Assembly: GCF_001507595.1 (NCBI RefSeq)
Contig: NZ_LQBQ01000034.1
Location: forward strand, 124,001 to 188,000
DNA length: 64,000 bases
From: Ruegeria marisrubri
Lineage (GTDB): Bacteria; Pseudomonadota; Alphaproteobacteria; Rhodobacterales; Rhodobacteraceae
Reading direction: 5' to 3'
Part shown: positions 1 to 64,000 of the stretch, in pieces
Layout of the letters: each line of letters opens with the position of its first letter
How positions within the stretch are numbered: position 1 is the first letter of the stretch
The notes under the pieces: generated by a model
What the model saw: only the letters and a program-made list of their open reading frames with translations
Told to the model about the DNA's origin: nothing
Databases searched by the model: none
Made by a program: the position numbers and the translations under genes

Positions 1-1088
1 TCCTTTTGGGCCAGCTCTTCGACAAGGGCCACCAGTCGCTCGGTCGCGTCCGGGGCCCCGACCGTCAGGGCGGAGCGGGCCATCTGTTGCGCGGCCTCGG
101 GGTTGGTCAGAACCAGTGCGATTTGCTCTGACAGCGCGGAAACGTCAAGGGCGCTTTCGGGAATCATGATCGCGGCCCCGGCCTGCACCAGCCCCCGCGC
201 ATTGGCGGTCTGGTGGTCGCCCGCAGCGGCGGCATAGGGGATCAGGATCGAGGGCCGGCCGATCACCGAGATGTCCGCGACGCTGGACGCGCCCGAGCGG
301 CTGATGACCAGTTGCGCCTCGGACATGCGGCGGGGCACGTCCTGGAAGAAGGGTTGCACATCGGCAAGAATGCCGTGTTGTTCGTAGAAGGCCGAAACGC
401 GCTCGCCGTCCTCTTCGCGCGCCTGATGCGAGACGCGGATATACTGCCGCAGGGTCTCGGGCAGCGCGGCGATGGCGCCGGGCACCACGTCGCTGAGGAT
501 GCGCGCGCCCTGACTGCCGCCCATCACCAGCACCGACATCGGGTAGTCTCCGGGCGGGATGTAGGGGGCTGCGGCGCGTTCCAGCACGGCGGCGCGCACC
601 GGGTTGCCCACATGGATGCCATGCGCGCCCTCGGGCAGGTCGGTGGGCCAGACGCCGCAGGCCACATGCGCGACCCGCGTGGCGAAAAGCTGGTTCACCT
701 GCCCCAGAACCCCATTCTGCTCGTGGATCATCCGGGGCACGCCCAGCATCACCGCCGCGCCCAGCGCCGGGATCGAGGGGTAGCCGCCAAAGCCCACGAC
801 CACGTCCGGCCTGTCGCGCAGCATCTGCCAGACCATGCTGGTCACGCCGCCCGCGATCGCCGGTCCCGCCAATGCCTTGGCGGCCAGACCGCCGCGCGAG
901 AAGGTGGCGGACGAGACCTCGACGATCTCGGTCGTATGCGGAAAGCCGCCGGTATAGCGGGCGCCGCGCGCATCGGTGGACAGGCGCACCCGCCAGCCCC
1001 GTTTGAGCATGGCTTCGGCCAGCGCCTGAGCCGGGAACATGTGCCCCCCGGTTCCGCCAGCCGCGATCAGCAGATATGGGTTCGTCAT
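1..1088 (-). CDS. murG: MurG, lipid II-forming GlcNAc transferase (3' end cut by window)
   Basis: Transfers GlcNAc from UDP-GlcNAc to lipid I, giving lipid II at the inner face of the cytoplasmic membrane. The translation starts [16 protein letters not shown], the N-terminal glycine loop of family GT28. A second loop, VGFGGYPS, lies near residue 98, HEQNGVLG near 122, and the donor-binding GGSQGAR and SRSGASS runs near 190 and 263, with DHQTANA near 291. About 362 codons are visible, so only the extreme C-terminus is missing. The ATG shares a base with the ftsW stop (TGATG), which implies translational coupling. The family assignment is secure. Confidence 0.97.
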
Positions 1089-2251
1089 CAGCCTCGTCCG
1101 CGCAGAATGTCACCAAGCTCGCCCTGCGGGCGCGAGCGCGTGAAGGCCAGCAGCATGCCCACGGCGATGCCCCCCGCGATCAGGGACGATCCGCCGTAGC
1201 TGACGAATGGCAGGGTCATGCCCTTGGCGGGCAGGAGCCGCACCGCAACGCCCATGTTGATCATCGCCTGAACGCCGAACATGCAGGCCAGACCGGTTCC
1301 GGCGAGGCGGATGAACATGTCGCGTTCCCGCATCAGACGCATCAGCGAGCGCACGACGATCATCGTATAGAGCGCGATGACGACCAGCACCAGGATCAGG
1401 CCGTATTCCTCGGCCGCCACGGCGATGATGAAATCGGTATGGGCATCGGGCAACGACCACTTCACGTGCCCCTCGCCGACGCCAACGCCGAACAGGCCGC
1501 CTTCGCGGATGGCGTTGGTGGCATAGCCCAGCTGGGTGGTCGGGTCGACATCGGGGTTCAGGAACCCGTCGATGCGGCGGGCGAAGTGGTCCGAGTTGGA
1601 ATAGGCCAGCATCCCGCCCAGCACCACGGCCCCGGCCATGCCGACCAGAAGAACCATCGGCGCACCGGCCACGAAATACATCACGCCCCACCCGAACAGG
1701 ACCAGACAGGCCTGTCCGAAATCGGGTTGCATCACCAGCATCAGCACGATGGCCATGCACAGCGCAAAGGACCACAGCCGGCCCGGAGGCCCGTTGATCT
1801 CGTGCGAGGCGGCAATGAGCCAGGCCGCGACGACCACGAAGCCGGGCTTGAGAAACTCGGACGGCTGCACCGAGGCAAAGCCCAGCGAATACCACCGCAC
1901 CGCGCCCTTGCCGAAATCGGTGCCGAACACGGGCAGAAAGACCAGCGCCACGAAAGACGCCAGAAAGCCCAGCACCGCCAGCCGCCGCACCAGCGTCGGC
2001 GACATCATCGAGGTCAGCAGCATCGCGATCAGCGCCAGCACGCCGAACAGCGCCTGCCGCTCGACATAGTGAAACGGATCAAAGCCGTTGCGCGAGGCCA
2101 GCGGCGGCGACGAGGCAAGCCCCAGCAGCAGCCCGATCCCGAACAGGATCAGCACGCAGGACATCGTCCACTTGTCGATCGTCCGCCACCATCTGGGAAG
2201 AACCGGTTCGCCGCCCCGTTCGGGCACGGCACCATACACCATCTCAGTCAT
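1088..2251 (-). CDS. ftsW: FtsW, SEDS-family septal peptidoglycan glycosyltransferase
   Basis: Polytopic SEDS protein that polymerises lipid II at the division septum together with FtsI. The 387-residue product (start [14 protein letters not shown]) has about ten hydrophobic segments and the family motifs [21 protein letters not shown] and the C-terminal [10 protein letters not shown]. The open frame extends about 110 codons further upstream, but that extension overlaps the divergent flavoprotein gene and has no FtsW-like content, so the ATG at 2251 was chosen. With murG it is separated from the rest of the dcw cluster by an opposite-strand gene, so it probably has its own promoter in the 2252-2381 divergent spacer. 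Confidence 0.96.
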
Positions 2252-2381
2252 GAGATTACCGCCACTCTCTGCCTCGCAAACGTCCCGTTTTCGGGATCTG
2301 TTCGCGATTCTACAGGCAAAACCGGAATCAGGCCAGTCTCTTCCTCTTGCCATTGGCGGCAATCCGCGCCAAGGCCGGGGC

Positions 2382-3572
2382 ATGAGGTTCGACACGGTCA
2401 TCCTGGGCGCCGGGGCCGCCGGCATGATGTGCGCCGCCCATTGCGGCGGGCGCACGCTGGTGATCGACCATGCCCGCGCGCCGGGCGAAAAGATCCGCAT
2501 CTCGGGCGGCGGCCGGTGCAATTTCACCAACATGCATGCGGAACCCGCGAACTTCCTGTCGCAGAACCCGCATTTCTGCAAATCGGCGCTGGCGCGCTAC
2601 ACCCAGTGGGATTTCATCGATCTGGTGAACCGGCACGGTATCGCCTGGCACGAAAAGACGCTGGGGCAGCTGTTCTGCGACGGCTCGTCGAAACAGATCA
2701 TCGCCATGCTGCTGGCCGAGATGGAACGCGCCGGGGCCGACCTCTGGCTCTCGACGTCGCTGCAATCGGTGCGGCGGTCCGAGGCCGGGTTTTCGCTGGA
2801 CCTGGAACGCGAGGGCAAGCGGCACGCGGTGACCTGCGCCAACCTGGTCCTGGCCACCGGCGGCAAGTCGATCCCCAGGATGGGCGCGACCGGGCTGGCC
2901 CATGACCTCGCGCGCCAGTTCGGCCTGTCCGTGACCGAAACCCGCCCGGCGCTGGTGCCCTTCACCTTTTCCGACGGACGTTTCAGGGACCTGTCCGGCG
3001 TGTCCGTTCCGGCGCGGCTCAGCAACGCACGCGCCAGCTTCGACGAGGCGCTTCTCTTCACCCATCGCGGCCTCAGCGGGCCGGCGGTGCTGCAACTGTC
3101 ATCCTACTGGCGCGAGGGCGAGTCGATCTCTGCCAACCTGATCCCCGGCCTGCCGCTTTTCGACACCCTGCGCGACCAGCGCCAGACCTCCGGCCGCCGG
3201 GCGCTGACGACCGAACTGGCGCGCCACCTGCCGGCCCGTCTGGTCGATTTCCTCAAACCCGGTCTGGGCCTGCGCGGCAACCTCGCCGACCAGTCCGACG
3301 CCCGGCTTACCGAGATCTGCGCCGCCCTCGAGAACTGGCACCTCACGCCGACCGGCACCGAGGGCTACCGCACAGCCGAGGTCACGCTGGGCGGCATCGA
3401 CACCGATGCCCTTTCATCGAAAACCATGGAGGCCAAATCCGTCCCCGGCCTCTACGCCATCGGCGAGGCCGTCGACGTCACCGGCTGGCTTGGCGGCTAC
3501 AACTTCCAATGGGCCTGGTCCTCGGGCCACGCGGCAGGCACAGCGATTGCCGCAAGGCAATCCCGTTCCTGA
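2382..3572 (+). CDS. NAD(P)/FAD-dependent flavoprotein of the HI0933/YhiN (BaiN-like) family
   Basis: Predicted FAD-containing oxidoreductase of 396 residues, a normal size for the HI0933-like family. The N-terminus MRFDTVILGAGAAGMM holds the GxGxxG dinucleotide-binding loop, GGGRCNFTN follows near residue 45, and the C-terminus has the second FAD contact GEAVDVTGWLGGYNFQWAWSSG. The start at 2382 places the Rossmann strand at the usual distance from the N-terminus; the open frame reaches further upstream without recognisable sequence. It sits on the opposite strand between murD and ftsW and so splits the dcw cluster. The physiological substrate is unknown; a link to cell-wall synthesis is only positional. 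Confidence 0.85.
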   Translation: MRFDTVILGAGAAGMMCAAHCGGRTLVIDHARAPGEKIRISGGGRCNFTNMHAEPANFLSQNPHFCKSALARYTQWDFIDLVNRHGIAWHEKTLGQLFCDGSSKQIIAMLLAEMERAGADLWLSTSLQSVRRSEAGFSLDLEREGKRHAVTCANLVLATGGKSIPRMGATGLAHDLARQFGLSVTETRPALVPFTFSDGRFRDLSGVSVPARLSNARASFDEALLFTHRGLSGPAVLQLSSYWREGESISANLIPGLPLFDTLRDQRQTSGRRALTTELARHLPARLVDFLKPGLGLRGNLADQSDARLTEICAALENWHLTPTGTEGYRTAEVTLGGIDTDALSSKTMEAKSVPGLYAIGEAVDVTGWLGGYNFQWAWSSGHAAGTAIAARQSRS

Positions 3573-3580
3573 CATCTTCA

Positions 3581-3641
3581 TCTTTTCCCAAAATACTCCG
3601 GGGGAGTCGCGGCCAGGCCGCGACGGGGGCAGCGCCCCCTA
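3581..3641. repeat. Intergenic repeat/hairpin element, copy 1
   Basis: Between the convergent flavoprotein and murD genes lies a block reading approximately CCCAAAATACTCCGGGGG, then a perfect inverted repeat (GTCGCGGCC at 3606-3614 and GGCCGCGAC at 3616-3624), then GGGGGCAGCGCCCCC. The same order of parts, with a different inverted repeat, recurs at 26250-26315 after hisA. Both copies follow a stop codon directly, which suggests a mobile or terminator-like family of REP type. The left boundary is approximate. Confidence 0.6.
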
Positions 3642-5039
3642 CTCCGCCAGCCGCCGGGTCACCTCGGCCACGAAATCCTCGCCGCGCCGTTCGAAACTGT
3701 CATACTGGTCGAAACTCGCCGCCGCCGGCGCAAGCAGGACGGTCTCGCCCTCCTGCGCCTCGGCCACCGCCCGTTCGACCGCCGCTGCCATGGTCGTGCA
3801 GACCTCGGCCTCGACCTTCAGCTGCATGGCAAAAGCGGCCGCCTCGCGACCGATGACATAGGCCTTGATGACCTCGCCCACCGCATCGTTGAGCGCCGCC
3901 AGCCCGCCTTCCTTCTCCAGCCCGCCGCAGATCCAGCGGACCCGCTTGAAGGCACTCAACGCCTTGATCGCGCTGTCCACGTTGGTGGCCTTGGAATCGT
4001 TGACATAGGTGACACCGCCGGCCTCGGCGATGATCTGGCTGCGATGCGGCAGGCCCGGATAGCTGTGCAGCGCCGCTTCGATCGCCTTGGGCGCAAGCCC
4101 CAGCGCCCGGCAGGCGGCATAGGCGGCGCAGGCATTCTGGTGGTTGTGCGCCCCCGGCAGACCCTTGATGGGCCGCAGGTCGATCGAGCCCGCCTGTCGG
4201 CCCTTGCGATACTCCGACAGGAACCCCTTGCGGGCAAAGACCTGCCAGCCCGGCCCGGTCAGCTTGCGCGTCACCGACACCCGGATCACCCGGTCATCGG
4301 CGGCCCCTTCAGACATCTGCCCGGCCAGAAAGGCGCCCTCTTTCTCGTCCACGCCGATCACCGCCCGGTCGGGGCCACCCTCGGCAAACAGCCGCCGCTT
4401 GGCGGCGAAATAGCCCCCCATGCCGCCATGCCGGTCAAGGTGGTCGGGCGACAGGTTGGTGAACACGGCGATATCCGGGGTCAGGGCCCGCGCCAGCTCG
4501 GTCTGGTAGCTGGACAGCTCCAGCACCACCACCGACCCGTCCGCGCCCGGCTCGATGTCCAGCACGCCGCGCCCGATATTGCCCGCCAGTTGCGAGGGCC
4601 GGCCCGACTCGGTCAGGATGTGGTGGATCAGCGCGGCGGTGGTGGATTTGCCGTTCGAGCCCGTCACCGCCACGACGCGCGGAGCGGTGTCGAACTCGTC
4701 CCATTCCGGCCCGGCAAAAGAGCGGAAGAACAGACCGATGTCGTTGTCCACCGGCACGCCGGCCTCGATGGCCGCGGCGACGACCGGGTTCGGCTCGGGA
4801 TAGAGATGCGGGATGCCGGGGCTGACGATCAACGCCGAAACGCCCTCGAACGCGCCCTGGCGGCGCAGATCGGCGCAGACGAACCCCTCACCCTCGGCGG
4901 TCTCGCGAGCGGCCGGGTTGTCGTCCCAGCAGACCGGCTCGGCGCCGCCGGCCCGCAGGGCCCGCGCCGTCGTCAGGCCCGACCGGCCCAGCCCCAGAAC
5001 CGCAACCTTCTGGCCCGAATACCCTTTGACCGGGATCAT
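3639..5039 (-). CDS. murD: MurD, UDP-MurNAc-L-Ala:D-glutamate ligase
   Basis: Cytoplasmic Mur ligase adding D-glutamate to UDP-MurNAc-L-alanine with ATP. The 466-residue product starts [21 protein letters not shown], with the N-terminal Rossmann motif, then the ATP loop [10 protein letters not shown] near residue 115 and the C-terminal ligase-domain motif [11 protein letters not shown]. The ATG at 5039 was preferred to upstream starts because [10 protein letters not shown] then lies close to the N-terminus as in other MurD proteins. Its 3' end runs into the intergenic repeat shared with the convergent flavoprotein gene. mraY lies 160 bases upstream with a GC-rich hairpin in the gap, so it may be partly uncoupled from mraY. 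Confidence 0.96.
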
Positions 5040-5116
5040 CTCGCCCCTTCCTTTCCACCCGCGCATTCCGCGGCCACACTGCACCGGGGCGATTTGGGTT
5101 GGCAAGGGCGCATCAC

Positions 5117-5139
5117 GGCGCGCGCGCCCCGCGCGCGCC
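5117..5139. repeat. Very GC-rich perfect hairpin in the mraY-murD gap
   Basis: GGCGCGCGC at 5117-5125 pairs with GCGCGCGCC at 5131-5139 across a five-base loop. It is followed by a second short inverted repeat (GCCCGCC and GGCGGG, about 5168-5186). There is no T-run, so it is not a standard intrinsic terminator. It lies in the 160-base gap within an otherwise tightly packed cluster and may be a processing or pausing site. Confidence 0.45.
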
Positions 5140-5199
5140 CGGCCCAACAGGTGGCAGGTGGGCGTCAGCCCGCCGAACCTGGCGGGAGCACCCGCCGCC

Positions 5200-6282
5200 T
5201 CAGCGGACCTTCAGCGTCGCCAGGCCGATCATCGCCAGGATCAGAGAGATGATCCAGAAACGGATCACGATGGTCGGCTCGGCCCAGCCCTTCTTTTCAT
5301 AGTGGTGATGGATCGGCGCCATCAGGAACACACGCTTGCCGGTGCGCTTGAAATAGAGCACCTGGATGATCACGCTGAGCGCCTCGACCACGAACAGGCC
5401 GCCGACGATCGCCAGCACCAGTTCGTGCTTGGTCGCCACCGCGATGGCGCCCAGCGCGCCGCCCAGCGCCAATGAGCCGGTATCGCCCATGAACACCGCA
5501 GCCGGCGGCGCGTTGTACCACAGGAAGCCCAGCCCCCCGCCAAAGAGCGCCGCGGTGAAGATCAGGATCTCGCCCGTTCCCGGCACGTAGTGCACGTCGA
5601 GATATTCGGTGAAGTCCACGCGCCCCACCGCATAGGCGATCACGCCAAGGGTCGAGGCGGCGATCATCGCGGGCATGATCGCCAGCCCGTCCAGTCCGTC
5701 GGTCAGGTTCACCGCGTTGGCCGCGCCGACGATCACCACGATCGCGAACGGCACATAGAAGTAGCCAAGATTGATCAGCGTGTCCTTGAACACCGGCAGC
5801 GCCAGCTGGTTCTGCAGCTCGGCGGGGTGATTGTAGGCCGCCCAGAGCGCGGCGATGACGGCGATGATGATGCCCAGCGCAAGACGCACCTTGCCCGGAA
5901 CGCCCCTGGTGTTCTGCTTTGAAACCTTTGAATAATCGTCCGCGAAACCGATGGCCGCATAGGCCAGCGTGACGAACAGCACCAGCCAGACAAAGGGATT
6001 GTCCCACCGCGCCCACAGCAGCGTCGAGGTGACCAGCGCCCCCACGATCAACAGCCCGCCCATGGTCGGTGTGCCCGCCTTGGAGAAATGCGCCTCGGGG
6101 CCGTCATCGCGGATCGGCTGGCCCTTGCCCTGTTTCTTGCGCAACACGTTGATCAGCGGCTTGCCGAAGATGAACCCGAACACCAGCGCCGTCAGAAAGG
6201 CACCGCCCGCCCGGAAGGTGATGTAGCGAAAGAGGTTGAAAAAGTCCCCTCCGTCCGACAGGGCGGTCAACCAGTAGAGCAT
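5200..6282 (-). CDS. mraY: MraY, phospho-MurNAc-pentapeptide translocase
   Basis: Integral membrane enzyme that joins phospho-MurNAc-pentapeptide to undecaprenyl phosphate, forming lipid I. The 360 residues match the family length. Catalytic and signature motifs are all present: [30 protein letters not shown] and the histidine run [12 protein letters not shown], set among about ten hydrophobic helices. The start [10 protein letters not shown] is the usual Rhodobacterales form. It lies 24 bases after murF and upstream of murD in the dcw order. Confidence 0.98.
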
Positions 6283-6306
6283 CTCGATACCTTCCTCAGT
6301 CGCGTA

Positions 6307-7701
6307 TCAGTGTTCAAGCGCGGGCCCATGCCCCATTTTGCGGACGCCGTCAACGATCCGGGCCAGCCCCATGCTGAGCGAGCCCTTGGCCAGCACCACG
6401 TCGCCGGCCTGCACCAGCTGCGGCAGGTGGTCGGCCATCTCGGCGCTGGTTTCGGTCCACAGGCCACGTTTGTCCTCGGGCAGTGCCGCGTGCAGCGCCC
6501 GCATCAGCGGGCCGATGCAATGCACCTTGTCCACCCGTTCCATCGCCTCCAGCCCGGCCATGTCGGCGTGCATGGCCTCGGCCTGCGGCCCCAGTTCCTT
6601 CATGTCGCCCAGAAAGGCGATACGGCGCGCGCCCTCGGCCCCGGCAACCACGTCCAGCGCCGCCGCCATCGAGGTGGGGTTGGCGTTGTAGCTGTCGTCC
6701 AGCAGCTCGATCTGCCCGCCATCCTTCAGGGACAGCTTCTCGCGCACGCCGCGCCCCTTGACCGGGGACCATTTGCGCAGCCCGGCGATTGCGCTGTCCA
6801 GATCGACGCCCAGCGCGACGCAGGCCGCCAGCGCGGCCAGCCCGTTCATGGCGAAATGGGTGCCGGCCGACTGCACGTCGAAGGCGATCGCCCGGCCATA
6901 AACATCTGCCGTGGCGTGGATCGAGTCGGAGGACTGGGTGACGCCGGTCAGCGTGTAGTCGGTGGCGGTGCGGCCGAAATCGACGATCACGGCGCCGTGC
7001 CGGGCCGCACAGGTGCGCAGGATGTCGGTGTGGTCGATATCGGCATTCACCACGGCGGTGCCGCCGGACTCGAGCCCTTCGAAGATGGCGGCCTTTTCAT
7101 GGGCGATTCCCGCGACCGAGTCGAAGGCTTCGAGGTGAACTGCGGCCACGGTGGTGACCAGCGCCACATGGGGGCGGGCCTGACGGGCCAGCGGCGCGAT
7201 TTCGCCGGGATGGTTCATGCCGATCTCGATCACGGCGAACTCGGTGTCGCGCGGCATCCGAGCCAGGGTCAGCGGAACGCCCCAGTGGTTGTTGTAGCTG
7301 GCGACGCTGGCATGGGTGCGGCCATGTTCGGCGAGGATGGTGGCCAGCATCTCCTTGGTCGAGGTCTTGCCCACGCTGCCGGTGACGGCGACGACCTGCG
7401 CCCTGCAGCGGTCGCGCGCGGCCTGGCCCAGCGCCTCGAGCGCGGTCTGCACGTCTTCGACGATCAGCAGCGGCGCGTCCTCAGCCACGCCTTCGGGCAC
7501 GCGCGAGACCAGCGCGGCAGCGGCGCCCTTTTCCAGCGCCTGCGCCACGAAATCATGCCCGTCCCGCGCCGCCCTGAGCGCCACGAACAGATCGCCGGGC
7601 TGAAGGGTTCTGGTGTCGATCGACACGCCGCTGGCCTGCCAGTCGGTGGTGGCGCGGCCCTTGGTGGCACGGGCGGCCTCGGCCGCGGTCCAGAGCGTCA
7701 T
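6307..7701 (-). CDS. murF: MurF, UDP-MurNAc-tripeptide:D-Ala-D-Ala ligase
   Basis: Cytoplasmic Mur ligase that adds D-Ala-D-Ala to the UDP-MurNAc-tripeptide. The 464-residue product contains the ATP loop VTGSVGKTSTKEML near residue 107, the central motif EIGMNHPGEI, and the C-terminal LLDDSYNANPTSM typical of MurF. The ATG overlaps the stop of murE by four bases (ATGA), showing translational coupling. Length and motif order are complete. Confidence 0.97.
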   Translation of the reverse strand: MTLWTAAEAARATKGRATTDWQASGVSIDTRTLQPGDLFVALRAARDGHDFVAQALEKGAAAALVSRVPEGVAEDAPLLIVEDVQTALEALGQAARDRCRAQVVAVTGSVGKTSTKEMLATILAEHGRTHASVASYNNHWGVPLTLARMPRDTEFAVIEIGMNHPGEIAPLARQARPHVALVTTVAAVHLEAFDSVAGIAHEKAAIFEGLESGGTAVVNADIDHTDILRTCAARHGAVIVDFGRTATDYTLTGVTQSSDSIHATADVYGRAIAFDVQSAGTHFAMNGLAALAACVALGVDLDSAIAGLRKWSPVKGRGVREKLSLKDGGQIELLDDSYNANPTSMAAALDVVAGAEGARRIAFLGDMKELGPQAEAMHADMAGLEAMERVDKVHCIGPLMRALHAALPEDKRGLWTETSAEMADHLPQLVQAGDVVLAKGSLSMGLARIVDGVRKMGHGPALEH

Positions 7702-9179
7702 GCGACCCTCCCGTCCAGAGCGGCCACCGCGATGCTGGCCTGCTCGACATCGTCGAAGGGCAGGATCTGGTCGCCCACGATCTGCCCGGTTTCATGCCCC
7801 TTGCCCGCGATCAGCAGCGCGTCGCCCGGTTGCAGCGCGTCGATGCCGCGCAGGATCGCCTCGGCCCGGTCGCCCACCTCGTAGGCCTCGGGCGCGCCCT
7901 CCATGACGGCGGCGCGGATCTGCGCCGGGTCCTCGCTGCGGGGGTTGTCGTCGGTGACATAGACCACGTCGGCATTCTCGGCCGCGGCCTGGCCCATAAG
8001 CGGGCGCTTGGTGGCATCGCGGTCGCCGCCCGCGCCGACGATGGCGATCAGCCGGCCCATGACATGCGGGCGCAGCGCCCTGAGCGCGGTGGCCACGGCA
8101 TCGGGCGTATGGGCGTAATCGACGTAGACCGCCGCGCCGTTGCTGCGGGTCGCGGCCAGCTGCATCCGGCCCCGGACAGTGGTCAGGTGCGGCAGGGTCT
8201 CGAATACGCGCGCCGGGTCGTCGCCGCTGGTGATGGCGAGCCCGCAGGCCAGCAGCACGTTTTCCGCCTGGAAGCCGCCGATCAGGTTCAGCCGGGCCTG
8301 GAAGGTCTTGCCCCAGAGGGTAAAGCGCAGGTCCTGCCCCGTCGCGTCGAAACGCTGGTTCAGAAGGCACAGATCGCCTCCGGCGCGGCCGACCGTCAGG
8401 ATGTGCTGCCCGCGTGCTGCCGCAATGGCGCGCATCTCGTTGCCCTTCGGGTCGTCGAGGTTGATTACCGCGGTTCCGTCCGGCGGCAGCACCCGGCGGA
8501 ACAGCCCGGCCTTGGCCGCGAAATAGGCGTCGAACGTCTTGTGGTAATCCAGATGATCCTGGGTGAAGTTCGTGAACGCCGCCGCCGTCAGACGCACCCC
8601 GTCCAGCCGACGCTGTTCCAGCCCGTGCGACGAGGCCTCCATCGCCGCGTGGGTGATGCCGGCCTCGGCCGCCTCGGCCAGGCAACGGTGCAGGGTGATC
8701 GGGTCGGGCGTGGTATGGGCCAGCGGCGCGGTCCATGCCCCCTCGACGCCGGTGGTGCCCAGATTGATGGCGGGATGGCCCAGTTCGGTCCAGATCTGGC
8801 GCACGAAGGTCGAAACCGAGGTCTTGCCGTTGGTTCCGGTCACCGCGACGATCGTTTCGGGCTGAGCGCCGAACCACAGGGCGGCGGTATAGGCCAGCGC
8901 CTGCCTTGGGTCTTCGGCGATCACCAGCGCGGCGTCCGAGGCGGCCAGTTCGCTGGCCGCGATCTCGGCCCCCTGCGCGTCGGTCAGGATGGCGGCCGCA
9001 CCCATGCGCAGCGCATATTGGATGAACTCGCCGCCATGAACCCGCGTTCCGGGCAGGGCGGCGAACAGATAGCCCTCTTTCACCTCGCGGCTGTCGATGG
9101 CCAGACCGGTGATGTCGGGGTTTTTCCCTTCGCGCGCGGTCAGGGCCAGTTGGTTAAGTTTCTTCGACCTCTCGCCCAT
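7698..9179 (-). CDS. murE: MurE, UDP-MurNAc-L-Ala-D-Glu:meso-diaminopimelate ligase
   Basis: Mur ligase adding the third stem-peptide residue. The 493-residue product has the ATP loop VAVTGTNGKTSVSTF near residue 115 and the specificity loop DNPRSEDP near residue 408. DNPR marks meso-diaminopimelate rather than lysine as substrate, fitting a Gram-negative wall. The start MGERSKKLNQL gives the usual length. ftsI ends 21 bases upstream and murF overlaps the stop, so the three form one transcript block. Confidence 0.97.
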   Translation of the reverse strand: MGERSKKLNQLALTAREGKNPDITGLAIDSREVKEGYLFAALPGTRVHGGEFIQYALRMGAAAILTDAQGAEIAASELAASDAALVIAEDPRQALAYTAALWFGAQPETIVAVTGTNGKTSVSTFVRQIWTELGHPAINLGTTGVEGAWTAPLAHTTPDPITLHRCLAEAAEAGITHAAMEASSHGLEQRRLDGVRLTAAAFTNFTQDHLDYHKTFDAYFAAKAGLFRRVLPPDGTAVINLDDPKGNEMRAIAAARGQHILTVGRAGGDLCLLNQRFDATGQDLRFTLWGKTFQARLNLIGGFQAENVLLACGLAITSGDDPARVFETLPHLTTVRGRMQLAATRSNGAAVYVDYAHTPDAVATALRALRPHVMGRLIAIVGAGGDRDATKRPLMGQAAAENADVVYVTDDNPRSEDPAQIRAAVMEGAPEAYEVGDRAEAILRGIDALQPGDALLIAGKGHETGQIVGDQILPFDDVEQASIAVAALDGRVA

Positions 9180-9200
9180 GACCCATCCGTCCGGTTCCGC

Positions 9201-10991
9201 CTAGTTCGAGGTCAGGGTTATAGCAGCGTCCGCCTCAGGCTCAAGCCGGGGGCGCAGGCCCAGCAGCGGCGCCACGCGCCCGATCAGTTCGGCCGCCACC
9301 GGCACCGCCGTCCAGCCCGCCGTGCGGCGCTTTTCGCCATAGGCCAGGATCGACGGTTCGTCGAGCGTGACGACCAGGACATATTTCGGATCATAGGCGG
9401 GAAACAGCGAGGCGAAGGTGGCGATCACCTTGTCGTCATAGTAGCCGCCGCGCGGCTTGGGCTTGTCGGCGGTGCCGGTCTTGCCCGCAACGTCATAGCC
9501 CGGCACCTCGGCAAAGCTGGCGGTGCCGTCCGTCACCACCTTGCGCAGCATGGCCTGCGCCTGCCGTGCGGCGTTTTCCGACATGACGCGAGGGCCGTAT
9601 TGCGGGCCGTTGCGCCGCAGGATCGTGGGGCTGACATAGTGTCCGCCGTTGGCGATGGCCGCATAGCCGGCCGCAAGGTGCATCGGGCTGGTCGAAAGGC
9701 CGTGGCCGTAGGAGATGGTGACCGTGCTCAACTCGCCCCATTTCCTGGGCTTGAGCGGCTCGCCGCCCTTGGCCTCGACGATTTCGAAGGGGGTCGGCTC
9801 GAACATGCCCAGCGACCGCAGGAATTCCTGCTGCCGCTCGGCCCCGATCTGCAGGGCCAGCCGCCCGGTGCCCCGGTTCGAGCTTTTGACGATGATGTCG
9901 GCGACGCTGAGCTTGCCATAGTTCTTGCCCTGGAATTCGCCGATGGGATAGCGCCCGATCTTCATCGGTCCCGAGGTGTCGATGATGGTGTCCGAGTTCA
10001 CCAGACCCAGGTCAACCGCTTGTGCTGCCGTGAAAATCTTGAAGACCGATCCCAGCTCGTAGACGCCCTGCACATAGCGGTTGAAGAGCGGGCTGTCGGA
10101 AGGGTCGAACCCCGAGGTCGGCGGGCGCGGGCGGTCGTTCGGGTCGAAGGTCGGCAGAGAGGCCGCCGCGACCACCTCGCCGGTATGAGCGTTCATCAGA
10201 ACGGCCGAGGCACCCTTGGCGTTCATGATCTTCATGCCGCCGAACAGCACCTGTTCCATCGCCGCCTGAACCGTCAGGTCCAGCGACAGCGTGAGCGGTT
10301 TGTTGCCGTTGGCCGGGTCGCGCAGATAGTCGTCGAACTGTTTTTCCACGCCTGCCACGCCGATCACCTCGGCCGCGTTCACGCCCTCGCGCCCGAATCC
10401 CGCCCCGCCCAGGATATGCGCGGCCAACTGGCCGTTGGGATAGAGCCGCATCTCGCGCGGGCCGAACAGCAGGCCCGGATCACCGATGTCGTGAACCGCC
10501 TGTTTCTGTTCCGGAGAGATCCTTTTCTTGATCCAGAGGAACTTGCGCTTGCCGGTGAAGTCCTTGATCAGCCGCTCCTTGTCCAGATCCGGAAAGACCC
10601 GGACCAGCCCCTCGGCGGCGGCGACCGGATCGACCATCAGCGGCGGCTGCGCATAGACCGAGTAGGTTTCGAGATTGGTCGCCAGGATGCGCCCTTCGCG
10701 GTCCACGATGTCGGCCCGCTGCATCGCGATCGAGGCGCCAGGTGCGCTGGCAAGCGGTTCCTGCGCCTCGGAGGTGGCCAACGCCCCCATGCGCAGACCG
10801 ATCACGACGAAAACGCAGAGGAAAAACGCGCCCAGAACCAGCAGGCGGCCCTCGGCCCGCGCGCGGGCGCGATCTTTCATTTCCTCGTGGCGCTTGCGGA
10901 TGTTCTCGCGCTCGATGACATCGGGGTTTTCGCCGCGGGCGCGGGCGTCGAGAACGCGCGGCAGGGGGCGGAGCGGCGTACGGGCGGTCAT
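9201..10991 (-). CDS. ftsI: FtsI (PBP3), septal peptidoglycan transpeptidase
   Basis: Class B penicillin-binding protein that cross-links septal peptidoglycan and works with FtsW. The 596-residue product from [13 protein letters not shown] has a cytoplasmic tail, one transmembrane helix near residues 49-68 (LLVLGAFFLCVFVVIGL), a PBP dimer domain and the transpeptidase domain with GSVFK, SSN and KTGT active-site motifs in the right order. The open frame continues upstream over ftsL, but the ATG at 10991 overlaps the ftsL stop by four bases and gives the family architecture, so it is the start used here. Confidence 0.96.
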   Translation of the reverse strand: MTARTPLRPLPRVLDARARGENPDVIERENIRKRHEEMKDRARARAEGRLLVLGAFFLCVFVVIGLRMGALATSEAQEPLASAPGASIAMQRADIVDREGRILATNLETYSVYAQPPLMVDPVAAAEGLVRVFPDLDKERLIKDFTGKRKFLWIKKRISPEQKQAVHDIGDPGLLFGPREMRLYPNGQLAAHILGGAGFGREGVNAAEVIGVAGVEKQFDDYLRDPANGNKPLTLSLDLTVQAAMEQVLFGGMKIMNAKGASAVLMNAHTGEVVAAASLPTFDPNDRPRPPTSGFDPSDSPLFNRYVQGVYELGSVFKIFTAAQAVDLGLVNSDTIIDTSGPMKIGRYPIGEFQGKNYGKLSVADIIVKSSNRGTGRLALQIGAERQQEFLRSLGMFEPTPFEIVEAKGGEPLKPRKWGELSTVTISYGHGLSTSPMHLAAGYAAIANGGHYVSPTILRRNGPQYGPRVMSENAARQAQAMLRKVVTDGTASFAEVPGYDVAGKTGTADKPKPRGGYYDDKVIATFASLFPAYDPKYVLVVTLDEPSILAYGEKRRTAGWTAVPVAAELIGRVAPLLGLRPRLEPEADAAITLTSN

Positions 10992-11356
10992 GGCAGCTGC
11001 ACCTCGGCCGCGGCCTGAACGTCGGTGATGGCCTGCAGCTCGATCGGATCGACGATGGGCAGGTCGGGGTCCTCGCCATAGGCGATCTGATCGACGCGGC
11101 CGAACTGGTCGGCGCGCAGCGGCAACAGGCCGAGACGCTCGAAATTCAGGTCGGCCAGCTCGCGCAGCCGGTCGGGGCGGTTGAGATAGGCCCACTCGGC
11201 GCGCAGGACGCTGAGACGGGCCTGCGCCTCGCCGATCTGGTTCTGCAGCGCGCGCGTTTCCCTCAATACCTGCTGGGTGCGGTAATTCTCGTTGTAGGCC
11301 CACAGGGCCAGACCGAACACGGCCAGAGCGGTCAACACATACAGGACACTCTTCAT
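10988..11356 (-). CDS. ftsL: FtsL, bitopic divisome protein
   Basis: A 122-residue protein with a short N-terminus, one transmembrane segment ([18 protein letters not shown]) and a periplasmic helix with heptad-like spacing ([19 protein letters not shown]), the pattern of FtsL, which bridges FtsQ/FtsB to FtsWI. Sequence conservation in this family is low; the call rests on topology and on the position between rsmH and ftsI with four-base overlaps on both sides. Confidence 0.9.
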
Positions 11357-12348
11357 CTCGCTCCTCCACCGAGTTGCGGCATGCCGATGGCGCGCGGGTC
11401 GATCGGCCCCGCCGGCGCGTCGGTCCGCACCGCCACCCGCAGCTTGGCCGACCGCGCGCGCGGGTTTTCCGCCAGTTCCTGTTCGTCCGGGCCGATCGCC
11501 TTGCGCGTCTTGAGGGTGAACTGCGGCTGCTCCTGCGGCAGTTCGGGCGCATAGCGGCTGGCCCGGCCGGTTCTGCCCGAGCGCGCCTGCAGGAACCGCT
11601 TGACCATGCGGTCCTCGATCGAGTGGAAGGTGACGACGGCAAGCTGCCCGCCCGGTTTCAGCGCCCGTTCGGCGGCCATCAGCCCCTCGAACAGCTCGTC
11701 ATATTCCCGGTTCACGGCAATCCGCAGCGCCTGGAACGAGCGCGTGGCGGGATGCGACTGCCCCGGCTTGGCGCGCGGCAGGCAGCCTTCGATGATTTCC
11801 GCCAGCCGCAGGGTGGTGGTGATCGGCTCTTCGGCGCGGGCCTTGACGATGGCCTTGGCGATGCGGCGGCTGGCGCGTTCCTCGCCATAGTGAAACAGGA
11901 TGTCGGCCAGCAGCGCCTCGGAGGCCGTGTTCACCAGATCGGCGGCGCTTTCGCCTTCCTGGCTCATGCGCATGTCGAGCGGGCCGTCCTTCATGAAGGA
12001 GAACCCCCTGTCGGCCTGATCGAGTTGCATCGACGACACCCCGAGATCCAGAACGACGCCGTCGAGATCCTGTGCGTATTCGTCCATGCGGGAAAAGACG
12101 CCGGGCTGCATCACCAGCCGGTCGCCGTAGTCGCCGGCCCAGGAGGCGGCCATGTCAAAGGCCAGCGGGTCGCGATCAACGGCGATCACCTTGTCGGCGC
12201 CGGCATCCAGCAACCCGCGCGTATAGCCACCGGCGCCGAAGGTTCCGTCCAGCCAGACGCCATGAACCGGCGCCACCGCCGCCAGGAGCGGGCGCAGCAA
12301 GACAGGGATGTGAGGCGCGTCCGGTCGAGGGTGATCCGCGGCCGCCAT
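11353..12348 (-). CDS. rsmH: RsmH (MraW), 16S rRNA m4C1402 N4-methyltransferase
   Basis: SAM-dependent methyltransferase modifying C1402 in the ribosomal P site. The 331-residue product begins [18 protein letters not shown] and holds the SAM loop [16 protein letters not shown] near residue 33, [18 protein letters not shown], and the C-terminal [14 protein letters not shown], all hallmarks of RsmH. The open frame extends back through mraZ, but the ATG at 12348, four bases after the mraZ stop, aligns with the family start. Confidence 0.97.
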
Positions 12349-12352
12349 GCCG

Positions 12353-12856
12353 TCACCCGCCCTCGACCGCATCGAGGAACTGCAGCGGATCGACATCGTC
12401 GCCCAGGCTGTCGAGCCATTCTTCGGTCGCCGCCAGTTCCTCGGTCTCGTAGGTTTCGGGCTTCCAGATCTGGAACGTATCGCCTGCCGCGATGAAAAAC
12501 GCCTCGTCCTCGAGCCCGATCTTCTTGCGCAGCTTGGCCGGTAGCACCAGCCGCCCGGTTTCATCGACATTGGTCGGAAAGGACTGCCCGTGGAACAGGC
12601 GCTGCAGCATCTTGCGCTCTCTCGAGCCGCGCGGCAGCGCGTCGATCTTGGCATCGACCTCGTCGATCGCCTCCATCGTGTAGCATTCCAGGTATTTGCG
12701 GCGATGGTCGCCATAGACGATGACAAGCTCGGGATTGCTGCCGGACTGCCAGTTGGGATCGCCCGCTTCGAGCACGCGGCGAAAAGAGGCCGGGATCGAG
12801 ACCCTGCCCTTGCTGTCCACCTTGTGGTGGCTTTCGCCTCTGAACCTGCGCGCCAA
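12353..12856 (-). CDS. mraZ: MraZ, AbrB-fold regulator of the dcw cluster
   Basis: DNA-binding regulator that in E. coli represses its own operon by binding TGGGN direct repeats. The 167-residue product has two SpoVT/AbrB-like units, [13 protein letters not shown] near residue 14 and [13 protein letters not shown] near residue 97. It is the first gene of the cluster. Upstream lies an approximately 250-base leader ending in a strong terminator, with TGGGA-type boxes at 13129, 13301 and 13438 that are plausible self-operators. Confidence 0.96.
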
Positions 12857-12904
12857 GACGACGTCCCTTTCGCTTGCGCCTCAAAAATCTCTCCCCCCGA
12901 AACT

Positions 12905-12946
12905 TAAAAACGGCGGGTTGATCTGCTGCCATTGATCAACCCGCCG
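12905..12946 (-). terminator. Intrinsic terminator inside the mraZ leader
   Basis: Read on the minus strand, CGGCGGGTTGATC (12946-12934) pairs perfectly with GATCAACCCGCCG (12923-12911) over a ten-base loop and runs into TTTTT. It lies 49 bases before the mraZ ATG and downstream of the leader promoter, so much of the transcription would stop before the dcw genes. Confidence 0.85.
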
Positions 12947-13107
12947 CATTTGCCCGCCTTGCGGGATGTCCAGCTGCGCGCGCCACCTGGGGGGATGTCT
13001 GCTCGCCCGCGCGCCGGATCTCTGTGGTCTGATGAAAGCGAGATGCCTGTATGAAACCTGATTATTGTTGGTTGGGGTCGTTTGGCGCCCCTGCTGCCTC
13101 GTCCTCA
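12905..13107 (-). ncRNA. upsM: UpsM-like leader sRNA upstream of mraZ
   Basis: In Rhodobacter sphaeroides the abundant sRNA UpsM is made from the mraZ 5' leader by termination or processing at a hairpin in front of mraZ. Here the same place holds a perfect 13-bp terminator and, about 203 bases upstream on the minus strand, a -10-like TAATAC. The predicted length is close to that reported for UpsM. The 3' end is well supported; the 5' end is inferred from the promoter guess. No reading frame of note lies inside. Confidence 0.6.
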
Positions 13108-13113
13108 TCGGAT

Positions 13114-13143
13114 GTATTAGGGATGACATGGGAATTCATGGAA
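13114..13143 (-). promoter_or_regulatory. Probable dcw leader promoter overlapping MraZ-type box A
   Basis: The minus strand carries TAATAC at 13119-13114. The presumed -35 and spacer are covered by box A, TGGGA-N5-TGGAA on the plus strand (13129-13143). The -35 is poor (TCCATG), so activation or a non-standard sigma factor is possible. Overlap of a TGGG-repeat box with the promoter fits MraZ autoregulation known from E. coli; the box here is inverted relative to the other two. Confidence 0.4.
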
Positions 13144-13300
13144 ATCAACAAAATTCTGCGGGAAGAATCTGGAGATTCGCGACGATAGCACTCGGTGTCG
13201 GGCAGGTCATCCGCAAAATGTATACTCAAAAATAGCACTTTTGGGATAACGACACGAGAGCCACACCATATGTTGTGCCTCATGGTAGACCGAAAAAATC

Positions 13301-13315
13301 TCCCATGAATTCCCG
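13301..13315 (-). promoter_or_regulatory. MraZ-type box B
   Basis: On the minus strand CGGGA-ATTCA-TGGGA, two TGGGA-like units separated by five bases, the spacing known for E. coli MraZ sites. It is nearly identical to boxes A and C. Confidence 0.45.
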
Positions 13316-13337
13316 ATTTTTTTTCAGAAACCCTGAA

Positions 13338-13363
13338 AACTGGGCCGGAGCCACCCAGTTTTT
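13338..13363. terminator. Bidirectional terminator-like hairpin in the mraZ-ccaF1 spacer
   Basis: AACTGGG at 13338-13344 pairs with CCCAGTT at 13354-13360; a T-run follows on the plus strand and a shorter TTTT on the minus strand. No coding gene ends here. On the minus strand it lies about 75 bases after box C, so it could end a short untranslated transcript started there. Confidence 0.5.
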
Positions 13364-13437
13364 CCCGATCTCCCCCGAATCACCGGCCCCGTCGATACAG
13401 AAAATCGCAGGCGTGCTCCCGCACTCTTTCAGTGCCG

Positions 13438-13452
13438 TCCCATGAATTCCCA
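13438..13452 (-). promoter_or_regulatory. MraZ-type box C
   Basis: On the minus strand TGGGA-ATTCA-TGGGA, the best of the three boxes, with two exact TGGGA units five bases apart. It lies about 580 bases upstream of mraZ and about 320 upstream of the divergent ccaF1-like gene. The remainder of 13144-13768 shows no convincing gene on either strand. Confidence 0.45.
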
Positions 13453-13768
13453 CGGCAGCGATCCGTGGCACAGCAGGACATCGGCGCGGTGCAAACGGTC
13501 TATGCCCATGAACGCCAGGCGATGTTGGGATCTGTTCGCATTTGGCTGGGCAAATGACCTCACGGCATCCCCGGCCATGCCGCGACACTTCTCAACAATC
13601 CCAGCGGCCATTTTCAGAGACCACGCGATTTCTCCAAACAATCTATGCATTTGCTGCATAGCGGCATTGCTCATCCTCCCTGTTGCGCGTCCGCAGCAAT
13701 TGCCTATTTTCACCCTCAAGCAAGCGACGCCGCACTGCGGCATGAAACTGGAACGACAGGTTACGACC

Positions 13769-13993
13769 ATGGCAGTCACAAGCGAACATACCGTCCTGAA
13801 GGGCACGCACTCCATCGGCTTCTCCTCGCTGATCGAAGCCATCAAGACCCGCTACACCCGCCACCGGGTGTACCGCCAGACGGTCAACGAACTGTCGGCC
13901 CTGTCGAACCGCGAACTGGCCGATCTGGGCCTGCACCGCTCGATGATCCGTCGCATCGCCATGCAGGCGGCCGAGGACTACACGGCGCACTAA
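13769..13993 (+). CDS. ccaF1: CcaF1-like DUF1127 RNA-binding protein
   Basis: A 74-residue basic protein starting MAVTSEHTVLKGTHS. The C-terminal half carries the DUF1127 signature LSALSNRELADLGLHRSMI. In R. sphaeroides the DUF1127 protein CcaF1 is co-transcribed with the CcsR sRNAs, binds RNA and affects their maturation; the same gene order is seen here, with the hairpin array starting about 20 bases after the stop. An upstream in-frame ATG at 13742 would add nine residues; the ATG at 13769 is preferred because of an AGG about ten bases before it. RpoH-dependent stress expression is expected by analogy. Confidence 0.85.
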   Translation: MAVTSEHTVLKGTHSIGFSSLIEAIKTRYTRHRVYRQTVNELSALSNRELADLGLHRSMIRRIAMQAAEDYTAH

Positions 13994-14010
13994 ACGCCTG
14001 AAGAACACCG

Positions 14011-14087
14011 AGATCAGGCCCTTCTCCTCCTCCCTGTGGGTCTGAACTTCGGCGGCGACATCCTCCTCCTCCCTGATGTCGCCGCAC
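14011..14087 (+). ncRNA. ccsR1: CcsR-like sRNA unit 1 (two CTCCTCCCT hairpins)
   Basis: Two stem-loops, 14014-14045 (TCAGGCCC with GGGTCTGA) and 14052-14085 (GCGGCGACAT with ATGTCGCCGC), each show CTCCTCCCT in the loop at 14027 and 14066. Two loops with this anti-Shine-Dalgarno-like motif are the described form of R. sphaeroides CcsR sRNAs, which are processed from the ccaF1 transcript and act under oxidative and heat stress. A plain hairpin at 14094-14110 separates this unit from the next and may guide processing. Confidence 0.8.
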
Positions 14088-14114
14088 CTTATACCGGCCT
14101 TGCTGGCCGGAGCT

Positions 14115-14196
14115 GATACACCGGGTTCTCCTCCTCCCTAGTCCGGTGTTGCAAGCGAGCGGCGATGCCCTTCCTCCTCCCTGGCATCGCCGCCTC
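14115..14196 (+). ncRNA. ccsR2: CcsR-like sRNA unit 2 (two CTCCTCCCT hairpins)
   Basis: Hairpins 14118-14149 (ACACCGG with CCGGTGT) and 14159-14193 (GCGGCGATGCC with GGCATCGCCGC) expose CTCCTCCCT at 14131 and 14174, 43 bases apart. The stems differ in sequence from unit 1 but compensate perfectly, so structure plus loop are conserved. A spacer hairpin CCGGG/CCCGG at 14203-14218 follows. Confidence 0.8.
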
Positions 14197-14223
14197 CTCA
14201 TACCGGGGTCAAACCCGGGTTCG

Positions 14224-14315
14224 GATGCATCGGGGCCACTCCTCCTCCCTGCCCTGATGTTGCAAAGAACGGCGGTTCCCCCTCCTCCTCCCTGGGAACC
14301 GCCGTTTCTTGTTTT
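14224..14315 (+). ncRNA. ccsR3: CcsR-like sRNA unit 3 with terminator hairpin
   Basis: Hairpin 14227-14260 (GCATCGGGGC with GCCCTGATGT, G-U pairs) and hairpin 14268-14306 (AACGGCGGTTCCC with GGGAACCGCCGTT) carry CTCCTCCCT at 14242 and 14285, again 43 bases apart. The second hairpin is followed by a T-rich tract and so doubles as the terminator of the whole ccaF1-ccsR transcript, placing the sRNA motif in the terminator loop. Confidence 0.8.
14268..14315 (+). terminator. Intrinsic terminator of the ccaF1-ccsR transcript
   Basis: Perfect 13-bp stem with the CTCCTCCCT motif in its loop, followed by TTTCTTGTTTT. The only T-rich hairpin of the six in the array. Confidence 0.85.
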
Positions 14316-14323
14316 CAGACATG

Positions 14324-14347
14324 AAAAAGGCGCCCGAACCGGGCGCC
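14324..14347 (-). terminator. Intrinsic terminator of uvrD
   Basis: On the minus strand GGCGCCC (14347-14341), five-base loop, GGGCGCC (14335-14329), then TTTTT. It lies 43 bases after the uvrD stop and separates uvrD from the convergent sRNA array. Confidence 0.9.
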
Positions 14348-14390
14348 GATCAAACAATCGAGCATGTGCCGGCAGGCACATTCCGCTGGA

Positions 14391-16847
14391 TCAGAAGGGC
14401 ACGTCGTCCTTGGCCGAGAGGAACCGGGCGACCACCTTCTTCGTCCCGGCCTTTTCAAACGCGACTTCGACCTTGTCACCCTCGATGGCGATCACCTCGC
14501 CATAGCCGAATTTCTGGTGAAACACCCGCTCGCCCAAGGCGAAGCTGGCGACGGCGGTCGCGTCGATCACGGTGTTGCGGGATTCGCGGGGTTGCGACAT
14601 GCCGTATTGTCCCTGCCGCGCTTGCATCCGTTTCCAGCCGGGCGAGTTGTAGACATTGGCCTGCGCCGCGTGGGTCTCGATTCCGGGGGCGCTGTGCCCG
14701 CCGCCATAGAGGCCCGGAGGCGTCAGAACCTCGACATGGTCCTCGGGCAACTCGTCGATGAAGCGCGAGGGCAACATCGATTGCCAACCTTTAAAGTCAC
14801 CAGAGAAAATTAATCTATTGGAGGCAAATGAAATTGTGCAAACTTCCTCCGCGCGAGTGATGCCTACATAGGCGAGGCGACGCTCTTCCTCGAGTCCCTT
14901 GAGGCCGGTTTCATCCATCGAGCGCTGCGAGGGGAACAGACCATCCTCCCACCCCGGCAGGAACACGGCGGGAAACTCCAGCCCCTTGGCCGCGTGCAGG
15001 GTCATGATCGAGACCTTTGGCTCATCATTGTCCTGTTCGTTGTCCATGACGAGACTTACATGCTCGAGAAAACCTTGCAGATTCTCAAATTCGCCCAAGT
15101 GGTTAACCAACTCCTTCAAGTTTTCCAACCGTCCGGCAGCCTCGTGATCACGCGGCCTACGTGGCGGGCTTGGATCCAATTTTAGCTCTTCATCGGAAAG
15201 TGGTTTTAAGTAACTTTCAGTGTAACCACTTTCATCCAAGATTATCTGAGCCAATTCAATATGTGAAACCTCTGGATCGCCATACCGGGCAGGTTCGGCA
15301 CCGTTATCAATCACTGAATCATCATCGATTTCAATCCGCGGGCCGCGGGTCATGGCATTCCAGCGCGCCAGCCCATCGACCAATTCGCGCAAAGCCGCGC
15401 CACCCTTGCCCTTGATCAGCCCTTGTTCGGCCGCAATCCGCGCGCCTTGAAGCAGCGACACGCCATGATCCCGCGCGGTGCGCTGGATCGTCTGTTGCGC
15501 TTTCTCTCCTAAACTGCGCTTAGGCGTGTTTACGATTCGCTCGAAAGCCAGATCATTGTCAGGACTGACCACGACGCGGAAATAGGCAATTGCATCCCTT
15601 ATTTCCAATCTACGGTAGAATGGCACCCCACCAATAACTCTATATGGCATGCCGATCTTCAGAAACCGATCCTCAAGCACTTTCATTTGGTGGGTAGCTC
15701 GAACCATTATCGCTATTTCATTTAGCTCAAAGGGTCGCATGCCTCGGGTACCGCTTCGCATTGCATCGATTTCCTCACAAATCCAGCGGGCTTCCTCTTC
15801 GGCGTCCCAATGGCCGATCAGGCGGACCTTTTCGCCCTCGGGCTTGTCGGTCCACAACTCCTTGCCCAGACGGCTTTCATTGCCGCGGATCACGTTCGAG
15901 GCGGCGGCCAGGATGTGCGGCGTCGAGCGGTAGTTCTGTTCCAGCCGCACCACATGGGCGCCGGGAAAGTCCTTCTCGAAGCGCAGGATGTTGCCCACCT
16001 CAGCCCCGCGCCAGCCATAGATCGACTGGTCGTCGTCACCCACACAGCAGATGTTCTTGTGCCCGCCCGCCAGCAGCCGCAGCCACAGGTATTGGGCGAT
16101 GTTGGTGTCCTGGTATTCGTCCACAAGGATGTAGCGGAACCAGCGTTGGTATTGCTCCAGCACGTCCGGGTGGGTCCGGAAGATGGTGACCATGTGCAAG
16201 AGCAGGTCGCCGAAATCCACCGCGTTCAACTCGCGCAGGCGAGTCTGGTATTGGGCGTAGAGGTCAACGCCCTTGTTGTTGTAGGCCCCGGCATCGGCGG
16301 CGGGCACCTTGTCGGGGGTCAGGGCGCGGTTCTTCCAGTCGTCGATGATGCCCGCCAGCATCCGCGCGGGCCAGCGCTTGTCGTCGATATTGGCGGCCTG
16401 CACCAATTGCTTGAGCAGGCGCAGCTGGTCGTCGGTATCCAGAATGGTGAAGTTCGACTTCAGCCCGGCCAGTTCGGCATGGCGGCGCAGCAGCTTGACG
16501 CAGATCGAGTGGAAGGTGCCCAGCCACGGCATCCCCTCGGCGGGCTGGCCCAGCAGGCGGCCCACCCGTTCCTTCATCTCGCGCGCGGCCTTGTTTGTGA
16601 AGGTCACGGCCAGAATCTCGTTCGGCCGCGCCCGGCCGGTGCTCAGCAGATGGGCGATGCGGGTGGTCAGCGCCTTGGTCTTGCCGGTGCCCGCACCCGC
16701 CAGCATCAGCACCGGGCCGTCCAGCCGCTCGACCGCTTCCCGCTGCGCCGGGTTCAGGTCATCCAGATACGGCATCGGGCGGGCGGCCATGGCACGGGCC
16801 GACAGCGAGGCGCTTTCGAAGGCGTCATTTTCATCGAAACTGCTCAT
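14391..16847 (-). CDS. uvrD: UvrD/PcrA-type ATP-dependent 3'-5' DNA helicase
   Basis: Superfamily 1A helicase for nucleotide excision and mismatch repair. The 818-residue product contains all family motifs in order: Q-motif NPAQREAV, Walker A AGAGTGKTK, TFTNKAAREM, Walker B ILVDEYQDTN, GDDDQSIYGWRGA, LEQNYRS, TLHAAKGLEF and YVGITRAEE, plus a C-terminal Tudor-like segment (LGERVFHQKFGYGEVI) of the kind that binds RNA polymerase in PcrA. Stretches around 14790-14850, 15010-15330 and 15500-15780 are visibly AT-richer, with rarer codons, than the flanking parts of the same gene, suggesting mosaic ancestry. The frame is intact throughout. Confidence 0.95.
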   Translation of the reverse strand: MSSFDENDAFESASLSARAMAARPMPYLDDLNPAQREAVERLDGPVLMLAGAGTGKTKALTTRIAHLLSTGRARPNEILAVTFTNKAAREMKERVGRLLGQPAEGMPWLGTFHSICVKLLRRHAELAGLKSNFTILDTDDQLRLLKQLVQAANIDDKRWPARMLAGIIDDWKNRALTPDKVPAADAGAYNNKGVDLYAQYQTRLRELNAVDFGDLLLHMVTIFRTHPDVLEQYQRWFRYILVDEYQDTNIAQYLWLRLLAGGHKNICCVGDDDQSIYGWRGAEVGNILRFEKDFPGAHVVRLEQNYRSTPHILAAASNVIRGNESRLGKELWTDKPEGEKVRLIGHWDAEEEARWICEEIDAMRSGTRGMRPFELNEIAIMVRATHQMKVLEDRFLKIGMPYRVIGGVPFYRRLEIRDAIAYFRVVVSPDNDLAFERIVNTPKRSLGEKAQQTIQRTARDHGVSLLQGARIAAEQGLIKGKGGAALRELVDGLARWNAMTRGPRIEIDDDSVIDNGAEPARYGDPEVSHIELAQIILDESGYTESYLKPLSDEELKLDPSPPRRPRDHEAAGRLENLKELVNHLGEFENLQGFLEHVSLVMDNEQDNDEPKVSIMTLHAAKGLEFPAVFLPGWEDGLFPSQRSMDETGLKGLEEERRLAYVGITRAEEVCTISFASNRLIFSGDFKGWQSMLPSRFIDELPEDHVEVLTPPGLYGGGHSAPGIETHAAQANVYNSPGWKRMQARQGQYGMSQPRESRNTVIDATAVASFALGERVFHQKFGYGEVIAIEGDKVEVAFEKAGTKKVVARFLSAKDDVPF

Positions 16848-17008
16848 GCGCCCAAACTAAGCCGGAAGCGTGCCGAGGGAAAGGGTTTGTTCACGGCTTG
16901 TTCGCGCGATTTTGCGAATTTCTTTCGGGATGCTGGTGGAGCCGTCGGGCGCAGGCTGCATCTGCCTGAAACCCTTGCCGAATCGCGCGGCAGGTCGGAT
17001 CAATCGGC

Positions 17009-18166
17009 ATGGACCTGCACAGCACCTACCCCGGACTCGAGGATCTGAAACGGCGCGCCAAGCGGCGCGTTCCGCATTTCGTCTGGGAATATCTCGACAG
17101 CGGCACCGGGGCCGAGGTGGCGGTGAACCGCAACCGCTGGGCGCTGGATCAGGTGCGGTTCCTGCCCTCGATCCTGCACGGCCCGCAGGAACCCGACCTG
17201 CGCACCCGAATGCTGGGGCAGGACCATGCCCTGCCCTTCGGCATCGCGCCGATCGGCATGTCGGGGCTGGTCTGGCCGGATGCCGAGGGGATTCTGGCCC
17301 GCGCCGCGGCCCGCGCGGGCATTCCCTATACGCTCTCGACCGTCGCCAGCCAGAGCCCCGAGGACCTGACCCCGCACCTGGGCGAGAACGCCTGGTTCCA
17401 GCTTTACCCGCCGAAAGACCCCGAGATCCGCCGCGACATGCTGGAGCGCGCCCGCGCGGCCGGGTTCTCGACCTTGGTGCTGACCGCCGATGTGCCCGTC
17501 GCCTCGCGGCGCGAGCGGCAGACCAGATCGGGGCTGCGGCAGCCGCCGAAACTGACCCCGCGCCTGATGGCGCAGGTCGCGAGGCGGCCGGCCTGGGCCT
17601 GGTGCATGGCGCGGGCGGGGATGCCGCGGATGCGGGCGCTGGACAAATACATCGACGGCTCTGCCGACCTGCCCCCGACCGCGCATGTCGGATATCTGCT
17701 GCGCACCTCGCCCGGCATGGATTACGTGAAGTGGCTGCGCGATCACTGGGAGGGGCCGTTCATCATCAAGGGCGTGATGCGGGCCGAGGATGCCGCGCCG
17801 CTGGAGGCGACCGGGGTCGATGCGCTGTGGGTATCGAATCACGGTGGCCGCCAGTTCGACGGCGCGCCCGCCAGTATCGAGGTTCTGCCCCAGATCCGCG
17901 CCGCGACGGATCTGCCGCTGATCTTTGACGGGGGCACCGCGGGCGGGCTGGATATTCTGCGCGCGCTGGCGCTGGGGGCCGATTTCGTGATGCTTGGGCG
18001 GGCGTTTCTCTATGCCCTCGCCGCCCTTGGCGAGCGCGGCCCAGCCCATGTGATCGACATTCTCCGCAAGGATTTGGAGGCAAATATGGGACAGCTGGGT
18101 GCCGTTACGGCAACCGAGTTGCCGCCGCCGATCATGCTGAATCATGCCGCATCGCAGAATGCCTGA
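17009..18166 (+). CDS. FMN-dependent alpha-hydroxy acid dehydrogenase (L-lactate dehydrogenase-like)
   Basis: A 385-residue TIM-barrel flavoenzyme. Visible motifs: N-terminal FVWEYLDSGTGAE, FGIAPIGMSGLVWP, LTADVPVASRRERQ, and the active-site segment WVSNHGGRQFDGAP with the catalytic His, followed by the phosphate-binding FDGGTAGGLDILRALALGA. This set fits LldD, glycolate oxidase and mandelate dehydrogenase relatives, which oxidise 2-hydroxy acids and pass electrons to quinone or oxygen. Exact substrate cannot be told from sequence; lactate is most likely from length and the NHGGRQ motif. It is transcribed toward pyruvate carboxylase with a 137-base gap, so a pyruvate link is possible but not shown. 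Confidence 0.85.
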   Translation: MDLHSTYPGLEDLKRRAKRRVPHFVWEYLDSGTGAEVAVNRNRWALDQVRFLPSILHGPQEPDLRTRMLGQDHALPFGIAPIGMSGLVWPDAEGILARAAARAGIPYTLSTVASQSPEDLTPHLGENAWFQLYPPKDPEIRRDMLERARAAGFSTLVLTADVPVASRRERQTRSGLRQPPKLTPRLMAQVARRPAWAWCMARAGMPRMRALDKYIDGSADLPPTAHVGYLLRTSPGMDYVKWLRDHWEGPFIIKGVMRAEDAAPLEATGVDALWVSNHGGRQFDGAPASIEVLPQIRAATDLPLIFDGGTAGGLDILRALALGADFVMLGRAFLYALAALGERGPAHVIDILRKDLEANMGQLGAVTATELPPPIMLNHAASQNA

Positions 18167-18303
18167 CGGAAATCATGACTGAAAAACTGTCGTTTCGCGG
18201 CGTTTGCGAGCGATAACATGCCGGTTCTACCCAGAAATACAGATATACCTGTGCGTATTGTCCGCCTAAAACACGGCCAAGCTGAAAGACCACGGGACCT
18301 GCC

Positions 18304-21300
18304 ATGACCGACTTCAAGAAAATCCTGATCGCGAACCGCGGCGAAATCGCCATCCGAGTGATGCGTGCGGCGAACGAGATGGGAAAACGCACCGTCGCCG
18401 TCTTTGCCGAAGAGGACAAGCTGGGGCTGCACCGCTTCAAGGCGGATGAAGCCTATCGCATCGGCGAAGGGTTGGGGCCGGTCGCGGCCTATCTGTCGAT
18501 CGACGAGATCATCCGGGTCGCCAAGGAAAGCGGCGCCGACGCGATCCATCCGGGCTATGGCCTGCTGTCCGAGAACCCGGATTTCGTGGATGCCTGCGTC
18601 AAGAACGGAATCACCTTCATCGGCCCCAAGGCCGAGACCATGCGCGCGCTAGGCGACAAGGCCAGCGCCCGGCGCGTGGCGATCGAGGCCGGCGTGCCGG
18701 TGATCCCGGCCACCGAGGTTCTGGGCGACGACATGGACGCGATCCGCAAGGAAGCGGCCGAGATCGGCTATCCGCTGATGCTCAAGGCCAGCTGGGGCGG
18801 TGGCGGACGCGGGATGCGTCCGATCCTGTCCGAGGACGAATTGGAAGAGAAGGTGCTGGAAGGCCGCCGCGAGGCAGAGGCCGCGTTCGGCAATGGCGAG
18901 GGCTATCTGGAAAAGATGATCACCCGCGCCCGCCACGTCGAGGTGCAGATCCTGGGCGACAAGCACGGGCAGATCTATCACCTGTATGAACGCGACTGCT
19001 CGGTCCAGCGCCGCAACCAGAAGGTCGTGGAACGCGCCCCGGCCCCCTATCTGAGCGACGAGCAGCGCGCCGAGCTGTGCGAGCTGGGCCGCCGCATCTG
19101 CGCCCATGTGAATTACGAATGCGCCGGCACGGTCGAGTTCCTGATGGATATGGACACCGGCAAGTTCTACTTCATCGAGGTGAACCCGCGCGTTCAGGTC
19201 GAACACACCGTCACCGAAGAGGTCACCGGCATCGACATCGTGCAGGCGCAGATCCTGATCGCCGAGGGCAAGACGCTGGCCGAGGCCACCGGCATGGCCA
19301 GCCAGGAGGACATCCGTCTCAACGGCCATGCGCTGCAGACGCGGATCACCACCGAGGACCCGCAGAACAACTTCATCCCCGACTACGGCCGGATCACCGC
19401 CTATCGCTCGGCCACCGGCATGGGCATCCGTCTGGACGGCGGCACGGCCTATGCGGGCGGGGTGATCACGCGCTATTACGACTCGCTGCTGACCAAGGTC
19501 ACCGCCTGGGCGCCGACGCCCGAGAAAGCCATCCACCGCATGGACCGCGCCCTGCGCGAGTTCCGCATCCGCGGCGTTTCGACGAATATCGACTTCGTCA
19601 TCAACCTGCTCAAGCATCCGACCTTTTTGTCGAATGAATACACCACCAAGTTCATCGACACGACGCCCGAGCTGTTCACCTTCAAGAAACGGCGCGACCG
19701 GGGCACCAAGGTGCTGACCTATATCGCGGACATCACCGTGAACGGGCATCCCGAGACCAAGGACCGCCCCCTGCCCCGCGCCGACCTGAAAGAGCCCAAG
19801 CCCCCGGCCCGCAAGGCCGAGCCGCAGATGGGCACCCGCAACCTGCTGGAGCAGAAGGGCCCGCAGGCGGTGGCCGACTGGATGAAGGCGCAGCGGCAGC
19901 TGCTGATCACCGACACCACCATGCGCGACGGGCACCAGTCGCTCTTGGCGACGCGGATGCGCTCGATCGACATGATCCGGGTGGCGCCGGCCTATGCCGC
20001 CAACCTGCCGCAGCTGTTCTCGGTCGAGTGCTGGGGCGGCGCGACCTTTGACGTGGCCTATCGCTTCTTGCAGGAATGCCCCTGGCAGCGCCTGCGCGAC
20101 CTGCGCGAGGCGATGCCCAACCTGATGACCCAGATGCTGCTGCGCGGCAGCAACGGGGTGGGCTACACCAACTATCCCGACAACGTGGTGCAGGAATTCG
20201 TCCGCCAGGCGTCGCAGAACATCGACGTGTTCCGGGTGTTCGACTCGCTGAACTGGGTCGAGAACATGCGCGTGGCGATGGATGCGGTCATCGAGAACGG
20301 CAAGATCTGCGAAGGCACCGTCTGCTATACCGGCGACATCATGGACCCGGACCGGGCCAAGTATGACCTGAAATACTATGTCCAAACCGCGAAAGAGCTG
20401 CGCGACGCAGGCGCCCATGTTCTGGGCCTGAAAGACATGGCCGGCCTGCTGAAACCCGCCGCCGCGCGGGTGCTGATCCGGGCGCTGAAGGAAGAGGTGG
20501 GCCTGCCCATCCACTTCCACACCCATGACACCGCCGGCATCGCCAGCGCCACCATCCTTGCGGCCAGCGAGGCGGGCGTGGACGCGGTGGACTGCGCGAT
20601 GGACAGCTTCTCGGGCAATACCAGCCAGGCGACGCTGGGCACCGTGGTCGAGGCGCTGCGCCACACCGACCGCGACACCGGGCTGGACATCAAGGCAATC
20701 CGCGAGATCAGCGACTATTTCGAAGCGGTGCGCGAGCAATACGCCGCCTTCGAATCCGGGCTGCAGGCCCCCGCCTCCGAGGTCTATCTGCACGAGATGC
20801 CGGGCGGCCAGTTCACCAACCTCAAGGCGCAGGCGCGCTCGCTGGGGCTGGAGGAACGCTGGCACGAGGTGGCGCAGATGTATGCCGACGTGAACCAGAT
20901 GTTCGGCGACATCGTCAAGGTGACGCCGTCCTCGAAGGTGGTGGGCGACATGGCGCTGATGATGGTCAGCCAGGGCCTGACGCGCGAGCAGGTCGAGGAC
21001 CCGGATACCGAAGTGGCCTTCCCCGACTCGGTCGTGGACATGATGCGCGGTAACCTCGGCCAGCCGCCGGGTGGCTTCCCCGAGAAGATCATCAGGAAGG
21101 TGCTCAAGGACGAGGCGCCCAATACCGAGCGTCCGGGCAAGCACCTGCCGCCGGTGGACCTGGAAGCGACCCGCGCCGACCTGTCCAGGCAGCTCGAGGG
21201 CAAGGAAGTCGATGACGAGGATCTGAACGGCTACCTGATGTATCCCAAGGTCTTTCTCGACTACATGGGCCGCCACCGCACCTATGGTCCGGTGCGTACC

Positions 21301-21741
21301 CTGCCGACCAAGACCTTCTTCTACGGCATGGAGCCGGGCGAGGAGATCACCGCCGAGATCGACCCCGGCAAGACGCTGGAGATCCGCTGCCAGGCGATCG
21401 GCGAGACCGACGAGAACGGCGAGGTCAAGGTGTTCTTCGAGCTCAACGGCCAGCCGCGGGTGATCCGCGTGCCGAACCGGTTGGTGAAGGCCTCGACGAT
21501 CCAGCGGCCCAAGGCCGAGGTCGGCAACCCCAACCATGTGGGCGCGCCGATGCCGGGTGTCGTGGCCACGGTCGCGGTTACGCCGGGCCAGGTGGTCAAG
21601 GAAGGCGACATGCTGCTGACCATCGAGGCGATGAAGATGGAGACCGGCATCCACGCCGAGCGCGACGCCACCGTGAAGGCGGTGCATGTCCAGCCCGGCG
21701 GTCAGATCGACGCCAAGGACCTGCTGGTCGAACTGGAATGA
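18304..21741 (+). CDS. pyc: Pyruvate carboxylase
   Basis: Single-chain biotin enzyme converting pyruvate, bicarbonate and ATP to oxaloacetate. The 1145 residues match the usual length. An N-terminal biotin carboxylase domain (ILIANRGEIAIRVMRA, ATP-grasp loop ASWGGGGRGM, EVNPRVQVEHTVTEE) is followed by the carboxyltransferase barrel (TTMRDGHQSLLATRMR, HFHTHDTAGI) and a biotinyl domain with AMKMET, the biotinylated Lys being residue 1111. It supplies the TCA cycle when C3 compounds are used. A strong terminator follows at 21781. Confidence 0.98.
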   Translation: MTDFKKILIANRGEIAIRVMRAANEMGKRTVAVFAEEDKLGLHRFKADEAYRIGEGLGPVAAYLSIDEIIRVAKESGADAIHPGYGLLSENPDFVDACVKNGITFIGPKAETMRALGDKASARRVAIEAGVPVIPATEVLGDDMDAIRKEAAEIGYPLMLKASWGGGGRGMRPILSEDELEEKVLEGRREAEAAFGNGEGYLEKMITRARHVEVQILGDKHGQIYHLYERDCSVQRRNQKVVERAPAPYLSDEQRAELCELGRRICAHVNYECAGTVEFLMDMDTGKFYFIEVNPRVQVEHTVTEEVTGIDIVQAQILIAEGKTLAEATGMASQEDIRLNGHALQTRITTEDPQNNFIPDYGRITAYRSATGMGIRLDGGTAYAGGVITRYYDSLLTKVTAWAPTPEKAIHRMDRALREFRIRGVSTNIDFVINLLKHPTFLSNEYTTKFIDTTPELFTFKKRRDRGTKVLTYIADITVNGHPETKDRPLPRADLKEPKPPARKAEPQMGTRNLLEQKGPQAVADWMKAQRQLLITDTTMRDGHQSLLATRMRSIDMIRVAPAYAANLPQLFSVECWGGATFDVAYRFLQECPWQRLRDLREAMPNLMTQMLLRGSNGVGYTNYPDNVVQEFVRQASQNIDVFRVFDSLNWVENMRVAMDAVIENGKICEGTVCYTGDIMDPDRAKYDLKYYVQTAKELRDAGAHVLGLKDMAGLLKPAAARVLIRALKEEVGLPIHFHTHDTAGIASATILAASEAGVDAVDCAMDSFSGNTSQATLGTVVEALRHTDRDTGLDIKAIREISDYFEAVREQYAAFESGLQAPASEVYLHEMPGGQFTNLKAQARSLGLEERWHEVAQMYADVNQMFGDIVKVTPSSKVVGDMALMMVSQGLTREQVEDPDTEVAFPDSVVDMMRGNLGQPPGGFPEKIIRKVLKDEAPNTERPGKHLPPVDLEATRADLSRQLEGKEVDDEDLNGYLMYPKVFLDYMGRHRTYGPVRTLPTKTFFYGMEPGEEITAEIDPGKTLEIRCQAIGETDENGEVKVFFELNGQPRVIRVPNRLVKASTIQRPKAEVGNPNHVGAPMPGVVATVAVTPGQVVKEGDMLLTIEAMKMETGIHAERDATVKAVHVQPGGQIDAKDLLVELE

Positions 21742-21764
21742 AAAAGGGCGGCCGCTGGCCGCCC
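21741..21764 (-). terminator. Terminator of the Gly/Asn-rich protein gene
   Basis: GGGCGGCC and GGCCGCCC (21746-21764) form a perfect stem. On the minus strand it is followed by TTTTT, so it ends leftward transcription from 21814. Confidence 0.7.
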
Positions 21765-21780
21765 CCTGTCCTGATACCGC

Positions 21781-21810
21781 GCCGCCCGGATCGCTCTGGG
21801 CGGCGTTTTT
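21781..21810 (+). terminator. Terminator of pyruvate carboxylase
   Basis: GCCGCCC (21781-21787) pairs with GGGCGGC (21798-21804) over a ten-base loop and is followed by GTTTTTC on the plus strand, 40 bases after the pyc stop. Confidence 0.85.
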
Positions 21811-21813
21811 CGT

Positions 21814-22686
21814 TCAGTCGGTGAGCATTCCGTTCAGGGCCTCGACGGCCTCGTCCGACAGCTCCTGATCTCCGGTCAGATCGGCCAGCGCCTGATCGGT
21901 GGTGTCCTGTGCGGTATCCACCGCGTCCTCTGCGTCGGCGACATCGTTTTCGGCATTTTCCACCGCCTCTTCGGCGTCGCTGACAGCGTCGTTGTAGTCG
22001 TCGATGGAATCGAACTGTTCGTCGATCTCGTCGTCTGTCAGAGCCTCAAGATCTGCCAGTTCCTTCTCTGCGTCCGCCAGAACCCCGAGCGCCTCGTCCA
22101 GGTCATCCTGCGCCATGTCCAGATCGAAAAGCGTGTCGCGATAGTCCGAAAGCTGGCCTACCCGGCTGTTCGGAGCCGCATTGGCAAAGGCCTGCGCACT
22201 GGCATGAGCCGCGTTCCAGCCCTTCAGCTCGGACGCGATCTTGCCGTGATGGTTCGGGGCAACGTGGTTAGTCTCGGTTTGGGATTTCGCGCGGCCGTTG
22301 CTGCGTTGTGACTTGCCACTGAACAACCCTGTGACCTTGTCGGCAAATGCTTCGGCCCTTGCGCCAAGGCCGTTGCCTTGTCCCTGGCCCTTTCCCTTGC
22401 CTATGCCGAGCCCGGCAAACACACCGGCCCCCTTGCCGGATCTGTCATTGCCTCTACCGTTGCCGAAACCGAACCCGGCGCCTTTCCCGTTGCCACCGGC
22501 ATGGCCGACGCCGTGGCCACCTCCGTTTCCGCCGCCTTTGCCGTTGCCACCGCCTTTGCCGTTGCCACCGCCGTTGCCATCTTTGGCAAAAGCGGGTTCA
22601 GGCATGGAAACGGTGACTGCAAAGCTGACCGCACCGGCCAGCATGAAACACACGGCAGTGACGCGCATGGCCGAATTGATCTTCAT
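21814..22686 (-). CDS. Secreted low-complexity Gly/Asn/Lys-rich protein with acidic helical tail
   Basis: I do not recognise the family. The 290-residue product starts at ATG 22686 behind a GGAGG ribosome site and has a signal peptide ending near AFA-KDG at residue 34. Then comes a stretch of GNGKGGGNGKGG-type repeats to about residue 100, a basic linker, and a C-terminal half rich in Asp/Glu/Ala with heptad-like helices (DAEEAVENAENDVADAEDAV), probably a coiled coil. Glycine-rich repeats suggest an extracellular or cell-surface structural role, perhaps metal binding or matrix, but no catalytic motif is seen. The open frame extends upstream of 22686 without signal-peptide sense. Confidence 0.75.
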   Translation of the reverse strand: MKINSAMRVTAVCFMLAGAVSFAVTVSMPEPAFAKDGNGGGNGKGGGNGKGGGNGGGHGVGHAGGNGKGAGFGFGNGRGNDRSGKGAGVFAGLGIGKGKGQGQGNGLGARAEAFADKVTGLFSGKSQRSNGRAKSQTETNHVAPNHHGKIASELKGWNAAHASAQAFANAAPNSRVGQLSDYRDTLFDLDMAQDDLDEALGVLADAEKELADLEALTDDEIDEQFDSIDDYNDAVSDAEEAVENAENDVADAEDAVDTAQDTTDQALADLTGDQELSDEAVEALNGMLTD

Positions 22687-22942
22687 GAGATTTCCTCCAC
22701 TTGTCCCACAACTTCGCCTGCCCGCCTGCCTGGTCAACAATTCGACTTGCGCGTTTCTGCACTTGTCTGCGCCTGACGAAATCCGGAGATGCACCCTAGC
22801 ACGAAATTTTGTCAAAATCATGCCGGCCGTGAAACATGCCGCACCAGGCTGCACGTCACCATCCACGACCGGCATTTCCGCCATGCCTGGGCGAGTTGCC
22901 GCTCGCAGGTGAAAATTTTTTCGGAAGCGATGCGTTTTTCCT

Positions 22943-22970
22943 CTTGCAGCTTCCGGCCAGAATTTATACT
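22943..22970 (+). promoter_or_regulatory. Probable promoter of the tRNA-Gly pair
   Basis: CTTGCA at 22943 and TATACT at 22965-22970 are 16 bases apart, ending 19 bases before the first tRNA. The rest of the 22687-22942 spacer shows no gene; it must also contain the minus-strand promoter of the Gly/Asn-rich protein. Confidence 0.5.
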
Positions 22971-22989
22971 TCACGCCTCACTCAACGGG

Positions 22990-23064
22990 GCGGGCGTAGC
23001 TCAGGGGTAGAGCATTACCTTGCCAAGGTAAGGGTCGTGAGTTCGAATCTCATCGCCCGCTCCA
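22990..23064 (+). tRNA. tRNA-Gly (GCC), copy 1
   Basis: Cloverleaf with acceptor GCGGGCG/CGCCCGC, D-arm GCTCAGGGGTAGAGC, anticodon arm TTACCTTGCCAAGGTAA with GCC at the tip, T-arm GTGAGTTCGAATCTCAT, and encoded CCA. It reads the main glycine codon GGC, common in this high-GC genome. Confidence 0.97.
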
Positions 23065-23099
23065 GTGAGAGGCCGAATGGCCACAGACAGTATCTGAAT

Positions 23100-23174
23100 G
23101 CGGGCGTAGCTCAGGGGTAGAGCATTACCTTGCCAAGGTAAGGGTCGTGAGTTCGAATCTCATCGCCCGCTCCA
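23100..23174 (+). tRNA. tRNA-Gly (GCC), copy 2
   Basis: Base-for-base identical to the copy 110 bases upstream, including the encoded CCA, separated by a 35-base spacer. A tandem duplication probably transcribed as one unit. Confidence 0.97.
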
Positions 23175-23264
23175 GATGCCGATCCACCTTCCCGACGAAA
23201 TCGCAGGTCAGGGCGAATATCGGCGCGTGAAGCCGGCGTGGCGGCTTGACTGCCGCCAGCGGCC

Positions 23265-23504
23265 TCAGAAGGCCTTGAAGGTCATCGTGGTCAGCGACCG
23301 TTCGATATTGGGAATCACCAGCAGGTGTTCGTTGATGTAATGGCCCACATCCTCGCTCTCGGGGATGTAGAGCTTCATCAGCAAGTCGTATTCGCCGCTG
23401 GTGGAATACAGCTCCGAGTGGATTTCGCGCAGCGCGATTTCTTCGGCCACCTTGTAGGTCGTGCCGGGTTTGCAGCGGATCTGGATGAAAACGCAGGTGG
23501 TCAT
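23265..23504 (-). CDS. Stand-alone Lrp/AsnC ligand-binding (RAM) domain protein
   Basis: A 79-residue protein starting [14 protein letters not shown] and ending [11 protein letters not shown]. It corresponds to the C-terminal RAM domain of Lrp/AsnC regulators ([43 protein letters not shown]) without a helix-turn-helix. Such single-domain proteins form effector-binding oligomers or modulate full-length Lrp proteins. The ATG at 23504 was preferred over an upstream frame extension lacking family sequence. It lies divergent to hisB. Confidence 0.85.
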
Positions 23505-23680
23505 GCCGCGAGACTTTCGTTTGAATTTGGCTGTTGGTTTCGGCGTCAAGCTGGCATGGCGGCCCGACGGGCGCAATCCCCTGATTTTCACGCAACACAT
23601 CGCCGCGCCCGCGGATTGCGGGCTGGAAATCGCCCCCGCGCCGGGCCTATAAGCACGCCCGTAGCAAAAGGAATTCGCCC

Positions 23681-24268
23681 ATGCGTCGCGCCTCGATCAG
23701 CCGCAAGACGGCCGAAACCGAAATCACGGTCGAGATCAATCTCGACGGGACCGGCACCTATGACAACCAGACCGGCGTCGGGTTCTTCGATCACATGCTG
23801 GACCAGCTGGCGCGCCATTCGCTGATCGACATGAAGATCCGCGCCAAGGGCGACTACCACATCGACGACCACCACACGGTCGAAGATACCGGCATCGCGC
23901 TGGGTCAGGCGCTGACCGCCGCCCTGGGCGACAAGAAGGGGATCCTGCGCTATGGCGAGTGCCACCTGCCGATGGACGACGCGCAGGTGCGCTGCGCGCT
24001 CGACCTGTCGGGCCGGCCCTTCCTGGTCTGGAACGTCGACCTGCCCACGCCCAAGATCGGCACGTTCGACACCGAGCTGGTGCGCGAGTTCTTTCAGGCG
24101 CTCAGCACCCATGGCGGCATCACCCTCCATGTGGACCAGCTGCACGGGTTCAACAGCCACCACATCGCCGAGGCGGCGTTCAAGGCCGTCGCCCGCGCCC
24201 TGCGCATGGCGGTCGAGACCGACCCGCGCAAGGCCGACGCGATTCCCTCGACCAAGGGCGCGCTTTGA
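23681..24268 (+). CDS. hisB: HisB, imidazoleglycerol-phosphate dehydratase
   Basis: Dehydrates imidazole-glycerol phosphate to imidazole-acetol phosphate in histidine synthesis. The 195-residue mono-functional form has both metal-binding motifs, [10 protein letters not shown] near residue 65 and [12 protein letters not shown] near residue 160, and [15 protein letters not shown] purine-rich AAAGGAAT precedes the ATG. First gene of the local his group; hisH follows after 58 bases. Confidence 0.97.
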
Positions 24269-24326
24269 GCGCGGCCCGTATAGTGGGAACCGGTTTTCGG
24301 ACAAGCTTCGCGCAGGAAGGAATCAA

Positions 24327-24965
24327 ATGCTGACGGCCATCATCGACTACGAGAGCGGCAACCTGCACTCGGCCGAAAAGGCGTTTCAACGTATGGCCCG
24401 CGAACTGGACGCGGGCGAGGTCGTCGTGACCTCGGACGCCGAAATCGTGGCGCGCGCCGACCGGCTGGTGCTGCCCGGCGACGGCGCCTTTCCCGCCTGT
24501 GCGGCCGAGCTGCGCGGGCACAAGGGGATCCATGACGCCATGGTCGAGGCGGTCGAACAGAAGGGCCGCCCCTTTCTGGGCATCTGCGTCGGCATGCAGC
24601 TGATGGCGACCACGGGCCACGAATACCAGGAAACCCCTGGTCTGGGCTGGATCGCGGGCGACGTGGTCCGGATCGAGCCCAAGGACAAAAGCCTGAAAGT
24701 GCCGCACATGGGCTGGAACGATCTGGTCATCGAACATGACCACCCGGTGTTCGACGGCATCAAGACCGGCGACCACGCCTATTTCGTCCACTCCTACCAG
24801 TTCCACGTGGACAACCCGGCCGAGCGTCTGGCCCATGTCGACTATGGCGGGCCGGTGACGGCGGTGATCGGGCGTGACACGATGCTGGGCATGCAGTTCC
24901 ACCCCGAGAAAAGCCAGGATGTCGGCCTGCGCCTGATTGGCAATTTCCTGACCTGGACCCCCTGA
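24327..24965 (+). CDS. hisH: HisH, glutaminase subunit of imidazole glycerol phosphate synthase
   Basis: Class I glutamine amidotransferase that supplies ammonia to HisF. The 212-residue product from MLTAIIDYESGNLHSAEKA has the nucleophile motif FLGICVGMQLM and the His/Glu pair in GMQFHPEKS. The frame is open upstream within hisB, but the ATG at 24327 behind AGGAAGGAA gives the family N-terminus. Its partner hisF lies 1.4 kb downstream. Confidence 0.96.
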   Translation: MLTAIIDYESGNLHSAEKAFQRMARELDAGEVVVTSDAEIVARADRLVLPGDGAFPACAAELRGHKGIHDAMVEAVEQKGRPFLGICVGMQLMATTGHEYQETPGLGWIAGDVVRIEPKDKSLKVPHMGWNDLVIEHDHPVFDGIKTGDHAYFVHSYQFHVDNPAERLAHVDYGGPVTAVIGRDTMLGMQFHPEKSQDVGLRLIGNFLTWTP

Positions 24966-24989
24966 GGGGCGCAGGTCAGGCGCGAGAGA

Positions 24990-25388
24990 TCACTTGATCC
25001 GCGTCCAGACCTGCCCGCGGCAGATCAGCCCCCCGGCGACACAGCCCTTCACAGTCAGAGAGTCGCCCTCGAGCGCCATTTTCGACCGATAGGTTTTGTC
25101 CGAATCCGGCGCCCAGATCTTGCCGCCGGAATAGTACCCCTCTTCATCGGGCAGCATGTTCCAGATGATCTGCTTGCCCAGATGCTCGTAGTCGGCCGAA
25201 AGATCGCCCGAGGACTTGAACGCATTGTTGATCGTGCCGCAGATCGCGCTGCCGCAGGGCGCGATCTCGACATGCAGATAGCCCCCCTCTTCGCCCTCTG
25301 CCGTTTTCCAGATCCCTTCCACCGGGTCCGCCTGAACTGCACCCGCAAGTCCAAACCCCAGAACGGACGCCAGAATCACCCTGTTCAT
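24990..25388 (-). CDS. DUF2147 secreted protein
   Basis: A 132-residue protein with a signal peptide ([20 protein letters not shown]) and a DUF2147 domain: [22 protein letters not shown] near the start, then [21 protein letters not shown] and [23 protein letters not shown]2147 proteins are small beta-barrel-like periplasmic proteins of unknown function. It lies on the opposite strand between hisH and hisA, so it is antisense-oriented within the his group. The larger open frame around it is an artefact; the ATG at 25388 is preceded by GGAGG. Confidence 0.9.
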
Positions 25389-25520
25389 CGAAAACCTCCC
25401 TGTTTTCGGGCAATGTTGCGCGGCGTCGCGGCCGCAGGCAAGGCTGACTTTGGGTCGCGTTGCATTCCCTGCCCTGCCCATGCCATATCCCGCCCGGAAT
25501 TCAGCGAAAGGTCGCACATC

Positions 25521-26243
25521 ATGATCCTCTACCCCGCAATCGACCTCAAGGACGGCAAGGCCGTGCGCCTGCTGCGCGGCGACATGGACAAGGCCACCGT
25601 CTTCAACGAAGACCCGACGGCACAGGCCCGCGCCTTTGTCGAGGCCGGCTGCGAATGGCTGCACCTGGTGGACCTGAACGGCGCTTTCGCCGGCGAGCCG
25701 GTCAACGCCGCCCCGGTCGAGGCGATCCTGAAGACCTGCAGGGTGCCCGCGCAGCTGGGCGGCGGCATCCGCGACATGGCCACCATCGAGACCTGGCTCG
25801 ACAAGGGGCTGGCGCGCGTGATCCTTGGCACCGTCGCGGTCGAAAATCCCGCCCTGGTACGAGAGGCCGCCCGCGCCTTCCCCGGCAAGGTTGCCGTCGG
25901 TATCGACGCCCGCAACGGCAAGGTCGCCACCAAGGGCTGGGCAGAAGAAACGGATGTCGAGGCCACCGATCTGGCCAAAAGCTTCGAGGATGCCGGCGTC
26001 GCCGCCATCATCTACACCGACATCAACCGCGACGGCGCGATGCAAGGCCCCAACATCGAGGCCACGGCCGCCCTGGCCCGCGCCGTGTCGATCCCGGTGA
26101 TCGCCAGCGGCGGCGTCAGTTCCCTGGCCGACCTGATCGCCCTGCGAGACTGCGGCGTTGCCCTGAACGGCGCGATCTCGGGCCGCGCCCTGTATGACGG
26201 CGCGCTGGACCTTGCCGAGGCGCTCGCCGCCCTGCGCGAATGA
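25521..26243 (+). CDS. hisA: HisA, ProFAR isomerase
   Basis: Isomerises ProFAR to PRFAR, the HisF substrate. The 240-residue TIM barrel begins [17 protein letters not shown] with the first catalytic Asp, has LGGGIRD in the middle, TDINRDGAM with the second Asp, and VIASGGVSS as phosphate loop. Start chosen by family alignment and GAAAGGTCG upstream. The intergenic repeat copy 2 follows the stop. Confidence 0.97.
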
Positions 26244-26249
26244 CCCTTC

Positions 26250-26315
26250 TTCATCTGGCCCAAAATATCCTCGGGGGTGAATTGGCCGCAGGCCAAGAGG
26301 GGGCAGACAGCCCCC
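26250..26315. repeat. Intergenic repeat/hairpin element, copy 2
   Basis: After hisA: CCCAAAATATCCTCGGGGG, an inverted repeat TTGGCCGCAGGCCAA, then GGGGGCAGACAGCCCCC. It shares layout and flanking words with the block at 3581-3641, while the inverted repeat in the middle differs. It lies between hisA and hisF and may dampen readthrough. Confidence 0.6.
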
Positions 26316-26364
26316 TTCCCCGCAAACAGCTTGCCGAAACCCGTTCCGAACTTATAACTGCCCT

Positions 26365-27126
26365 ATGCTGAAAACCCGCATCATCCCCTGCCTCGACGTG
26401 GCCGATGGCCGCGTGGTCAAAGGCGTGAACTTCGTCGGCCTGCGCGATGCGGGCGACCCGGTGGAATCGGCCAAGGCCTATGACGCGGCCGGGGCGGACG
26501 AGATCTGTTTCCTCGACATCCATGCCACCCACGAAAACCGCGGCACCATGTTCGACGTGGTGCAGCGCACCGCCGAGCAGTGTTTCGTGCCCCTGACCGT
26601 GGGCGGCGGCGTCCGCAGCAAGGAGGACGTGCGCAACCTGCTGCTTGCCGGCGCCGACAAGGTCAGTTTCAACTCTGCCGCAGTTGCGAATCCCGACGTG
26701 GTGGCCGAGGCCGCCGACCAGTTCGGCAGCCAGTGCATCGTCTGCGCCATCGACGCCAAGACGGTCAGCCCCGGCAAGTGGGAGATCTTCACCCATGGCG
26801 GCCGCAGGCCCACCGGCATTGATGCTGTCGAATTTGCCAAGACCGTCGTCGCCAAGGGCGCGGGCGAGATCCTGCTGACCTCGATGGACCGCGACGGCAC
26901 CAAGGCCGGCTTCAACATTCCCCTCACCCGCGCCATTTCCGACGCCGTGAACGTGCCGGTGATCGCTTCGGGCGGGGTCGGCAACCTGGACCACCTCGTC
27001 GAGGGCGTGACCAAGGGCGGCGCCAGCGCGGTGCTGGCCGCTTCGATTTTCCATTTCGGCGAATACACGATCCGCGAGGCCAAGGAACACATGGCCGCCG
27101 CGGGCATCCCCATGAGGCTGACATGA
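26365..27126 (+). CDS. hisF: HisF, cyclase subunit of imidazole glycerol phosphate synthase
   Basis: Uses ammonia from HisH to make imidazole-glycerol phosphate and AICAR. The 253-residue barrel has the catalytic Asp in [15 protein letters not shown] and in [14 protein letters not shown], and phosphate loops TVGGGVRS and IASGGVGN. hisE starts four bases before the stop (ATGA overlap). Confidence 0.98.
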
Positions 27127-27440
27127 GCATTCTGCACGACCTGGCCGCCACGATCGAGGCGCGCAAGGGCGCCGATCCCGAGACCAGCTGGACCGCCAAG
27201 CTGCTGGCCAAGGGCCCCGAGAAATGCGCCGAGAAATTCGGCGAAGAGGCCGTCGAGGCGATCATCGAAGCCGTCAGGGGAGATCAGGCCAAACTGACCG
27301 CCGAGGCCGCCGACGTGCTCTATCACTTCCTCGTCATGCTGGCTGCCCGCGACGTGCCGCTGGATGCGGTTCTCGACGAACTGGCCCGCCGGCAGGGGAT
27401 CAGCGGCGTCGCAGAGAAAGCGGCCCGAGGCAGAGATTGA
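27123..27440 (+). CDS. hisE: HisE, phosphoribosyl-ATP pyrophosphatase
   Basis: All-alpha hydrolase of 105 residues converting PR-ATP to PR-AMP. It shows the MazG-like motif [14 protein letters not shown] and [10 protein letters not shown], standard for HisE. It is translationally coupled to hisF by a four-base overlap. The hisI function is not in this window. Confidence 0.95.
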
Positions 27441-27518
27441 AACACGGCGCCATCGCCTCTACCATCCTGAGTCCGACGCACCCGCAAGCTGATGCGCCGA
27501 GGTTTCAAGGATTTTGGA

Positions 27519-28103
27519 ATGAAGAATTTGGTCGTTCCCGTTTTCGCCATGATGATGGCTGTTTTGGTCAGCGGCTGCGCCGGCAAACCCACGCAACCGG
27601 TCGTCGACCAGCGCGATGTCGAGGCGCTGGCGCTTGAACTGAAAAACCTCGGGCCGGACGTTGATCCCGCCGAGGCCGAGCGGGCTGCAACTATCGCTTT
27701 CAACTATGCAAGCCAGCTGGCGGTGGAATACGACATCACCGATCCGCCGATCGTCCATAATGCCAAGGTCAACAACGGGTTCCGAGAGCGCGGGCTGTGC
27801 TGGCATTGGGCCGAGGACATCGAGCGGCGCCTAGACCAGGAAAACTTCCGCACCCTGACCCTGCACAGGGCGATTTCCGACCCGGACAACCCGTTCAGGA
27901 TCGACCACAGTTCAGTCATCATTGGCCGCAAGGGGGATACGATGTTCGAGGGCATCGTCCTCGACGGATGGCGGAATGCCGGCAAGCTGTTCTGGGCGCC
28001 TACACTCGAGGACACGCGCTACCACTGGCGGCCGCGCATGGAAGTTCTGCAGAACAAAGAGCGCAGGCTGCTGGAACAGCGCGCGAACCTGACCACCGGC
28101 TGA
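27519..28103 (+). CDS. Lipoprotein of unknown family
   Basis: The 194-residue product starts MKNLVVPVFAMMMAVLVSGC, a lipoprotein signal with lipobox VSGC and Cys20. The mature part (LCWHWAEDIERRL, HRAISDPDNPFRIDHSSVI, VLDGWRNAGKLFWAPT) has conserved-looking His/Trp/Asp residues reminiscent of small cysteine-peptidase-like or transglutaminase-like folds, but I cannot name it. The ATG at 27519 was chosen over one at 27492 because AAGGATTTTGG precedes it and the signal peptide is then intact. Confidence 0.75.
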   Translation: MKNLVVPVFAMMMAVLVSGCAGKPTQPVVDQRDVEALALELKNLGPDVDPAEAERAATIAFNYASQLAVEYDITDPPIVHNAKVNNGFRERGLCWHWAEDIERRLDQENFRTLTLHRAISDPDNPFRIDHSSVIIGRKGDTMFEGIVLDGWRNAGKLFWAPTLEDTRYHWRPRMEVLQNKERRLLEQRANLTTG

Positions 28104-28132
28104 TGGGCAGAGCCGAACGGCCCGGCAGGCCT

Positions 28133-28603
28133 CTACAGTTTTGACGAGATGATCCCGGTGGCGAACCCGCCCATTCGCAATTCGCCGAACAGGCGCTGAT
28201 ACTCGATCTTGGGGCAGCGGTTCATCACCACATCCACACCGCGCGCCTGCGCCTTGGCAGCCGCCCCTTCATGCTCGACGCCGATCTGCATCCAGATCGT
28301 CCGCAAGTTGGGAAAAGCCTCAAGCGCCTCGTCGACGATCGGCGGCACGGCTTCGGAACGGCGAAAGATGTCGACCATGTCCACCGGCTCGGGAATCTCG
28401 GCCAGGTTGGCCCGGATGGTCTCGCCGAAAAGCGTCTTGCCCGCGTGGCCCGGGTTGACGGGGATGACCCGGAACCCCTTGAGCCCCAGATAGCGCGCCA
28501 CGTAGTAGCTGGGCCGCACGGGGTTCATGGACACGCCCACCACGGCAACGACCCTGGTGCGCTGGAGGATGGTCTTGAGATAGGCATCGGAATAGTCTGG
28601 CAT
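28133..28603 (-). CDS. CoA-binding Rossmann protein (YccU-like)
   Basis: A 156-residue protein of the CoA_binding_2 family. The first half has VVAVVGVSMNPVRPSYYVARYL and GFRVIPVNPGHAGK, a CoA-type nucleotide loop as in succinyl-CoA synthetase alpha subunits; further on are VDMVDIFRRSEAVPPIVDEA and a C-terminal VVMNRCPKIEYQRL. Function unknown beyond CoA binding. It is convergent with the lipoprotein gene, with only 29 bases between them. Confidence 0.85.
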   Translation of the reverse strand: MPDYSDAYLKTILQRTRVVAVVGVSMNPVRPSYYVARYLGLKGFRVIPVNPGHAGKTLFGETIRANLAEIPEPVDMVDIFRRSEAVPPIVDEALEAFPNLRTIWMQIGVEHEGAAAKAQARGVDVVMNRCPKIEYQRLFGELRMGGFATGIISSKL

Positions 28604-28631
28604 GGCGCCACCCTACCCTCGGTCCAGGCAA

Positions 28632-28661
28632 GAAAAAAGCGCCCAAGTAAAGCCTGGGCGC
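28632..28661 (-). terminator. Intrinsic terminator on the minus strand
   Basis: GCGCCCA (28639-28645) pairs with TGGGCGC (28655-28661); on the minus strand a T6 run follows. It ends transcription coming from the YHS gene, 130 bases after that stop. Confidence 0.8.
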
Positions 28662-28678
28662 CAGTTATGGAACGAGGG

Positions 28679-28720
28679 ACAGTGAAATGACCCGCGGCAG
28701 TTCCAATCCGCGGTCACTGT
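28679..28720 (-). ncRNA. Candidate 3'-UTR hairpin RNA after the YHS gene
   Basis: ACAGTGA (28679-28685) pairs with TCACTGT (28714-28720), with an inner CCGCGG/CCGCGG stem. It lies between the YHS stop and the terminator at 28632. The 28632-28790 stretch has no reading frame of note. It could be released as a small RNA or simply protect the mRNA 3' end. Confidence 0.35.
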
Positions 28721-28790
28721 GACATTTAGGCAAACAATCCGAGAAAAAAAGGGGAGCGCGCGAAAATGTGATAGCTTTTTTTCGCTTGAC

Positions 28791-29237
28791 CTACTGGCGC
28801 AGGACCTGCGGCCAGTGCTGTTCGGCCAGAACGATGTTCCCCGGAATATCCTCCTGCCACATGTCCGCAACCTCGGCGGAATGGGTCAGGTAGAGCTTCC
28901 CATCCACGATTCTCCAGGCGGTCGGGTCCGCGCTCATGAGATATCCCTTCCCGACGGCATAGGCGCAGTATCCGCCAAACTGCGGCGCGAAGGCGCGTGG
29001 GTTTGCTTCGAATGCCTCTCGGTTCTTCTGAGACACGAAACGCCAAACCACGCCTTTCCACATGACCGAGATATCCGGGTCCCCCATGACCGGCTGGCCG
29101 GTCATGAAATAGGCGACGGCGTCATAGCCGCTGACGGCGGCCCCGTCGGCCGAGTAGAACACCGGAGAATCAGCGTCCGCCGCAGGGGCAATCAGGATTG
29201 CGGTCAGGCTGGCCAAGAATGAACGTCGCGAAAACAT
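28791..29237 (-). CDS. Exported YHS-domain protein
   Basis: A 148-residue protein with a possible twin-arginine leader (MFSRRSFLASLTAIL) and an Ala-rich cleavage region near residue 22. The mature part has VSGYDAVAYFMTGQPVMGD, VWRFVSQKNREAFEANP and FGGYCAYAVGKGY, the YHS-like layout found in small metal- or haem-associated periplasmic proteins. Function unproven. It is the gene feeding the terminator at 28632. Confidence 0.85.
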   Translation of the reverse strand: MFSRRSFLASLTAILIAPAADADSPVFYSADGAAVSGYDAVAYFMTGQPVMGDPDISVMWKGVVWRFVSQKNREAFEANPRAFAPQFGGYCAYAVGKGYLMSADPTAWRIVDGKLYLTHSAEVADMWQEDIPGNIVLAEQHWPQVLRQ

Positions 29238-29362
29238 GGAACTCGGAGAGTGGTGATCGTTGCTCTGTAAGATGCCCGCATCCCCGCGATTCAGGAACCC
29301 CGGCTAACGGTGATGTGACTACCCTGTGTGTTTATGTGCATCACCCCCGAGTGATCGCCCCG

Positions 29363-30136
29363 TTACCTGTGACGCGAGGCGTAGAGCGCAATCGCCGCGG
29401 CATTCGACACGTTGAGAGAGCCGAACCCGCCGGCCGCGTCGATCTTCACGAGTTGGTCAACGGTTTCCTTTGTCTTCTGCCGCAGCCCCGGCCCCTCGGC
29501 CCCGAGGACAAGGGCCACCGGGCGGTCCAGCTTGCCCTCCAATGCCTGTTCGATGGTCTCTTCGGCTTCGCCGTCCAGTCCGAGGACCACAAAGCCCATG
29601 CCCTGCAACTCGACGATGGCGTCGGCCAGGTTGCGCACCCGCAGGTAGGGCTGACGCTCCAGCGCGCCGCTGGCGGTCTTGGCCAGGGCGCCGGTCTCGG
29701 GCGCCGAGTGGTGCCGCGTGCCGATTACCGCGCTGGCGCCCAGGACCTCGGCCGAGCGCAGAATCGCCCCGACATTGTGGGGGTCGGTGACGCGGTCCAG
29801 CAGGATCACCCGGGGATGTTCGCGGCCGATGCAGTTTTCCGCCAAGCCACCCCAGTCGAGCGGCTTGACCTCGAGCGCCGCCCCCTGGTGGACCGAGCCG
29901 GGGTCGATCGGGGCCGTGAATTTGCGCGGATCGACGACTTCGGGTTCCATCCCAGCAAATTCAATGGCTTCCGCCAGTTTCGCCTGTGCGTTCCGGGTCA
30001 CGATCAGCCGCAGTTTTTGCCGTTTTGGGTTCATCAGGGCATCGCGCACGGCGTGCAGACCGAACAGCCAGACGGTTTCCGCGGCGGCCGCCTTGCGGGC
30101 CTGTTCCTTCTCGATGACCCACTTGGGTTTTTTCAT
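29363..30136 (-). CDS. rlmB: RlmB-like TrmH-family 23S rRNA 2'-O-methyltransferase
   Basis: SPOUT-class enzyme of 257 residues. N-terminal substrate-binding part includes VWLFGLHAVRDAL; the catalytic domain has VILLDRVTDPHNVGAILRSA (motif 1), ALVLGAEGPGLR (motif 2) and GSLNVSNAAAIALY (motif 3) forming the SAM-binding knot. This layout fits RlmB (Gm2251 of 23S rRNA), though other TrmH paralogues look alike. Divergent from tRNA-Tyr. Confidence 0.88.
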   Translation of the reverse strand: MKKPKWVIEKEQARKAAAAETVWLFGLHAVRDALMNPKRQKLRLIVTRNAQAKLAEAIEFAGMEPEVVDPRKFTAPIDPGSVHQGAALEVKPLDWGGLAENCIGREHPRVILLDRVTDPHNVGAILRSAEVLGASAVIGTRHHSAPETGALAKTASGALERQPYLRVRNLADAIVELQGMGFVVLGLDGEAEETIEQALEGKLDRPVALVLGAEGPGLRQKTKETVDQLVKIDAAGGFGSLNVSNAAAIALYASRHR

Positions 30137-30192
30137 TTTGCCGGCCTCCGGGCCCTGAATTCAGTTTCCTGCGCCAAAGCGGAATTTTCCTG

Positions 30193-30221
30193 TTGACGCC
30201 CCTTTGGCGCGCTAGTAATCA
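30193..30221 (+). promoter_or_regulatory. Probable promoter of tRNA-Tyr
   Basis: TTGACG at 30193 and TAATCA at 30216 with a 17-base spacer, ending about 30 bases before the tRNA start. Confidence 0.6.
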
Positions 30222-30252
30222 CGCCTCCACGTCAGGTGCAACGCCTGACAGT

Positions 30253-30336
30253 GGGCGACAGGCCGCAAGGTGTGGCAGGGGACTGTAACTCCCTCGCGGA
30301 GACGCACGCCTGGTTCGATTCCAGGGTCGCCCACCA
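30253..30336 (+). tRNA. tRNA-Tyr (GTA)
   Basis: Acceptor GGGCGAC/GTCGCCC, anticodon arm AGGGGACTGTAACTCCCT with GTA, long class II variable arm CGCGGAGACGCACG, T-arm CCTGGTTCGATTCCAGG, discriminator A and encoded CCA. It marks the boundary to the accessory region. No second copy of its 3' end was seen downstream in the window. Confidence 0.96.
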
Positions 30337-30522
30337 CTCAGTCTCCACAAAACCATAACGGACACACCTTCTCTGGATAGTGTTTAATTTACCGTTGGTT
30401 ACGAGGGGCGGTGACGGTCGAGACCTCAAGTATTGTCTCTGATCAGGGCCAATTTGGTGCGATTTCGGCAGAAGTCTCAGCGGGGCATTCGCGCGTGAGG
30501 TCTTGGGGCAGGTCTAGATGCT

Positions 30523-32211
30523 CTATTGATGCGGAAAGCCCAGAATCTTCCGCTGTTCATGCCAGTCCAGCGGTAGTTCCGGAAGACTGCGCAACTTCTT
30601 TGCTGTGAGATGTTGCGGCTGAAGGCCTTCAAGAATGGCCGTTGAGATATCCGGTGCCAGCCAGGCCAGGGGCAGGACACGACTCACCGATCCGCTTCGG
30701 AGACCCTCGCGGTCTTCAATCTGGCGGATGGTGCTGGACGTGCCGTCAAGAAGTTCGGCCGACCACCGTCTCGCATCAGCGACAAGGTTGATGAGATCTT
30801 GGTCAGGCTGCGGTGCATCCGGCGGCGCAATGACGATCGGCTTCGCCCGACCGGTCTGACGCTTCTGAAACGGGGCCTCGAAGGCGGCATGGATTGGTAG
30901 CTTAGCTTTCTCAGTTGGCTGTAAGGCACCTAGATCCAACCGAACACAAAACTGTCCTTTTGATAAATCAATACGATCAACCAAGCCGTTGAGATGCTTT
31001 GCGTCTGAGTATTCACCCTCATCGGCAATCTGGTTTCTCAGAGAATCCACTGCCCCGAGGATCTCTGTGATCGAAGACGGATCCAAATCGACTGCCGATC
31101 TGATCTGCCGGGTCAGCCATGACTGATCGTCCAGATGGTTCTTAAGCCCACTCAGAACCAGCCGCTCGACTTCTCCTGCGGGAAGTCGTTCTATACTGCC
31201 TTGTTTGTCTGAGCCGGATGGCGTTGACGTATAATACCAGTACCGCCGCGATTGGGCTGTTCCGCCCGTTCGCGTCGACTTGATAGCGTAGGTCGTGCGC
31301 ATTGGACGGCCTGCGGAATCAAAAAGCAGCCCATCCAGCAGGCGCCGAGCCGACCGTCGGGACGTGGCGATCGTCTTGCCACCGTGGTTTGCAAGCAGTT
31401 CCTGCACCTGCTGCCAGGTAGCACCGTCTATGATGGCCTCATGTAGCCCATCATAGAGCTCATCCTTATGACGGGTCTTGCCGATGTAAATAGGGTTGCG
31501 CAGGATGTTGTAGAGCGCACCACGAGAGAAGGGCGCTCCTCCCGTCGTGCGCCCGTACCGGTCAGTCCGGCGTTTGCTTACGATACTGAGCGCCTCGAGC
31601 CTGTCGGACAGTTCGCGTACCGATCCGGCCGCCAGATACTCGGCAAATATGGTGCGGATCGCTTCGGCCTCAACCGGGTTAACAATCAAGGCCTTGTCGT
31701 TGACGTCGTAGCCCATTGGCACCGCGCCCCCCATCCAGATCCCCTTACGTTTGGAAGCTGCAACCTTGTCCCGGATACGCTCAGCCGTCACCTCGCGCTC
31801 GAACTGGGCGAATGACAATAGGACGTTTAGGGTCAGGCGCCCCATGGACGATGTCGTATTGAAGGCTTGGGTGACCGACACGAACGACACCCCTGCCCCG
31901 TCGAAGAGATCGACCATCTTCGCAAAGTCCGCCAGCGACCGGGTCAGGCGGTCCACCTTGTAGACAACGATGATGTCGACGCGGCCTGCCTCCACATCGT
32001 TGAGCAATTGTGCAAGTCCGGGTCGATCCATGGATCCGCCGGAGAACCCGCCATCGTCATAGCGCTCGGCGCGTTCTGCCCAGCCCTCGTGCTTCTGGCT
32101 CAGGATATAGGCCGCACAGGCCTCACGTTGCGCATCCAGCGAGTTGAAGTCCTGTTCCAACCCCTCTTCGGTCGACTTGCGGGTATATATGGCGCAGCGC
32201 TGGTGGATCAT
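30523..32211 (-). CDS. Large serine recombinase
   Basis: Site-specific recombinase of 562 residues. The N-terminal resolvase domain carries the catalytic Ser in AIYTRKSTEEG, then SLDAQREAC, DIIVVYKVDRLTRS and the conserved Arg in FAQFEREVTAERIRDK. A recombinase domain follows (GYDVNDKALIVNPVEAEAIRTIF). The usual zinc-ribbon cysteines are missing: LLFDSAGRPMRTTY stands where Cys pairs would be, as in the subgroup linked to DUF2924. The ATG overlaps the DUF2924 stop by four bases. It would integrate or invert DNA; the target is not evident. Confidence 0.92.
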   Translation of the reverse strand: MIHQRCAIYTRKSTEEGLEQDFNSLDAQREACAAYILSQKHEGWAERAERYDDGGFSGGSMDRPGLAQLLNDVEAGRVDIIVVYKVDRLTRSLADFAKMVDLFDGAGVSFVSVTQAFNTTSSMGRLTLNVLLSFAQFEREVTAERIRDKVAASKRKGIWMGGAVPMGYDVNDKALIVNPVEAEAIRTIFAEYLAAGSVRELSDRLEALSIVSKRRTDRYGRTTGGAPFSRGALYNILRNPIYIGKTRHKDELYDGLHEAIIDGATWQQVQELLANHGGKTIATSRRSARRLLDGLLFDSAGRPMRTTYAIKSTRTGGTAQSRRYWYYTSTPSGSDKQGSIERLPAGEVERLVLSGLKNHLDDQSWLTRQIRSAVDLDPSSITEILGAVDSLRNQIADEGEYSDAKHLNGLVDRIDLSKGQFCVRLDLGALQPTEKAKLPIHAAFEAPFQKRQTGRAKPIVIAPPDAPQPDQDLINLVADARRWSAELLDGTSSTIRQIEDREGLRSGSVSRVLPLAWLAPDISTAILEGLQPQHLTAKKLRSLPELPLDWHEQRKILGFPHQ

Positions 32212-32663
32212 GTGCGCGTTCCTTCACGCAACCCGAAGAACTTGGGTCCGTTGCGGTTGGTCCCGGTCATCGCCCGCGCCACCGCCGACAGCGACGAATA
32301 GCTCTGGCCGTTCCATGTCGCACGGCCATCCGCTGTGATCAGCACTTCATGCATCTTCCCGCCCCAGTCCTTCAAAATGCGGGTGCCATCACCAACCGTT
32401 GCTGGCACGGCGCCCCCGCAGCTTTTCAGGGAACGCGAGTCAATCCGGGCCCGGATGACCCGCTTCCAGGCACGGCGTGCAACTGCGCTCTCGCATTCCG
32501 CCAAAGCAGCCTGTGCGTCCCATGCCAGCGACAACCGCATCAGGCGCGCGGTAAAGGTTTTGGGCGGCGCGGTGCCCTTGGTCTCCTGCCAGATCCGGCG
32601 CAGCGTTGCGGCGTTGGCTTCTGCCAGTCGGCAGATGTCGGGGGCAGTCACGGTCAACGTCAT
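32208..32663 (-). CDS. DUF2924 protein
   Basis: A 151-residue protein of unknown function, recognised by its C-terminal block DGTRILKDWGGKMHEVLI, then WNGQSYSSLSAVARAMTGT and NGPKFFGLRE, typical of DUF2924 proteins that accompany serine recombinases in alphaproteobacterial mobile DNA. It overlaps its neighbours on both sides by ATGA, so all three are coupled. Basic N-terminal part (RAWKRVIRARIDSRSL) suggests DNA binding; it may direct or control the recombinase. Confidence 0.85.
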   Translation of the reverse strand: MTLTVTAPDICRLAEANAATLRRIWQETKGTAPPKTFTARLMRLSLAWDAQAALAECESAVARRAWKRVIRARIDSRSLKSCGGAVPATVGDGTRILKDWGGKMHEVLITADGRATWNGQSYSSLSAVARAMTGTNRNGPKFFGLREGTRT

Positions 32664-32929
32664 TGGCCTTGCCCGGGCATAATACGGTAGCGGGCCACCC
32701 TGCCCGACCGGTCAAGCTCGACAGGTACGCCTGACGACCGCAGTCGCGAGATCGCCGCGCGTATCGTATGCGGCTGCCAGCCCAACTGCTTTTGGATCTG
32801 CACAACTGTTGCCCCGGTGCGGCATGCTAGCAGCTTGTGAAGCATCTCAGTCTTACTCTTGCCCGCTGGTTTTACCGACCTGGACGTCGCGGGGGCGGTG
32901 GAAAGAGCCTCAGTAATATGTTCGGTCAT
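32660..32929 (-). CDS. DUF3489 small winged-helix-like protein
   Basis: The 89-residue product starts at ATG 32929 behind AGGAGACG and reads SKTEMLHKLLACRTGATVVQ, then QLGWQPHTIRAAISRLRSSG, a helix-turn-helix pattern as in DUF3489. It is first in the DUF3489-DUF2924-recombinase unit. A role as DNA-binding regulator or directionality factor is an inference. The longer open frame upstream of 32929 has no family sequence. Confidence 0.8.
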   Translation of the reverse strand: MTEHITEALSTAPATSRSVKPAGKSKTEMLHKLLACRTGATVVQIQKQLGWQPHTIRAAISRLRSSGVPVELDRSGRVARYRIMPGQGQ

Positions 32930-33111
32930 TATCGTCTCCTCTTGGTCGCGGGGCTTTCTCGCACCCCGTACTGACCAAAGCCCGGCGTTCCGGGCGGGAG
33001 GCTCAATTCGTTCAACAACGTCAGTGACGCTCACCCTTGCCCGGAAGTCCAGTGGAAGATCGACAATCAAACGCTAGGAATGGCGGGCGGCTGCCACCGC
33101 CCGCTTAGTCC

Positions 33112-33744
33112 TCATATGTCGATCTTTTCAGCGATACTCAGCGCGTCTTCCAGTTCGACACCTAAGTATCGAACTGTGCTGTCCACCTTGCTGTGGCCGA
33201 GTAAAAGCTGCACTGCACGCAGGTTGCCGGTTTTGCGATAGATCAGCGCGGCCTTGGTGCGCCGTAGCGAGTGCGTGCCATAACCGCTCGGATCAAGACC
33301 AATCGCGGCCACCCAATCACGGACCAGACGTGCATATTGCCGGGTCGATACATGCGGCCTGTCGTGGAAGCGGCTAGGAAACAAGAACCCGCGCCCCATC
33401 ATCTCCGGGCGACACACCCAATTCCAGATAGAATCACGGGTGTTCTCGGAAACCTCGAACTGAACGGGTCGCCGGGTCTTGCTCTGGATCACTGTCACGC
33501 GTTCACGAACCCGGTCACCAATCACAAGATCGGTGACTTTCAACCGCACTAGGTCACAGCCTCGCAGCTTGCTGTCGATCGCAAGATTGAAGAGTGCCAG
33601 ATCCCTGAGATTGCCCGCAAGTTCCAGCCGGGCGCGGATGGCCCAGACCTGTTTGGCAAGAAGCGGGCGTTTCTGACCGATCAGGCGCCCCTTGTTCCAC
33701 GGGGTGCGTTTCGGTTTGATGGCGGGAAGTTGAATATTGGACAA
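33112..33744 (-). CDS. Short tyrosine recombinase/integrase
   Basis: The 210-residue product has the phage-integrase catalytic domain only. The first Arg lies in SKLRGCDLVRLKV, HSLRRTK gives the HxxR box, LLGHSKVDSTVRYLG gives the third His and the nucleophilic Tyr. The N-terminal core-binding domain is very short (LPAIKPKRTPWNKGRL), a form often seen as accessory or plasmid/element-borne integrases. It lies 183 bases upstream of the DUF3489 unit and in the same direction. Confidence 0.88.
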   Translation of the reverse strand: MSNIQLPAIKPKRTPWNKGRLIGQKRPLLAKQVWAIRARLELAGNLRDLALFNLAIDSKLRGCDLVRLKVTDLVIGDRVRERVTVIQSKTRRPVQFEVSENTRDSIWNWVCRPEMMGRGFLFPSRFHDRPHVSTRQYARLVRDWVAAIGLDPSGYGTHSLRRTKAALIYRKTGNLRAVQLLLGHSKVDSTVRYLGVELEDALSIAEKIDI

Positions 33745-34129
33745 TTATCGTCCTCCATCCGTCCCTCCCACTCCTGGCGTCGACACAACGTCAACCGACC
33801 GACTCTACCAATTGATCGAACCGCCGGTTCTTCCGCATACGCGACCTTCGTGTCACACGCAGCGATCGGCCGAAAAGAGCCCTTTTTGACTAATGCCGCA
33901 GCCTGCATGAACGGCAGGGGTAGTTTCCAAAGTAGTCGTTCGGCCAAAGTTCTTCCGCTTCCAGTGCTTCGTGTCACTGGGCTTCTCAGATACGGCATCC
34001 GGTTAGAGTTTGGAGAATTGGCGGTAAGGCGGTCTCGCGGCTTGTTCGCGCGAGCTCCGTGTTCATGTTATTCCTCGACTTGGTCGCTCGTACAAGGTGA
34101 CGTTTCACTTAGACTGATCGAAAGCAACA
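33745..34129. other. Non-coding spacer with a tRNA-like fragment
   Basis: No gene is visible. On the minus strand around 33826-33790 the bases GATCAATTGGTAGAGTC resemble a tRNA D-arm, but no acceptor or T-arm can be matched, so at most it is a decayed tRNA. It must contain the promoters of the integrase (left) and of the LysR gene (right). Confidence 0.4.
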
Positions 34130-35017
34130 ATGGACAAGCTCTCTGTCATGAACGCCTTCCGCCGCATCGTCGAGCGTGGCAGCTTTGCGCGTGCAGCGGA
34201 TGATCTCGGGGTTTCTCCCGCCCTTCTCAGCCGCGAGATCAAGCTTTTGGAGGAGAGCCTGGGCACGGTATTGCTCACCCGCACGACACGTTCGATGTCT
34301 CTCACCGATGCCGGACAGCTTTTCTATGACGAGGCATCCGGCATCCTCGATGCCGTGTCCCAGGTCGAGACGCGCATCCGTGACGGAGCCGGGGCGATAC
34401 GCGGCCATCTCAAGGTGAACGCCTCCAGTTCCTTCGGACAGACCGTCATTGCCCCGATCCTCCCGGGGTTTTTCGACGCCTATCCCGACCTGCGCCTGAC
34501 GCTGTCGATGGATGACCGGGTGATCGACATGGTGGAGGGCGGTTTCGATGTGTCGATCCGGATCCGGGCGGCGATGCCGGATTCCGCGCTTGTGGCCCGC
34601 AAGCTGGGAACGATGCGGCAACAGGTCTTTGCCGCGCCGTCCTACCTGGACAGCGTCGGCGCCCCGGAAACGCCGCAGGACGTCGTCAATCACCGCGTCG
34701 TCGGCTTTCTGCTGGCCGATCACCTCACTGCCTGGACCCTTCACGGTCCGTCCGAAACGGTGACCGTGGACCTCGATCCGCCCATCCGCGTCGGCAACAG
34801 CCTTGTCCTGCGCGATCTGCTGATTGCCGGACAGGGCATCGGCACCTTGCCGGATTTCGTGTCAAAGGATGCGGTCGCGCGCGGCGAACTGGTCCGCGTG
34901 CTGCCCGATTGGGAGCTGCCCGCGCCGGAAATCTACGCCGTGACGGCCTCGCGCCTCGGCATGGATGCGAAGGTCACGGCGTTTCTCGATCATCTGCGCG
35001 CCGCATTGAACCCCTGA
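34130..35017 (+). CDS. LysR-family transcriptional regulator
   Basis: A 295-residue regulator. The N-terminal winged helix reads NAFRRIVERGSFARAADDLGVSPALLSREIKLLEESLG; the rest is the periplasmic-binding-protein-like effector domain (VNASSSFGQTVIAPILPGFF). It is of the CrgA/DmlR-like subgroup. It is transcribed in the same direction as wrbA, 108 bases upstream, and may control that gene set, although LysR genes more often face their targets. Confidence 0.9.
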   Translation: MDKLSVMNAFRRIVERGSFARAADDLGVSPALLSREIKLLEESLGTVLLTRTTRSMSLTDAGQLFYDEASGILDAVSQVETRIRDGAGAIRGHLKVNASSSFGQTVIAPILPGFFDAYPDLRLTLSMDDRVIDMVEGGFDVSIRIRAAMPDSALVARKLGTMRQQVFAAPSYLDSVGAPETPQDVVNHRVVGFLLADHLTAWTLHGPSETVTVDLDPPIRVGNSLVLRDLLIAGQGIGTLPDFVSKDAVARGELVRVLPDWELPAPEIYAVTASRLGMDAKVTAFLDHLRAALNP

Positions 35018-35125
35018 CATTCTTCAATCCACGTAAAGAGTGAAATGAGAGCGGGCCGGTTATTCCGGGCCGCCTCATCCCCGATCTTCTCAGGTGACGA
35101 AACCCGAAACCCTTGAGAGGATCCC

Positions 35126-35749
35126 ATGACCCGTGTTCTTGTTCTCTACTATTCCAGCTATGGCCATGTCCGTGCGCTTGCCGAGGCCGAGGCCGAAGGC
35201 GCACGCTCGGTGCCCGGCACCCATGTCGATCTGCGGCGCGTGCCCGAAACCGTCCCCGAGGAGGTCCGGCAAAAGGCCGGGTTCGAAGCGGACGAGACCC
35301 CGGTTGCGTCTCCCGCCGATCTGGAAAGCTATGACGCCGTCATTTTCGGCACCCCGACGCTGTTCGGAATGATGGCCGGGCAGATGAAGTCCTTTCTCGA
35401 TCAGGCAGGCGGCCTGTGGGCGCGGAATGCGCTTGTTGGCAAGGTGGCGGCCGTCTTCGCCTCCACCGGCTCGCAGCATGGTGGACATGAGGCGACGCTG
35501 CTGTCCACCCAGATCCCGCTGCAGCATTTCGGAATGCTGATCGCGGGCATGCCCTATGCCTTTGCCGGTCAAAAGACGGGCGTGGAAATCGTGGGCGGCG
35601 CACCCTATGGCGCGGGCACCATCGCCGGGGCCGACGGGTCGCGCACCCCATCCGAGACCGACCTTTCAGGGGCGCGCTTCCAAGGCGCGTATGTCGCCCG
35701 GATCGCCGCACGACTTGCCGGCGCAGATTGGCAAGAGGAGGCCGCGTGA
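35126..35749 (+). CDS. wrbA: WrbA-type NAD(P)H:quinone oxidoreductase
   Basis: FMN-binding flavodoxin-like enzyme of 207 residues. FMN loop [16 protein letters not shown] at the start, then [29 protein letters not shown] and [17 protein letters not shown], the WrbA signature. It reduces quinones by two electrons and protects from redox cycling. It shares a TGATG stop/start with the DsbA-like gene. Confidence 0.92.
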
Positions 35750-36387
35750 TGGCGTCCCTAACCATAGATTTCTTCCACGACGTCGTGTGCTGCTGGTGCT
35801 TCAACATCTCGTCGCGGATGCGTGACCTTGCCGTCGAGTTCGAGCTCGACATCCGGCATCATACCTTTGTCTTGCAAGCCAGCCGCGCCGAAATGGCGGC
35901 GCGATGGGGCACGCCGGAGCAAGCCCGCGAGACGATCCTGTGTCATTGGGACGTGTGTCGGCAAGTCAGCGACCGGCCCGAGCTGGTCGACATCGACGCG
36001 ATGCGCGCGGCCCCGTTCGATTATCCGCACGGGCTGACCGCCGCCGTTGGCTGCAAGGCGGCCGAGCGTCTCGGCGGGCAGGCCGCCCATTGGGACATGT
36101 TCGACCGGCTGCAGAGCGCGCATTTGACCGACGCACGCAACATCGCCGACCCCGAGGTCGTGCTGGAAGCGGCGGGGGCACTCGGATTTGACACGGCGCA
36201 TTTCGCAGAGGTCTTCAACGCCCCGGCGACAGTTCAGGCGGTCGAGACCGACCGTCAACGCGCCCGGTCGCTGCAGGTTCAGTCCGTCCCGACACTCATC
36301 ATCCGGGAAACCGGTGCGCGCCTGGTCAATGGGCCACGCGAAGACCTTGCCGCGCAAATCCGTGCCGCAAGGCGGCTCGTTGCCTGA
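35749..36387 (+). CDS. DsbA-family (FrnE-like) oxidoreductase
   Basis: Cytoplasmic thioredoxin-fold protein of 212 residues without a signal peptide. DFFHDVVCCWCFNISSRM carries a CxxC motif (CCWC) where FrnE proteins have CPWC; the cis-Pro loop is in VQSVPTLIIRETGARLVNG. The start ATG overlaps the wrbA stop. Likely a thiol oxidoreductase or 2-hydroxychromene-carboxylate-isomerase-like protein of stress defence. Confidence 0.85.
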   Translation: MASLTIDFFHDVVCCWCFNISSRMRDLAVEFELDIRHHTFVLQASRAEMAARWGTPEQARETILCHWDVCRQVSDRPELVDIDAMRAAPFDYPHGLTAAVGCKAAERLGGQAAHWDMFDRLQSAHLTDARNIADPEVVLEAAGALGFDTAHFAEVFNAPATVQAVETDRQRARSLQVQSVPTLIIRETGARLVNGPREDLAAQIRAARRLVA

Positions 36388-36399
36388 AAGGAGACCGAC

Positions 36400-36543
36400 A
36401 TGAAATCCCTTCTGATACGAGTGTTCAAACCCTCGCGGCTGCCGCGCCATGCGCGCTGCGATCTGTCACCTCACCTGCGTCGGGATATGGGGCTGCCCCC
36501 ATGTCCGAAACGTCCGCAGCTGAAGATCCACACCCTGTGGTAA
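36400..36543 (+). CDS. Tiny DUF1127-like basic protein
   Basis: A 47-residue product starting MKSLLIRVFKPSRLPRHARC behind a clear AAGGAG. The segment LSPHLRRDMGLPP resembles the DUF1127 core (LS-x-hydrophobic-RDxGL) but is short and Cys/Pro-rich. DUF1127 proteins often bind RNA or act in stress. It sits between the DsbA-like and EamA genes in the same direction, with 22 bases to the next start. Confidence 0.6.
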   Translation: MKSLLIRVFKPSRLPRHARCDLSPHLRRDMGLPPCPKRPQLKIHTLW

Positions 36544-36565
36544 TCCGCCAAACAGGAGCATTGCC

Positions 36566-37465
36566 ATGTCCCGCTCGACCGACATATTCCTGACCGCCCT
36601 GGCGCCTGCCGTCTGGGGCAGCACTTACCTGGTCACCACCGAAGCGCTGCCCGAGGGCTACCCGATCACGCTGGCCGCGTTGCGCGCGCTGCCCGCCGGG
36701 CTGCTGCTGTTGGCGGTGACGCGCTGCCTGCCGCCGCGTGTCTGGCTGGGACGGACCTTTCTCTTGGGCAGTTTCAACTTCGCCCTGTTCTGGGTGCTGC
36801 TGTTCGTGGCCGCTTACCGGTTGCCGGGGGGCGTGGCGGCGACCTTGGGGTCCTTGCAAGCGATGATCGTCATCTTCATGGCGCGCGGCTGGCTGGGCAC
36901 CCCGATCCGGGCCGGGGCGGTGATTGCTGCCGCGACCGGTGTGCTTGGCGTGGCGCTGCTGCTGATCAGCCCCGAGGCGCAGCTGGACCCGGTCGGCATT
37001 GCCGCAGGAGTAGGCGGGGCCGCCTCGATGGCGGCAGGCACGGTGCTCAGCCGGAAATGGCAACCGCCGGTTTCGGCGCTGAGCTTCACCGCCTGGCAGC
37101 TGACGGCGGGTGGCCTGATCCTTTTGCCATTGGCGCTGATCGTCGAGCCGGCTTTGCCACCGTTGACGACCACGAACCTTGCCGGATTGGCATGGCTTGG
37201 CCTTGTCGGAGCGGCTGCGACCTATGCGCTCTGGTTCCGGGGCGTGGCGCGGATCGAGCCCGGAGCCGTTGCCATGCTGGGCATGATGAGCCCGGTGACA
37301 GCGGTGACGCTTGGATGGTTCTGGCTCGACCAGTCGCTCTCTCTGGTCCAGTTTCTGGGCGCTGTAATTGTCCTTGGCTCGGTCTGGGCCGGACAGAGGG
37401 CGAACCGACCGCAGGCGCACCAGATGATCCGCTCAACCCGAAAACATGCTAAGGTCATCGCCTGA
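36566..37465 (+). CDS. EamA/DMT-family transporter
   Basis: A 299-residue membrane protein with about ten hydrophobic helices in two EamA repeats (AVWGSTYLVTTEALPEGYP in the first, WLGLVGAAATYALWFRGV in the second). Drug/metabolite exporter family; substrate unknown. RBS AGGAG lies before the ATG. Context suggests efflux of a reactive or toxic compound, which is inference. Confidence 0.88.
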   Translation: MSRSTDIFLTALAPAVWGSTYLVTTEALPEGYPITLAALRALPAGLLLLAVTRCLPPRVWLGRTFLLGSFNFALFWVLLFVAAYRLPGGVAATLGSLQAMIVIFMARGWLGTPIRAGAVIAAATGVLGVALLLISPEAQLDPVGIAAGVGGAASMAAGTVLSRKWQPPVSALSFTAWQLTAGGLILLPLALIVEPALPPLTTTNLAGLAWLGLVGAAATYALWFRGVARIEPGAVAMLGMMSPVTAVTLGWFWLDQSLSLVQFLGAVIVLGSVWAGQRANRPQAHQMIRSTRKHAKVIA

Positions 37466-37489
37466 AGGCCGCAGACACAGGAGTTTGCC

Positions 37490-38200
37490 ATGCAACAACT
37501 TCAAATGACCTCGGCCTTGGCGCGCGATATGCGTTTTGCCGGCCTGCTCTACCTGGTGATCATCGTGGCGGGTCTGTCCGCAGAACTACTTCTGCGCGGT
37601 CCCTTGATCGACCTTGAGGACGCGAACGCAACGGCCGCGGCGATCCTGTCGGCACCCGGCCAGTTCCGGCTGGCCATTGCCGCCGATCTCGTCATGGCCG
37701 TTTGCGATGCTGGGCTGGCGATCCTGCTGTTTTTGACCTTTCGATCCATGGCGCCGCGGCTGGCCCTCGGTGCGATGGTATTCCGGCTGATCCAGACCGT
37801 GCTCATCGCCGTCAGTCTCATGGGCCTGCTCACCGGGTGGCTGCTGTTGTCGCGCGCGGATATGCTGGCCGATGCGCCCAGGCTCGCCCTGGTGTTTTTC
37901 GACCTTCATGCCCACGGATACGATCTTGGCCTCGTTTTCTTCGGTATCAACAGTCTGATCCTGGGGCTACTGGTCTGGCGGTCGGGCCTCTTTGCGCGGG
38001 TGTTTGGCGTCGGGCTAACGATTGCCGGCCTGGTCTACCTGGCCGGCAGTGGCTTGCGCTTCTTCGCACCCGAACTGGCCCCGGCATTCGCGCCGGCCTA
38101 TGCCCTGACGTTCCTGGCCGAGACCGCGTTTTGCCTACGATTGCTTCTTCAGATCAGCGCCGGCCACAAGGTTTCTCGGCGGCGCGAAATCGCCCCATGA
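37490..38200 (+). CDS. DUF4386 membrane protein
   Basis: A 236-residue protein with about six transmembrane segments. The start DMRFAGLLYLVIIVAGLSAEL and the later FDLHAHGYDLGLVFFGINSLILG are typical of DUF4386. No function is known. It lies 24 bases after the transporter stop in the same direction. Confidence 0.82.
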   Translation: MQQLQMTSALARDMRFAGLLYLVIIVAGLSAELLLRGPLIDLEDANATAAAILSAPGQFRLAIAADLVMAVCDAGLAILLFLTFRSMAPRLALGAMVFRLIQTVLIAVSLMGLLTGWLLLSRADMLADAPRLALVFFDLHAHGYDLGLVFFGINSLILGLLVWRSGLFARVFGVGLTIAGLVYLAGSGLRFFAPELAPAFAPAYALTFLAETAFCLRLLLQISAGHKVSRRREIAP

Positions 38201-38223
38201 TGGACAAGAATAGGAGAGTTTCC

Positions 38224-38661
38224 ATGTCCCAAAGAGGATTTACCGTCCGCGCCCTTGGCGAAATCGCCATCCGCTGTATCGATCTCGACGCGATGGTCGC
38301 ATTCTATCGTGACGTGATCGGCCTGGAGCCGATGAACGATCCGGAAAACGGCGATATCGTGTTCTTTCGTATCGCCGAGGGCTTTGCCGGTCATTCCGCC
38401 GTGCTCGCCCTGTTCCGGCATGACATCGAAGGTGCAGGGAACACGCGGGCGGGCACTGAGCCTCCGGCTTCCGGTCCGGGCTCGACGCTCCATCATCTGG
38501 CTCTCAGCCTGCCCTGGGATGAGCAAGAGGCGGTCATCGCGTGGTACGAGATGCTGGAGCGGGAATACCACGTCGAGACGTTCCCTTGGGTTGGCTGGCG
38601 CGGGGTATTCACCAAGGATCCGGACGGCAACTCTGTTGAACTCGTCGCAAAGGCACCGTGA
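38224..38661 (+). CDS. VOC-family (glyoxalase-like) protein
   Basis: The 145-residue product from MSQRGFTVRALGEIAIRCID holds one vicinal-oxygen-chelate unit: LDAMVAFYRDVIGLEPM, LHHLALSLPWDEQEAV and FTKDPDGNSVELVAK. His/Glu metal ligands are plausible in LHHLALS and SVELV. Reaction unknown; glyoxalases, dioxygenases and thiol transferases share this fold. The ATG at 38224 was chosen because AGGAGAG lies eight bases before it. Confidence 0.85.
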   Translation: MSQRGFTVRALGEIAIRCIDLDAMVAFYRDVIGLEPMNDPENGDIVFFRIAEGFAGHSAVLALFRHDIEGAGNTRAGTEPPASGPGSTLHHLALSLPWDEQEAVIAWYEMLEREYHVETFPWVGWRGVFTKDPDGNSVELVAKAP

Positions 38662-39080
38662 TATGACGGCCCTATCTGGCAGGGTCACAAACGATCGAGA
38701 TTTTTCCAGCCCTGCCGAGAAGTTCTGGAGTGATCCCAACCCGCTCATTCGTCTGCGGCGCAGCGAAGGCTTGCTTTGTCCCGCATCTCGGACCTAGACC
38801 ATTTTTCGAAGAAGGTCTGCTTAAGACGCGTAAGCAGACATTAGCCCACAAAGGCGCTGATCAGCGTTTTGCAACGACTGCTTTCGTCGGCACCGGACGT
38901 TCAGATAAAATCAGCGAATGTCTCAGATGCGGGACAAAACGGACCTTCGGCAACGAGACGCCAACTGGCGTTCCCGGCCCTGAGCGGACTTTGTCCAAAG
39001 CGAGCCAAGCCGTCGCGCAGTTTAGCTTACCGGTCGTCCGTTCGCCGCGCAGCATTCTTTGCATACAAGAGCTTCGACCG
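38662..39080. other. Non-coding spacer with one hairpin
   Basis: No convincing gene. A perfect nine-base inverted repeat GTCTGCTTA/TAAGCAGAC lies at 38815-38839, without a T-run. The word AATGTCTGCT and variants recur in other spacers here (44500s), suggesting degenerate intergenic repeat debris. Confidence 0.4.
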
Positions 39081-40103
39081 TCACTTCGGACCCCTCGAGA
39101 TAAGCTCCCCGCGAAACGCCATCGGTGTTTGCCCTGTCCACCGTTTCATCCCGCGCGTAAAGCTGGCCGGGTCGGCATAACCCAAAGCGTGGGCAATGGT
39201 GGAGATGGGCTCGCCCAAATCCATCCGCCGCTCGGCTTCCTCCCGGCGCACTGTCTCAAGGATCTTGGAAAAGCTCTGACCTTCACGGTCGAGTTGGCGT
39301 TGCAGGGACCGGCGGCTGGTTCCCGCGGCAAAGGCCAGACGGTCAATTGACGGCTTCCCATGCCCAATCATCTGCGCCAGAAGGACTGCAACTGATGCTC
39401 CAAAACTGCGATTGGGTCGCAAGGGCGGTACCGCGTCAACGTTCGTCGCGGGCATCCTGTGGTGCCCTTGGCCGGGAAAGGCCGCATCGGCAAGGTGATC
39501 GGCAATGCAGATCTCCAACGCCCCGGTGGGCGCAGGCGAAATCGCTTTACCCAGCAAACCCGCCAGATGAGACAACCCGAACCGGGGATGCGGCACCATA
39601 CGAATCCGCCGCACCGCCGGGGTGACCGGCCCTGCACAGACCAGCAGGGACTCGATCATCGCCGCACAATACTGTTGCACGGCGTGCAGCGTCTCGTCCC
39701 CGTCAAAGCGCAGGGTCCACCCCTCGCGCACGCAAAGTTCCCCGTTCGCCTCGGTCAATTCCACGGTTTCGTGTGAACAATGCAGTGGCAAAACCGCAGC
39801 GGCCCGGCGCAACACCTGCCGCGGCGTCGCTGATTGTGTCAGAAGGCTTGCCAGCAATCCCAGTTCAGAAAAACCCAGATTGCCCACGATCCGCCACGGC
39901 ACGTCCGGTCCAAAACTCCGGCTCAGATCCCTCAGCAGCATCGCCACATTGCGCACCGGGATCGCCTTGAACGGGTCCGCGCCATCGACCCAGCAGAGGT
40001 CCACAGGAGTCAAATAGCGATCGCGATCGCCCCCTGCCTCGCGTATCCAACGCAGGATTGGAAAGATCGCACCCGCCCGGATCAATGGGATACTGGGCGT
40101 CAT
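39081..40103 (-). CDS. AraC-family regulator with arabinose-binding-like N-domain
   Basis: A 340-residue regulator. The N-terminal two-thirds match the AraC_binding/Arabinose_bd type (VRNVAMLLRDLSRSFGPD), the C-terminus has two helix-turn-helices: SIDRLAFAAGTSRRSLQRQLDREG and PISTIAHALGYADPASFTRGMKRWTGQTP. It faces away from the DUF2092-arylsulfatase operon, with 168 bases between starts, and is a likely regulator of it. Confidence 0.9.
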   Translation of the reverse strand: MTPSIPLIRAGAIFPILRWIREAGGDRDRYLTPVDLCWVDGADPFKAIPVRNVAMLLRDLSRSFGPDVPWRIVGNLGFSELGLLASLLTQSATPRQVLRRAAAVLPLHCSHETVELTEANGELCVREGWTLRFDGDETLHAVQQYCAAMIESLLVCAGPVTPAVRRIRMVPHPRFGLSHLAGLLGKAISPAPTGALEICIADHLADAAFPGQGHHRMPATNVDAVPPLRPNRSFGASVAVLLAQMIGHGKPSIDRLAFAAGTSRRSLQRQLDREGQSFSKILETVRREEAERRMDLGEPISTIAHALGYADPASFTRGMKRWTGQTPMAFRGELISRGPK

Positions 40104-40271
40104 GCCGTCGCTCCTTTCCTTTGTTCACAAAGGGCAAGTCTCGCGCGGTGGCACCAAAAGTCAAGCAGAGGTGCGTGTATTGATCTCTGTCAAGTCTGGC
40201 ACAGTAAATCCGGCCGAACATACGAATATCCTTCGTGCAATGCTGCCGAAGGACAAGGAGGAGGGAAACCC

Positions 40272-41054
40272 ATGCTGCGCATGAACGGACGATACCTGCT
40301 CTCACTTGCGGTTTGCCTTTCCACCTGGCTGGCCAGCCCCGCGGCGCTACAGGCGGACGAGGCAGATGCCAGGCGGATCCTGCAAGAAATGTCGGAGTAT
40401 CTCGACGGCTTGGATGGGTTCAATTTCGGTTTCGATGCCGAGCACGAGCTTGTCTCGACGAATGGAGAAAAATTCGGCCTTCGCAGTTCTGGACGCGTGG
40501 TCATCAAGCGCCCCGACCGACTGTATATCCACCGTCACGCGGGGTTCAGCAAGTTCGATTTTCTTTATGACGGCCAGACCCTCGCCGTGCAGGACAGCGC
40601 CTCGGGGCTGCGCGCGAAGGAGGCCGTGCCCGACGGGATCGACGGGTTGATTGACGAGTTGCGTGACACCTACGGCCGACCGCTTCCGGCAGCCGACCTT
40701 ATCGTCTCGTCGGCATATGACGTGTTGATGGAGGACGTAACCGAGGTGAAGGATCTCGGATTTGGCGTCGTAAACGGGGTCGAATGCGACCACCTTGCCT
40801 TTCGCAACGCTCAAGTCGACTGGCAGATCTGGATCGCGCGCGGCGACGCGCCTTATCCCTGCCTGATGGTCATCACCACGCGGGACATAGCGCAGGCCCC
40901 ACAATACCGGGTCGCGATCACCAGCTGGTCCGAGGACGCGGGCGAGATCCCCGCCGCGCTGCCCGGCGACGCTTTCTCTGACACAGATATCGGCACCTTC
41001 GCGGCCGAGGCGCACGGCTTTCCACCGAACTACACGCTGGAGGACACGCAATGA
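40272..41054 (+). CDS. DUF2092 periplasmic protein
   Basis: The 260-residue product from MLRMNGRYLLSLAVCLSTWL has a signal peptide (cleavage after ALQA) and a LolA-like DUF2092 region (MSEYLDGLDGFNFGFDAEHEL, GRVVIKRPDRLYIHR, FLYDGQTLAVQD). DUF2092 proteins probably bind lipids or hydrophobic molecules in the periplasm. It is first in an operon with a small secreted protein, a beta-barrel and an arylsulfatase; its stop overlaps the next ATG by four bases. The frame continues far upstream but only this start has a GGAGG site and signal peptide. Confidence 0.85.
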   Translation: MLRMNGRYLLSLAVCLSTWLASPAALQADEADARRILQEMSEYLDGLDGFNFGFDAEHELVSTNGEKFGLRSSGRVVIKRPDRLYIHRHAGFSKFDFLYDGQTLAVQDSASGLRAKEAVPDGIDGLIDELRDTYGRPLPAADLIVSSAYDVLMEDVTEVKDLGFGVVNGVECDHLAFRNAQVDWQIWIARGDAPYPCLMVITTRDIAQAPQYRVAITSWSEDAGEIPAALPGDAFSDTDIGTFAAEAHGFPPNYTLEDTQ

Positions 41055-41260
41055 CAGTGTCTGGAAGACTTCTCACCCTGCTCGCCGGAGGCCTGGTGCT
41101 TTCCCTCTTCCTGGAAACTGATTTTACCGGTCGTGACACCTCCTCGGGCCTCGTTCCACAAGCCGAGGCAAGGGTGGGACGCCCCGTCACCCCGGTAAGC
41201 GTCGCTGGAGCGGGTCGCCGGACGGTCCGGCGGTGCGCCGCTGGCGTCTACAACTGCTGA
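41051..41260 (+). CDS. Small secreted protein, C-terminal Tyr-Asn-Cys
   Basis: A 69-residue product with a hydrophobic N-terminus (LLTLLAGGLVLSLFLETD) and a basic mature part ending RRCAAGVYNC. Two Cys residues could form a disulfide. No family recognised. Translational coupling with the DUF2092 gene shows it belongs to the operon; it may be an anchor or partner of the DUF2092 protein. Confidence 0.65.
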   Translation: MTVSGRLLTLLAGGLVLSLFLETDFTGRDTSSGLVPQAEARVGRPVTPVSVAGAGRRTVRRCAAGVYNC

Positions 41261-41306
41261 TCGCCGCTACGCGACAAGAAACGAAAATTCTGAAAGGAAA
41301 CCATTT

Positions 41307-42050
41307 GTGAAGAAGGTATTCACCACACTCGCACTCGGAGCTGCAGGCATCCTGGCCTCCGCCCCGGCTTGGGCCCAAGGTTCAGATTGGGGATACGAAG
41401 CCACAATCTATCTCTTCGCGCCAGAAACCAAGACCGCGATCACCACCCCGGATGGACGGGTCGAAGGCACCCTCAGCTTCAGCGATGCTCTCGACAATCT
41501 CGATTTCGCCTTCATGGGGGCCTTCGCCGCCAGCAACGGCCAGTGGAGCTTCATGATCGACTACATGTATAATGACCTGTCTTTCGGCAACGACACGCCC
41601 GGTCCGGCCCATTCCGGTCTGAACACCTCGATGACGACCAAGATCCTGAACGGCTATGTCGCCTACCGGGTGTATGACGAAGAGACCGCACAGATCGATC
41701 TCGCGGCAGGTTTTCGCTGGTTTGACACCGCCACCACCATGACACTTCTGCCCGGCGCAATGCCCCAGCGCACCGCCACTGCAGATGCCAACTGGGTCGA
41801 TCCGGTGATCGGCGCCCGTGCCCAGGTCGCGTTCTCGGATCGCTGGACGGGAACCGCCTTTGCCGACTACGGTGGCTTCAGCAGTGGAAACGAAACCTGG
41901 CAGGTTCTTCTGACGGCCGACTACGCGCTCAACGACAACTGGCTGCTGCGGGGCGGGTACCGCTACATCTCGGTTGAAAACATCGTCAACGGAAACCCGT
42001 TCGAGTTCAGCCAGTCCGGCCCGATCTTCGGCGCCACCTATCGGTTCTGA
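41307..42050 (+). CDS. Outer-membrane beta-barrel protein (porin-like)
   Basis: A 247-residue protein with GTG start behind AAAGGAAA, signal peptide MKKVFTTLALGAAGILASAPAWA, and alternating hydrophobic strands ending in a terminal aromatic (GPIFGATYRF), the outer-membrane insertion signal. Strand pairs such as AAGFRWFDT and GGYRYISVEN fit an eight-to-twelve-strand barrel. It probably gives passage to the sulfated substrate of the arylsulfatase encoded 26 bases downstream. Confidence 0.85.
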   Translation: MKKVFTTLALGAAGILASAPAWAQGSDWGYEATIYLFAPETKTAITTPDGRVEGTLSFSDALDNLDFAFMGAFAASNGQWSFMIDYMYNDLSFGNDTPGPAHSGLNTSMTTKILNGYVAYRVYDEETAQIDLAAGFRWFDTATTMTLLPGAMPQRTATADANWVDPVIGARAQVAFSDRWTGTAFADYGGFSSGNETWQVLLTADYALNDNWLLRGGYRYISVENIVNGNPFEFSQSGPIFGATYRF

Positions 42051-42076
42051 TCCGGCGCATGGAGGAGAACGACCTT

Positions 42077-44440
42077 ATGAAAACGACCCTATTCACCAAT
42101 CCGCGCACTCTGGCCATGCTCGCCTTTTCCGGGCTGTTTCTTGCCGCACCGGTTCAAGCGGAGTTCGTTCCCGACAGGTCCGTTCTTCCGATCGCTGCAC
42201 CACCTCCGGCGTTGTTCGACGATCTGGACGTGCGCGACACGACGAAACCACCCCTGTTCCAGGTCTCGGCGCCCGAAGGCGCGCCCAACGTGATGATCGT
42301 GCTGGTCGATGACTTGGGCTTTGCCGGAACCAGCGCCTTTGGCGGCCCGGTCGAGACCGAAACCTTCGACCGCCTCGCCGCCGAGGGTCTGCGCTTCGTC
42401 AACTTTCACACGACCGCAGTCTGCTCCCCTACGAGAGCGGCGATAAAAAGCGGCCGCAACCACCACGTCAACAACATGGGCGGCATCACCGAAAACGCGA
42501 CAGCATATCCCGGCGACAACGGTATGATCCCCGACACGGTCGCTCCCATTGCCGAGATCCTGCGCCTCAACGGCTACAGCACGGCCGCCTTCGGCAAATG
42601 GCACGAGACCGCCACCTGGGAAACCAGCATCTCGGGTCCGCATGACCGCTGGCCCACACGGCAAGGCTTTGACAAGTTCTATGGCTTCCTCGGAGGCGAG
42701 ACGAACCAATGGGCGCCGTTCATCTATGATGGCATCCATCCGGTCGAATTGCCGGAAGACCCCGACTATCACTTTCTGACCGACATGACCGATCAGGCGA
42801 TCGCCTGGATCAAGTATCAGAAGGCCCTGACGCCCGACAAGCCCTTCTTCGTCTACTATGCGCCAGGCGCGACCCATGCCCCGCATCATGTCCCGCAAGA
42901 CTGGAGCGCACGCTGGAAGGACAAGTTCGATCAGGGCTGGGACAACCTGCGCCAAGAGATTCTTGATCGCCAGATCGAAACCGGGGTCGTGCCTGAGGGG
43001 ACGATCCTGCCGCCCAAGCCCAAGGCCATTCCCGATTGGGACAGCCTGAGCGACGACGAAAAAACCCTGTTCACGCGGCAAGTGGAGGTGTTCGCGGGCT
43101 ATGTCGATTACACCGATTACGAAATCGGCCGGCTGATCTCGGCGATCGAGGCCGCCGGGCAGCTGGACAACACATTGATATTCCTCGTCTACGGCGACAA
43201 CGGCACCAGCGCCGAGGGTGGCCGCTACGGCATGTATAACGAGATGACCTATTTCAATGGCGTCACGCAAACCGTCGAAGAATTGCTTGAATACGTCGAT
43301 GTCTGGGGCGGACCAGAAACCTATCCGCACCAGGCCGCCGGATGGGCGGTTGCATTCGACACACCCTACAAATGGGTGAAACAGGTGGGCTCCGATTTCG
43401 GCGGCACCAAGGTTGGTATGGCGATCCATTGGCCCGCCGGCATCGAGTCCAAGGGTGAGCAACGCGGGCAGTTCTCGCATGTGATCGACGTCGCCCCCAC
43501 CATTCTCGAAGCCGCTGGCCTGCCTGAACCGCGCATGGTCAACGGGGTGCCCCAAGTTCCCATGCAAGGCACCAGTATGGTCTACACCTTCAAGGACGCC
43601 ACGGCTCCTGAACGCCACACCATCCAGTATTTCGAGATGTTCGGAAACCGTGCGATCTACAAGGACGGTTGGCTGGCCCGCACCATCCACAAGGCCCCGT
43701 GGGAGGCCGAGCCTCGCGCCGCCTTGGCCGACGATACATGGGAGCTGTTCGATACCACCTCTGATTTCAGCCTCGCCAATGACCTGTCAAAGGAACTTCC
43801 GGACAAACTCGAAGAACTCAAGACGGTGTTCATGATCGAGGCCGGGCGCAACCACGTCCTGCCCATCGATGACCGCACCTTTGAGCGGTTCGACGCGGCG
43901 GCGGTCGGCCGCCCGGATCTCATGGCCGGGCGCACTTCGTTGTCGCTGGCCGATGGCATGACGGGTATGGGAGAGAACGTCTTTCTCGACATCAAGAACC
44001 GCTCCAAGACCATCACTGCCAAGGTGGAGGTGCCCGCCGATGGCGGCCACGGCACCATCATTGCGCAGGCCGGGCGGTTCGGAGGGTGGTCGCTCTACAT
44101 CAAGGATGGAGTACCCGCCTACACTTACAATTTCCTCGGATTGCAGAGCTTCACCGTCGCTGGAACGGCGCCGCTATCTGCCGGGAAGCACGAAATCGTG
44201 TTTCAGTTCGACTATGATGGCGGCGGGAAAGGCAAAGGTGGAAACGGCACGCTGGTCGTGGATGGAACCAAGGTCGCGACAGGCCGGATCGACCGGACGC
44301 AGCCGCTTGTGTTTTCCGCCGACGAGACCGCGGATGTGGGGATCGACCTTGCTACGGCTGTTGTCGCCGAGATCGGATCCGAGCGGAAATCCCGCTTCAC
44401 CGGCACGGTTCACGACGTCACAGTCTCAGTCGGCGAATGA
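42077..44440 (+). CDS. Secreted arylsulfatase (type I, formylglycine-dependent)
   Basis: Hydrolyses sulfate esters in the periplasm. The 787-residue product from MKTTLFTNPRTLAML has a signal peptide ending VQA, metal-site Asp pair in VLVDDLGFAG (Asp78, Asp79) and the sulfatase signature CSPTRAA with Cys116, the residue converted to formylglycine. Later motifs: FGKWHE, FVYYAPGATHAPHH and VYGDNGTSAEGG. A C-terminal extension of about 200 residues looks like a carbohydrate-binding-type beta domain. No formylglycine-generating enzyme is in the window. The ATG at 42077 was chosen over one at 42059 because GGAGGAG lies between them. Confidence 0.95.
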   Translation: MKTTLFTNPRTLAMLAFSGLFLAAPVQAEFVPDRSVLPIAAPPPALFDDLDVRDTTKPPLFQVSAPEGAPNVMIVLVDDLGFAGTSAFGGPVETETFDRLAAEGLRFVNFHTTAVCSPTRAAIKSGRNHHVNNMGGITENATAYPGDNGMIPDTVAPIAEILRLNGYSTAAFGKWHETATWETSISGPHDRWPTRQGFDKFYGFLGGETNQWAPFIYDGIHPVELPEDPDYHFLTDMTDQAIAWIKYQKALTPDKPFFVYYAPGATHAPHHVPQDWSARWKDKFDQGWDNLRQEILDRQIETGVVPEGTILPPKPKAIPDWDSLSDDEKTLFTRQVEVFAGYVDYTDYEIGRLISAIEAAGQLDNTLIFLVYGDNGTSAEGGRYGMYNEMTYFNGVTQTVEELLEYVDVWGGPETYPHQAAGWAVAFDTPYKWVKQVGSDFGGTKVGMAIHWPAGIESKGEQRGQFSHVIDVAPTILEAAGLPEPRMVNGVPQVPMQGTSMVYTFKDATAPERHTIQYFEMFGNRAIYKDGWLARTIHKAPWEAEPRAALADDTWELFDTTSDFSLANDLSKELPDKLEELKTVFMIEAGRNHVLPIDDRTFERFDAAAVGRPDLMAGRTSLSLADGMTGMGENVFLDIKNRSKTITAKVEVPADGGHGTIIAQAGRFGGWSLYIKDGVPAYTYNFLGLQSFTVAGTAPLSAGKHEIVFQFDYDGGGKGKGGNGTLVVDGTKVATGRIDRTQPLVFSADETADVGIDLATAVVAEIGSERKSRFTGTVHDVTVSVGE

Positions 44441-44751
44441 TTAAGCTTCAGGTTTGTTCGATCTTCACCGGCAAGTAAGAATACCGCTTCCAAGCTACCT
44501 CAATGTCTGCTTCAGGTTTCTTGGCACAGGCGTTTCGTGCTTGCAACGAAGGCCCGCTCCCGGGGAGTGCTCAGGCTCTGACGGTTGCAGATGCATCGAC
44601 GCGGCCGATTGAGCCGTCAGCCACACCGTGGACGAATAAGCGGTCGCTTGCCGCGCACGCATTTGGAAGTCGATTCCTCCCATACGAAATCACCCAGACC
44701 GTAATGCTGGCAGACGCGCAACCCGAAGCTTGTGTAGTTTCAGCTCGGCGT

Positions 44752-44830
44752 GATGGGGATGCAGTTGATCCTGCCGTCGTCGCAGGCGCCGAAATGGACG
44801 GTGTCGGGGCCGTCCTCGTTCGGTACGGCC
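44752..44830 (-). pseudogene. Remnant of a third DUF1254/DUF1214 gene
   Basis: On the minus strand the frame reads PNEDGPDTVHFGACDDGRIN then CIPIT followed by a stop. This matches the C-terminal part of the intact protein at 46847-47848 (PNDDGSYTIHFGACDDGRIN) at amino-acid and DNA level, but the protein ends there and no start is left. The rest of 44441-44928 shows no gene. It lies after the alkylsulfatase-like gene in the same orientation, so the operon once held, or recombined with, another copy. Confidence 0.75.
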
Positions 44831-44928
44831 GAGGCCTACCAATCGGTCCTGACCGGGAATGCTCCGTTTTTGGTCTTAGGGTTCTTGTGTGTCGCGGACC
44901 CGCAGGCGGGCCCGTGACGGAAGCTGCA

Positions 44929-46827
44929 TCAGTGATTGTGGAAAAGCGAGCCGACAGGCACGACAACGGCCTCTTCGGGAATATAGCGGTCGAAGAGATC
45001 AATCAGCCGTGCGGCCTCGGTCGCGTCGCCGGAGACCTCGATCTCTCCGTTGGCAATCAGTGCCGCGGGCGTATCCGCACTGGCGAAGATCTTAGCCCAC
45101 GTCTCGCCAGCCAGAGTCAGAACCATATCGGGATCGCGGTAGTGGGTGTCGGGGTCGGCCACGAACTCGGCCACGGCACGGCGAATATGCAGGCCACAGG
45201 AGCTGCCGTCTGCGAAGTCGAACCGCATCATCGCCTCGGTTTCGCCGCTCAGCTCCGGATTTATGCGCACGCGGAAGTGGTCGACATAGGTCGTCGGGGA
45301 GGCCGCGATGACCTCCGGCGCGGGCGGGATGACCTTTGGGAGCACAACCTTACCTTCGAGCGCGAGGGCCTGAGACATCAGGTGCGCGCGATCATTGGCG
45401 CCGGTGGCGACATAGGCCATCTGGCGCAGCGCATCGGCCTTGGCTTGGCGAACCTCGGCGTCCTCGGAATCGAGGCGGTAGAGATAATTCACCAGTTGCG
45501 CGGCCCAGGCGTATTCCTTCTTCTCCATCGCTTCCGCCGCAGCCTCCAGCACCGCCTCGCGGCCCCCCATCAGCGAAACGAGACGCTCGGCCTCGTCCCA
45601 TGGCGCGACCGGTTTGAGGTTTGCAGCGTCGTTGTCGTACCAACCGACGCACTGGTAATGGATCGCGGGCGAATAGCTGGAGATCTCTCCGTAATTCTGC
45701 AAATTGTTCGGTATCTCGTTAAGATACTCCGGGAAGGTGACAAGGTGGCGAAGCTCGTTCGGCCCTCTCCCGCCCAGAATGCCGCGCAGGCTTTGATCGA
45801 GCACGAAGCTCGCACCGTCGAGATAGCCTTCCAGCGTCCTCTGGATGTATTCCTTGCCGACGATGGGGCGGGTGGCGGCAGAGATCAGGACTTCGGGTTG
45901 CAGGTCGCGGTTCTGCTTGAGGCCTGCGAGCCACTCGCGGGGGTCTCGGAAGATGTCGCCGCGAACCGAGTAAAGCTGCGGCGGGCTCGACCAGAGCATG
46001 GTGGTGAGCAGGATCTCGCGCTCCGGCAGCCAGACGGTGGTGTGCACCTTGTCGTCCGAGCCGTACCGCGTGAAGAACTGCATCTTCACGCCGAGGACGT
46101 CCATTTCCTGCCCGTCCTCGACAGGCGTGTTCACCGGCATGAAGGCGCCCTCGTCGGGCTCGAGGGTGGTGGGGACAACCCAAGCGTCCGGTCCCTCGCT
46201 GGGCATGAAGGCGTTGAACTGGATCATCAAACGTGCCGTCAGATAGGGCCCGATTTCAGGGAAATATGCCGGCGCTCCACCGGCGTTCGCCTCGACCACG
46301 TCATTCAGGTCGGGATGGCCGATCACCATGACATCGTCGTCTCCGTCGGCGAGCACACCGGCCCCGAAACAGGTATGCGAGTGGCCGTAGATGATCGCCT
46401 TGACCGGTTTATCGGAGACGGTGCGCAGCGCCTCGAACATCAACTCGCCATCGTGCCTGGTGTCGCCGGTGTCAAAGGCGATCAGCCCCTCGGGCGTGTC
46501 AATGACCGCCATCGGCGCAAGCCCGTAGCCGCCAAAGACCCAGACCCCTTCCGCCGGGGTTTCGATGGTGGGTTCGGGCCATGCGACCGTATCGATGCCG
46601 TCGAGAAGCCGTTTGTTGGTGATGGCACCGTTCTTGGCAGTGGCCAATTCCACCGGCGCACCCATATAGGCGTCGATCTGCGCGGTGGACGTCGAAATGT
46701 CCCACGAGCCGGGCGAACGAGCCGCGGCTGGGGACGGGGCGAGCCCGCCCGCAGCAGACACGGTGGCAAGAGCCGCACCGGAGGTCAGGAGATCACGGCG
46801 GGTGAGGCCAATGCACTTTTCGCACAT
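44929..46827 (-). CDS. Alkyl/aryl-sulfatase-like MBL-fold protein with altered metal motif
   Basis: A 632-residue exported protein with a twin-arginine leader (GLTRRDLLTSGAALATVSAAG). It has the SdsA1-type layout: metallo-beta-lactamase domain, dimerisation domain (GREAVLEAAAEAMEKKEYAWA) and C-terminal SCP2-like domain (MRFDFADGSSCGLHIRRAV). The metal box should read HxHxDH, but here it is His149-Ser-His151-Thr-Cys153-Phe154, so the Asp and last His are replaced. Activity as an alkylsulfatase is therefore uncertain; a Cys ligand or different chemistry is possible. It is last in an operon with two DUF1254/DUF1214 genes. Confidence 0.88.
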   Translation of the reverse strand: MCEKCIGLTRRDLLTSGAALATVSAAGGLAPSPAAARSPGSWDISTSTAQIDAYMGAPVELATAKNGAITNKRLLDGIDTVAWPEPTIETPAEGVWVFGGYGLAPMAVIDTPEGLIAFDTGDTRHDGELMFEALRTVSDKPVKAIIYGHSHTCFGAGVLADGDDDVMVIGHPDLNDVVEANAGGAPAYFPEIGPYLTARLMIQFNAFMPSEGPDAWVVPTTLEPDEGAFMPVNTPVEDGQEMDVLGVKMQFFTRYGSDDKVHTTVWLPEREILLTTMLWSSPPQLYSVRGDIFRDPREWLAGLKQNRDLQPEVLISAATRPIVGKEYIQRTLEGYLDGASFVLDQSLRGILGGRGPNELRHLVTFPEYLNEIPNNLQNYGEISSYSPAIHYQCVGWYDNDAANLKPVAPWDEAERLVSLMGGREAVLEAAAEAMEKKEYAWAAQLVNYLYRLDSEDAEVRQAKADALRQMAYVATGANDRAHLMSQALALEGKVVLPKVIPPAPEVIAASPTTYVDHFRVRINPELSGETEAMMRFDFADGSSCGLHIRRAVAEFVADPDTHYRDPDMVLTLAGETWAKIFASADTPAALIANGEIEVSGDATEAARLIDLFDRYIPEEAVVVPVGSLFHNH

Positions 46828-46846
46828 GGGGGGGGACTCCTTCGGG

Positions 46847-47848
46847 TTACGTCACAGGCTCGAGGTGCGGGAAAGTCCAGCTGCCGTCGAGGATCTCCTC
46901 ACGCGGCTGGTAGAGACGGATCGTGTAGTTCCACCCCTCGGTAATGGGGATGCAGTTGATCCGGCCGTCGTCGCAGGCGCCGAAATGGATGGTGTAGGAG
47001 CCGTCGTCATTCGGGGTGGCGGAGGTCTGGTTGTAGCTGTTGCGGCCGAGGTCGTTTGGCGCGAGGTAGCCCTCGGCGTCGTAGACGGTGATCGACCAGA
47101 AGGCGTCCACGGGGACGTCCTTTACAGTGACCGCGTAGGGCGTCTCGCCGTCGTTCATCTCGACGGCGTCGACTAGGGCTTCCGCCATCGCGCCCGGCTG
47201 CCCTCCCCAGCCCGCAAGCCCCACGAGGTGTTCAAGAGGATCGATGTCTCCGCTGCGACCGTAGGATTTGCTGGACTCGACACCGACGACCTCGGCGAGA
47301 TCGCTGATCGCTCGGCGCGCTTTGCTGAGGGCTGCCAGATCCCAATCCGGTGCCTCGAAAAGGCCCGCGCTCCCGCCTTCAATCGAGATCCCGTCTTGCG
47401 CGGCCTTGGCTCGAGCGAGATCATCCGGGTCTGAAACGTCAACAAATGTGCGAAACAGAAGAAGCGCGAAACGCGAGCCAGCTTCCTCCTCCGTCAGTTC
47501 ATAGACCCCCGGCGACGCATGTCCGAAGTTGAAGTGATCCTGGTTGATCACCAGAACCGACTGAAATCGGTTTCCCGCCTTGGGCAAGGTGACGGTCAGG
47601 GGCTCGGATAGATCGACCACCACGCCGGAATAGAGCGTGTCCTGGTTGGCCCGGATAACAGGTTGCGGCTTGTCAGCTTCGGTCGTTGTGCGTTCATGGA
47701 ACAGCGTTCCGATCCCGATGTCGTTATCCGCCATGATCGCCCGGAACATCGTGTCGGTCTCGGCGCGCGCAAGGTTCTGGATCGTGATGTCCTCGGCGAG
47801 GGCGGGAACTGGCACGCAAAGCGCAAGAGCAAGCAAAAGACGTTTCAT
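46847..47848 (-). CDS. Periplasmic DUF1254/DUF1214 protein A
   Basis: A 333-residue protein with signal peptide MKRLLLALALCVPVPALA. The N-part is DUF1254 (QPVIRANQDTLYSGVVVDLSEPLTVTLP), the C-part DUF1214 (VPVDAFWSITVYDAEGYLAPND, CIPITEGWNYTIRLYQPREEILDGSW). Such proteins are widespread next to sulfatases and hydrolases but have no established reaction. It is 15 bases after its paralogue and 19 before the alkylsulfatase-like gene. Confidence 0.9.
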   Translation of the reverse strand: MKRLLLALALCVPVPALAEDITIQNLARAETDTMFRAIMADNDIGIGTLFHERTTTEADKPQPVIRANQDTLYSGVVVDLSEPLTVTLPKAGNRFQSVLVINQDHFNFGHASPGVYELTEEEAGSRFALLLFRTFVDVSDPDDLARAKAAQDGISIEGGSAGLFEAPDWDLAALSKARRAISDLAEVVGVESSKSYGRSGDIDPLEHLVGLAGWGGQPGAMAEALVDAVEMNDGETPYAVTVKDVPVDAFWSITVYDAEGYLAPNDLGRNSYNQTSATPNDDGSYTIHFGACDDGRINCIPITEGWNYTIRLYQPREEILDGSWTFPHLEPVT

Positions 47849-47863
47849 CGTTAATCCTTTCTG

Positions 47864-48925
47864 TCAGTTCACAGCTTCGACAGCCGGGAAGACCCAGCTG
47901 CCGTCGAGGATCTCGGGGCCGGGCTGGTACATCCGCACCGTATAGTTCCAGCCCTCCATGATCGGCAGGCAGTTCACGCGACCATCGTCGCAGCCGCCAA
48001 AGTGGACCGTCATTGAGCCGTCGTCGTTACGTTCGCCCATGACGGAATTCACGATGTAGCCATCAATGGCGTTTGGCTCGAAGAAGCCCTCGGCATTGTA
48101 AAGGCTGACCGACCAGAAGGCGCCCACCGGAACCTCGGCAGGCATTTCGAGTTTGTATTCGCCGACCGGCAGCCTGGGCTCGACACCCAGATAGAAGGCC
48201 TCCTCTTCCGGCAGCAGACCCCAGCCAACCGCCGTGACGAGAAAGTGCAGCAACGGGTCGACGTCATCCTTGGCTCCGGCGGCGCCACGGGTTCCCGCCG
48301 TGGCATAGCGGCCCAGTTCCAGCGCCGCCCGCACAAGACCCTCGAAGCTTTCCTCGTCGTAGTTCGGCAGGATGAAAGGATCGGCTGAGGCCGCCTCGAT
48401 CGTCATCGCGTCCTGAAGAGCGTTGACCGCCGCAATGTCACCGGGGTCGTCGGCGTCGACCAGAGTGCGAATGAAGACGATGACGTAAGGGGTGTCGAAC
48501 GTCTCCATATCGAGCGAGTAGGTTCCGCCGCCATGGAAAACTTCGTTCACATAGTGGTCCTGGTTCACGACCATCGCTGACATGTACCTCTCGCCCGCCT
48601 CCGGCAGCGTCAGCGTCGCGCCCTCGCTGATGTCGACGACCACGGTGCTGTAGACCGTATCGCGATTCATCCGGATCGTTGGCTGGTCGTCGACCGGGGC
48701 CGGCTCGCGGAAATGGAAAAAGCGATTAACGCCACCGGCGAGTGCCACGTATTTGTCGAGTTCGATATCCGTGGCCGCTCGGACGAAATTGTCCACGTTG
48801 ACCGAGACCTCGCGCGCCTCCAACAGAGCGTCGAGATTGTCGTCGGCCAGTTGTCCAATGGATGGCGCGGCCACAAGCGCGGCGACGACAGTTACGACGA
48901 AAGGGCGTAACAGCTTGCTCTTCAT
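47864..48925 (-). CDS. Periplasmic DUF1254/DUF1214 protein B
   Basis: A 353-residue paralogue of the downstream gene, with signal peptide MKSKLLRPFVVTVVAALVAAPSIG. DUF1254 part: QPTIRMNRDTVYSTVVVDIS; DUF1214 part: VPVGAFWSVSLYNAEGFFEPN and LPIMEGWNYTVRMYQPGPEILDGSW. The two products align over the full length but differ clearly, so the duplication is old. First gene of the minus-strand sulfatase operon; divergent from the AraC gene at 49078. Confidence 0.9.
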   Translation of the reverse strand: MKSKLLRPFVVTVVAALVAAPSIGQLADDNLDALLEAREVSVNVDNFVRAATDIELDKYVALAGGVNRFFHFREPAPVDDQPTIRMNRDTVYSTVVVDISEGATLTLPEAGERYMSAMVVNQDHYVNEVFHGGGTYSLDMETFDTPYVIVFIRTLVDADDPGDIAAVNALQDAMTIEAASADPFILPNYDEESFEGLVRAALELGRYATAGTRGAAGAKDDVDPLLHFLVTAVGWGLLPEEEAFYLGVEPRLPVGEYKLEMPAEVPVGAFWSVSLYNAEGFFEPNAIDGYIVNSVMGERNDDGSMTVHFGGCDDGRVNCLPIMEGWNYTVRMYQPGPEILDGSWVFPAVEAVN

Positions 48926-49077
48926 GCAAATTCTCCGATTTCTCTTTTGGGTGTGCAGCGGTGTCGGGCTCCCTCAGCCGTGCGAAAAGACGAACTGGAC
49001 CTGCAGGCGGAATGATTCGCGCAAGCTCTTGAAAATGTTAGCATAGATTTCGGGATCATTTTGCGACAGGATGAAAT

Positions 49078-50094
49078 ATGGCTGTTCCCATGGTGAACCT
49101 CGTCGAGTTCGCGCACGTGCTCGACCTGCTCGACGGCATTGCGTCTCCGGCGATCGTGAACCGGGCCCTGCAGGCGGAAGGACTGAGAAGGAACGCGTTC
49201 GATCCAGATGGTGGTTTCCTGCCCTACGATCTCGAGGCGCGCGTGATCGAGCATGTCGCCCGGGCCATCGGGGATGCTACCCTCGGAACCCGCCTTGCAC
49301 AGCAATTCGACTACGCCACCTACGACGCCTATGCGCGTTACGTCCTGGGTGCGAAGGACTTGGAAGGCGCCCTCTCTCGTGGACGACGGGCGTTCGGCCT
49401 GACGCATCCCGGCTCGGAAATCCTGCTGCACCGACAGGAACGGCACTTGCTCGTCGGACGAAGAACGCAGCTGAACAGTGTCAAAGGACATCGCCATCTC
49501 GATGACGGCGCGATCCTGATCATCGGCGGGGTGATCCGACACTTCCTCGGGCCCGACTGGCGCCCGGCATGGATCGAAGCCACGGGCACGGACGGCATCA
49601 GCACGACCTATCTGCAGGAGACGATCGGCGCGCCGGTCCGCGCCGGTGCCCAGATGCCCGCATTGGCGATCCCGGAGAGCGACCTCTCCACCCCGAACCC
49701 GAGCCCGCCGGGCGCCCGTCAGCGGGTGGGGTTCACCGAGCTACCGTCGCTGATGCGGGTGGATCCGCCCGAAACGATGGCGGCGGCGGTGGAGCAAGTG
49801 CTGCGCACCCAGTTTGTGCTCGGGGATCTGTCGGAGGAGGGCGTCGCGAGCCGCCTGTCGCTTAGCCGGCGGAGCCTGCAACGCGCGCTCAAGACGGAAG
49901 CGACGTCTTTTCGCGAGGTCAAGGCAAGGTTCCTCGAGCAGCGTGCCCGCGCCCTTCTGGCCGAGACCGATCTGGATATTCCAACCATCGCCCGCGCACT
50001 GGGTTACGACGAGCCCCACAGCTTCCGCCGCGCCTTCCGCGCGTGGACAGGCCTGACGCCCCATGCATACAGATTGGCGGTGCGCCGGAAATGA
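49078..50094 (+). CDS. AraC-family regulator with arabinose-binding-like N-domain
   Basis: A 338-residue regulator: N-domain with YDAYARYVLGAKDLEGALSRG and C-terminal HTH pair VASRLSLSRRSLQRALKTEA and IPTIARALGYDEPHSFRRAFRAWTGLTP. It resembles the regulator at 39081 in layout. Divergent from the DUF1254 operon with 152 bases between starts, it is the obvious candidate regulator of that operon. CAGGATG before the ATG supports the start. Confidence 0.9.
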   Translation: MAVPMVNLVEFAHVLDLLDGIASPAIVNRALQAEGLRRNAFDPDGGFLPYDLEARVIEHVARAIGDATLGTRLAQQFDYATYDAYARYVLGAKDLEGALSRGRRAFGLTHPGSEILLHRQERHLLVGRRTQLNSVKGHRHLDDGAILIIGGVIRHFLGPDWRPAWIEATGTDGISTTYLQETIGAPVRAGAQMPALAIPESDLSTPNPSPPGARQRVGFTELPSLMRVDPPETMAAAVEQVLRTQFVLGDLSEEGVASRLSLSRRSLQRALKTEATSFREVKARFLEQRARALLAETDLDIPTIARALGYDEPHSFRRAFRAWTGLTPHAYRLAVRRK

Positions 50095-50122
50095 GCGGAC
50101 GACATGGCAGGGAGGGATAGAC

Positions 50123-50968
50123 ATGAACTATACCGAGGCGGTCGACCTCTACTCGGGTTTCGCCGAACCCCTTCTGTCCTTTCCCGTCATCGTCGCCCTT
50201 CTCCTGGTCGCGCTTCCAGCGGCGGCCTTCGTCGGGTTCCACTTGGGCAACGTCGAGTATCGCCGTCGGGGATACAACAAGGTCCCGGCAGAGCAGGTCC
50301 CGGGGGGCACGTCGCTCGGGGCGATGCTCGCGCTGCTGGGACTTCTCCTGGGCTTCGCCTTCAGCTCGGCCCTCGGCTGGCGCGAGGCGCGGCAATCCAC
50401 TCTCGTAGACGAGGCCATGGCGATCAGCACCGCCTTCCTCACAGCCGATCTCCTCGACGATCCTGGACGCACCGAGCTCCAGACCCGCATCGTCACCTAT
50501 GCGCAAACGCGGCTCGCGACCCGGGACGATATCGCGACCCGGGAGGCTTGGACCGACTTCCTTTCGCGAACGTTCGCGGCCCAGGCAGAGATCTGGCCCG
50601 CCACCCGGCGTGCGATGGATGCGGAGATATCGGACCCGGTACGCACCGCCGTCGCGCGGAGCGTCACGGACATGCTCGATGCGCATACCCAACGTATCGC
50701 TGCAGCCGCCGAGCAGATCCCGCCACCGGCGAAGCTGATGATCGTCCTCGTCGCCGTGTTCGCTATCCTCATCGTCGGCAATCGCTCCGCGCTGCAGGGG
50801 CGCCCTCTGACCTGGCGCACCTTCGTTTTCGCCGCCGTGCTTTCGGTCGTGATGATCGTCATCTACGATCTCGACCGCACGCTGGAGGGGACGATGCGCG
50901 TCAACCCCGACACCCTGCGCGCGACGATCCACGACCTGGAGACAAGCTTAGCCGTTCGGGGTGGCTAA
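50123..50968 (+). CDS. Bestrophin-like (DUF4239) membrane protein
   Basis: The 281-residue product from MNYTEAVDLYSGFAEPLLSF has four hydrophobic segments (VIVALLLVALPAAAFVGF, ASLGAMLALLGLLLGFAFS-type, LMIVLVAVFAILIVG, FVFAAVLSVVMIVIYDL) and the DUF4239 features WREARQSTLVDEAMAIST and IYDLDRTLEGTM. The family is distantly related to bestrophin channels; function unknown. It follows the AraC gene by 28 bases. Confidence 0.82.
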   Translation: MNYTEAVDLYSGFAEPLLSFPVIVALLLVALPAAAFVGFHLGNVEYRRRGYNKVPAEQVPGGTSLGAMLALLGLLLGFAFSSALGWREARQSTLVDEAMAISTAFLTADLLDDPGRTELQTRIVTYAQTRLATRDDIATREAWTDFLSRTFAAQAEIWPATRRAMDAEISDPVRTAVARSVTDMLDAHTQRIAAAAEQIPPPAKLMIVLVAVFAILIVGNRSALQGRPLTWRTFVFAAVLSVVMIVIYDLDRTLEGTMRVNPDTLRATIHDLETSLAVRGG

Positions 50969-51441
50969 CCGGTAGAGACCATGTACAGCACAAGCATTGC
51001 CGATCCGCGCAACCAGAACTGGTCGGTCGCCGGCAAAGCCCCAGACTACGACACCCGCCTGAGACTAGCGCACCTCCTCAACGCAGCGAAGTCAATGAAT
51101 ATGAAATGCGGGGCCGGAGGGTCCCGAGACCAGCTCCTTTCGACGTATCGCCGCCAATGGCCGCAATGGCGAAAGTTCGATTTCTGTTCCATCTCACCGA
51201 GCGCCACTGTGGTCGAAATGTTCAGCCTGGGCTCTCAAAAAAACACCAGATGCCAGTGGCTTACAAGTAATTCACCAAATCGGCGCAGTCATCAGGTTCA
51301 GAGAATTCGGACCTCAGAGAACGGTTTCGGGCCTGTTTATGCCGAACGAGGTGAATAGCCCAATCGCTATTAACCCTCAAAAACAAAAAGAAATTCCGGG
51401 GATACCCGCAAGCGGAGAAACAGTTGTTGAGGTCAGGTGGC
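50969..51441. other. Spacer left of the IS6 element
   Basis: No gene, RNA or clear terminator can be supported. Several short frames exist but none has a ribosome site or recognisable product. Composition is more AT-rich toward the IS end, as expected for insertion debris. Confidence 0.4.
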
Positions 51442-52253
51442 GGTGCTATCAGACAGATTCTAACCAGTCTCCACAAGGACAGGATGCTTGCCCTTTATTC
51501 CGCGCAGAGACCGCGCCACTCGGCGAGGGCGGCGCGGTTCAGCTTGAAATTTGGTCTTGAGGAGAGGCTTCTCTCCGAATTGAACAGGTTGTAGACCGAG
51601 GCGTGGACGGCGGCGAATTTCTGTAAACTTCGCATCCGCCGGAAACGCAACATCGCTCGTTCTCGTCGTCGGAAAGGCAGGTGCGAATTCTCAGCGCGGT
51701 TGTTCGCCCAGCGTCCCGTCTCCTGCCGATGGTCAGCGCCCAGCTCTTTCAGAGCGGCGCCATAGGATCTGAGTCGATCAGTAACAATGATCTCGGGGCA
51801 TCCGTGCTTGCGCATTGCTTTCCTTAGGAATTTCAGCGCGGCCTTCTTGTCACGCGTCTTTGTGACGAAGCTTTCCAGAACCTCGCCTTCGTGATCGACG
51901 GCGCGCCACAGGTAACGACGTTCACCGTTGATCTTCACGAACATCTCGTCGAGGTGCCAGCGCCAGCGGCTCGACTTCAGGCCCTCGACGCGACGTTTTC
52001 TGATCTCATTGGCGAACAGCGGACCAAACCGGTGCCACCAGAACCGGATCGTCTCGTGGCTGACGTCGATACCGCGTTCATGGAGCAGGTCTTCGACATT
52101 GCGAAGCGAGAGCGGGAAGCGAACGTACAGCATCACGGCCAGCCGGATGATCTCGGGGCTGGTCTTGAAGTACTTGAACGGGGATCTCTTCGTCATAATC
52201 GGACGTTAGGTGGCGCCTGCCTCCGCGGCAAGCCGTGTTCCTCTGACAGGGCC
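51442..52253 (-). mobile_element. IS6-family insertion sequence
   Basis: About 812 bp bounded by imperfect inverted repeats: GGTGCTATCAGA at the left end and, reading inward from the right, GGCCCTGTCAGA. One transposase gene fills it. IS6 elements usually make an 8-bp target duplication; none is seen (CAGGTGGC left, GATTTAAA right), so flanking DNA was rearranged or lost, as after replicative fusion or deletion. It truncates the gene remnant to its right. Confidence 0.8.
51495..52196 (-). CDS. IS6-family DDE transposase
   Basis: A 233-residue transposase. N-terminal HTH (DLLHERGIDVSHETIRFWWHR), DDE residues in WHLDEMFVKINGERRYLWRA, IVTDRLRSYGAAL and NNRAENSHLPFRRRERAM. Length and motifs match IS26/IS6100 relatives. 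It looks intact and may be active. Confidence 0.95.
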   Translation of the reverse strand: MTKRSPFKYFKTSPEIIRLAVMLYVRFPLSLRNVEDLLHERGIDVSHETIRFWWHRFGPLFANEIRKRRVEGLKSSRWRWHLDEMFVKINGERRYLWRAVDHEGEVLESFVTKTRDKKAALKFLRKAMRKHGCPEIIVTDRLRSYGAALKELGADHRQETGRWANNRAENSHLPFRRRERAMLRFRRMRSLQKFAAVHASVYNLFNSERSLSSRPNFKLNRAALAEWRGLCAE

Positions 52254-52388
52254 GATTTAAATCCGGCCCTCAAGGCATTGGAAGAAAGCGATATTGCGCG
52301 TTTGGTGGAGCAACCTTCAAGCCCAACCGGCGGGCGGCGCTCTCGCCTCTATATCGTCAATCCGGCGATCCACCAGGCAGGCGCATGA
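52254..52388 (+). pseudogene. 3' remnant of a gene cut by the IS6 element
   Basis: The frame directly after the IS end reads LNPALKALEESDIARLVEQP then TGGRRSRLYIVNPAIHQAGA and a stop. The ending (GGRRS-x-x-Y-x-VNP) is typical of C-termini of plasmid or phage primase/helicase-like DUF3987 proteins. The 5' part is gone. Family assignment is tentative. Confidence 0.55.
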
Positions 52389-52670
52389 CCAGCCCCATGA
52401 CAAGTCTGACAAAACTGACAGAACCCTTTGGCGGCCAAGTTTTGTCGGTTGTGTCGGTTTTGTCAGGCCAATCAATAGACGGTGGGAAGCGGGCCTTCAC
52501 TGCGGAGTGTGCCAATGTCTGCCGTGCGGACTTTGCCGCCTTTCGAAGGGAGCCAGCCAACGACCGGTTTTTGAACGCGTCGATTCGGGAATTTCGCACT
52601 CAGCCGTGCTCGAAAATACCGAACTCGCGTTGTACAGAATTTTGTAAACATGGTAGCGGATTGCTTAAAA
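52385..52670 (+). pseudogene. Decayed small ORF after the DUF3987-like remnant
   Basis: An ATG at 52385 overlaps the previous stop, and the frame begins MTSPMTSLTKLTEPFGGQVL with a Thr/Ser-rich TKLT-type start like small proteins that follow DUF3987 genes in mobile DNA. The frame then runs without sense into the antisense of the GlxA-type gene. I regard it as a non-functional leftover. Confidence 0.35.
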
Positions 52671-53600
52671 TCATACCTGTTGGTCCCGAAGCGGATCGGT
52701 TGCGAAATTTTTGCGCAGACTGCGCGTCAGTGTGGTGGTGTTTGCGAAGCCGCAACGCAGAGCAACCTGATCGGTTGAGAGGTCGCTGTAGCGGAGCAGT
52801 TCGCGGGCACGAGCCAGACGAAGCAGTAAGTAGTATCGCCCCGGTGTGGTCTGCAATTCTGCCCAGAACAGACGGCGTAAGGACCGTTCGGATATATTGG
52901 CCTGTTCCGCCAGTAAAGGGATAGATTGCGTCGTTTCGAGCGCTTCGGACATGAGAACCACGACTCGCTTAAGCCGTGGCGACACCGCTTGTGACAAGGC
53001 CTGATCGGGATAGGAGGCACCGTGGCGTCTGGCGTTATCGTGCAGGAACATTGCACCAGCGTCAAACGCGATAGGGGCACCGAACCGATCCCGAATGAAT
53101 AGAAGCATCAGATCAAGAGCCGCTGCAGCGCTGCCACATGACCAGAAACGCCCATCCTGCACATGGCGGTCAGGGAGAACCTCAACTTTGGGAAACTCCT
53201 CAGCGAACTCCTCAAGCAGCTGCCAATGCAACGTAGCCTTCCGAGCGTTCAAGAACCCACCTCGCGCCAAAACCCAGGCACCGGTATCGGCGGCGATCAC
53301 TGTTGCGCCCTGCATCAATTGTCCAAGATTGCGAGTGGGGGTCATACCTTTGACGTCGCGAAAAGCGTCGCCACCAATGATAATGACCAGATCGGGTTTG
53401 GGGGAGTCCGCGATCGGCATTTCCGGTGAAACGCTCAAACCGCTGGAGCTGGTCACAGCACGGTCACCATCTGTCAGGATGTTCCAGCGGATATCTGCAC
53501 CAGTTTGATCGCGCACCACCCGCAACGGTTCAAGCAGGCAGGCAAGCACCATGTTGGAAAAGGCATCGCATAGGAAAATAGAGACGTGGATGGAGCGCAC
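52671..53600 (-). CDS. GlxA-family (DJ-1/PfpI plus AraC) transcriptional regulator
   Basis: A 309-residue regulator with an N-terminal class I amidotransferase-like domain lacking catalysis (VHVSIFLCDAFSNMVLA-like start, PDLVIIIGGDAF, TVIAADTGAWVLARGGFL) and a C-terminal AraC HTH pair (IPLLAEQANISERSLRRLFWAEL, TDQVALRCGFANTTTLTRSLRKNF). Relatives (GbdR, CdhR, ArgR types) control glycine betaine, carnitine and amino-acid catabolism. It faces away from the CoA-transferase gene with about 100 bases between, and is likely its regulator. Confidence 0.9.
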   Translation of the reverse strand: MRSIHVSIFLCDAFSNMVLACLLEPLRVVRDQTGADIRWNILTDGDRAVTSSSGLSVSPEMPIADSPKPDLVIIIGGDAFRDVKGMTPTRNLGQLMQGATVIAADTGAWVLARGGFLNARKATLHWQLLEEFAEEFPKVEVLPDRHVQDGRFWSCGSAAAALDLMLLFIRDRFGAPIAFDAGAMFLHDNARRHGASYPDQALSQAVSPRLKRVVVLMSEALETTQSIPLLAEQANISERSLRRLFWAELQTTPGRYYLLLRLARARELLRYSDLSTDQVALRCGFANTTTLTRSLRKNFATDPLRDQQV

Positions 53601-53700
53601 TGGCAGAACTGATCCTATTTTTGGCAGGATAAGTATGAAGCAGGCTCGATGAATTTGCTAGAGTCATTGGTAAAGCCCACCAGATTAGGATCAATTGACC

Positions 53701-56181
53701 ATGCAGAACCGCCCGCTTTCCCACATTCGTGTCGTTGATTTCGGGCATTATCTGGCCGGGCCGTTGGTTGGTATGATGCTGGCTGATCTAGGGGCCGAGG
53801 TCATCCGTATTGATCCGCCAGGTGGCCCACGATGGCAGGATCCAGCTTTTGATATGCTGTCGCGTGGCAAGCGCGCGCTGACGCTTGATCTCAAGACGGA
53901 CGAAGGGCGCGATACAGCACTTGATCTGGTCTGCCGCGCAGACGTTGTTATCGACAACTTTCGCCCGGGCGTGATGAAGCGACTGGGGCTTGGACCGGAC
54001 GCGCTTAGACAGGCAAACGCTGATATCGTTTCGCTGTCGCTTCCCGGTTTCGCGTCAACCGACCCGGATCTCGCTGGGATAGCAGCCTGGGAGGCAGTGA
54101 TTGCGGCGCGGACTGGGCAATTCACCGATATGGGGCTGAACCGTCAGCTGATGGGGATCAACCCATCTTTTACACCGTTGGGTCTGGCCTCGGCCTATGG
54201 TGCCGCATTCGGCGCGATGGCGGTCTTATTTGCATTGACCGCGCGATCCCAAATGGGAGGCGATCACATTGAGGTGCCGCTTGCGTCTGCCCTGCTGGAA
54301 GGGCTGGTTTATAATTGCGAACAGATTGAAAACTATCCCGACCGCTACAAATCCCCACGTGAGTTGGAGCTGGAGCGGCGGGAACACAAGGGCCTGCCCA
54401 ATAACCTAAGCTTTGCCGAGCTGTCCGAATTTCTTGATCCGTTCTATCGGACCTACACCTGTGCCGATGGACGTGGGTTCTATATCGTGTCCTGCTCGAT
54501 CGTGAACCACCCCCAAAGGGTGCTTGAAGTTTTGGGGCTTGGCGATCTGTTGAAAGACCTGCCGGACTTTGATGTCTATGTCGATCAGGCGGATTGGCCC
54601 GGGGATTGGGCGCTGCGCAGTTATCCGGTGGGGTCGGGTGATCGCAAACGCCTGTCGGATGCGATGAAAGCGGCCTTTCTGACCCGCCCCTCGCATGAGT
54701 GGGAAACGCTGTTTGGCGCAGCCAAAGCCCCGGCCACGGCACAACGCAGCACCGCCGAATGGTTGGCCGATCCGCACGCGCTGGCCTCGGGGCTAGTGAT
54801 CGAACTTGACGATCCCCGCCACGGACGGATGCATCAAATGGGCAATGTCGCGTGGTTGGCAGATGATCAGCGTGCAATGGAAAAAAACGCCGGGCCGGAG
54901 AGTGATGACTTTCGCGATGAGCTGGACGGCGTTCTTGCAGAGCCGCCGCGAAGGCCCAAGAGCGGCGACGGAAAGGGCATGTGGCTTGACGGTTTGAAGG
55001 TGCTGGACCTGACCAATGTCATTGCCGGTCCGACCATTGGGTCGACACTGTCGCGGTTCGGGGCGCAGGTCACGCTGGTCCAGCCAGTGCGGCCTTCGGT
55101 CGACCCATGGAACGCGGTGGTGTTCGGGCTGCATGCGCAGCGCGGCAAGGAAAGCGTGCTGCTCGATCTGCGCTCGGAACAGGGACAAGGGGCGCTTAGA
55201 CGAATGTTAGCCGAGGTTGATGTGGTTACCATGAACGGGACTGATCAACAGCGACAGGCGCTGGGTTTGACCGAGGCGCAACTGAAGGAAATCAACCCAC
55301 GGCTCATTCTGGTGCAGTTGGATGCCTGGGGCGGGCCGCGTCGGGGGGCGAAATCTGACCACCTTGGCTATGACGACCTTGCGCAGGCAGCGACGGGTGT
55401 GATGACCCGCTTTGGAGGTGGGCCCAAAACACCCGAGGAACACGCACATTTCGGCACCATCGACGCCCTCACTGGACATTGCGCCTGTGTTGCCCTTGGC
55501 GCGGCGCTGGAGCGGCTGAGGGTCACTGGCAAAGGCGGTATTGCCCGCGCTTCACTGGCTGCTGCAGGCGAAATGATTCAGGCTCAATTCATGTATGATT
55601 TCGAGGGACGCTCGGCATTTGATGAGCCTTCAGGGCGTTCGGTGCAGGGTTGGGGGCCGTTCTACCGTTGCTATATGGCTGAAGAGGGCTGGATGTTCTT
55701 TGCGGCGCCAACGGAACGGGAAGCGGCCCTGAAACGGGTGCCCGATCTGGCAGATCTTATCGGAAAGGATGACACCGAACTGGAAGATGCACTTGTCGAG
55801 CGGTTTGCGCATAGACCCGTAGCCGACTGGGTGCGTGCTTTTGCCGGTGGGTCGGTCGGGATCACACCTCTTGGCTCGCTCCACGGTACACGCGATGAAG
55901 GGTTGCAGCGTGAAAGCGAGGGCAAGATCGACATCTCCCAGGCGACCTTTCGTACGGTGCGCCATGATCAGCACCCGATGGGGAGGTGGGTAGACCTCGT
56001 CGCACCCAATGCGGTGCGGCCCGAGAAAGCCAAGATCACCATCCCAGGACCTGCCCCGAAGTATGGTCAGGACACGCGGGCCATCCTTACGCGCCTGGGC
56101 TATGCAGACGATGAAATCGGGCGCATGATTGAAAGCGGCGCGGCTGCGGAAAGCTGGTCGGATAAATATCTGCCGGAGTAG
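53701..56181 (+). CDS. Fused two-domain class III (CaiB/BaiF-type) CoA-transferase
   Basis: An 826-residue protein made of two CaiB/BaiF-type halves. First half: VVDFGHYLAGPLVGMMLADLGAEVIRI, ADVVIDNFRPGVMKRLGLG; second half from about residue 425: LDGLKVLDLTNVIAGPTIGSTLSRFGAQVTLVQP. In class III transferases an Asp forms the acyl anhydride. The second half keeps it in GTIDALTG (Asp588), while the matching site of the first half reads LASAYG (Ser164), so probably only half two is catalytic. It would activate a carboxylic acid with CoA. Start ATG at 53701 behind AGGATCAATTGACC; a TTG six bases earlier is possible. Confidence 0.88.
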   Translation: MQNRPLSHIRVVDFGHYLAGPLVGMMLADLGAEVIRIDPPGGPRWQDPAFDMLSRGKRALTLDLKTDEGRDTALDLVCRADVVIDNFRPGVMKRLGLGPDALRQANADIVSLSLPGFASTDPDLAGIAAWEAVIAARTGQFTDMGLNRQLMGINPSFTPLGLASAYGAAFGAMAVLFALTARSQMGGDHIEVPLASALLEGLVYNCEQIENYPDRYKSPRELELERREHKGLPNNLSFAELSEFLDPFYRTYTCADGRGFYIVSCSIVNHPQRVLEVLGLGDLLKDLPDFDVYVDQADWPGDWALRSYPVGSGDRKRLSDAMKAAFLTRPSHEWETLFGAAKAPATAQRSTAEWLADPHALASGLVIELDDPRHGRMHQMGNVAWLADDQRAMEKNAGPESDDFRDELDGVLAEPPRRPKSGDGKGMWLDGLKVLDLTNVIAGPTIGSTLSRFGAQVTLVQPVRPSVDPWNAVVFGLHAQRGKESVLLDLRSEQGQGALRRMLAEVDVVTMNGTDQQRQALGLTEAQLKEINPRLILVQLDAWGGPRRGAKSDHLGYDDLAQAATGVMTRFGGGPKTPEEHAHFGTIDALTGHCACVALGAALERLRVTGKGGIARASLAAAGEMIQAQFMYDFEGRSAFDEPSGRSVQGWGPFYRCYMAEEGWMFFAAPTEREAALKRVPDLADLIGKDDTELEDALVERFAHRPVADWVRAFAGGSVGITPLGSLHGTRDEGLQRESEGKIDISQATFRTVRHDQHPMGRWVDLVAPNAVRPEKAKITIPGPAPKYGQDTRAILTRLGYADDEIGRMIESGAAAESWSDKYLPE

Positions 56182-56185
56182 ACAT

Positions 56186-57829
56186 TTGACACAAGACCAC
56201 CCTGGAACGGCCACCACGCCTCGCACCCGCGCCAAAGCGCGTCACATCCTTGACAATTACTATATCGGCCCTGCGCGCGATGACGCCGTGTTGGAAATCT
56301 GGGGCTATACCCCAGAGATGAGCTATGCCCCCGGCGACTGCGTCGCGCTGCATGTGTCGACCACGGCGGATGAATGGGAGTTTGAGATCGGCCGTGACGG
56401 GCTGGACTATGTGCCATTGCTGACCAAGAGCGGCCTGCCGGGGAGGCACCACCCAACGCCCCGGGATTGCTCGGTCAAGGGCTGCGGCTGGCCCGAGGCC
56501 TATGCCTTCACCATTCCCGATGATTGGGCACCGGGCGGTTATCTGGTCACGTTTCGCGCCCGGAAAGGCAAAGATATGGTTGAAGAACACCATGTCATCC
56601 TGATCAGAAGCGCTACCGATGCCGCCCCTCCGCCTTATGTGCTGGTCTGTGCGACGGGCACCTGGCTGGCCTATAACTGCTGGGGCGGGTCCAATCACTA
56701 CGAGGGCATCACCGGGCCCAATGGCGATGCCTTTTCTCCCATCGTCTCGACACAACGGCCATGGACGCGCGGGTTTTGCAAACTGCCCGAGGGCGCGCCA
56801 CGCGCGCTGCGCGAACAGCCTGCCAAACCCGGCGAGATGGTGCGTTACCCTTATATGGAGTGGGCCTATGCCTATGGCTATTCCAAGAAATATGCCTCGG
56901 CGGGCTGGGCAAGCTACGAACGTCATTTCGCCCGCTGGGCAGAGGCTGAGGGCTACGACTTCGACGTGATCTCTCAATACGATCTGCACTGCGACTCTGA
57001 TCTTCTGAACCGCTACAGCTGCGCCGTGTTCGTTGGCCACGATGAATACTGGAGTTCCGAGATGCGCGATGCCGTCGATGCCTATGTCGAAACGGGTGGC
57101 CATGTCGCGCGGTTTGCCGGGAATTTCCTGTGGCAGACCCGGATCGAGGACGAAGGCCGCACGCAGGTTTGTTACAAATATATCGCGGATCAGGACCCTT
57201 TGGTGAGGACGGATCAAGAGCACCTTGTCTCCGGCGCATTCGAGGTGGAGCCGGTCAACCGTCCCGGTGCTTTGACCTTCGGTGTCAACGCCCTGCGCGG
57301 GATCTATTCCGGGCTTGGCAATTGTGTTGGCGGCGGCGCGGGTGGCTTTACAATTTACCGAGACTCTCATTGGGCCTTTGACGATGCCGGGCTTGGCTAT
57401 GGCGACGTGTTGGGCTCTGGCTCGCGCATATTCGGCTATGAGGTCGACGGGCTGGACTATCACTTCGAGGATGGATTGCCCTTTCCCACCTGCTCGGACG
57501 GTGCTGTGCCAGAGATCGAAATCCTCGCCATGGGGCTGGCCACCAACATCGAGGCTGATCACGGCGTCTGGGGCGAAACGCTCTATATCGGCGCGGCGGA
57601 CGCCGCGTTCAAAGCACAGGCTCTATTCGGAGAGGTCACACCCGAAACCTTGGACGCCTGCAAACGCGGCAACGGAATGATCGTCTCTTGGCCGCGTAGC
57701 AAGGGCGAAATTTTCACCGCCGCAACCTGTGAATGGGTCGCGGGCCTGATCCGGCAAGATACCCAAGTCGAACAGATCACACGCAACGTCTTGAACAGGT
57801 TTGGCAAATCGAAGGAGCGCTCACGGTAA
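56186..57829 (+). CDS. N,N-dimethylformamidase large-subunit-like protein
   Basis: A 547-residue protein matching the large (beta) subunit of N,N-dimethylformamidase, an iron amidohydrolase whose Fe is held by two Tyr and one Glu. Features: N-terminal IWGYTPEMSYAPGDCVALHV (immunoglobulin-like part), YVLVCATGTWLAYNCWGGSNHY, FVGHDEYWSSEMRDAVDAYV with Tyr288 in DEYW as a candidate ligand, and GGHVARFAGNFLWQTRIEDEG. No ATG fits: a TTG at 56186, eight bases after GGAG and five bases past the CoA-transferase stop, is the likely start. No small subunit gene is present nearby, so it may work alone or on another substrate than formamides. Its end overlaps the LysR gene tail to tail by nine bases. Confidence 0.82.
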   Translation: MTQDHPGTATTPRTRAKARHILDNYYIGPARDDAVLEIWGYTPEMSYAPGDCVALHVSTTADEWEFEIGRDGLDYVPLLTKSGLPGRHHPTPRDCSVKGCGWPEAYAFTIPDDWAPGGYLVTFRARKGKDMVEEHHVILIRSATDAAPPPYVLVCATGTWLAYNCWGGSNHYEGITGPNGDAFSPIVSTQRPWTRGFCKLPEGAPRALREQPAKPGEMVRYPYMEWAYAYGYSKKYASAGWASYERHFARWAEAEGYDFDVISQYDLHCDSDLLNRYSCAVFVGHDEYWSSEMRDAVDAYVETGGHVARFAGNFLWQTRIEDEGRTQVCYKYIADQDPLVRTDQEHLVSGAFEVEPVNRPGALTFGVNALRGIYSGLGNCVGGGAGGFTIYRDSHWAFDDAGLGYGDVLGSGSRIFGYEVDGLDYHFEDGLPFPTCSDGAVPEIEILAMGLATNIEADHGVWGETLYIGAADAAFKAQALFGEVTPETLDACKRGNGMIVSWPRSKGEIFTAATCEWVAGLIRQDTQVEQITRNVLNRFGKSKERSR

Positions 57830-58684
57830 CTTCTGCGCCTGCTCGAGTAACCAAACTCTGAAGGCGGCAACATCCTTGTCCACATCCTTTTCACTGAACA
57901 AAAAATAGTTCAACGGCGACGGTGCAGCGAATTCCGAGATCGCGCGCAGGCGACCCGACTTGATGAGTGCGTTGGCAAATGGCGCAAACCCCAATGCGAT
58001 ACCACGGCCATGCGCTGCTGCTTCAAGCACGATATTTGGATCATCGAAAACCTCCCCTTGCATCGCAAAATCTGCAGGACCGCCAGCGCAAGCAAGCCAA
58101 TCCTGCCAGGGTTTGCGGGTCCGATAGTGAAGCGGCGGCAAGTCTTGTTCCCACACTGGAATGTCGACTGCAAAGTCCGCCCGCGCGACGGGCACCATCG
58201 ATGCCGAAAAGAGCTGCACTGCATGACGCGTAGCAACTGACGGTTCGGTCCACCAGATCGCCAGATCGGTATTCGCGAAATCAGGTTTGCCGATGTGATG
58301 AACCAATTCGACTCTGACGTTCTGGTGGATTTTCTCGTATTCGGACAACAGCGGCATGAGCCAGGTCACCGAAAGAAAGGGCCCAATGGACACCCGTAGG
58401 CTACGCTGCTCTGTGGTCTTTTCGATCGCACGACCCAAGATATCGAAGGCTTCCTTCGATGCGTTGCGCAAGCGATATCCGGCTTCCGTTAACACGACCA
58501 CACTATGATCACGACGAAACAACTGTTGTCCCAGTGCCACCTCAAGTCGCTTGATCCGGTGGCTAACTGCCGATGTCGTTACCCCAAGCTCTTGTGCTGC
58601 AAGGGAAAAGTTCAGATGCGCGGCAACGCGGTCGAAATAGACCAGGGCACCAACAAAAGAAGGGTCGCGGAGCTTTGGTTGCAT
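57821..58684 (-). CDS. LysR-family (GcvA-like) transcriptional regulator
   Basis: A 287-residue regulator starting MQPKLRDPSFVGALVYFDRV. HTH: LNFSLAAQELGVTTSAVSHRIKRLEVALG; effector domain of the GcvA type (LRVSIGPFLSVTWLMPLLSEY, DLAIWWTE). Divergent from the dioxygenase gene, with a TTGACA-N12-TGTCAA palindrome between them. A second ATG 15 bases upstream is possible. It likely controls the 58794-61845 operon. Confidence 0.9.
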   Translation of the reverse strand: MQPKLRDPSFVGALVYFDRVAAHLNFSLAAQELGVTTSAVSHRIKRLEVALGQQLFRRDHSVVVLTEAGYRLRNASKEAFDILGRAIEKTTEQRSLRVSIGPFLSVTWLMPLLSEYEKIHQNVRVELVHHIGKPDFANTDLAIWWTEPSVATRHAVQLFSASMVPVARADFAVDIPVWEQDLPPLHYRTRKPWQDWLACAGGPADFAMQGEVFDDPNIVLEAAAHGRGIALGFAPFANALIKSGRLRAISEFAAPSPLNYFLFSEKDVDKDVAAFRVWLLEQAQKLP

Positions 58685-58720
58685 AGTTGTTGGCCCCATG
58701 TTGAGCTTAGCTAAACAACC

Positions 58721-58744
58721 TTGACATGATTTCTCATTTGTCAA
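58721..58744. promoter_or_regulatory. Candidate LysR operator
   Basis: TTGACA (58721-58726) and TGTCAA (58739-58744) form a perfect inverted repeat with 12 bases between, in the spacer between the LysR and dioxygenase starts. Symmetry and place fit a LysR-type binding site; the left arm could also act as a -35 for rightward transcription. Confidence 0.5.
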
Positions 58745-58793
58745 CGATAAACGCTGGTCGCATCCTGTCGAAAACACACAAAGGGCAACTGAC

Positions 58794-59975
58794 ATGCTGA
58801 AACAGATCGACGCCTGTGAAATCCAAGATATTGAGTTCACACCAGAGCGAATGGTCGTGGATTGGACGGATGGCCATCGAAGTGAATTCCCGTCGATTTG
58901 GCTTTTACATGCCTGCGACTGCGATGCATGTGGGCCAAGTGAAACCGGGCTGCGACATGTCCAGCTAACGCAGCAACCGTCACGTCCGCAAATCATCTCG
59001 GCTTACAGGCAAGATGGGCATGCATACGTCGATTGGGGGAATGGCCATATATCCAGATTCGCGCCGGTCTGGTTGCGGGGCCATTGCCTGTCTGATCGCG
59101 AACGCCTGCACCGCCACCCCCCTGCACAGCCTTGGGGTGCAGAAATGGCGGATCGTTTGACCTACTTCTCTTATACAGATGTCGCCTCAGACTCCGATTG
59201 TCATCTGGCTTTCCTCGAAACCCTGCGCGATGATGGCGTCCTGATCTTAAAGGATGTTCCCGCGTCCCGTGAGCGAACCGAAGAGATTGCCGGACTTGTC
59301 GGCAGACTACATCTGACCAATTACGGCATTTTCGAACTGGAATCGAAGCCCAAACCCGAGATTGCGGGCGACATGGCCATAGCGCTGGAATTGCATACGG
59401 ATGAGCCTTACCGCATCGAAATCCCGGCGATTACCTTTTTCCACGTTCTCAAACAATCGGATGCCGGGGGCGATAGCACCATGGCGGATGGGCTTTGGCT
59501 TGCCAAACGGTTGGAAGAGAAGAACCCTCGGGCTTTCGAGATACTGAAAACCGTAAAGGCACGCCACAACCGAACCCTGAAGGAGGGACGAGCCTTTGAT
59601 GTGCAGGCCCCGATCTTCCCTACAGACAGCTACGGACGCGTCACCGGCCTGCGGATCAATGACCGGGGCATGGCACCGGTGGATTGCCCGGTCGATCTAG
59701 TCGAGCCCTTCTACGATGCGTTGCGCGAGTTGCTTGAAATGATCTATTCCGGTGAAGGACGTGTCACAGTGAAACTACAGGAAGGCGAGATGATGGTGTT
59801 CAACAATCAGCGCCTCTTGCACGGTCGCGAAGGCTTTGACCCGGCCCGCTCGCATCGTCACGTGCGCAGCTGTCATGTGGACCTTGATGAATTTCACTCG
59901 CGGCTGCGTGTAGCCTACCGGGCGCGTGGGCGTTTGGAGGCTTGGCGGCACATGTCGTCCATGGCACACTTATGA
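58794..59975 (+). CDS. Gamma-butyrobetaine-hydroxylase-like 2-oxoglutarate/Fe(II) dioxygenase
   Basis: A 393-residue enzyme with the two-part BBOX/TMLH layout: an N-terminal GBBH-like Zn domain with WLLHACDCDACGPSE, then a TauD-type barrel. The Fe(II) triad is visible as His201-Thr-Asp203 in ELHTDEPYR and His343 in RLLHGREGFDP; the 2-oxoglutarate Arg is likely in SHRHVRSCHVDLDE. Family members hydroxylate gamma-butyrobetaine or trimethyllysine; the exact substrate is open. First gene of an operon with tight overlaps. Confidence 0.88.
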   Translation: MLKQIDACEIQDIEFTPERMVVDWTDGHRSEFPSIWLLHACDCDACGPSETGLRHVQLTQQPSRPQIISAYRQDGHAYVDWGNGHISRFAPVWLRGHCLSDRERLHRHPPAQPWGAEMADRLTYFSYTDVASDSDCHLAFLETLRDDGVLILKDVPASRERTEEIAGLVGRLHLTNYGIFELESKPKPEIAGDMAIALELHTDEPYRIEIPAITFFHVLKQSDAGGDSTMADGLWLAKRLEEKNPRAFEILKTVKARHNRTLKEGRAFDVQAPIFPTDSYGRVTGLRINDRGMAPVDCPVDLVEPFYDALRELLEMIYSGEGRVTVKLQEGEMMVFNNQRLLHGREGFDPARSHRHVRSCHVDLDEFHSRLRVAYRARGRLEAWRHMSSMAHL

Positions 59976-61063
59976 GCCCGCAACAGTTCCGCCTGCTCTG
60001 CCTGCCAGGCGACGGGATCGGGCCCGAAGTGATTCAGGCAGCGCTCGGCGTTTTGCAGGCCATTGCTCCGGCATTGGATCGTCCAGTCGAGATCACCCAC
60101 GATCTTGCAGGGGGAGCCTGCTATGAGGCGCATGGGGTATTTCTGCGCGACGAAACGATGGAACTGGCACGACAGTCTGATGCGATCCTGTTTGGTGCCG
60201 AAGGCGGCCCCGGCTGGGACAACCTCAATATTCCGGGCGGACCGACAGCGCGTAGCGGTCTGTCGCGGCTGCGCAAGGAGCTTGACCTTTTTGCCAATCT
60301 TCGCCCGGTCAGATCTTGGCCTTTGCCCGCTGAGCAAACACCTTTTCGGCCCGAGCTCGTGTCCGGTGCCGATCTCTTGGTCTTTCGCGAAAACACCTCA
60401 GGCATCTATTTCGGAGAGCCCCGCGGGATATTCGAGCACGGTGACAGGCGACACGCCATCGACACCCAGTATTATGCGCAAGGTGAGATTGATCGCGCAG
60501 CGCAATTGGCGTTCGCGGTGGCTGCCGATCGACGCGGCAAGGTGACCTCGGTCGATAAGGCCAACGTCATGGAAACCGGGGAGCTGTGGCGCGAAAGGGT
60601 AGATGTCATCCACCGCACGCACTGGCCTCAGGTCGAACTGGATCATCTTTATGCCGATGCCTGTCTGTTTGAACTGGTCCGCGCCCCCTGCCGTTTTGAC
60701 GTGATCCTCGCAGACAACCTCTTTGGCGATCTTCTGTCGGATTGCGCTGCAGCCATTGCGGGATCGTTGGGTATGCTGCCATCTGCCTCACTGGGTCCTG
60801 AGCGTGCGGATGGGACGCGGGCTGCACTCTACGAACCGGTGCACGGCTCCGCGCCCGACATCGCCGGAAAAGGCATCGCCAATCCGGCGGCGGCAATCCT
60901 GAGTGTTGGCATGATGTTGGACCTAAGCTTGGGGCGCAAGGACCTAGCCGCGCGTGTCGAGAATGCGGTTGATAATGTCCTTGCTGAGGGTCAGTTGACG
61001 CGAGATCTGGGAGGATCAGCAACGACGAACGATTTCGCCAACTCTGTAGTGGCAAAACTTTGA
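59972..61063 (+). CDS. Isopropylmalate/tartrate-dehydrogenase-like beta-decarboxylating enzyme
   Basis: A 363-residue NAD(P)-dependent dehydrogenase of the LeuB/isocitrate family. Motifs: [80 protein letters not shown] and [15 protein letters not shown]. The ATG at 59972 overlaps the dioxygenase stop (ATGA). Because it sits in a catabolic cluster without leuACD, it probably oxidatively decarboxylates a beta-hydroxy acid other than isopropylmalate, such as a malate or tartrate derivative. Confidence 0.88.
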
Positions 61064-61845
61064 GACATGTCGGTGACCGATCCCGAAAAGCGGACACGCT
61101 GTTCATTCACGGCTTTGGCGGCGCGCCTGATCATTGGAATGACCTTCGAGAGATGCTTCCGCCAGACCTGCGCGGCCGCGCCCTTACTTTGCCGGGACAC
61201 GCAACGCGTGCCAGCGAGCCGGGCGAGTTTTCCATCGAAGCCGCGGCCCAAGAGATTATTGAGCAGTCCATTTGCGAACGTACGATATTGGTCGGCCACA
61301 GCATGGGAACACGCATCGCGGCCGAGATCGCTTTCCGAGCACAGCCGCTTGTACATGCAATAATTCTGATCGACGGCAGCTGTGTCCCGACCAACGCCGA
61401 CCTCGCGGCGGGCTCGATCAAAAAGGCCCTCAGGACACGTGGAAAAGCAGAATTGGTCAACGCACTGATCAATGAAGCGCTTCCAGGCAACTTACCAGAC
61501 GGGCTACGATCGGATCTTACCAAAACGATGAACGCAATGACTGATGAGGCAATGGTAGATTACTCTGCATCCATGGCCAATTGGGACAGCAAAAAGTGCC
61601 TTACGAGGATTTCAGCGATTACATGCCCCGTGTTGGTTCTTCAAAGTACGAGATATACCACAGTAGCCCCCATCAGGCGGCAGAGCATCCGCGAAGACCC
61701 AAGCTCGATTTGGTATGACGCTTGGCGACTCTCTCCGAATACTCAGCAGCTGACTCTGCCAAACAGCGGACACTATCTTGCACAGGAACGCCCAGGCGCA
61801 GTTGCAAACGCAATCTGCGACTTTGTTGCAAGGTCGCAAGCATGA
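61060..61845 (+). CDS. Alpha/beta hydrolase
   Basis: A 261-residue hydrolase with a TTG start overlapping the dehydrogenase stop (TTGA). Oxyanion region LFIHGFGGAPDHW, nucleophile elbow GHSMG (Ser81), catalytic His238 in NSGHYLAQERPG, Asp likely near PVLVLQ. Esterase, thioesterase or C-C hydrolase activities share this pattern. As last gene of the operon it may cleave an ester or CoA thioester intermediate. Confidence 0.85.
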   Translation: MRHVGDRSRKADTLFIHGFGGAPDHWNDLREMLPPDLRGRALTLPGHATRASEPGEFSIEAAAQEIIEQSICERTILVGHSMGTRIAAEIAFRAQPLVHAIILIDGSCVPTNADLAAGSIKKALRTRGKAELVNALINEALPGNLPDGLRSDLTKTMNAMTDEAMVDYSASMANWDSKKCLTRISAITCPVLVLQSTRYTTVAPIRRQSIREDPSSIWYDAWRLSPNTQQLTLPNSGHYLAQERPGAVANAICDFVARSQA

Positions 61846-62256
61846 AAATTGAGCAAATCTCACGACTCATTAAGTTAAATGGCGTGTTTGTTTCCGCGGG
61901 GCACACCAGTTCTCGTTTGCAGAGACGTAATTCCAATAGTTTCCGGCCAAACCGCGTTGCGAGCCAATAAATGTGCTTCTTGCTTAAACGGACCTTTGTT
62001 CATTCTGCAGCATCGGTGAGTCTGGGCTCTTTCGTTGAATTCGCCGTGCGCTGTACGAACGGCGGGTCTTGCTTGGCGTAGGATTTCACACTCTCCCGCA
62101 AAGGACCCGTGCTCCGCCGGAATTGCCCACTGCATTGCAGAAGGAAATGCGGCCAATCAGGTAGAGCGCAGAGGTGTTTCGACGGGCATTGCCCCGGTCG
62201 CGGATACTGTCGTCTTTGGTTTGTAGGCAGCGCGGAATCTCGTCAATGGTGCCTGA
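61846..62256. other. Non-coding spacer after the catabolic operon
   Basis: No gene on either strand can be supported; composition is AT-richer than the neighbours. No strong terminator hairpin was found after the hydrolase gene. Confidence 0.4.
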
Positions 62257-63360
62257 CTAGACGCCCGCAATCGTCATTTTACGCCAATGGGCAGGAGATA
62301 CACCAACCGCTTTCTTGAACATCCGACTGAACGCCGCCTCCGATTTGTAACCGATCTCGCACGCGACGCTCGCCACCTTCATGGAACTGTCTGCAAGAAG
62401 GCGAGCGGCAATCTGCATGCGCCAGAGCGTCAGGTACTGCATCGGAGAGTGCCCGATCAGGTGGGTGAAGCGCGCTACCATGGCGGAACGGGACATGCCC
62501 GCCTCTTCGGCCAGCAGGGCCAGCGTCCAGGGATCGGCTGGGCGGTCGTGGATCAGGGTCAGGACCCTGCCGATGGCCGGATCGCGTAGCCCCGACAGCC
62601 AACCGGTGTCGTGCGCAGGCAGCGAGTCCAGGTAGAGGCGGATGACCTCAACGAAGATCAGTTCGCTCAGCCGCAGGCGGATGGCTTCGCCGCCCATCCG
62701 CGGCAGGCGGGCGTCGGCAAGCGTCAGGTCGATCAGGCGGTCCAGCAGACCCCGCCGGTCCCGTCCGGACCGTCGGACGCGCAGCAACGGCGGAAGGGTC
62801 GAGAGCACCGGATTGAACGGGCGCAGGTCGCAGCCGAGAAAACCGCACATGTATTCGGCGCCGCCCGCGCCACCGCCACCTTCGCGGGTCACGAAAGACA
62901 ACTTGCCCGCCATCCACTCTCGGAAGAAACCGATGGTCGCCGCGCGGTCGTATTCGGGCGTCTGCCCTGGCGTGCTGAGCAGCGAATAGGGGTCACCGTG
63001 GGCCAGCACCAGGATGTCGCCAGCCTCGAACGAGGTCGAAGCGCCGCCCGGAATGCCCGCCCAGCCCGAGCCTTTCAGGATGATGTGGTAAGAGATTACA
63101 TGCTGCGCGCGGGGCAGGATGATCGAAGAGTAGTCACGCGCCCGGGGGACATCCACGCCCCAAGGAAACGTCGCCTCAACTAGGTGGAACACTGCGCCGG
63201 TCAGCTTCACCATCCGCAGCACGTCGGACAGCGGGTCGGTCGCCGAGTCCTGACAGAGGACTGGCATGTCGGCCGTGCCCTGCGCGCCGGGGGGCGGCTG
63301 GTGCTGAACCGTGGACGATCCAGCATGCGATAGAGACGTCTGGTCATGGGTCCGAACCAT
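62257..63360 (-). CDS. AraC-family regulator with cupin sensor domain
   Basis: A 367-residue regulator with an N-terminal cupin_6-type domain (DPLSDVLRMVKLTGAVFHLV, ISYHIILKGSGWAGIPGGAS, FEAGDILVLAHGDPYSL) and a C-terminal HTH pair (TLALLAEEAGMSRSAMVARFTHLIG, VASVACEIGYKSEAAFSRMFKKAVG). Relatives sense small oxidised or aromatic compounds. An in-frame ATG at 63267 would give 336 residues and a more usual N-terminus. Divergent from the methyltransferase gene. Confidence 0.88.
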   Translation of the reverse strand: MVRTHDQTSLSHAGSSTVQHQPPPGAQGTADMPVLCQDSATDPLSDVLRMVKLTGAVFHLVEATFPWGVDVPRARDYSSIILPRAQHVISYHIILKGSGWAGIPGGASTSFEAGDILVLAHGDPYSLLSTPGQTPEYDRAATIGFFREWMAGKLSFVTREGGGGAGGAEYMCGFLGCDLRPFNPVLSTLPPLLRVRRSGRDRRGLLDRLIDLTLADARLPRMGGEAIRLRLSELIFVEVIRLYLDSLPAHDTGWLSGLRDPAIGRVLTLIHDRPADPWTLALLAEEAGMSRSAMVARFTHLIGHSPMQYLTLWRMQIAARLLADSSMKVASVACEIGYKSEAAFSRMFKKAVGVSPAHWRKMTIAGV

Positions 63361-63433
63361 GCCTCAGGATAACCTCATTGCCGCGATGTGCCCAGCCGTT
63401 GCGCCCAGAACGTCCACCAGAAGGAGAAAAAGG

Positions 63434-64000
63434 ATGACTGTTCAGCAGAAAACGCGCCCGCCGGCGGAGGTCTATGATGAGCAATTCGTGCCAGCACTGT
63501 TTGCCCAGTGGGGACCGATGGTCTGCGCCGAAGCCGGGGTGCAGAAAGGCGACCGCGTTCTGGATGTGGCCTGTGGAACCGGCGCGGCGACGCTGGCCGC
63601 CGCCGAGATTGCAGGGCCATCGGGCTCGGTGGTCGGGCTGGATGCCAATCCGGAAATGCTGGCCGTTGCGCGCCGCAAGCCAGCGCGGATCGAGTGGCGG
63701 GAAGGCAAGGCTGAGAAACTGCCGTTCCCCGACAACAACTTTGACGCGGTCGTCAGCCAGTTCGGCTTCATGTTCTTCGAGGATAGGCCGAAAGCGCTCA
63801 CCGAGATGATGCGGGTCCTGAAGCCAAAGGGCCGGCTTGCCGTGGCGGTGTGTGACGCGGTCGAGAATTCGCAGGGATACGGCGCTTTCGCGCTCCTGCT
63901 CGATCAGTTGTTCGGAAAAGACGTTGGGAACGCCTTTCGGGCACCCTTCATCCTCGGCGATGCAGAGCAACTGATGAACATCTGCCGCGAAGCGGGTCTT
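63434..64000 (+). CDS. Class I SAM-dependent methyltransferase (cut by window end)
   Basis: 189 codons are visible, starting MTVQQKTRPPAEVYDEQFV behind AAGGAGAAAAAGG. Motif I is VLDVACGTGAATLAAAEIAG, motif post-I VVGLDANPEML, then GKAEKLPFPDNNFDAVVSQF and MMRVLKPKGRLAVAV, as in the Methyltransf_11/UbiE group. Substrate unknown. The frame stays open to the window edge; the cupin-AraC gene upstream is a likely regulator. Confidence 0.88.
   Translation, partial: MTVQQKTRPPAEVYDEQFVPALFAQWGPMVCAEAGVQKGDRVLDVACGTGAATLAAAEIAGPSGSVVGLDANPEMLAVARRKPARIEWREGKAEKLPFPDNNFDAVVSQFGFMFFEDRPKALTEMMRVLKPKGRLAVAVCDAVENSQGYGAFALLLDQLFGKDVGNAFRAPFILGDAEQLMNICREAGL

Follow-up and report, generated by a model that had tools for sequence, protein, structure and literature searches.

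A large share of the labile organic matter of the sea consists of betaine-like and sulfonium compounds, and DddD serves as a marker gene for the release of dimethyl sulfide. The Asp of the second CoA-transferase domain is presumably the nucleophile in DddD. In 3-isopropylmalate dehydrogenase (LeuB), we take the second Leu of the GLL motif to form the hydrophobic pocket for the isopropyl group. In gamma-butyrobetaine dioxygenase (BBOX), butyrobetaine is contacted, as we assume, by Y194, and further contacting residues are W181, Y177, Y366 and N292. The last four have been described in PMC12067446. In dimethylformamidase, Y399 and E521 belong to the iron site, and H519 and N547 are needed for activity (PMC7686228). 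A gene of Dinoroseobacter shibae has been published as DddD (PMC3789786, PMC4069834, PMC7934745).

Here we analyzed a gene cluster of Ruegeria marisrubri that joins relatives of these enzymes. It lies in a stretch of 64,000 nucleotides, referred to below as the window. We tentatively read the cluster, with slightly less than even confidence, as an acquired island of two modules, each under separate regulation and in some cases acting jointly, in which the amidase and the CoA-transferase would act on an amide-linked onium compound, and the second unit would carry out hydroxylation followed by oxidative decarboxylation. The preliminary description of this DNA knew of no described pathway with such a set of enzymes, and among the matches listed for the open-licence literature, no title or beginning of an abstract pointed to a paper on the combination.

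Organization of the cluster

All seven cluster genes were open frames at the positions listed in Table 1. Their Pfam and NCBIfam domain matches agreed with the enzyme and regulator families that had been named for them. Unit 1 consists of the GlxA-type regulator, the CoA-transferase and the dimethylformamidase-fold protein (DMFA), and unit 2 of the LysR regulator, the dioxygenase and the LeuB-like dehydrogenase; each unit has a regulator of its own, as had been proposed. The two units had also been described as facing each other, but the GlxA/CoA-transferase and LysR/dioxygenase genes form two tandem divergent pairs, and both operons are read on the + strand. The DMFA and LysR genes are the sole convergent pair and overlap by 9 bases (57821-57829). 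The start of the LeuB-like gene overlaps the stop of the dioxygenase gene (ATGA), and in the window the start of the hydrolase gene overlaps the stop of the LeuB-like gene. The hydrolase had been counted among the enzymes of the pathway, but it is not a conserved member, with no homologue outside its own genome in 196 loci searched by tblastn at 1e-5.

Table 1. Positions in the window of the cluster genes and of the adjoining transposase
Feature	Position	Strand	Domain or model match
GlxA-type regulator of unit 1 (DJ-1/PfpI + AraC HTH)	52671..53600	-	Pfam DJ-1_PfpI, HTH_18
Fused two-domain class III (CaiB/BaiF) CoA-transferase, DddD paralogue	53701..56181	+	two CoA_transf_3 stretches
Dimethylformamidase-fold amide hydrolase (DMFA), shortened, without adjoining small-subunit gene	56186..57829	+	DMFA2_C
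LysR (GcvA-like) regulator, divergent from unit 2	57821..58684	-	HTH_1, LysR_substrate
Fe(II)/2-oxoglutarate dioxygenase, BBOX/TmpA superfamily, Asp194 + His/Ser366 subfamily	58794..59975	+	GBBH-like_N + TauD
Isopropylmalate-dehydrogenase-like (LeuB-like) beta-decarboxylating dehydrogenase	59972..61063	+	Iso_dh 2e-114
Alpha/beta hydrolase, accessory	61060..61845	+	Abhydrolase_6
IS6-family transposase adjoining the cluster	51495..52196	-	NF033587 207.5 bits, cut-off 125

The CoA-transferase of unit 1 and its relation to DddD

The CoA-transferase (>60% identity) was present in 29 of the 80 best loci of a DMFA scan and adjoined the DMFA gene in 25 of these 29; the other 51 loci, some of which had short flanks, were without such a transferase. 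Among the same 80 loci, a GlxA-type regulator was found by tblastn in 19 of the 29 transferase-bearing loci vs 0 of the 51 others. The best NCBIfam model for the window regulator was GbdR, with a score (183 bits) below the cut-off of 480.

The transferase shared 70-87% identity with 15 further members of its group. If unit 1 were DMSP-cleaving, this enzyme would be a genuine DddD that forms 3-hydroxypropionyl-CoA and dimethyl sulfide, with the DMFA gene and unit 2 as bystanders. The architecture of two fused class III domains agrees with this explanation, as do the Asp, which lies in the GTID motif of the C-terminal domain only (Ser occupies the matching N-terminal position), the 40-46% identity to the DddD clade and the published name of the D. 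shibae protein, Dshi_3632, which is an orthologue of the window transferase by gene counting. That name, however, stands on 43% identity to Halomonas DddD according to Table 4 of PMC4069834. In an unrooted tree, in which the DddD clade was named by gene neighbours and was without any characterised DddD sequence, the 16 transferases of the unit 1 type were separated from the six of the DddD clade by a branch of 0.91 with support of 1.0, and 27 fixed differences distinguished the two groups.

The gene neighbours also differed. A GMC oxidoreductase was found in 5/6 of the DddD-clade regions and a methylmalonate-semialdehyde dehydrogenase in 2/6, and none of these six regions gave a DMFA or GlxA match. 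At the 29 unit 1 loci, by contrast, the partners were GlxA and DMFA; a GMC oxidoreductase (DddA type) occurred once (39% identity, 5.7 kb off), a BCCT-like (DddT) gene once (27%) and a semialdehyde dehydrogenase (DddC-like) at none, and no gene of these three kinds adjoined the window cluster. With the transferase group and its partners so distinct, DMSP cleavage by unit 1 is improbable. The cluster enzymes are relatives of well-known ones without some of the signature features, and the published DddD name may be wrong.

The dimethylformamidase-fold amide hydrolase

The DMFA protein has the fold of the dimethylformamidase / N-acyl-beta-amino acid acylase superfamily. Structural alignment showed 21-23% identity to the dimethylformamidase large subunit (6LVB) and N-acetyl-(R)-beta-phenylalanine acylase (8HUY, 8I5A), from which the window protein differs in its length (547 residues vs about 760) and in having no adjoining small-subunit gene: the cluster genes leave no room for one between them, and there was no ORF of at least 120 aa in 61846-62256. 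Its residues Y163, E287, H285 and N313 match Y399, E521, H519 and N547 of dimethylformamidase and were invariant in 13 sequences. Y172 and E419, identified by eye outside the profile alignment, are invariant candidates for the Y440 ligand and the proposed base E657. The earlier term formamidase homologue holds for the amide-hydrolase family, but that family is wider than DMF. At other loci the annotated DMFA neighbours include a sulfatase, peptidases, aminotransferases and a histone-deacetylase-family protein, so the family as a whole is not tied to onium compounds. At the Mesorhizobium loci, DMFA (about 50% identical) is accompanied by an aminotransferase and a histone-deacetylase-family gene instead of the transferase.

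Two kinds of substrate were considered and set aside. For N-formyl or N-methylformamide intermediates of the trigonelline/homarine type, no ring-opening gene was identified; an Emericedin-like N-acyl aminocarnitine was suggested by the acylase relative, and nothing was found in support.

The dioxygenase and the LeuB-like dehydrogenase of unit 2

The dioxygenase and LeuB-like genes were consecutive in 7/7 Rhodobacterales loci, and a related LysR gene was divergent from the dioxygenase gene in all seven. In L084 the LysR gene is a 191-residue open frame, and the L147 dioxygenase is spread over two frames; L147 was left out of the dioxygenase residue counts. For the window LysR protein the best NCBIfam model was GcvA, with a score below the cut-off.

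The dioxygenase shares with gamma-butyrobetaine dioxygenase and TmpA the N-terminal GBBH domain, the Fe ligands and the 2-oxoglutarate Arg (H202, D204, H347 and R360 are retained). The C/C/C/H positions of human BBOX are present in the window protein and absent from TmpA. Its scores, however, were below all curated cut-offs: 252.4 bits against 414.75 for the BBOX model TIGR02409, 243.3 bits against 400 for the TmpA model NF049936, and likewise under the TMLH cut-off. The earlier label BBOX-like is correct at the level of the superfamily but not as a closer identity. Within the subfamily, position 181 is still aromatic, 177 is Tyr or Phe and N292 is kept in 5/6, whereas position 194 is Asp in 6/6 and position 366 is His or Ser in 6/6; both of the latter are aromatic in five comparators. 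Because these two positions are changed, a role as butyrobetaine or trimethyllysine enzyme is not supported.

Genes for Asp194 dioxygenases adjoin a LeuB-like gene in seven loci (L147 included, its residue 194 unread) and a class II aldolase-like gene in two; a LeuB-like or class II aldolase-like enzyme is a plausible C-C-cleaving step after hydroxylation. The search for this class of BBOX relatives covered 8 of the 11 matches outside the genome of the window (G835, G932 and G1008 were left out).

The LeuB-like protein scored 396.6 bits with TIGR00169, above the cut-off of 353.2. A second LeuB of the genome, on contig 23, is 53% identical to it. The two LeuB-like subclades, compared in a tree with two canonical sequences, may share an origin; by identity, the window protein was equally near to canonical LeuB (about 51% to both) and to the other LeuB-like subclade (49-52%). 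It differs from LeuB in being an extra copy coupled to a dioxygenase and in having GLSRLR in place of GLL, a change in the presumed isopropyl pocket, with Ser/Thr in 7/7 paralogues (GL(S/T)RLR) vs Leu in 2/2 canonical LeuB.

Distribution and linkage of the two units

Both units were side by side in the window, L016 and L030, the last with another gene order, so that their co-occurrence is not confined to one genome. In a fourth genome (L146), one cluster holds a DMFA gene together with the dioxygenase and LeuB-like genes; L146 and the G270 loci each have a DMFA of about 49% identity and no transferase. In L016 the transferase is without its first 82 residues (no upstream match), and GlxA was not found.

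DMFA was present in 6/7 genomes with the dioxygenase/LeuB pair vs 28/394 genomes of the family. Two of the seven, L016 and L030, had been found through DMFA, and counting them is therefore biased. When the window, L016 and L030 were dropped, DMFA was present in 3/4 unit 2 genomes (binomial P 0.0014 against the background of 28/394) and lay <10 kb from unit 2 in one of the four (L146). A separate count of 2/394, made with a single query sequence at 1e-80, is a lower bound: it missed G270, which was later found by profile.

The modules also work apart, as they are found separately: unit 2 occurs without unit 1 nearby in L145 and L084, the unit 2 genome G004 gave no DMFA match at 1e-60, and unit 2 was absent within the flank of 27 of the 29 unit 1 loci. 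Such cases, together with the separate regulator of each unit, would suit two unrelated accessory catabolic operons that came to lie side by side by chance on an acquired island. The adjoining units in three genomes and two gene orders, the fourth genome with DMFA and unit 2, and the enrichment of DMFA in unit 2 genomes found without it argue against this explanation and make it unlikely. As far as comparison of the loci shows, unit 1 and unit 2 are conserved modules and not a chance assembly.

Gene context and the nature of the substrate

In L011, the unit 1 genes for the CoA-transferase and DMFA stand in one row with genes for BKACE, a carnitine-dehydrogenase/thioesterase fusion and an Opp transporter. 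Partial versions of this row were found in L025, which is without the transferase, and L036, whose dehydrogenase scored 715 bits with the model for carnitine 3-dehydrogenase, above the cut-off of 592. A BCCT-like gene follows unit 1 in Halomonas (L023), and an MttB-like gene adjoins it in L022; both scored below the NCBIfam cut-offs. This context of carnitine dehydrogenase, BKACE and transporters (Opp or BCCT-like) supports the view that the substrate of unit 1 is an onium or betaine-like compound. The betaine-like substrate of the preliminary description suits unit 1 in this respect, but its assignment of the dioxygenase to the butyrobetaine/trimethyllysine type is not supported.

Two further indications of carnitine were discarded. 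A carnitine dehydrogenase above the cut-off was present in 27/28 genomes (of these 28, all but L025, which is without the transferase, carry unit 1; L027 was left out), but also in 283/394 genomes of the family, so its co-occurrence is not diagnostic. Neither L018 nor L013 supports carnitine, since the BKACE of L018 scores as a 3-oxoadipate enzyme and its gene neighbours recur in L013.

A variant carnitine/butyrobetaine pathway, in which the dioxygenase would form carnitine, the LeuB-like enzyme would oxidise and decarboxylate it and the CoA-transferase would recycle betainyl-CoA, agrees with the GlxA-type regulator and the rows of L011 and, in part, L025 and L036, but is very improbable in view of the His/Ser and Asp at the Tyr366 and Tyr194 positions, the separate BKACE and carnitine dehydrogenase genes, which are absent from the window cluster and lie elsewhere in the genome (L135), another dioxygenase of this genome with scores above both the TmpA and the BBOX cut-off, and D. 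shibae, which has unit 1 and gave no carnitine 3-dehydrogenase match at 1e-150.

Proposed pathway

In our preferred reading of two modules acting on an amide-linked onium compound, the DMFA-fold enzyme would use a ferric centre to hydrolyse the N-acyl (amide) bond. The DddD-like transferase would then add CoA, probably from an acyl-CoA donor, to the carboxylate of the onium or betaine-like acid set free in this step, and it may also eliminate a leaving group in the fashion of DddD. The unit 2 dioxygenase would hydroxylate a carbon of a carboxylate other than butyrobetaine, and the LeuB-like enzyme would oxidise the new hydroxyl with beta-decarboxylation; in this way a substituted succinate would pass through a substituted malate to a 2-oxo acid. 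The substrate or an intermediate would be the signal to which GlxA and LysR respond by activating their modules. If the dioxygenase and dehydrogenase act as proposed, they would convert an unactivated carboxylate into a 2-oxo acid by a compact route that, to our knowledge, is part of no described catabolic pathway.

A more specific version is possible but on balance unlikely, namely a new pathway for an amide-linked onium metabolite in which a ferric amidase cooperates with a DddD paralogue without DMSP lyase function, and a dioxygenase with its cage Tyr changed to Asp and His/Ser couples with a LeuB paralogue on a substituted succinate. If this were true, Dshi_3632 would be misnamed as DddD, and DMSP lyases would be overcounted in surveys that include such genes; DddD look-alikes that have another partner gene and occur in many roseobacters would alter the marker counts.

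Signs of acquisition

The cluster is probably a horizontally acquired peripheral catabolic island. An IS6-family transposase adjoins it (Table 1), its G+C content is 0.580 vs 0.634 in the remaining window sequence, and the presence of DMFA in the family is patchy (the 28 of 394 genomes given above). In D. shibae, unit 1 is located on a conjugative plasmid, adjoining an IS91 transposase and an integrase.

Organization of the cluster

The cluster contained seven genes (window 52671-61845), which were arranged as two tandem divergent units instead of the facing transcription units of the preliminary description. Unit 1 consists of the GlxA-type regulator, the CoA-transferase and the dimethylformamidase-fold (DMFA) protein, and unit 2 of LysR, the dioxygenase and the LeuB-like dehydrogenase. 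The G+C content was 0.580 in the cluster versus 0.634 in the rest of the window. An AraC-type regulator with a Cupin_6 domain was located just past the cluster (62257-63360).

Features of the cluster and the neighboring transposase gene (window coordinates)
Feature	Position	Strand	Remark
IS6 transposase	51495-52196		
GlxA-type regulator	52671-53600	-	
Fused two-domain class III CoA-transferase	53701-56181	+	
DMFA2_C protein	56186-57829	+	Four bases behind the CoA-transferase
LysR	57821-58684	-	
GBBH/TauD dioxygenase	58794-59975	+	
LeuB-like dehydrogenase	59972-61063	+	ATGA overlap with the dioxygenase
Alpha/beta hydrolase	61060-61845	+	

Distribution of unit 1

The DMFA protein was scanned against species genomes, which confirmed 267 relatives, and the best 80 of these 267 were kept. 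A CoA-transferase (>60% identity) was present in 29 of the 80 loci and directly adjoined the DMFA gene on the same strand in 25 of these 29. At other loci the two genes were separated by a binding-protein gene (L027 and L035), transporter genes (L036) or 321 bases (L030). GlxA was found in 19/29 transferase-bearing loci versus 0/51 others (Fisher P = 2e-11), flanks being short in some loci. The hosts belonged mainly to Roseobacter-group genera, but Nitratireductor, Halomonas and Rhizobium were also represented; unit 1 occurred in Shinella and on the D. shibae plasmid pDSHI01 as well. Locus L036, a short contig filed as the cyanobacterium Phormidium willei, is perhaps a contaminant. Since a DMFA relative was present in 28 of 394 Rhodobacteraceae genomes, the unit 1 module is accessory.

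In Ruegeria sp. THAF33 (L118), a CoA-transferase at 72% had no annotated DMFA adjoining it. At two other loci (L034, 7511-8947; L048, 8377-9924), the DMFA relative adjoined sulfatase-family genes; that of L034 was assigned by Pfam and scored below the cut-off of the choline-sulfatase model, and that of L048 was assigned by falling into one BLAST cluster with it.

The CoA-transferase and DddD

Against plasmid records, the window CoA-transferase showed 87% identity in D. shibae, 72-75% in Shinella and Ruegeria, and 40-46% elsewhere. We examined the neighbor genes in six regions with 40-46% matches. A GMC oxidoreductase was present in five of the six, and methylmalonate-semialdehyde dehydrogenase and BCCT genes in two each, but neither DMFA nor GlxA was matched in any (search at 1e-20). 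We named this group the DddD clade because passages of PMC8163506 describe dddD clustered with dddT, dddB and dddC. In an unrooted tree, 16 unit 1 type proteins, including L118 and the L016 protein, whose first 82 residues are missing, were split from the six DddD-clade proteins with full support, and 27 fixed differences separated the two sets. Both sets share the Asp of GTID in the C-terminal domain (22/22 transferases; GTLD in one). However, the DddD clade mostly has a GMC oxidoreductase nearby, whereas DMFA mostly adjoins the unit 1 transferase.

D. shibae had one full-length two-domain transferase, at 33247-35727 of pDSHI01 (NC_009955.1; L116, 12004-14484). Counting genes from the positions of Dshi_3624 (26518) and Dshi_3626 (27457) in a passage of PMC4886583, it is Dshi_3632. 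In the passages concerned, Dshi_3632 is named DddD (PMC3789786), DddD is described as encoded by D. shibae (PMC7934745), and Dshi_3632 has 43% identity to Halomonas DddD (PMC4069834, Table 4). The PMC7934745 passage attributes its D. shibae feeding result to DddD together with DddL, and the passages of all three papers contain no activity test of Dshi_3632. Judged from sequence, the published D. shibae DddD gene, identified as Dshi_3632 by gene counting, is a member of the DMFA-linked group, outside the DddD clade.

Substrate context of unit 1

The neighbor genes of unit 1 point to onium or betaine-like compounds as substrate. Locus L011 had, in a single row, BKACE, a carnitine-dehydrogenase/thioesterase fusion, an Opp-type transporter, the CoA-transferase and DMFA; L025 had the same row without the CoA-transferase, and that of L036 began at the dehydrogenase, which scored 715 bits against the carnitine 3-dehydrogenase model, above its cut-off of 592. 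In Halomonas (L023), unit 1 was followed by a BCCT-like gene scoring below cut-offs; in Roseibium (L022), it adjoined an MttB-like gene that did not reach the NCBIfam cut-off. TRAP DctM genes lay inside the flank of 5/29 unit 1 loci. However, carnitine dehydrogenase is common (283/394 family genomes), which weakens it as a pointer, and no match at 1e-150 was found in D. shibae, where unit 1 is present. The R. marisrubri genome has a separate GlxA, BKACE and carnitine dehydrogenase locus.

Active-site residues of the unit 2 enzymes

The dioxygenase subfamily was aligned with five comparators: human BBOX, TmpA, DfmD, the TmpA-scoring enzyme of the same genome and a second gene of locus L146. H202, D204, H347 and R360 (human BBOX numbering) were kept, as in human BBOX and TmpA. 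However, position 194 was Asp in all six subfamily dioxygenases versus Tyr/Phe in the comparators, and position 366 was His or Ser versus Tyr. Tyr194 is a cage residue of butyrobetaine dioxygenase, and the loss of Tyr/Phe194 and Tyr366 argues against butyrobetaine as substrate; with both cage positions changed in 6/6, the butyrobetaine/trimethyllysine-type hydroxylase of the preliminary description was not supported. Among six more distant relatives, position 194 was Tyr in three and otherwise Ser, Gln or Glu, whereas position 366 was Tyr in four and otherwise His or Phe.

Two loci from another order (L189 and L190) had Asp194, His366 and a class II aldolase-like neighbor of the dioxygenase, with no LeuB match. 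These dioxygenases lie at about 2699-3463 of L189 and at 7431-9002 of L190, where the frame by eye runs on into an apparent second oxygenase domain. A separate dioxygenase of R. marisrubri (contig 37; L137, 9450-10646) scored above the curated TmpA and BBOX cut-offs.

The LeuB-like proteins had GL(S/T)RLR, whereas two canonical LeuB proteins had GLLRLR and GLLGIR. The second Leu, which lines the pocket that receives the isopropyl group, is replaced by Ser/Thr, which suggests a substituent more polar than isopropyl. The genome has one more LeuB besides the unit 2 copy.

Distribution of unit 2 and its linkage to unit 1

The dioxygenase subfamily was rare, with at least 2/394 family genomes in a single-sequence search (a lower bound) and 4/390 Rhodobacterales genomes in a profile search. 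In 7/7 cases (the window, L084, L016, L030, L145, L146 and L147) the dioxygenase had the LeuB-like gene behind it and a related LysR gene in divergent orientation on its other side; the L147 dioxygenase was in two open frames. DMFA was present at 1e-203 or better in six of the seven genomes with unit 2. Because L016 and L030 had entered through the DMFA search, the fair count is 3/4 (genomes G004, G430, G496 and G270) versus 28/394 (binomial P = 0.0014), with differing thresholds and queries. DMFA was within 10 kb of unit 2 in the window, L016, L030 and L146. Units 1 and 2 are likely to act on one substrate.

The observed part of the scheme comprises both modules, how far they are conserved and which residues they carry. 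The CoA-transferase would put CoA onto an onium acid, DMFA would hydrolyze an amide, and unit 2 would hydroxylate and oxidatively decarboxylate another carboxylate. By titles and abstract beginnings in the open-licence literature, we found no description of the gene set. This covered work linking dimethylformamidase to CoA transferases and carnitine, or to Roseobacter, where one paper dealt with methylotrophy on DMF; work linking DddD to carnitine, paralogs and CoA-transferases; and, in the best 10 of 97, work on catabolic gene clusters of a butyrobetaine dioxygenase and an isopropylmalate dehydrogenase.

Further genes at locus L146 are a class IV aminotransferase, GlxA, and, adjoining unit 2, a second BBOX-like gene overlapping a class II aldolase gene (5691-7921). 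In G270, an aminotransferase that falls into one BLAST cluster with the L146 aminotransferase adjoins DMFA, far from unit 2. Near unit 2, two genomes encoded a 379-residue protein that matched no Pfam or NCBIfam model (L147, 4426-5565; L167, 12482-13621, corresponding to the beginning of L146).
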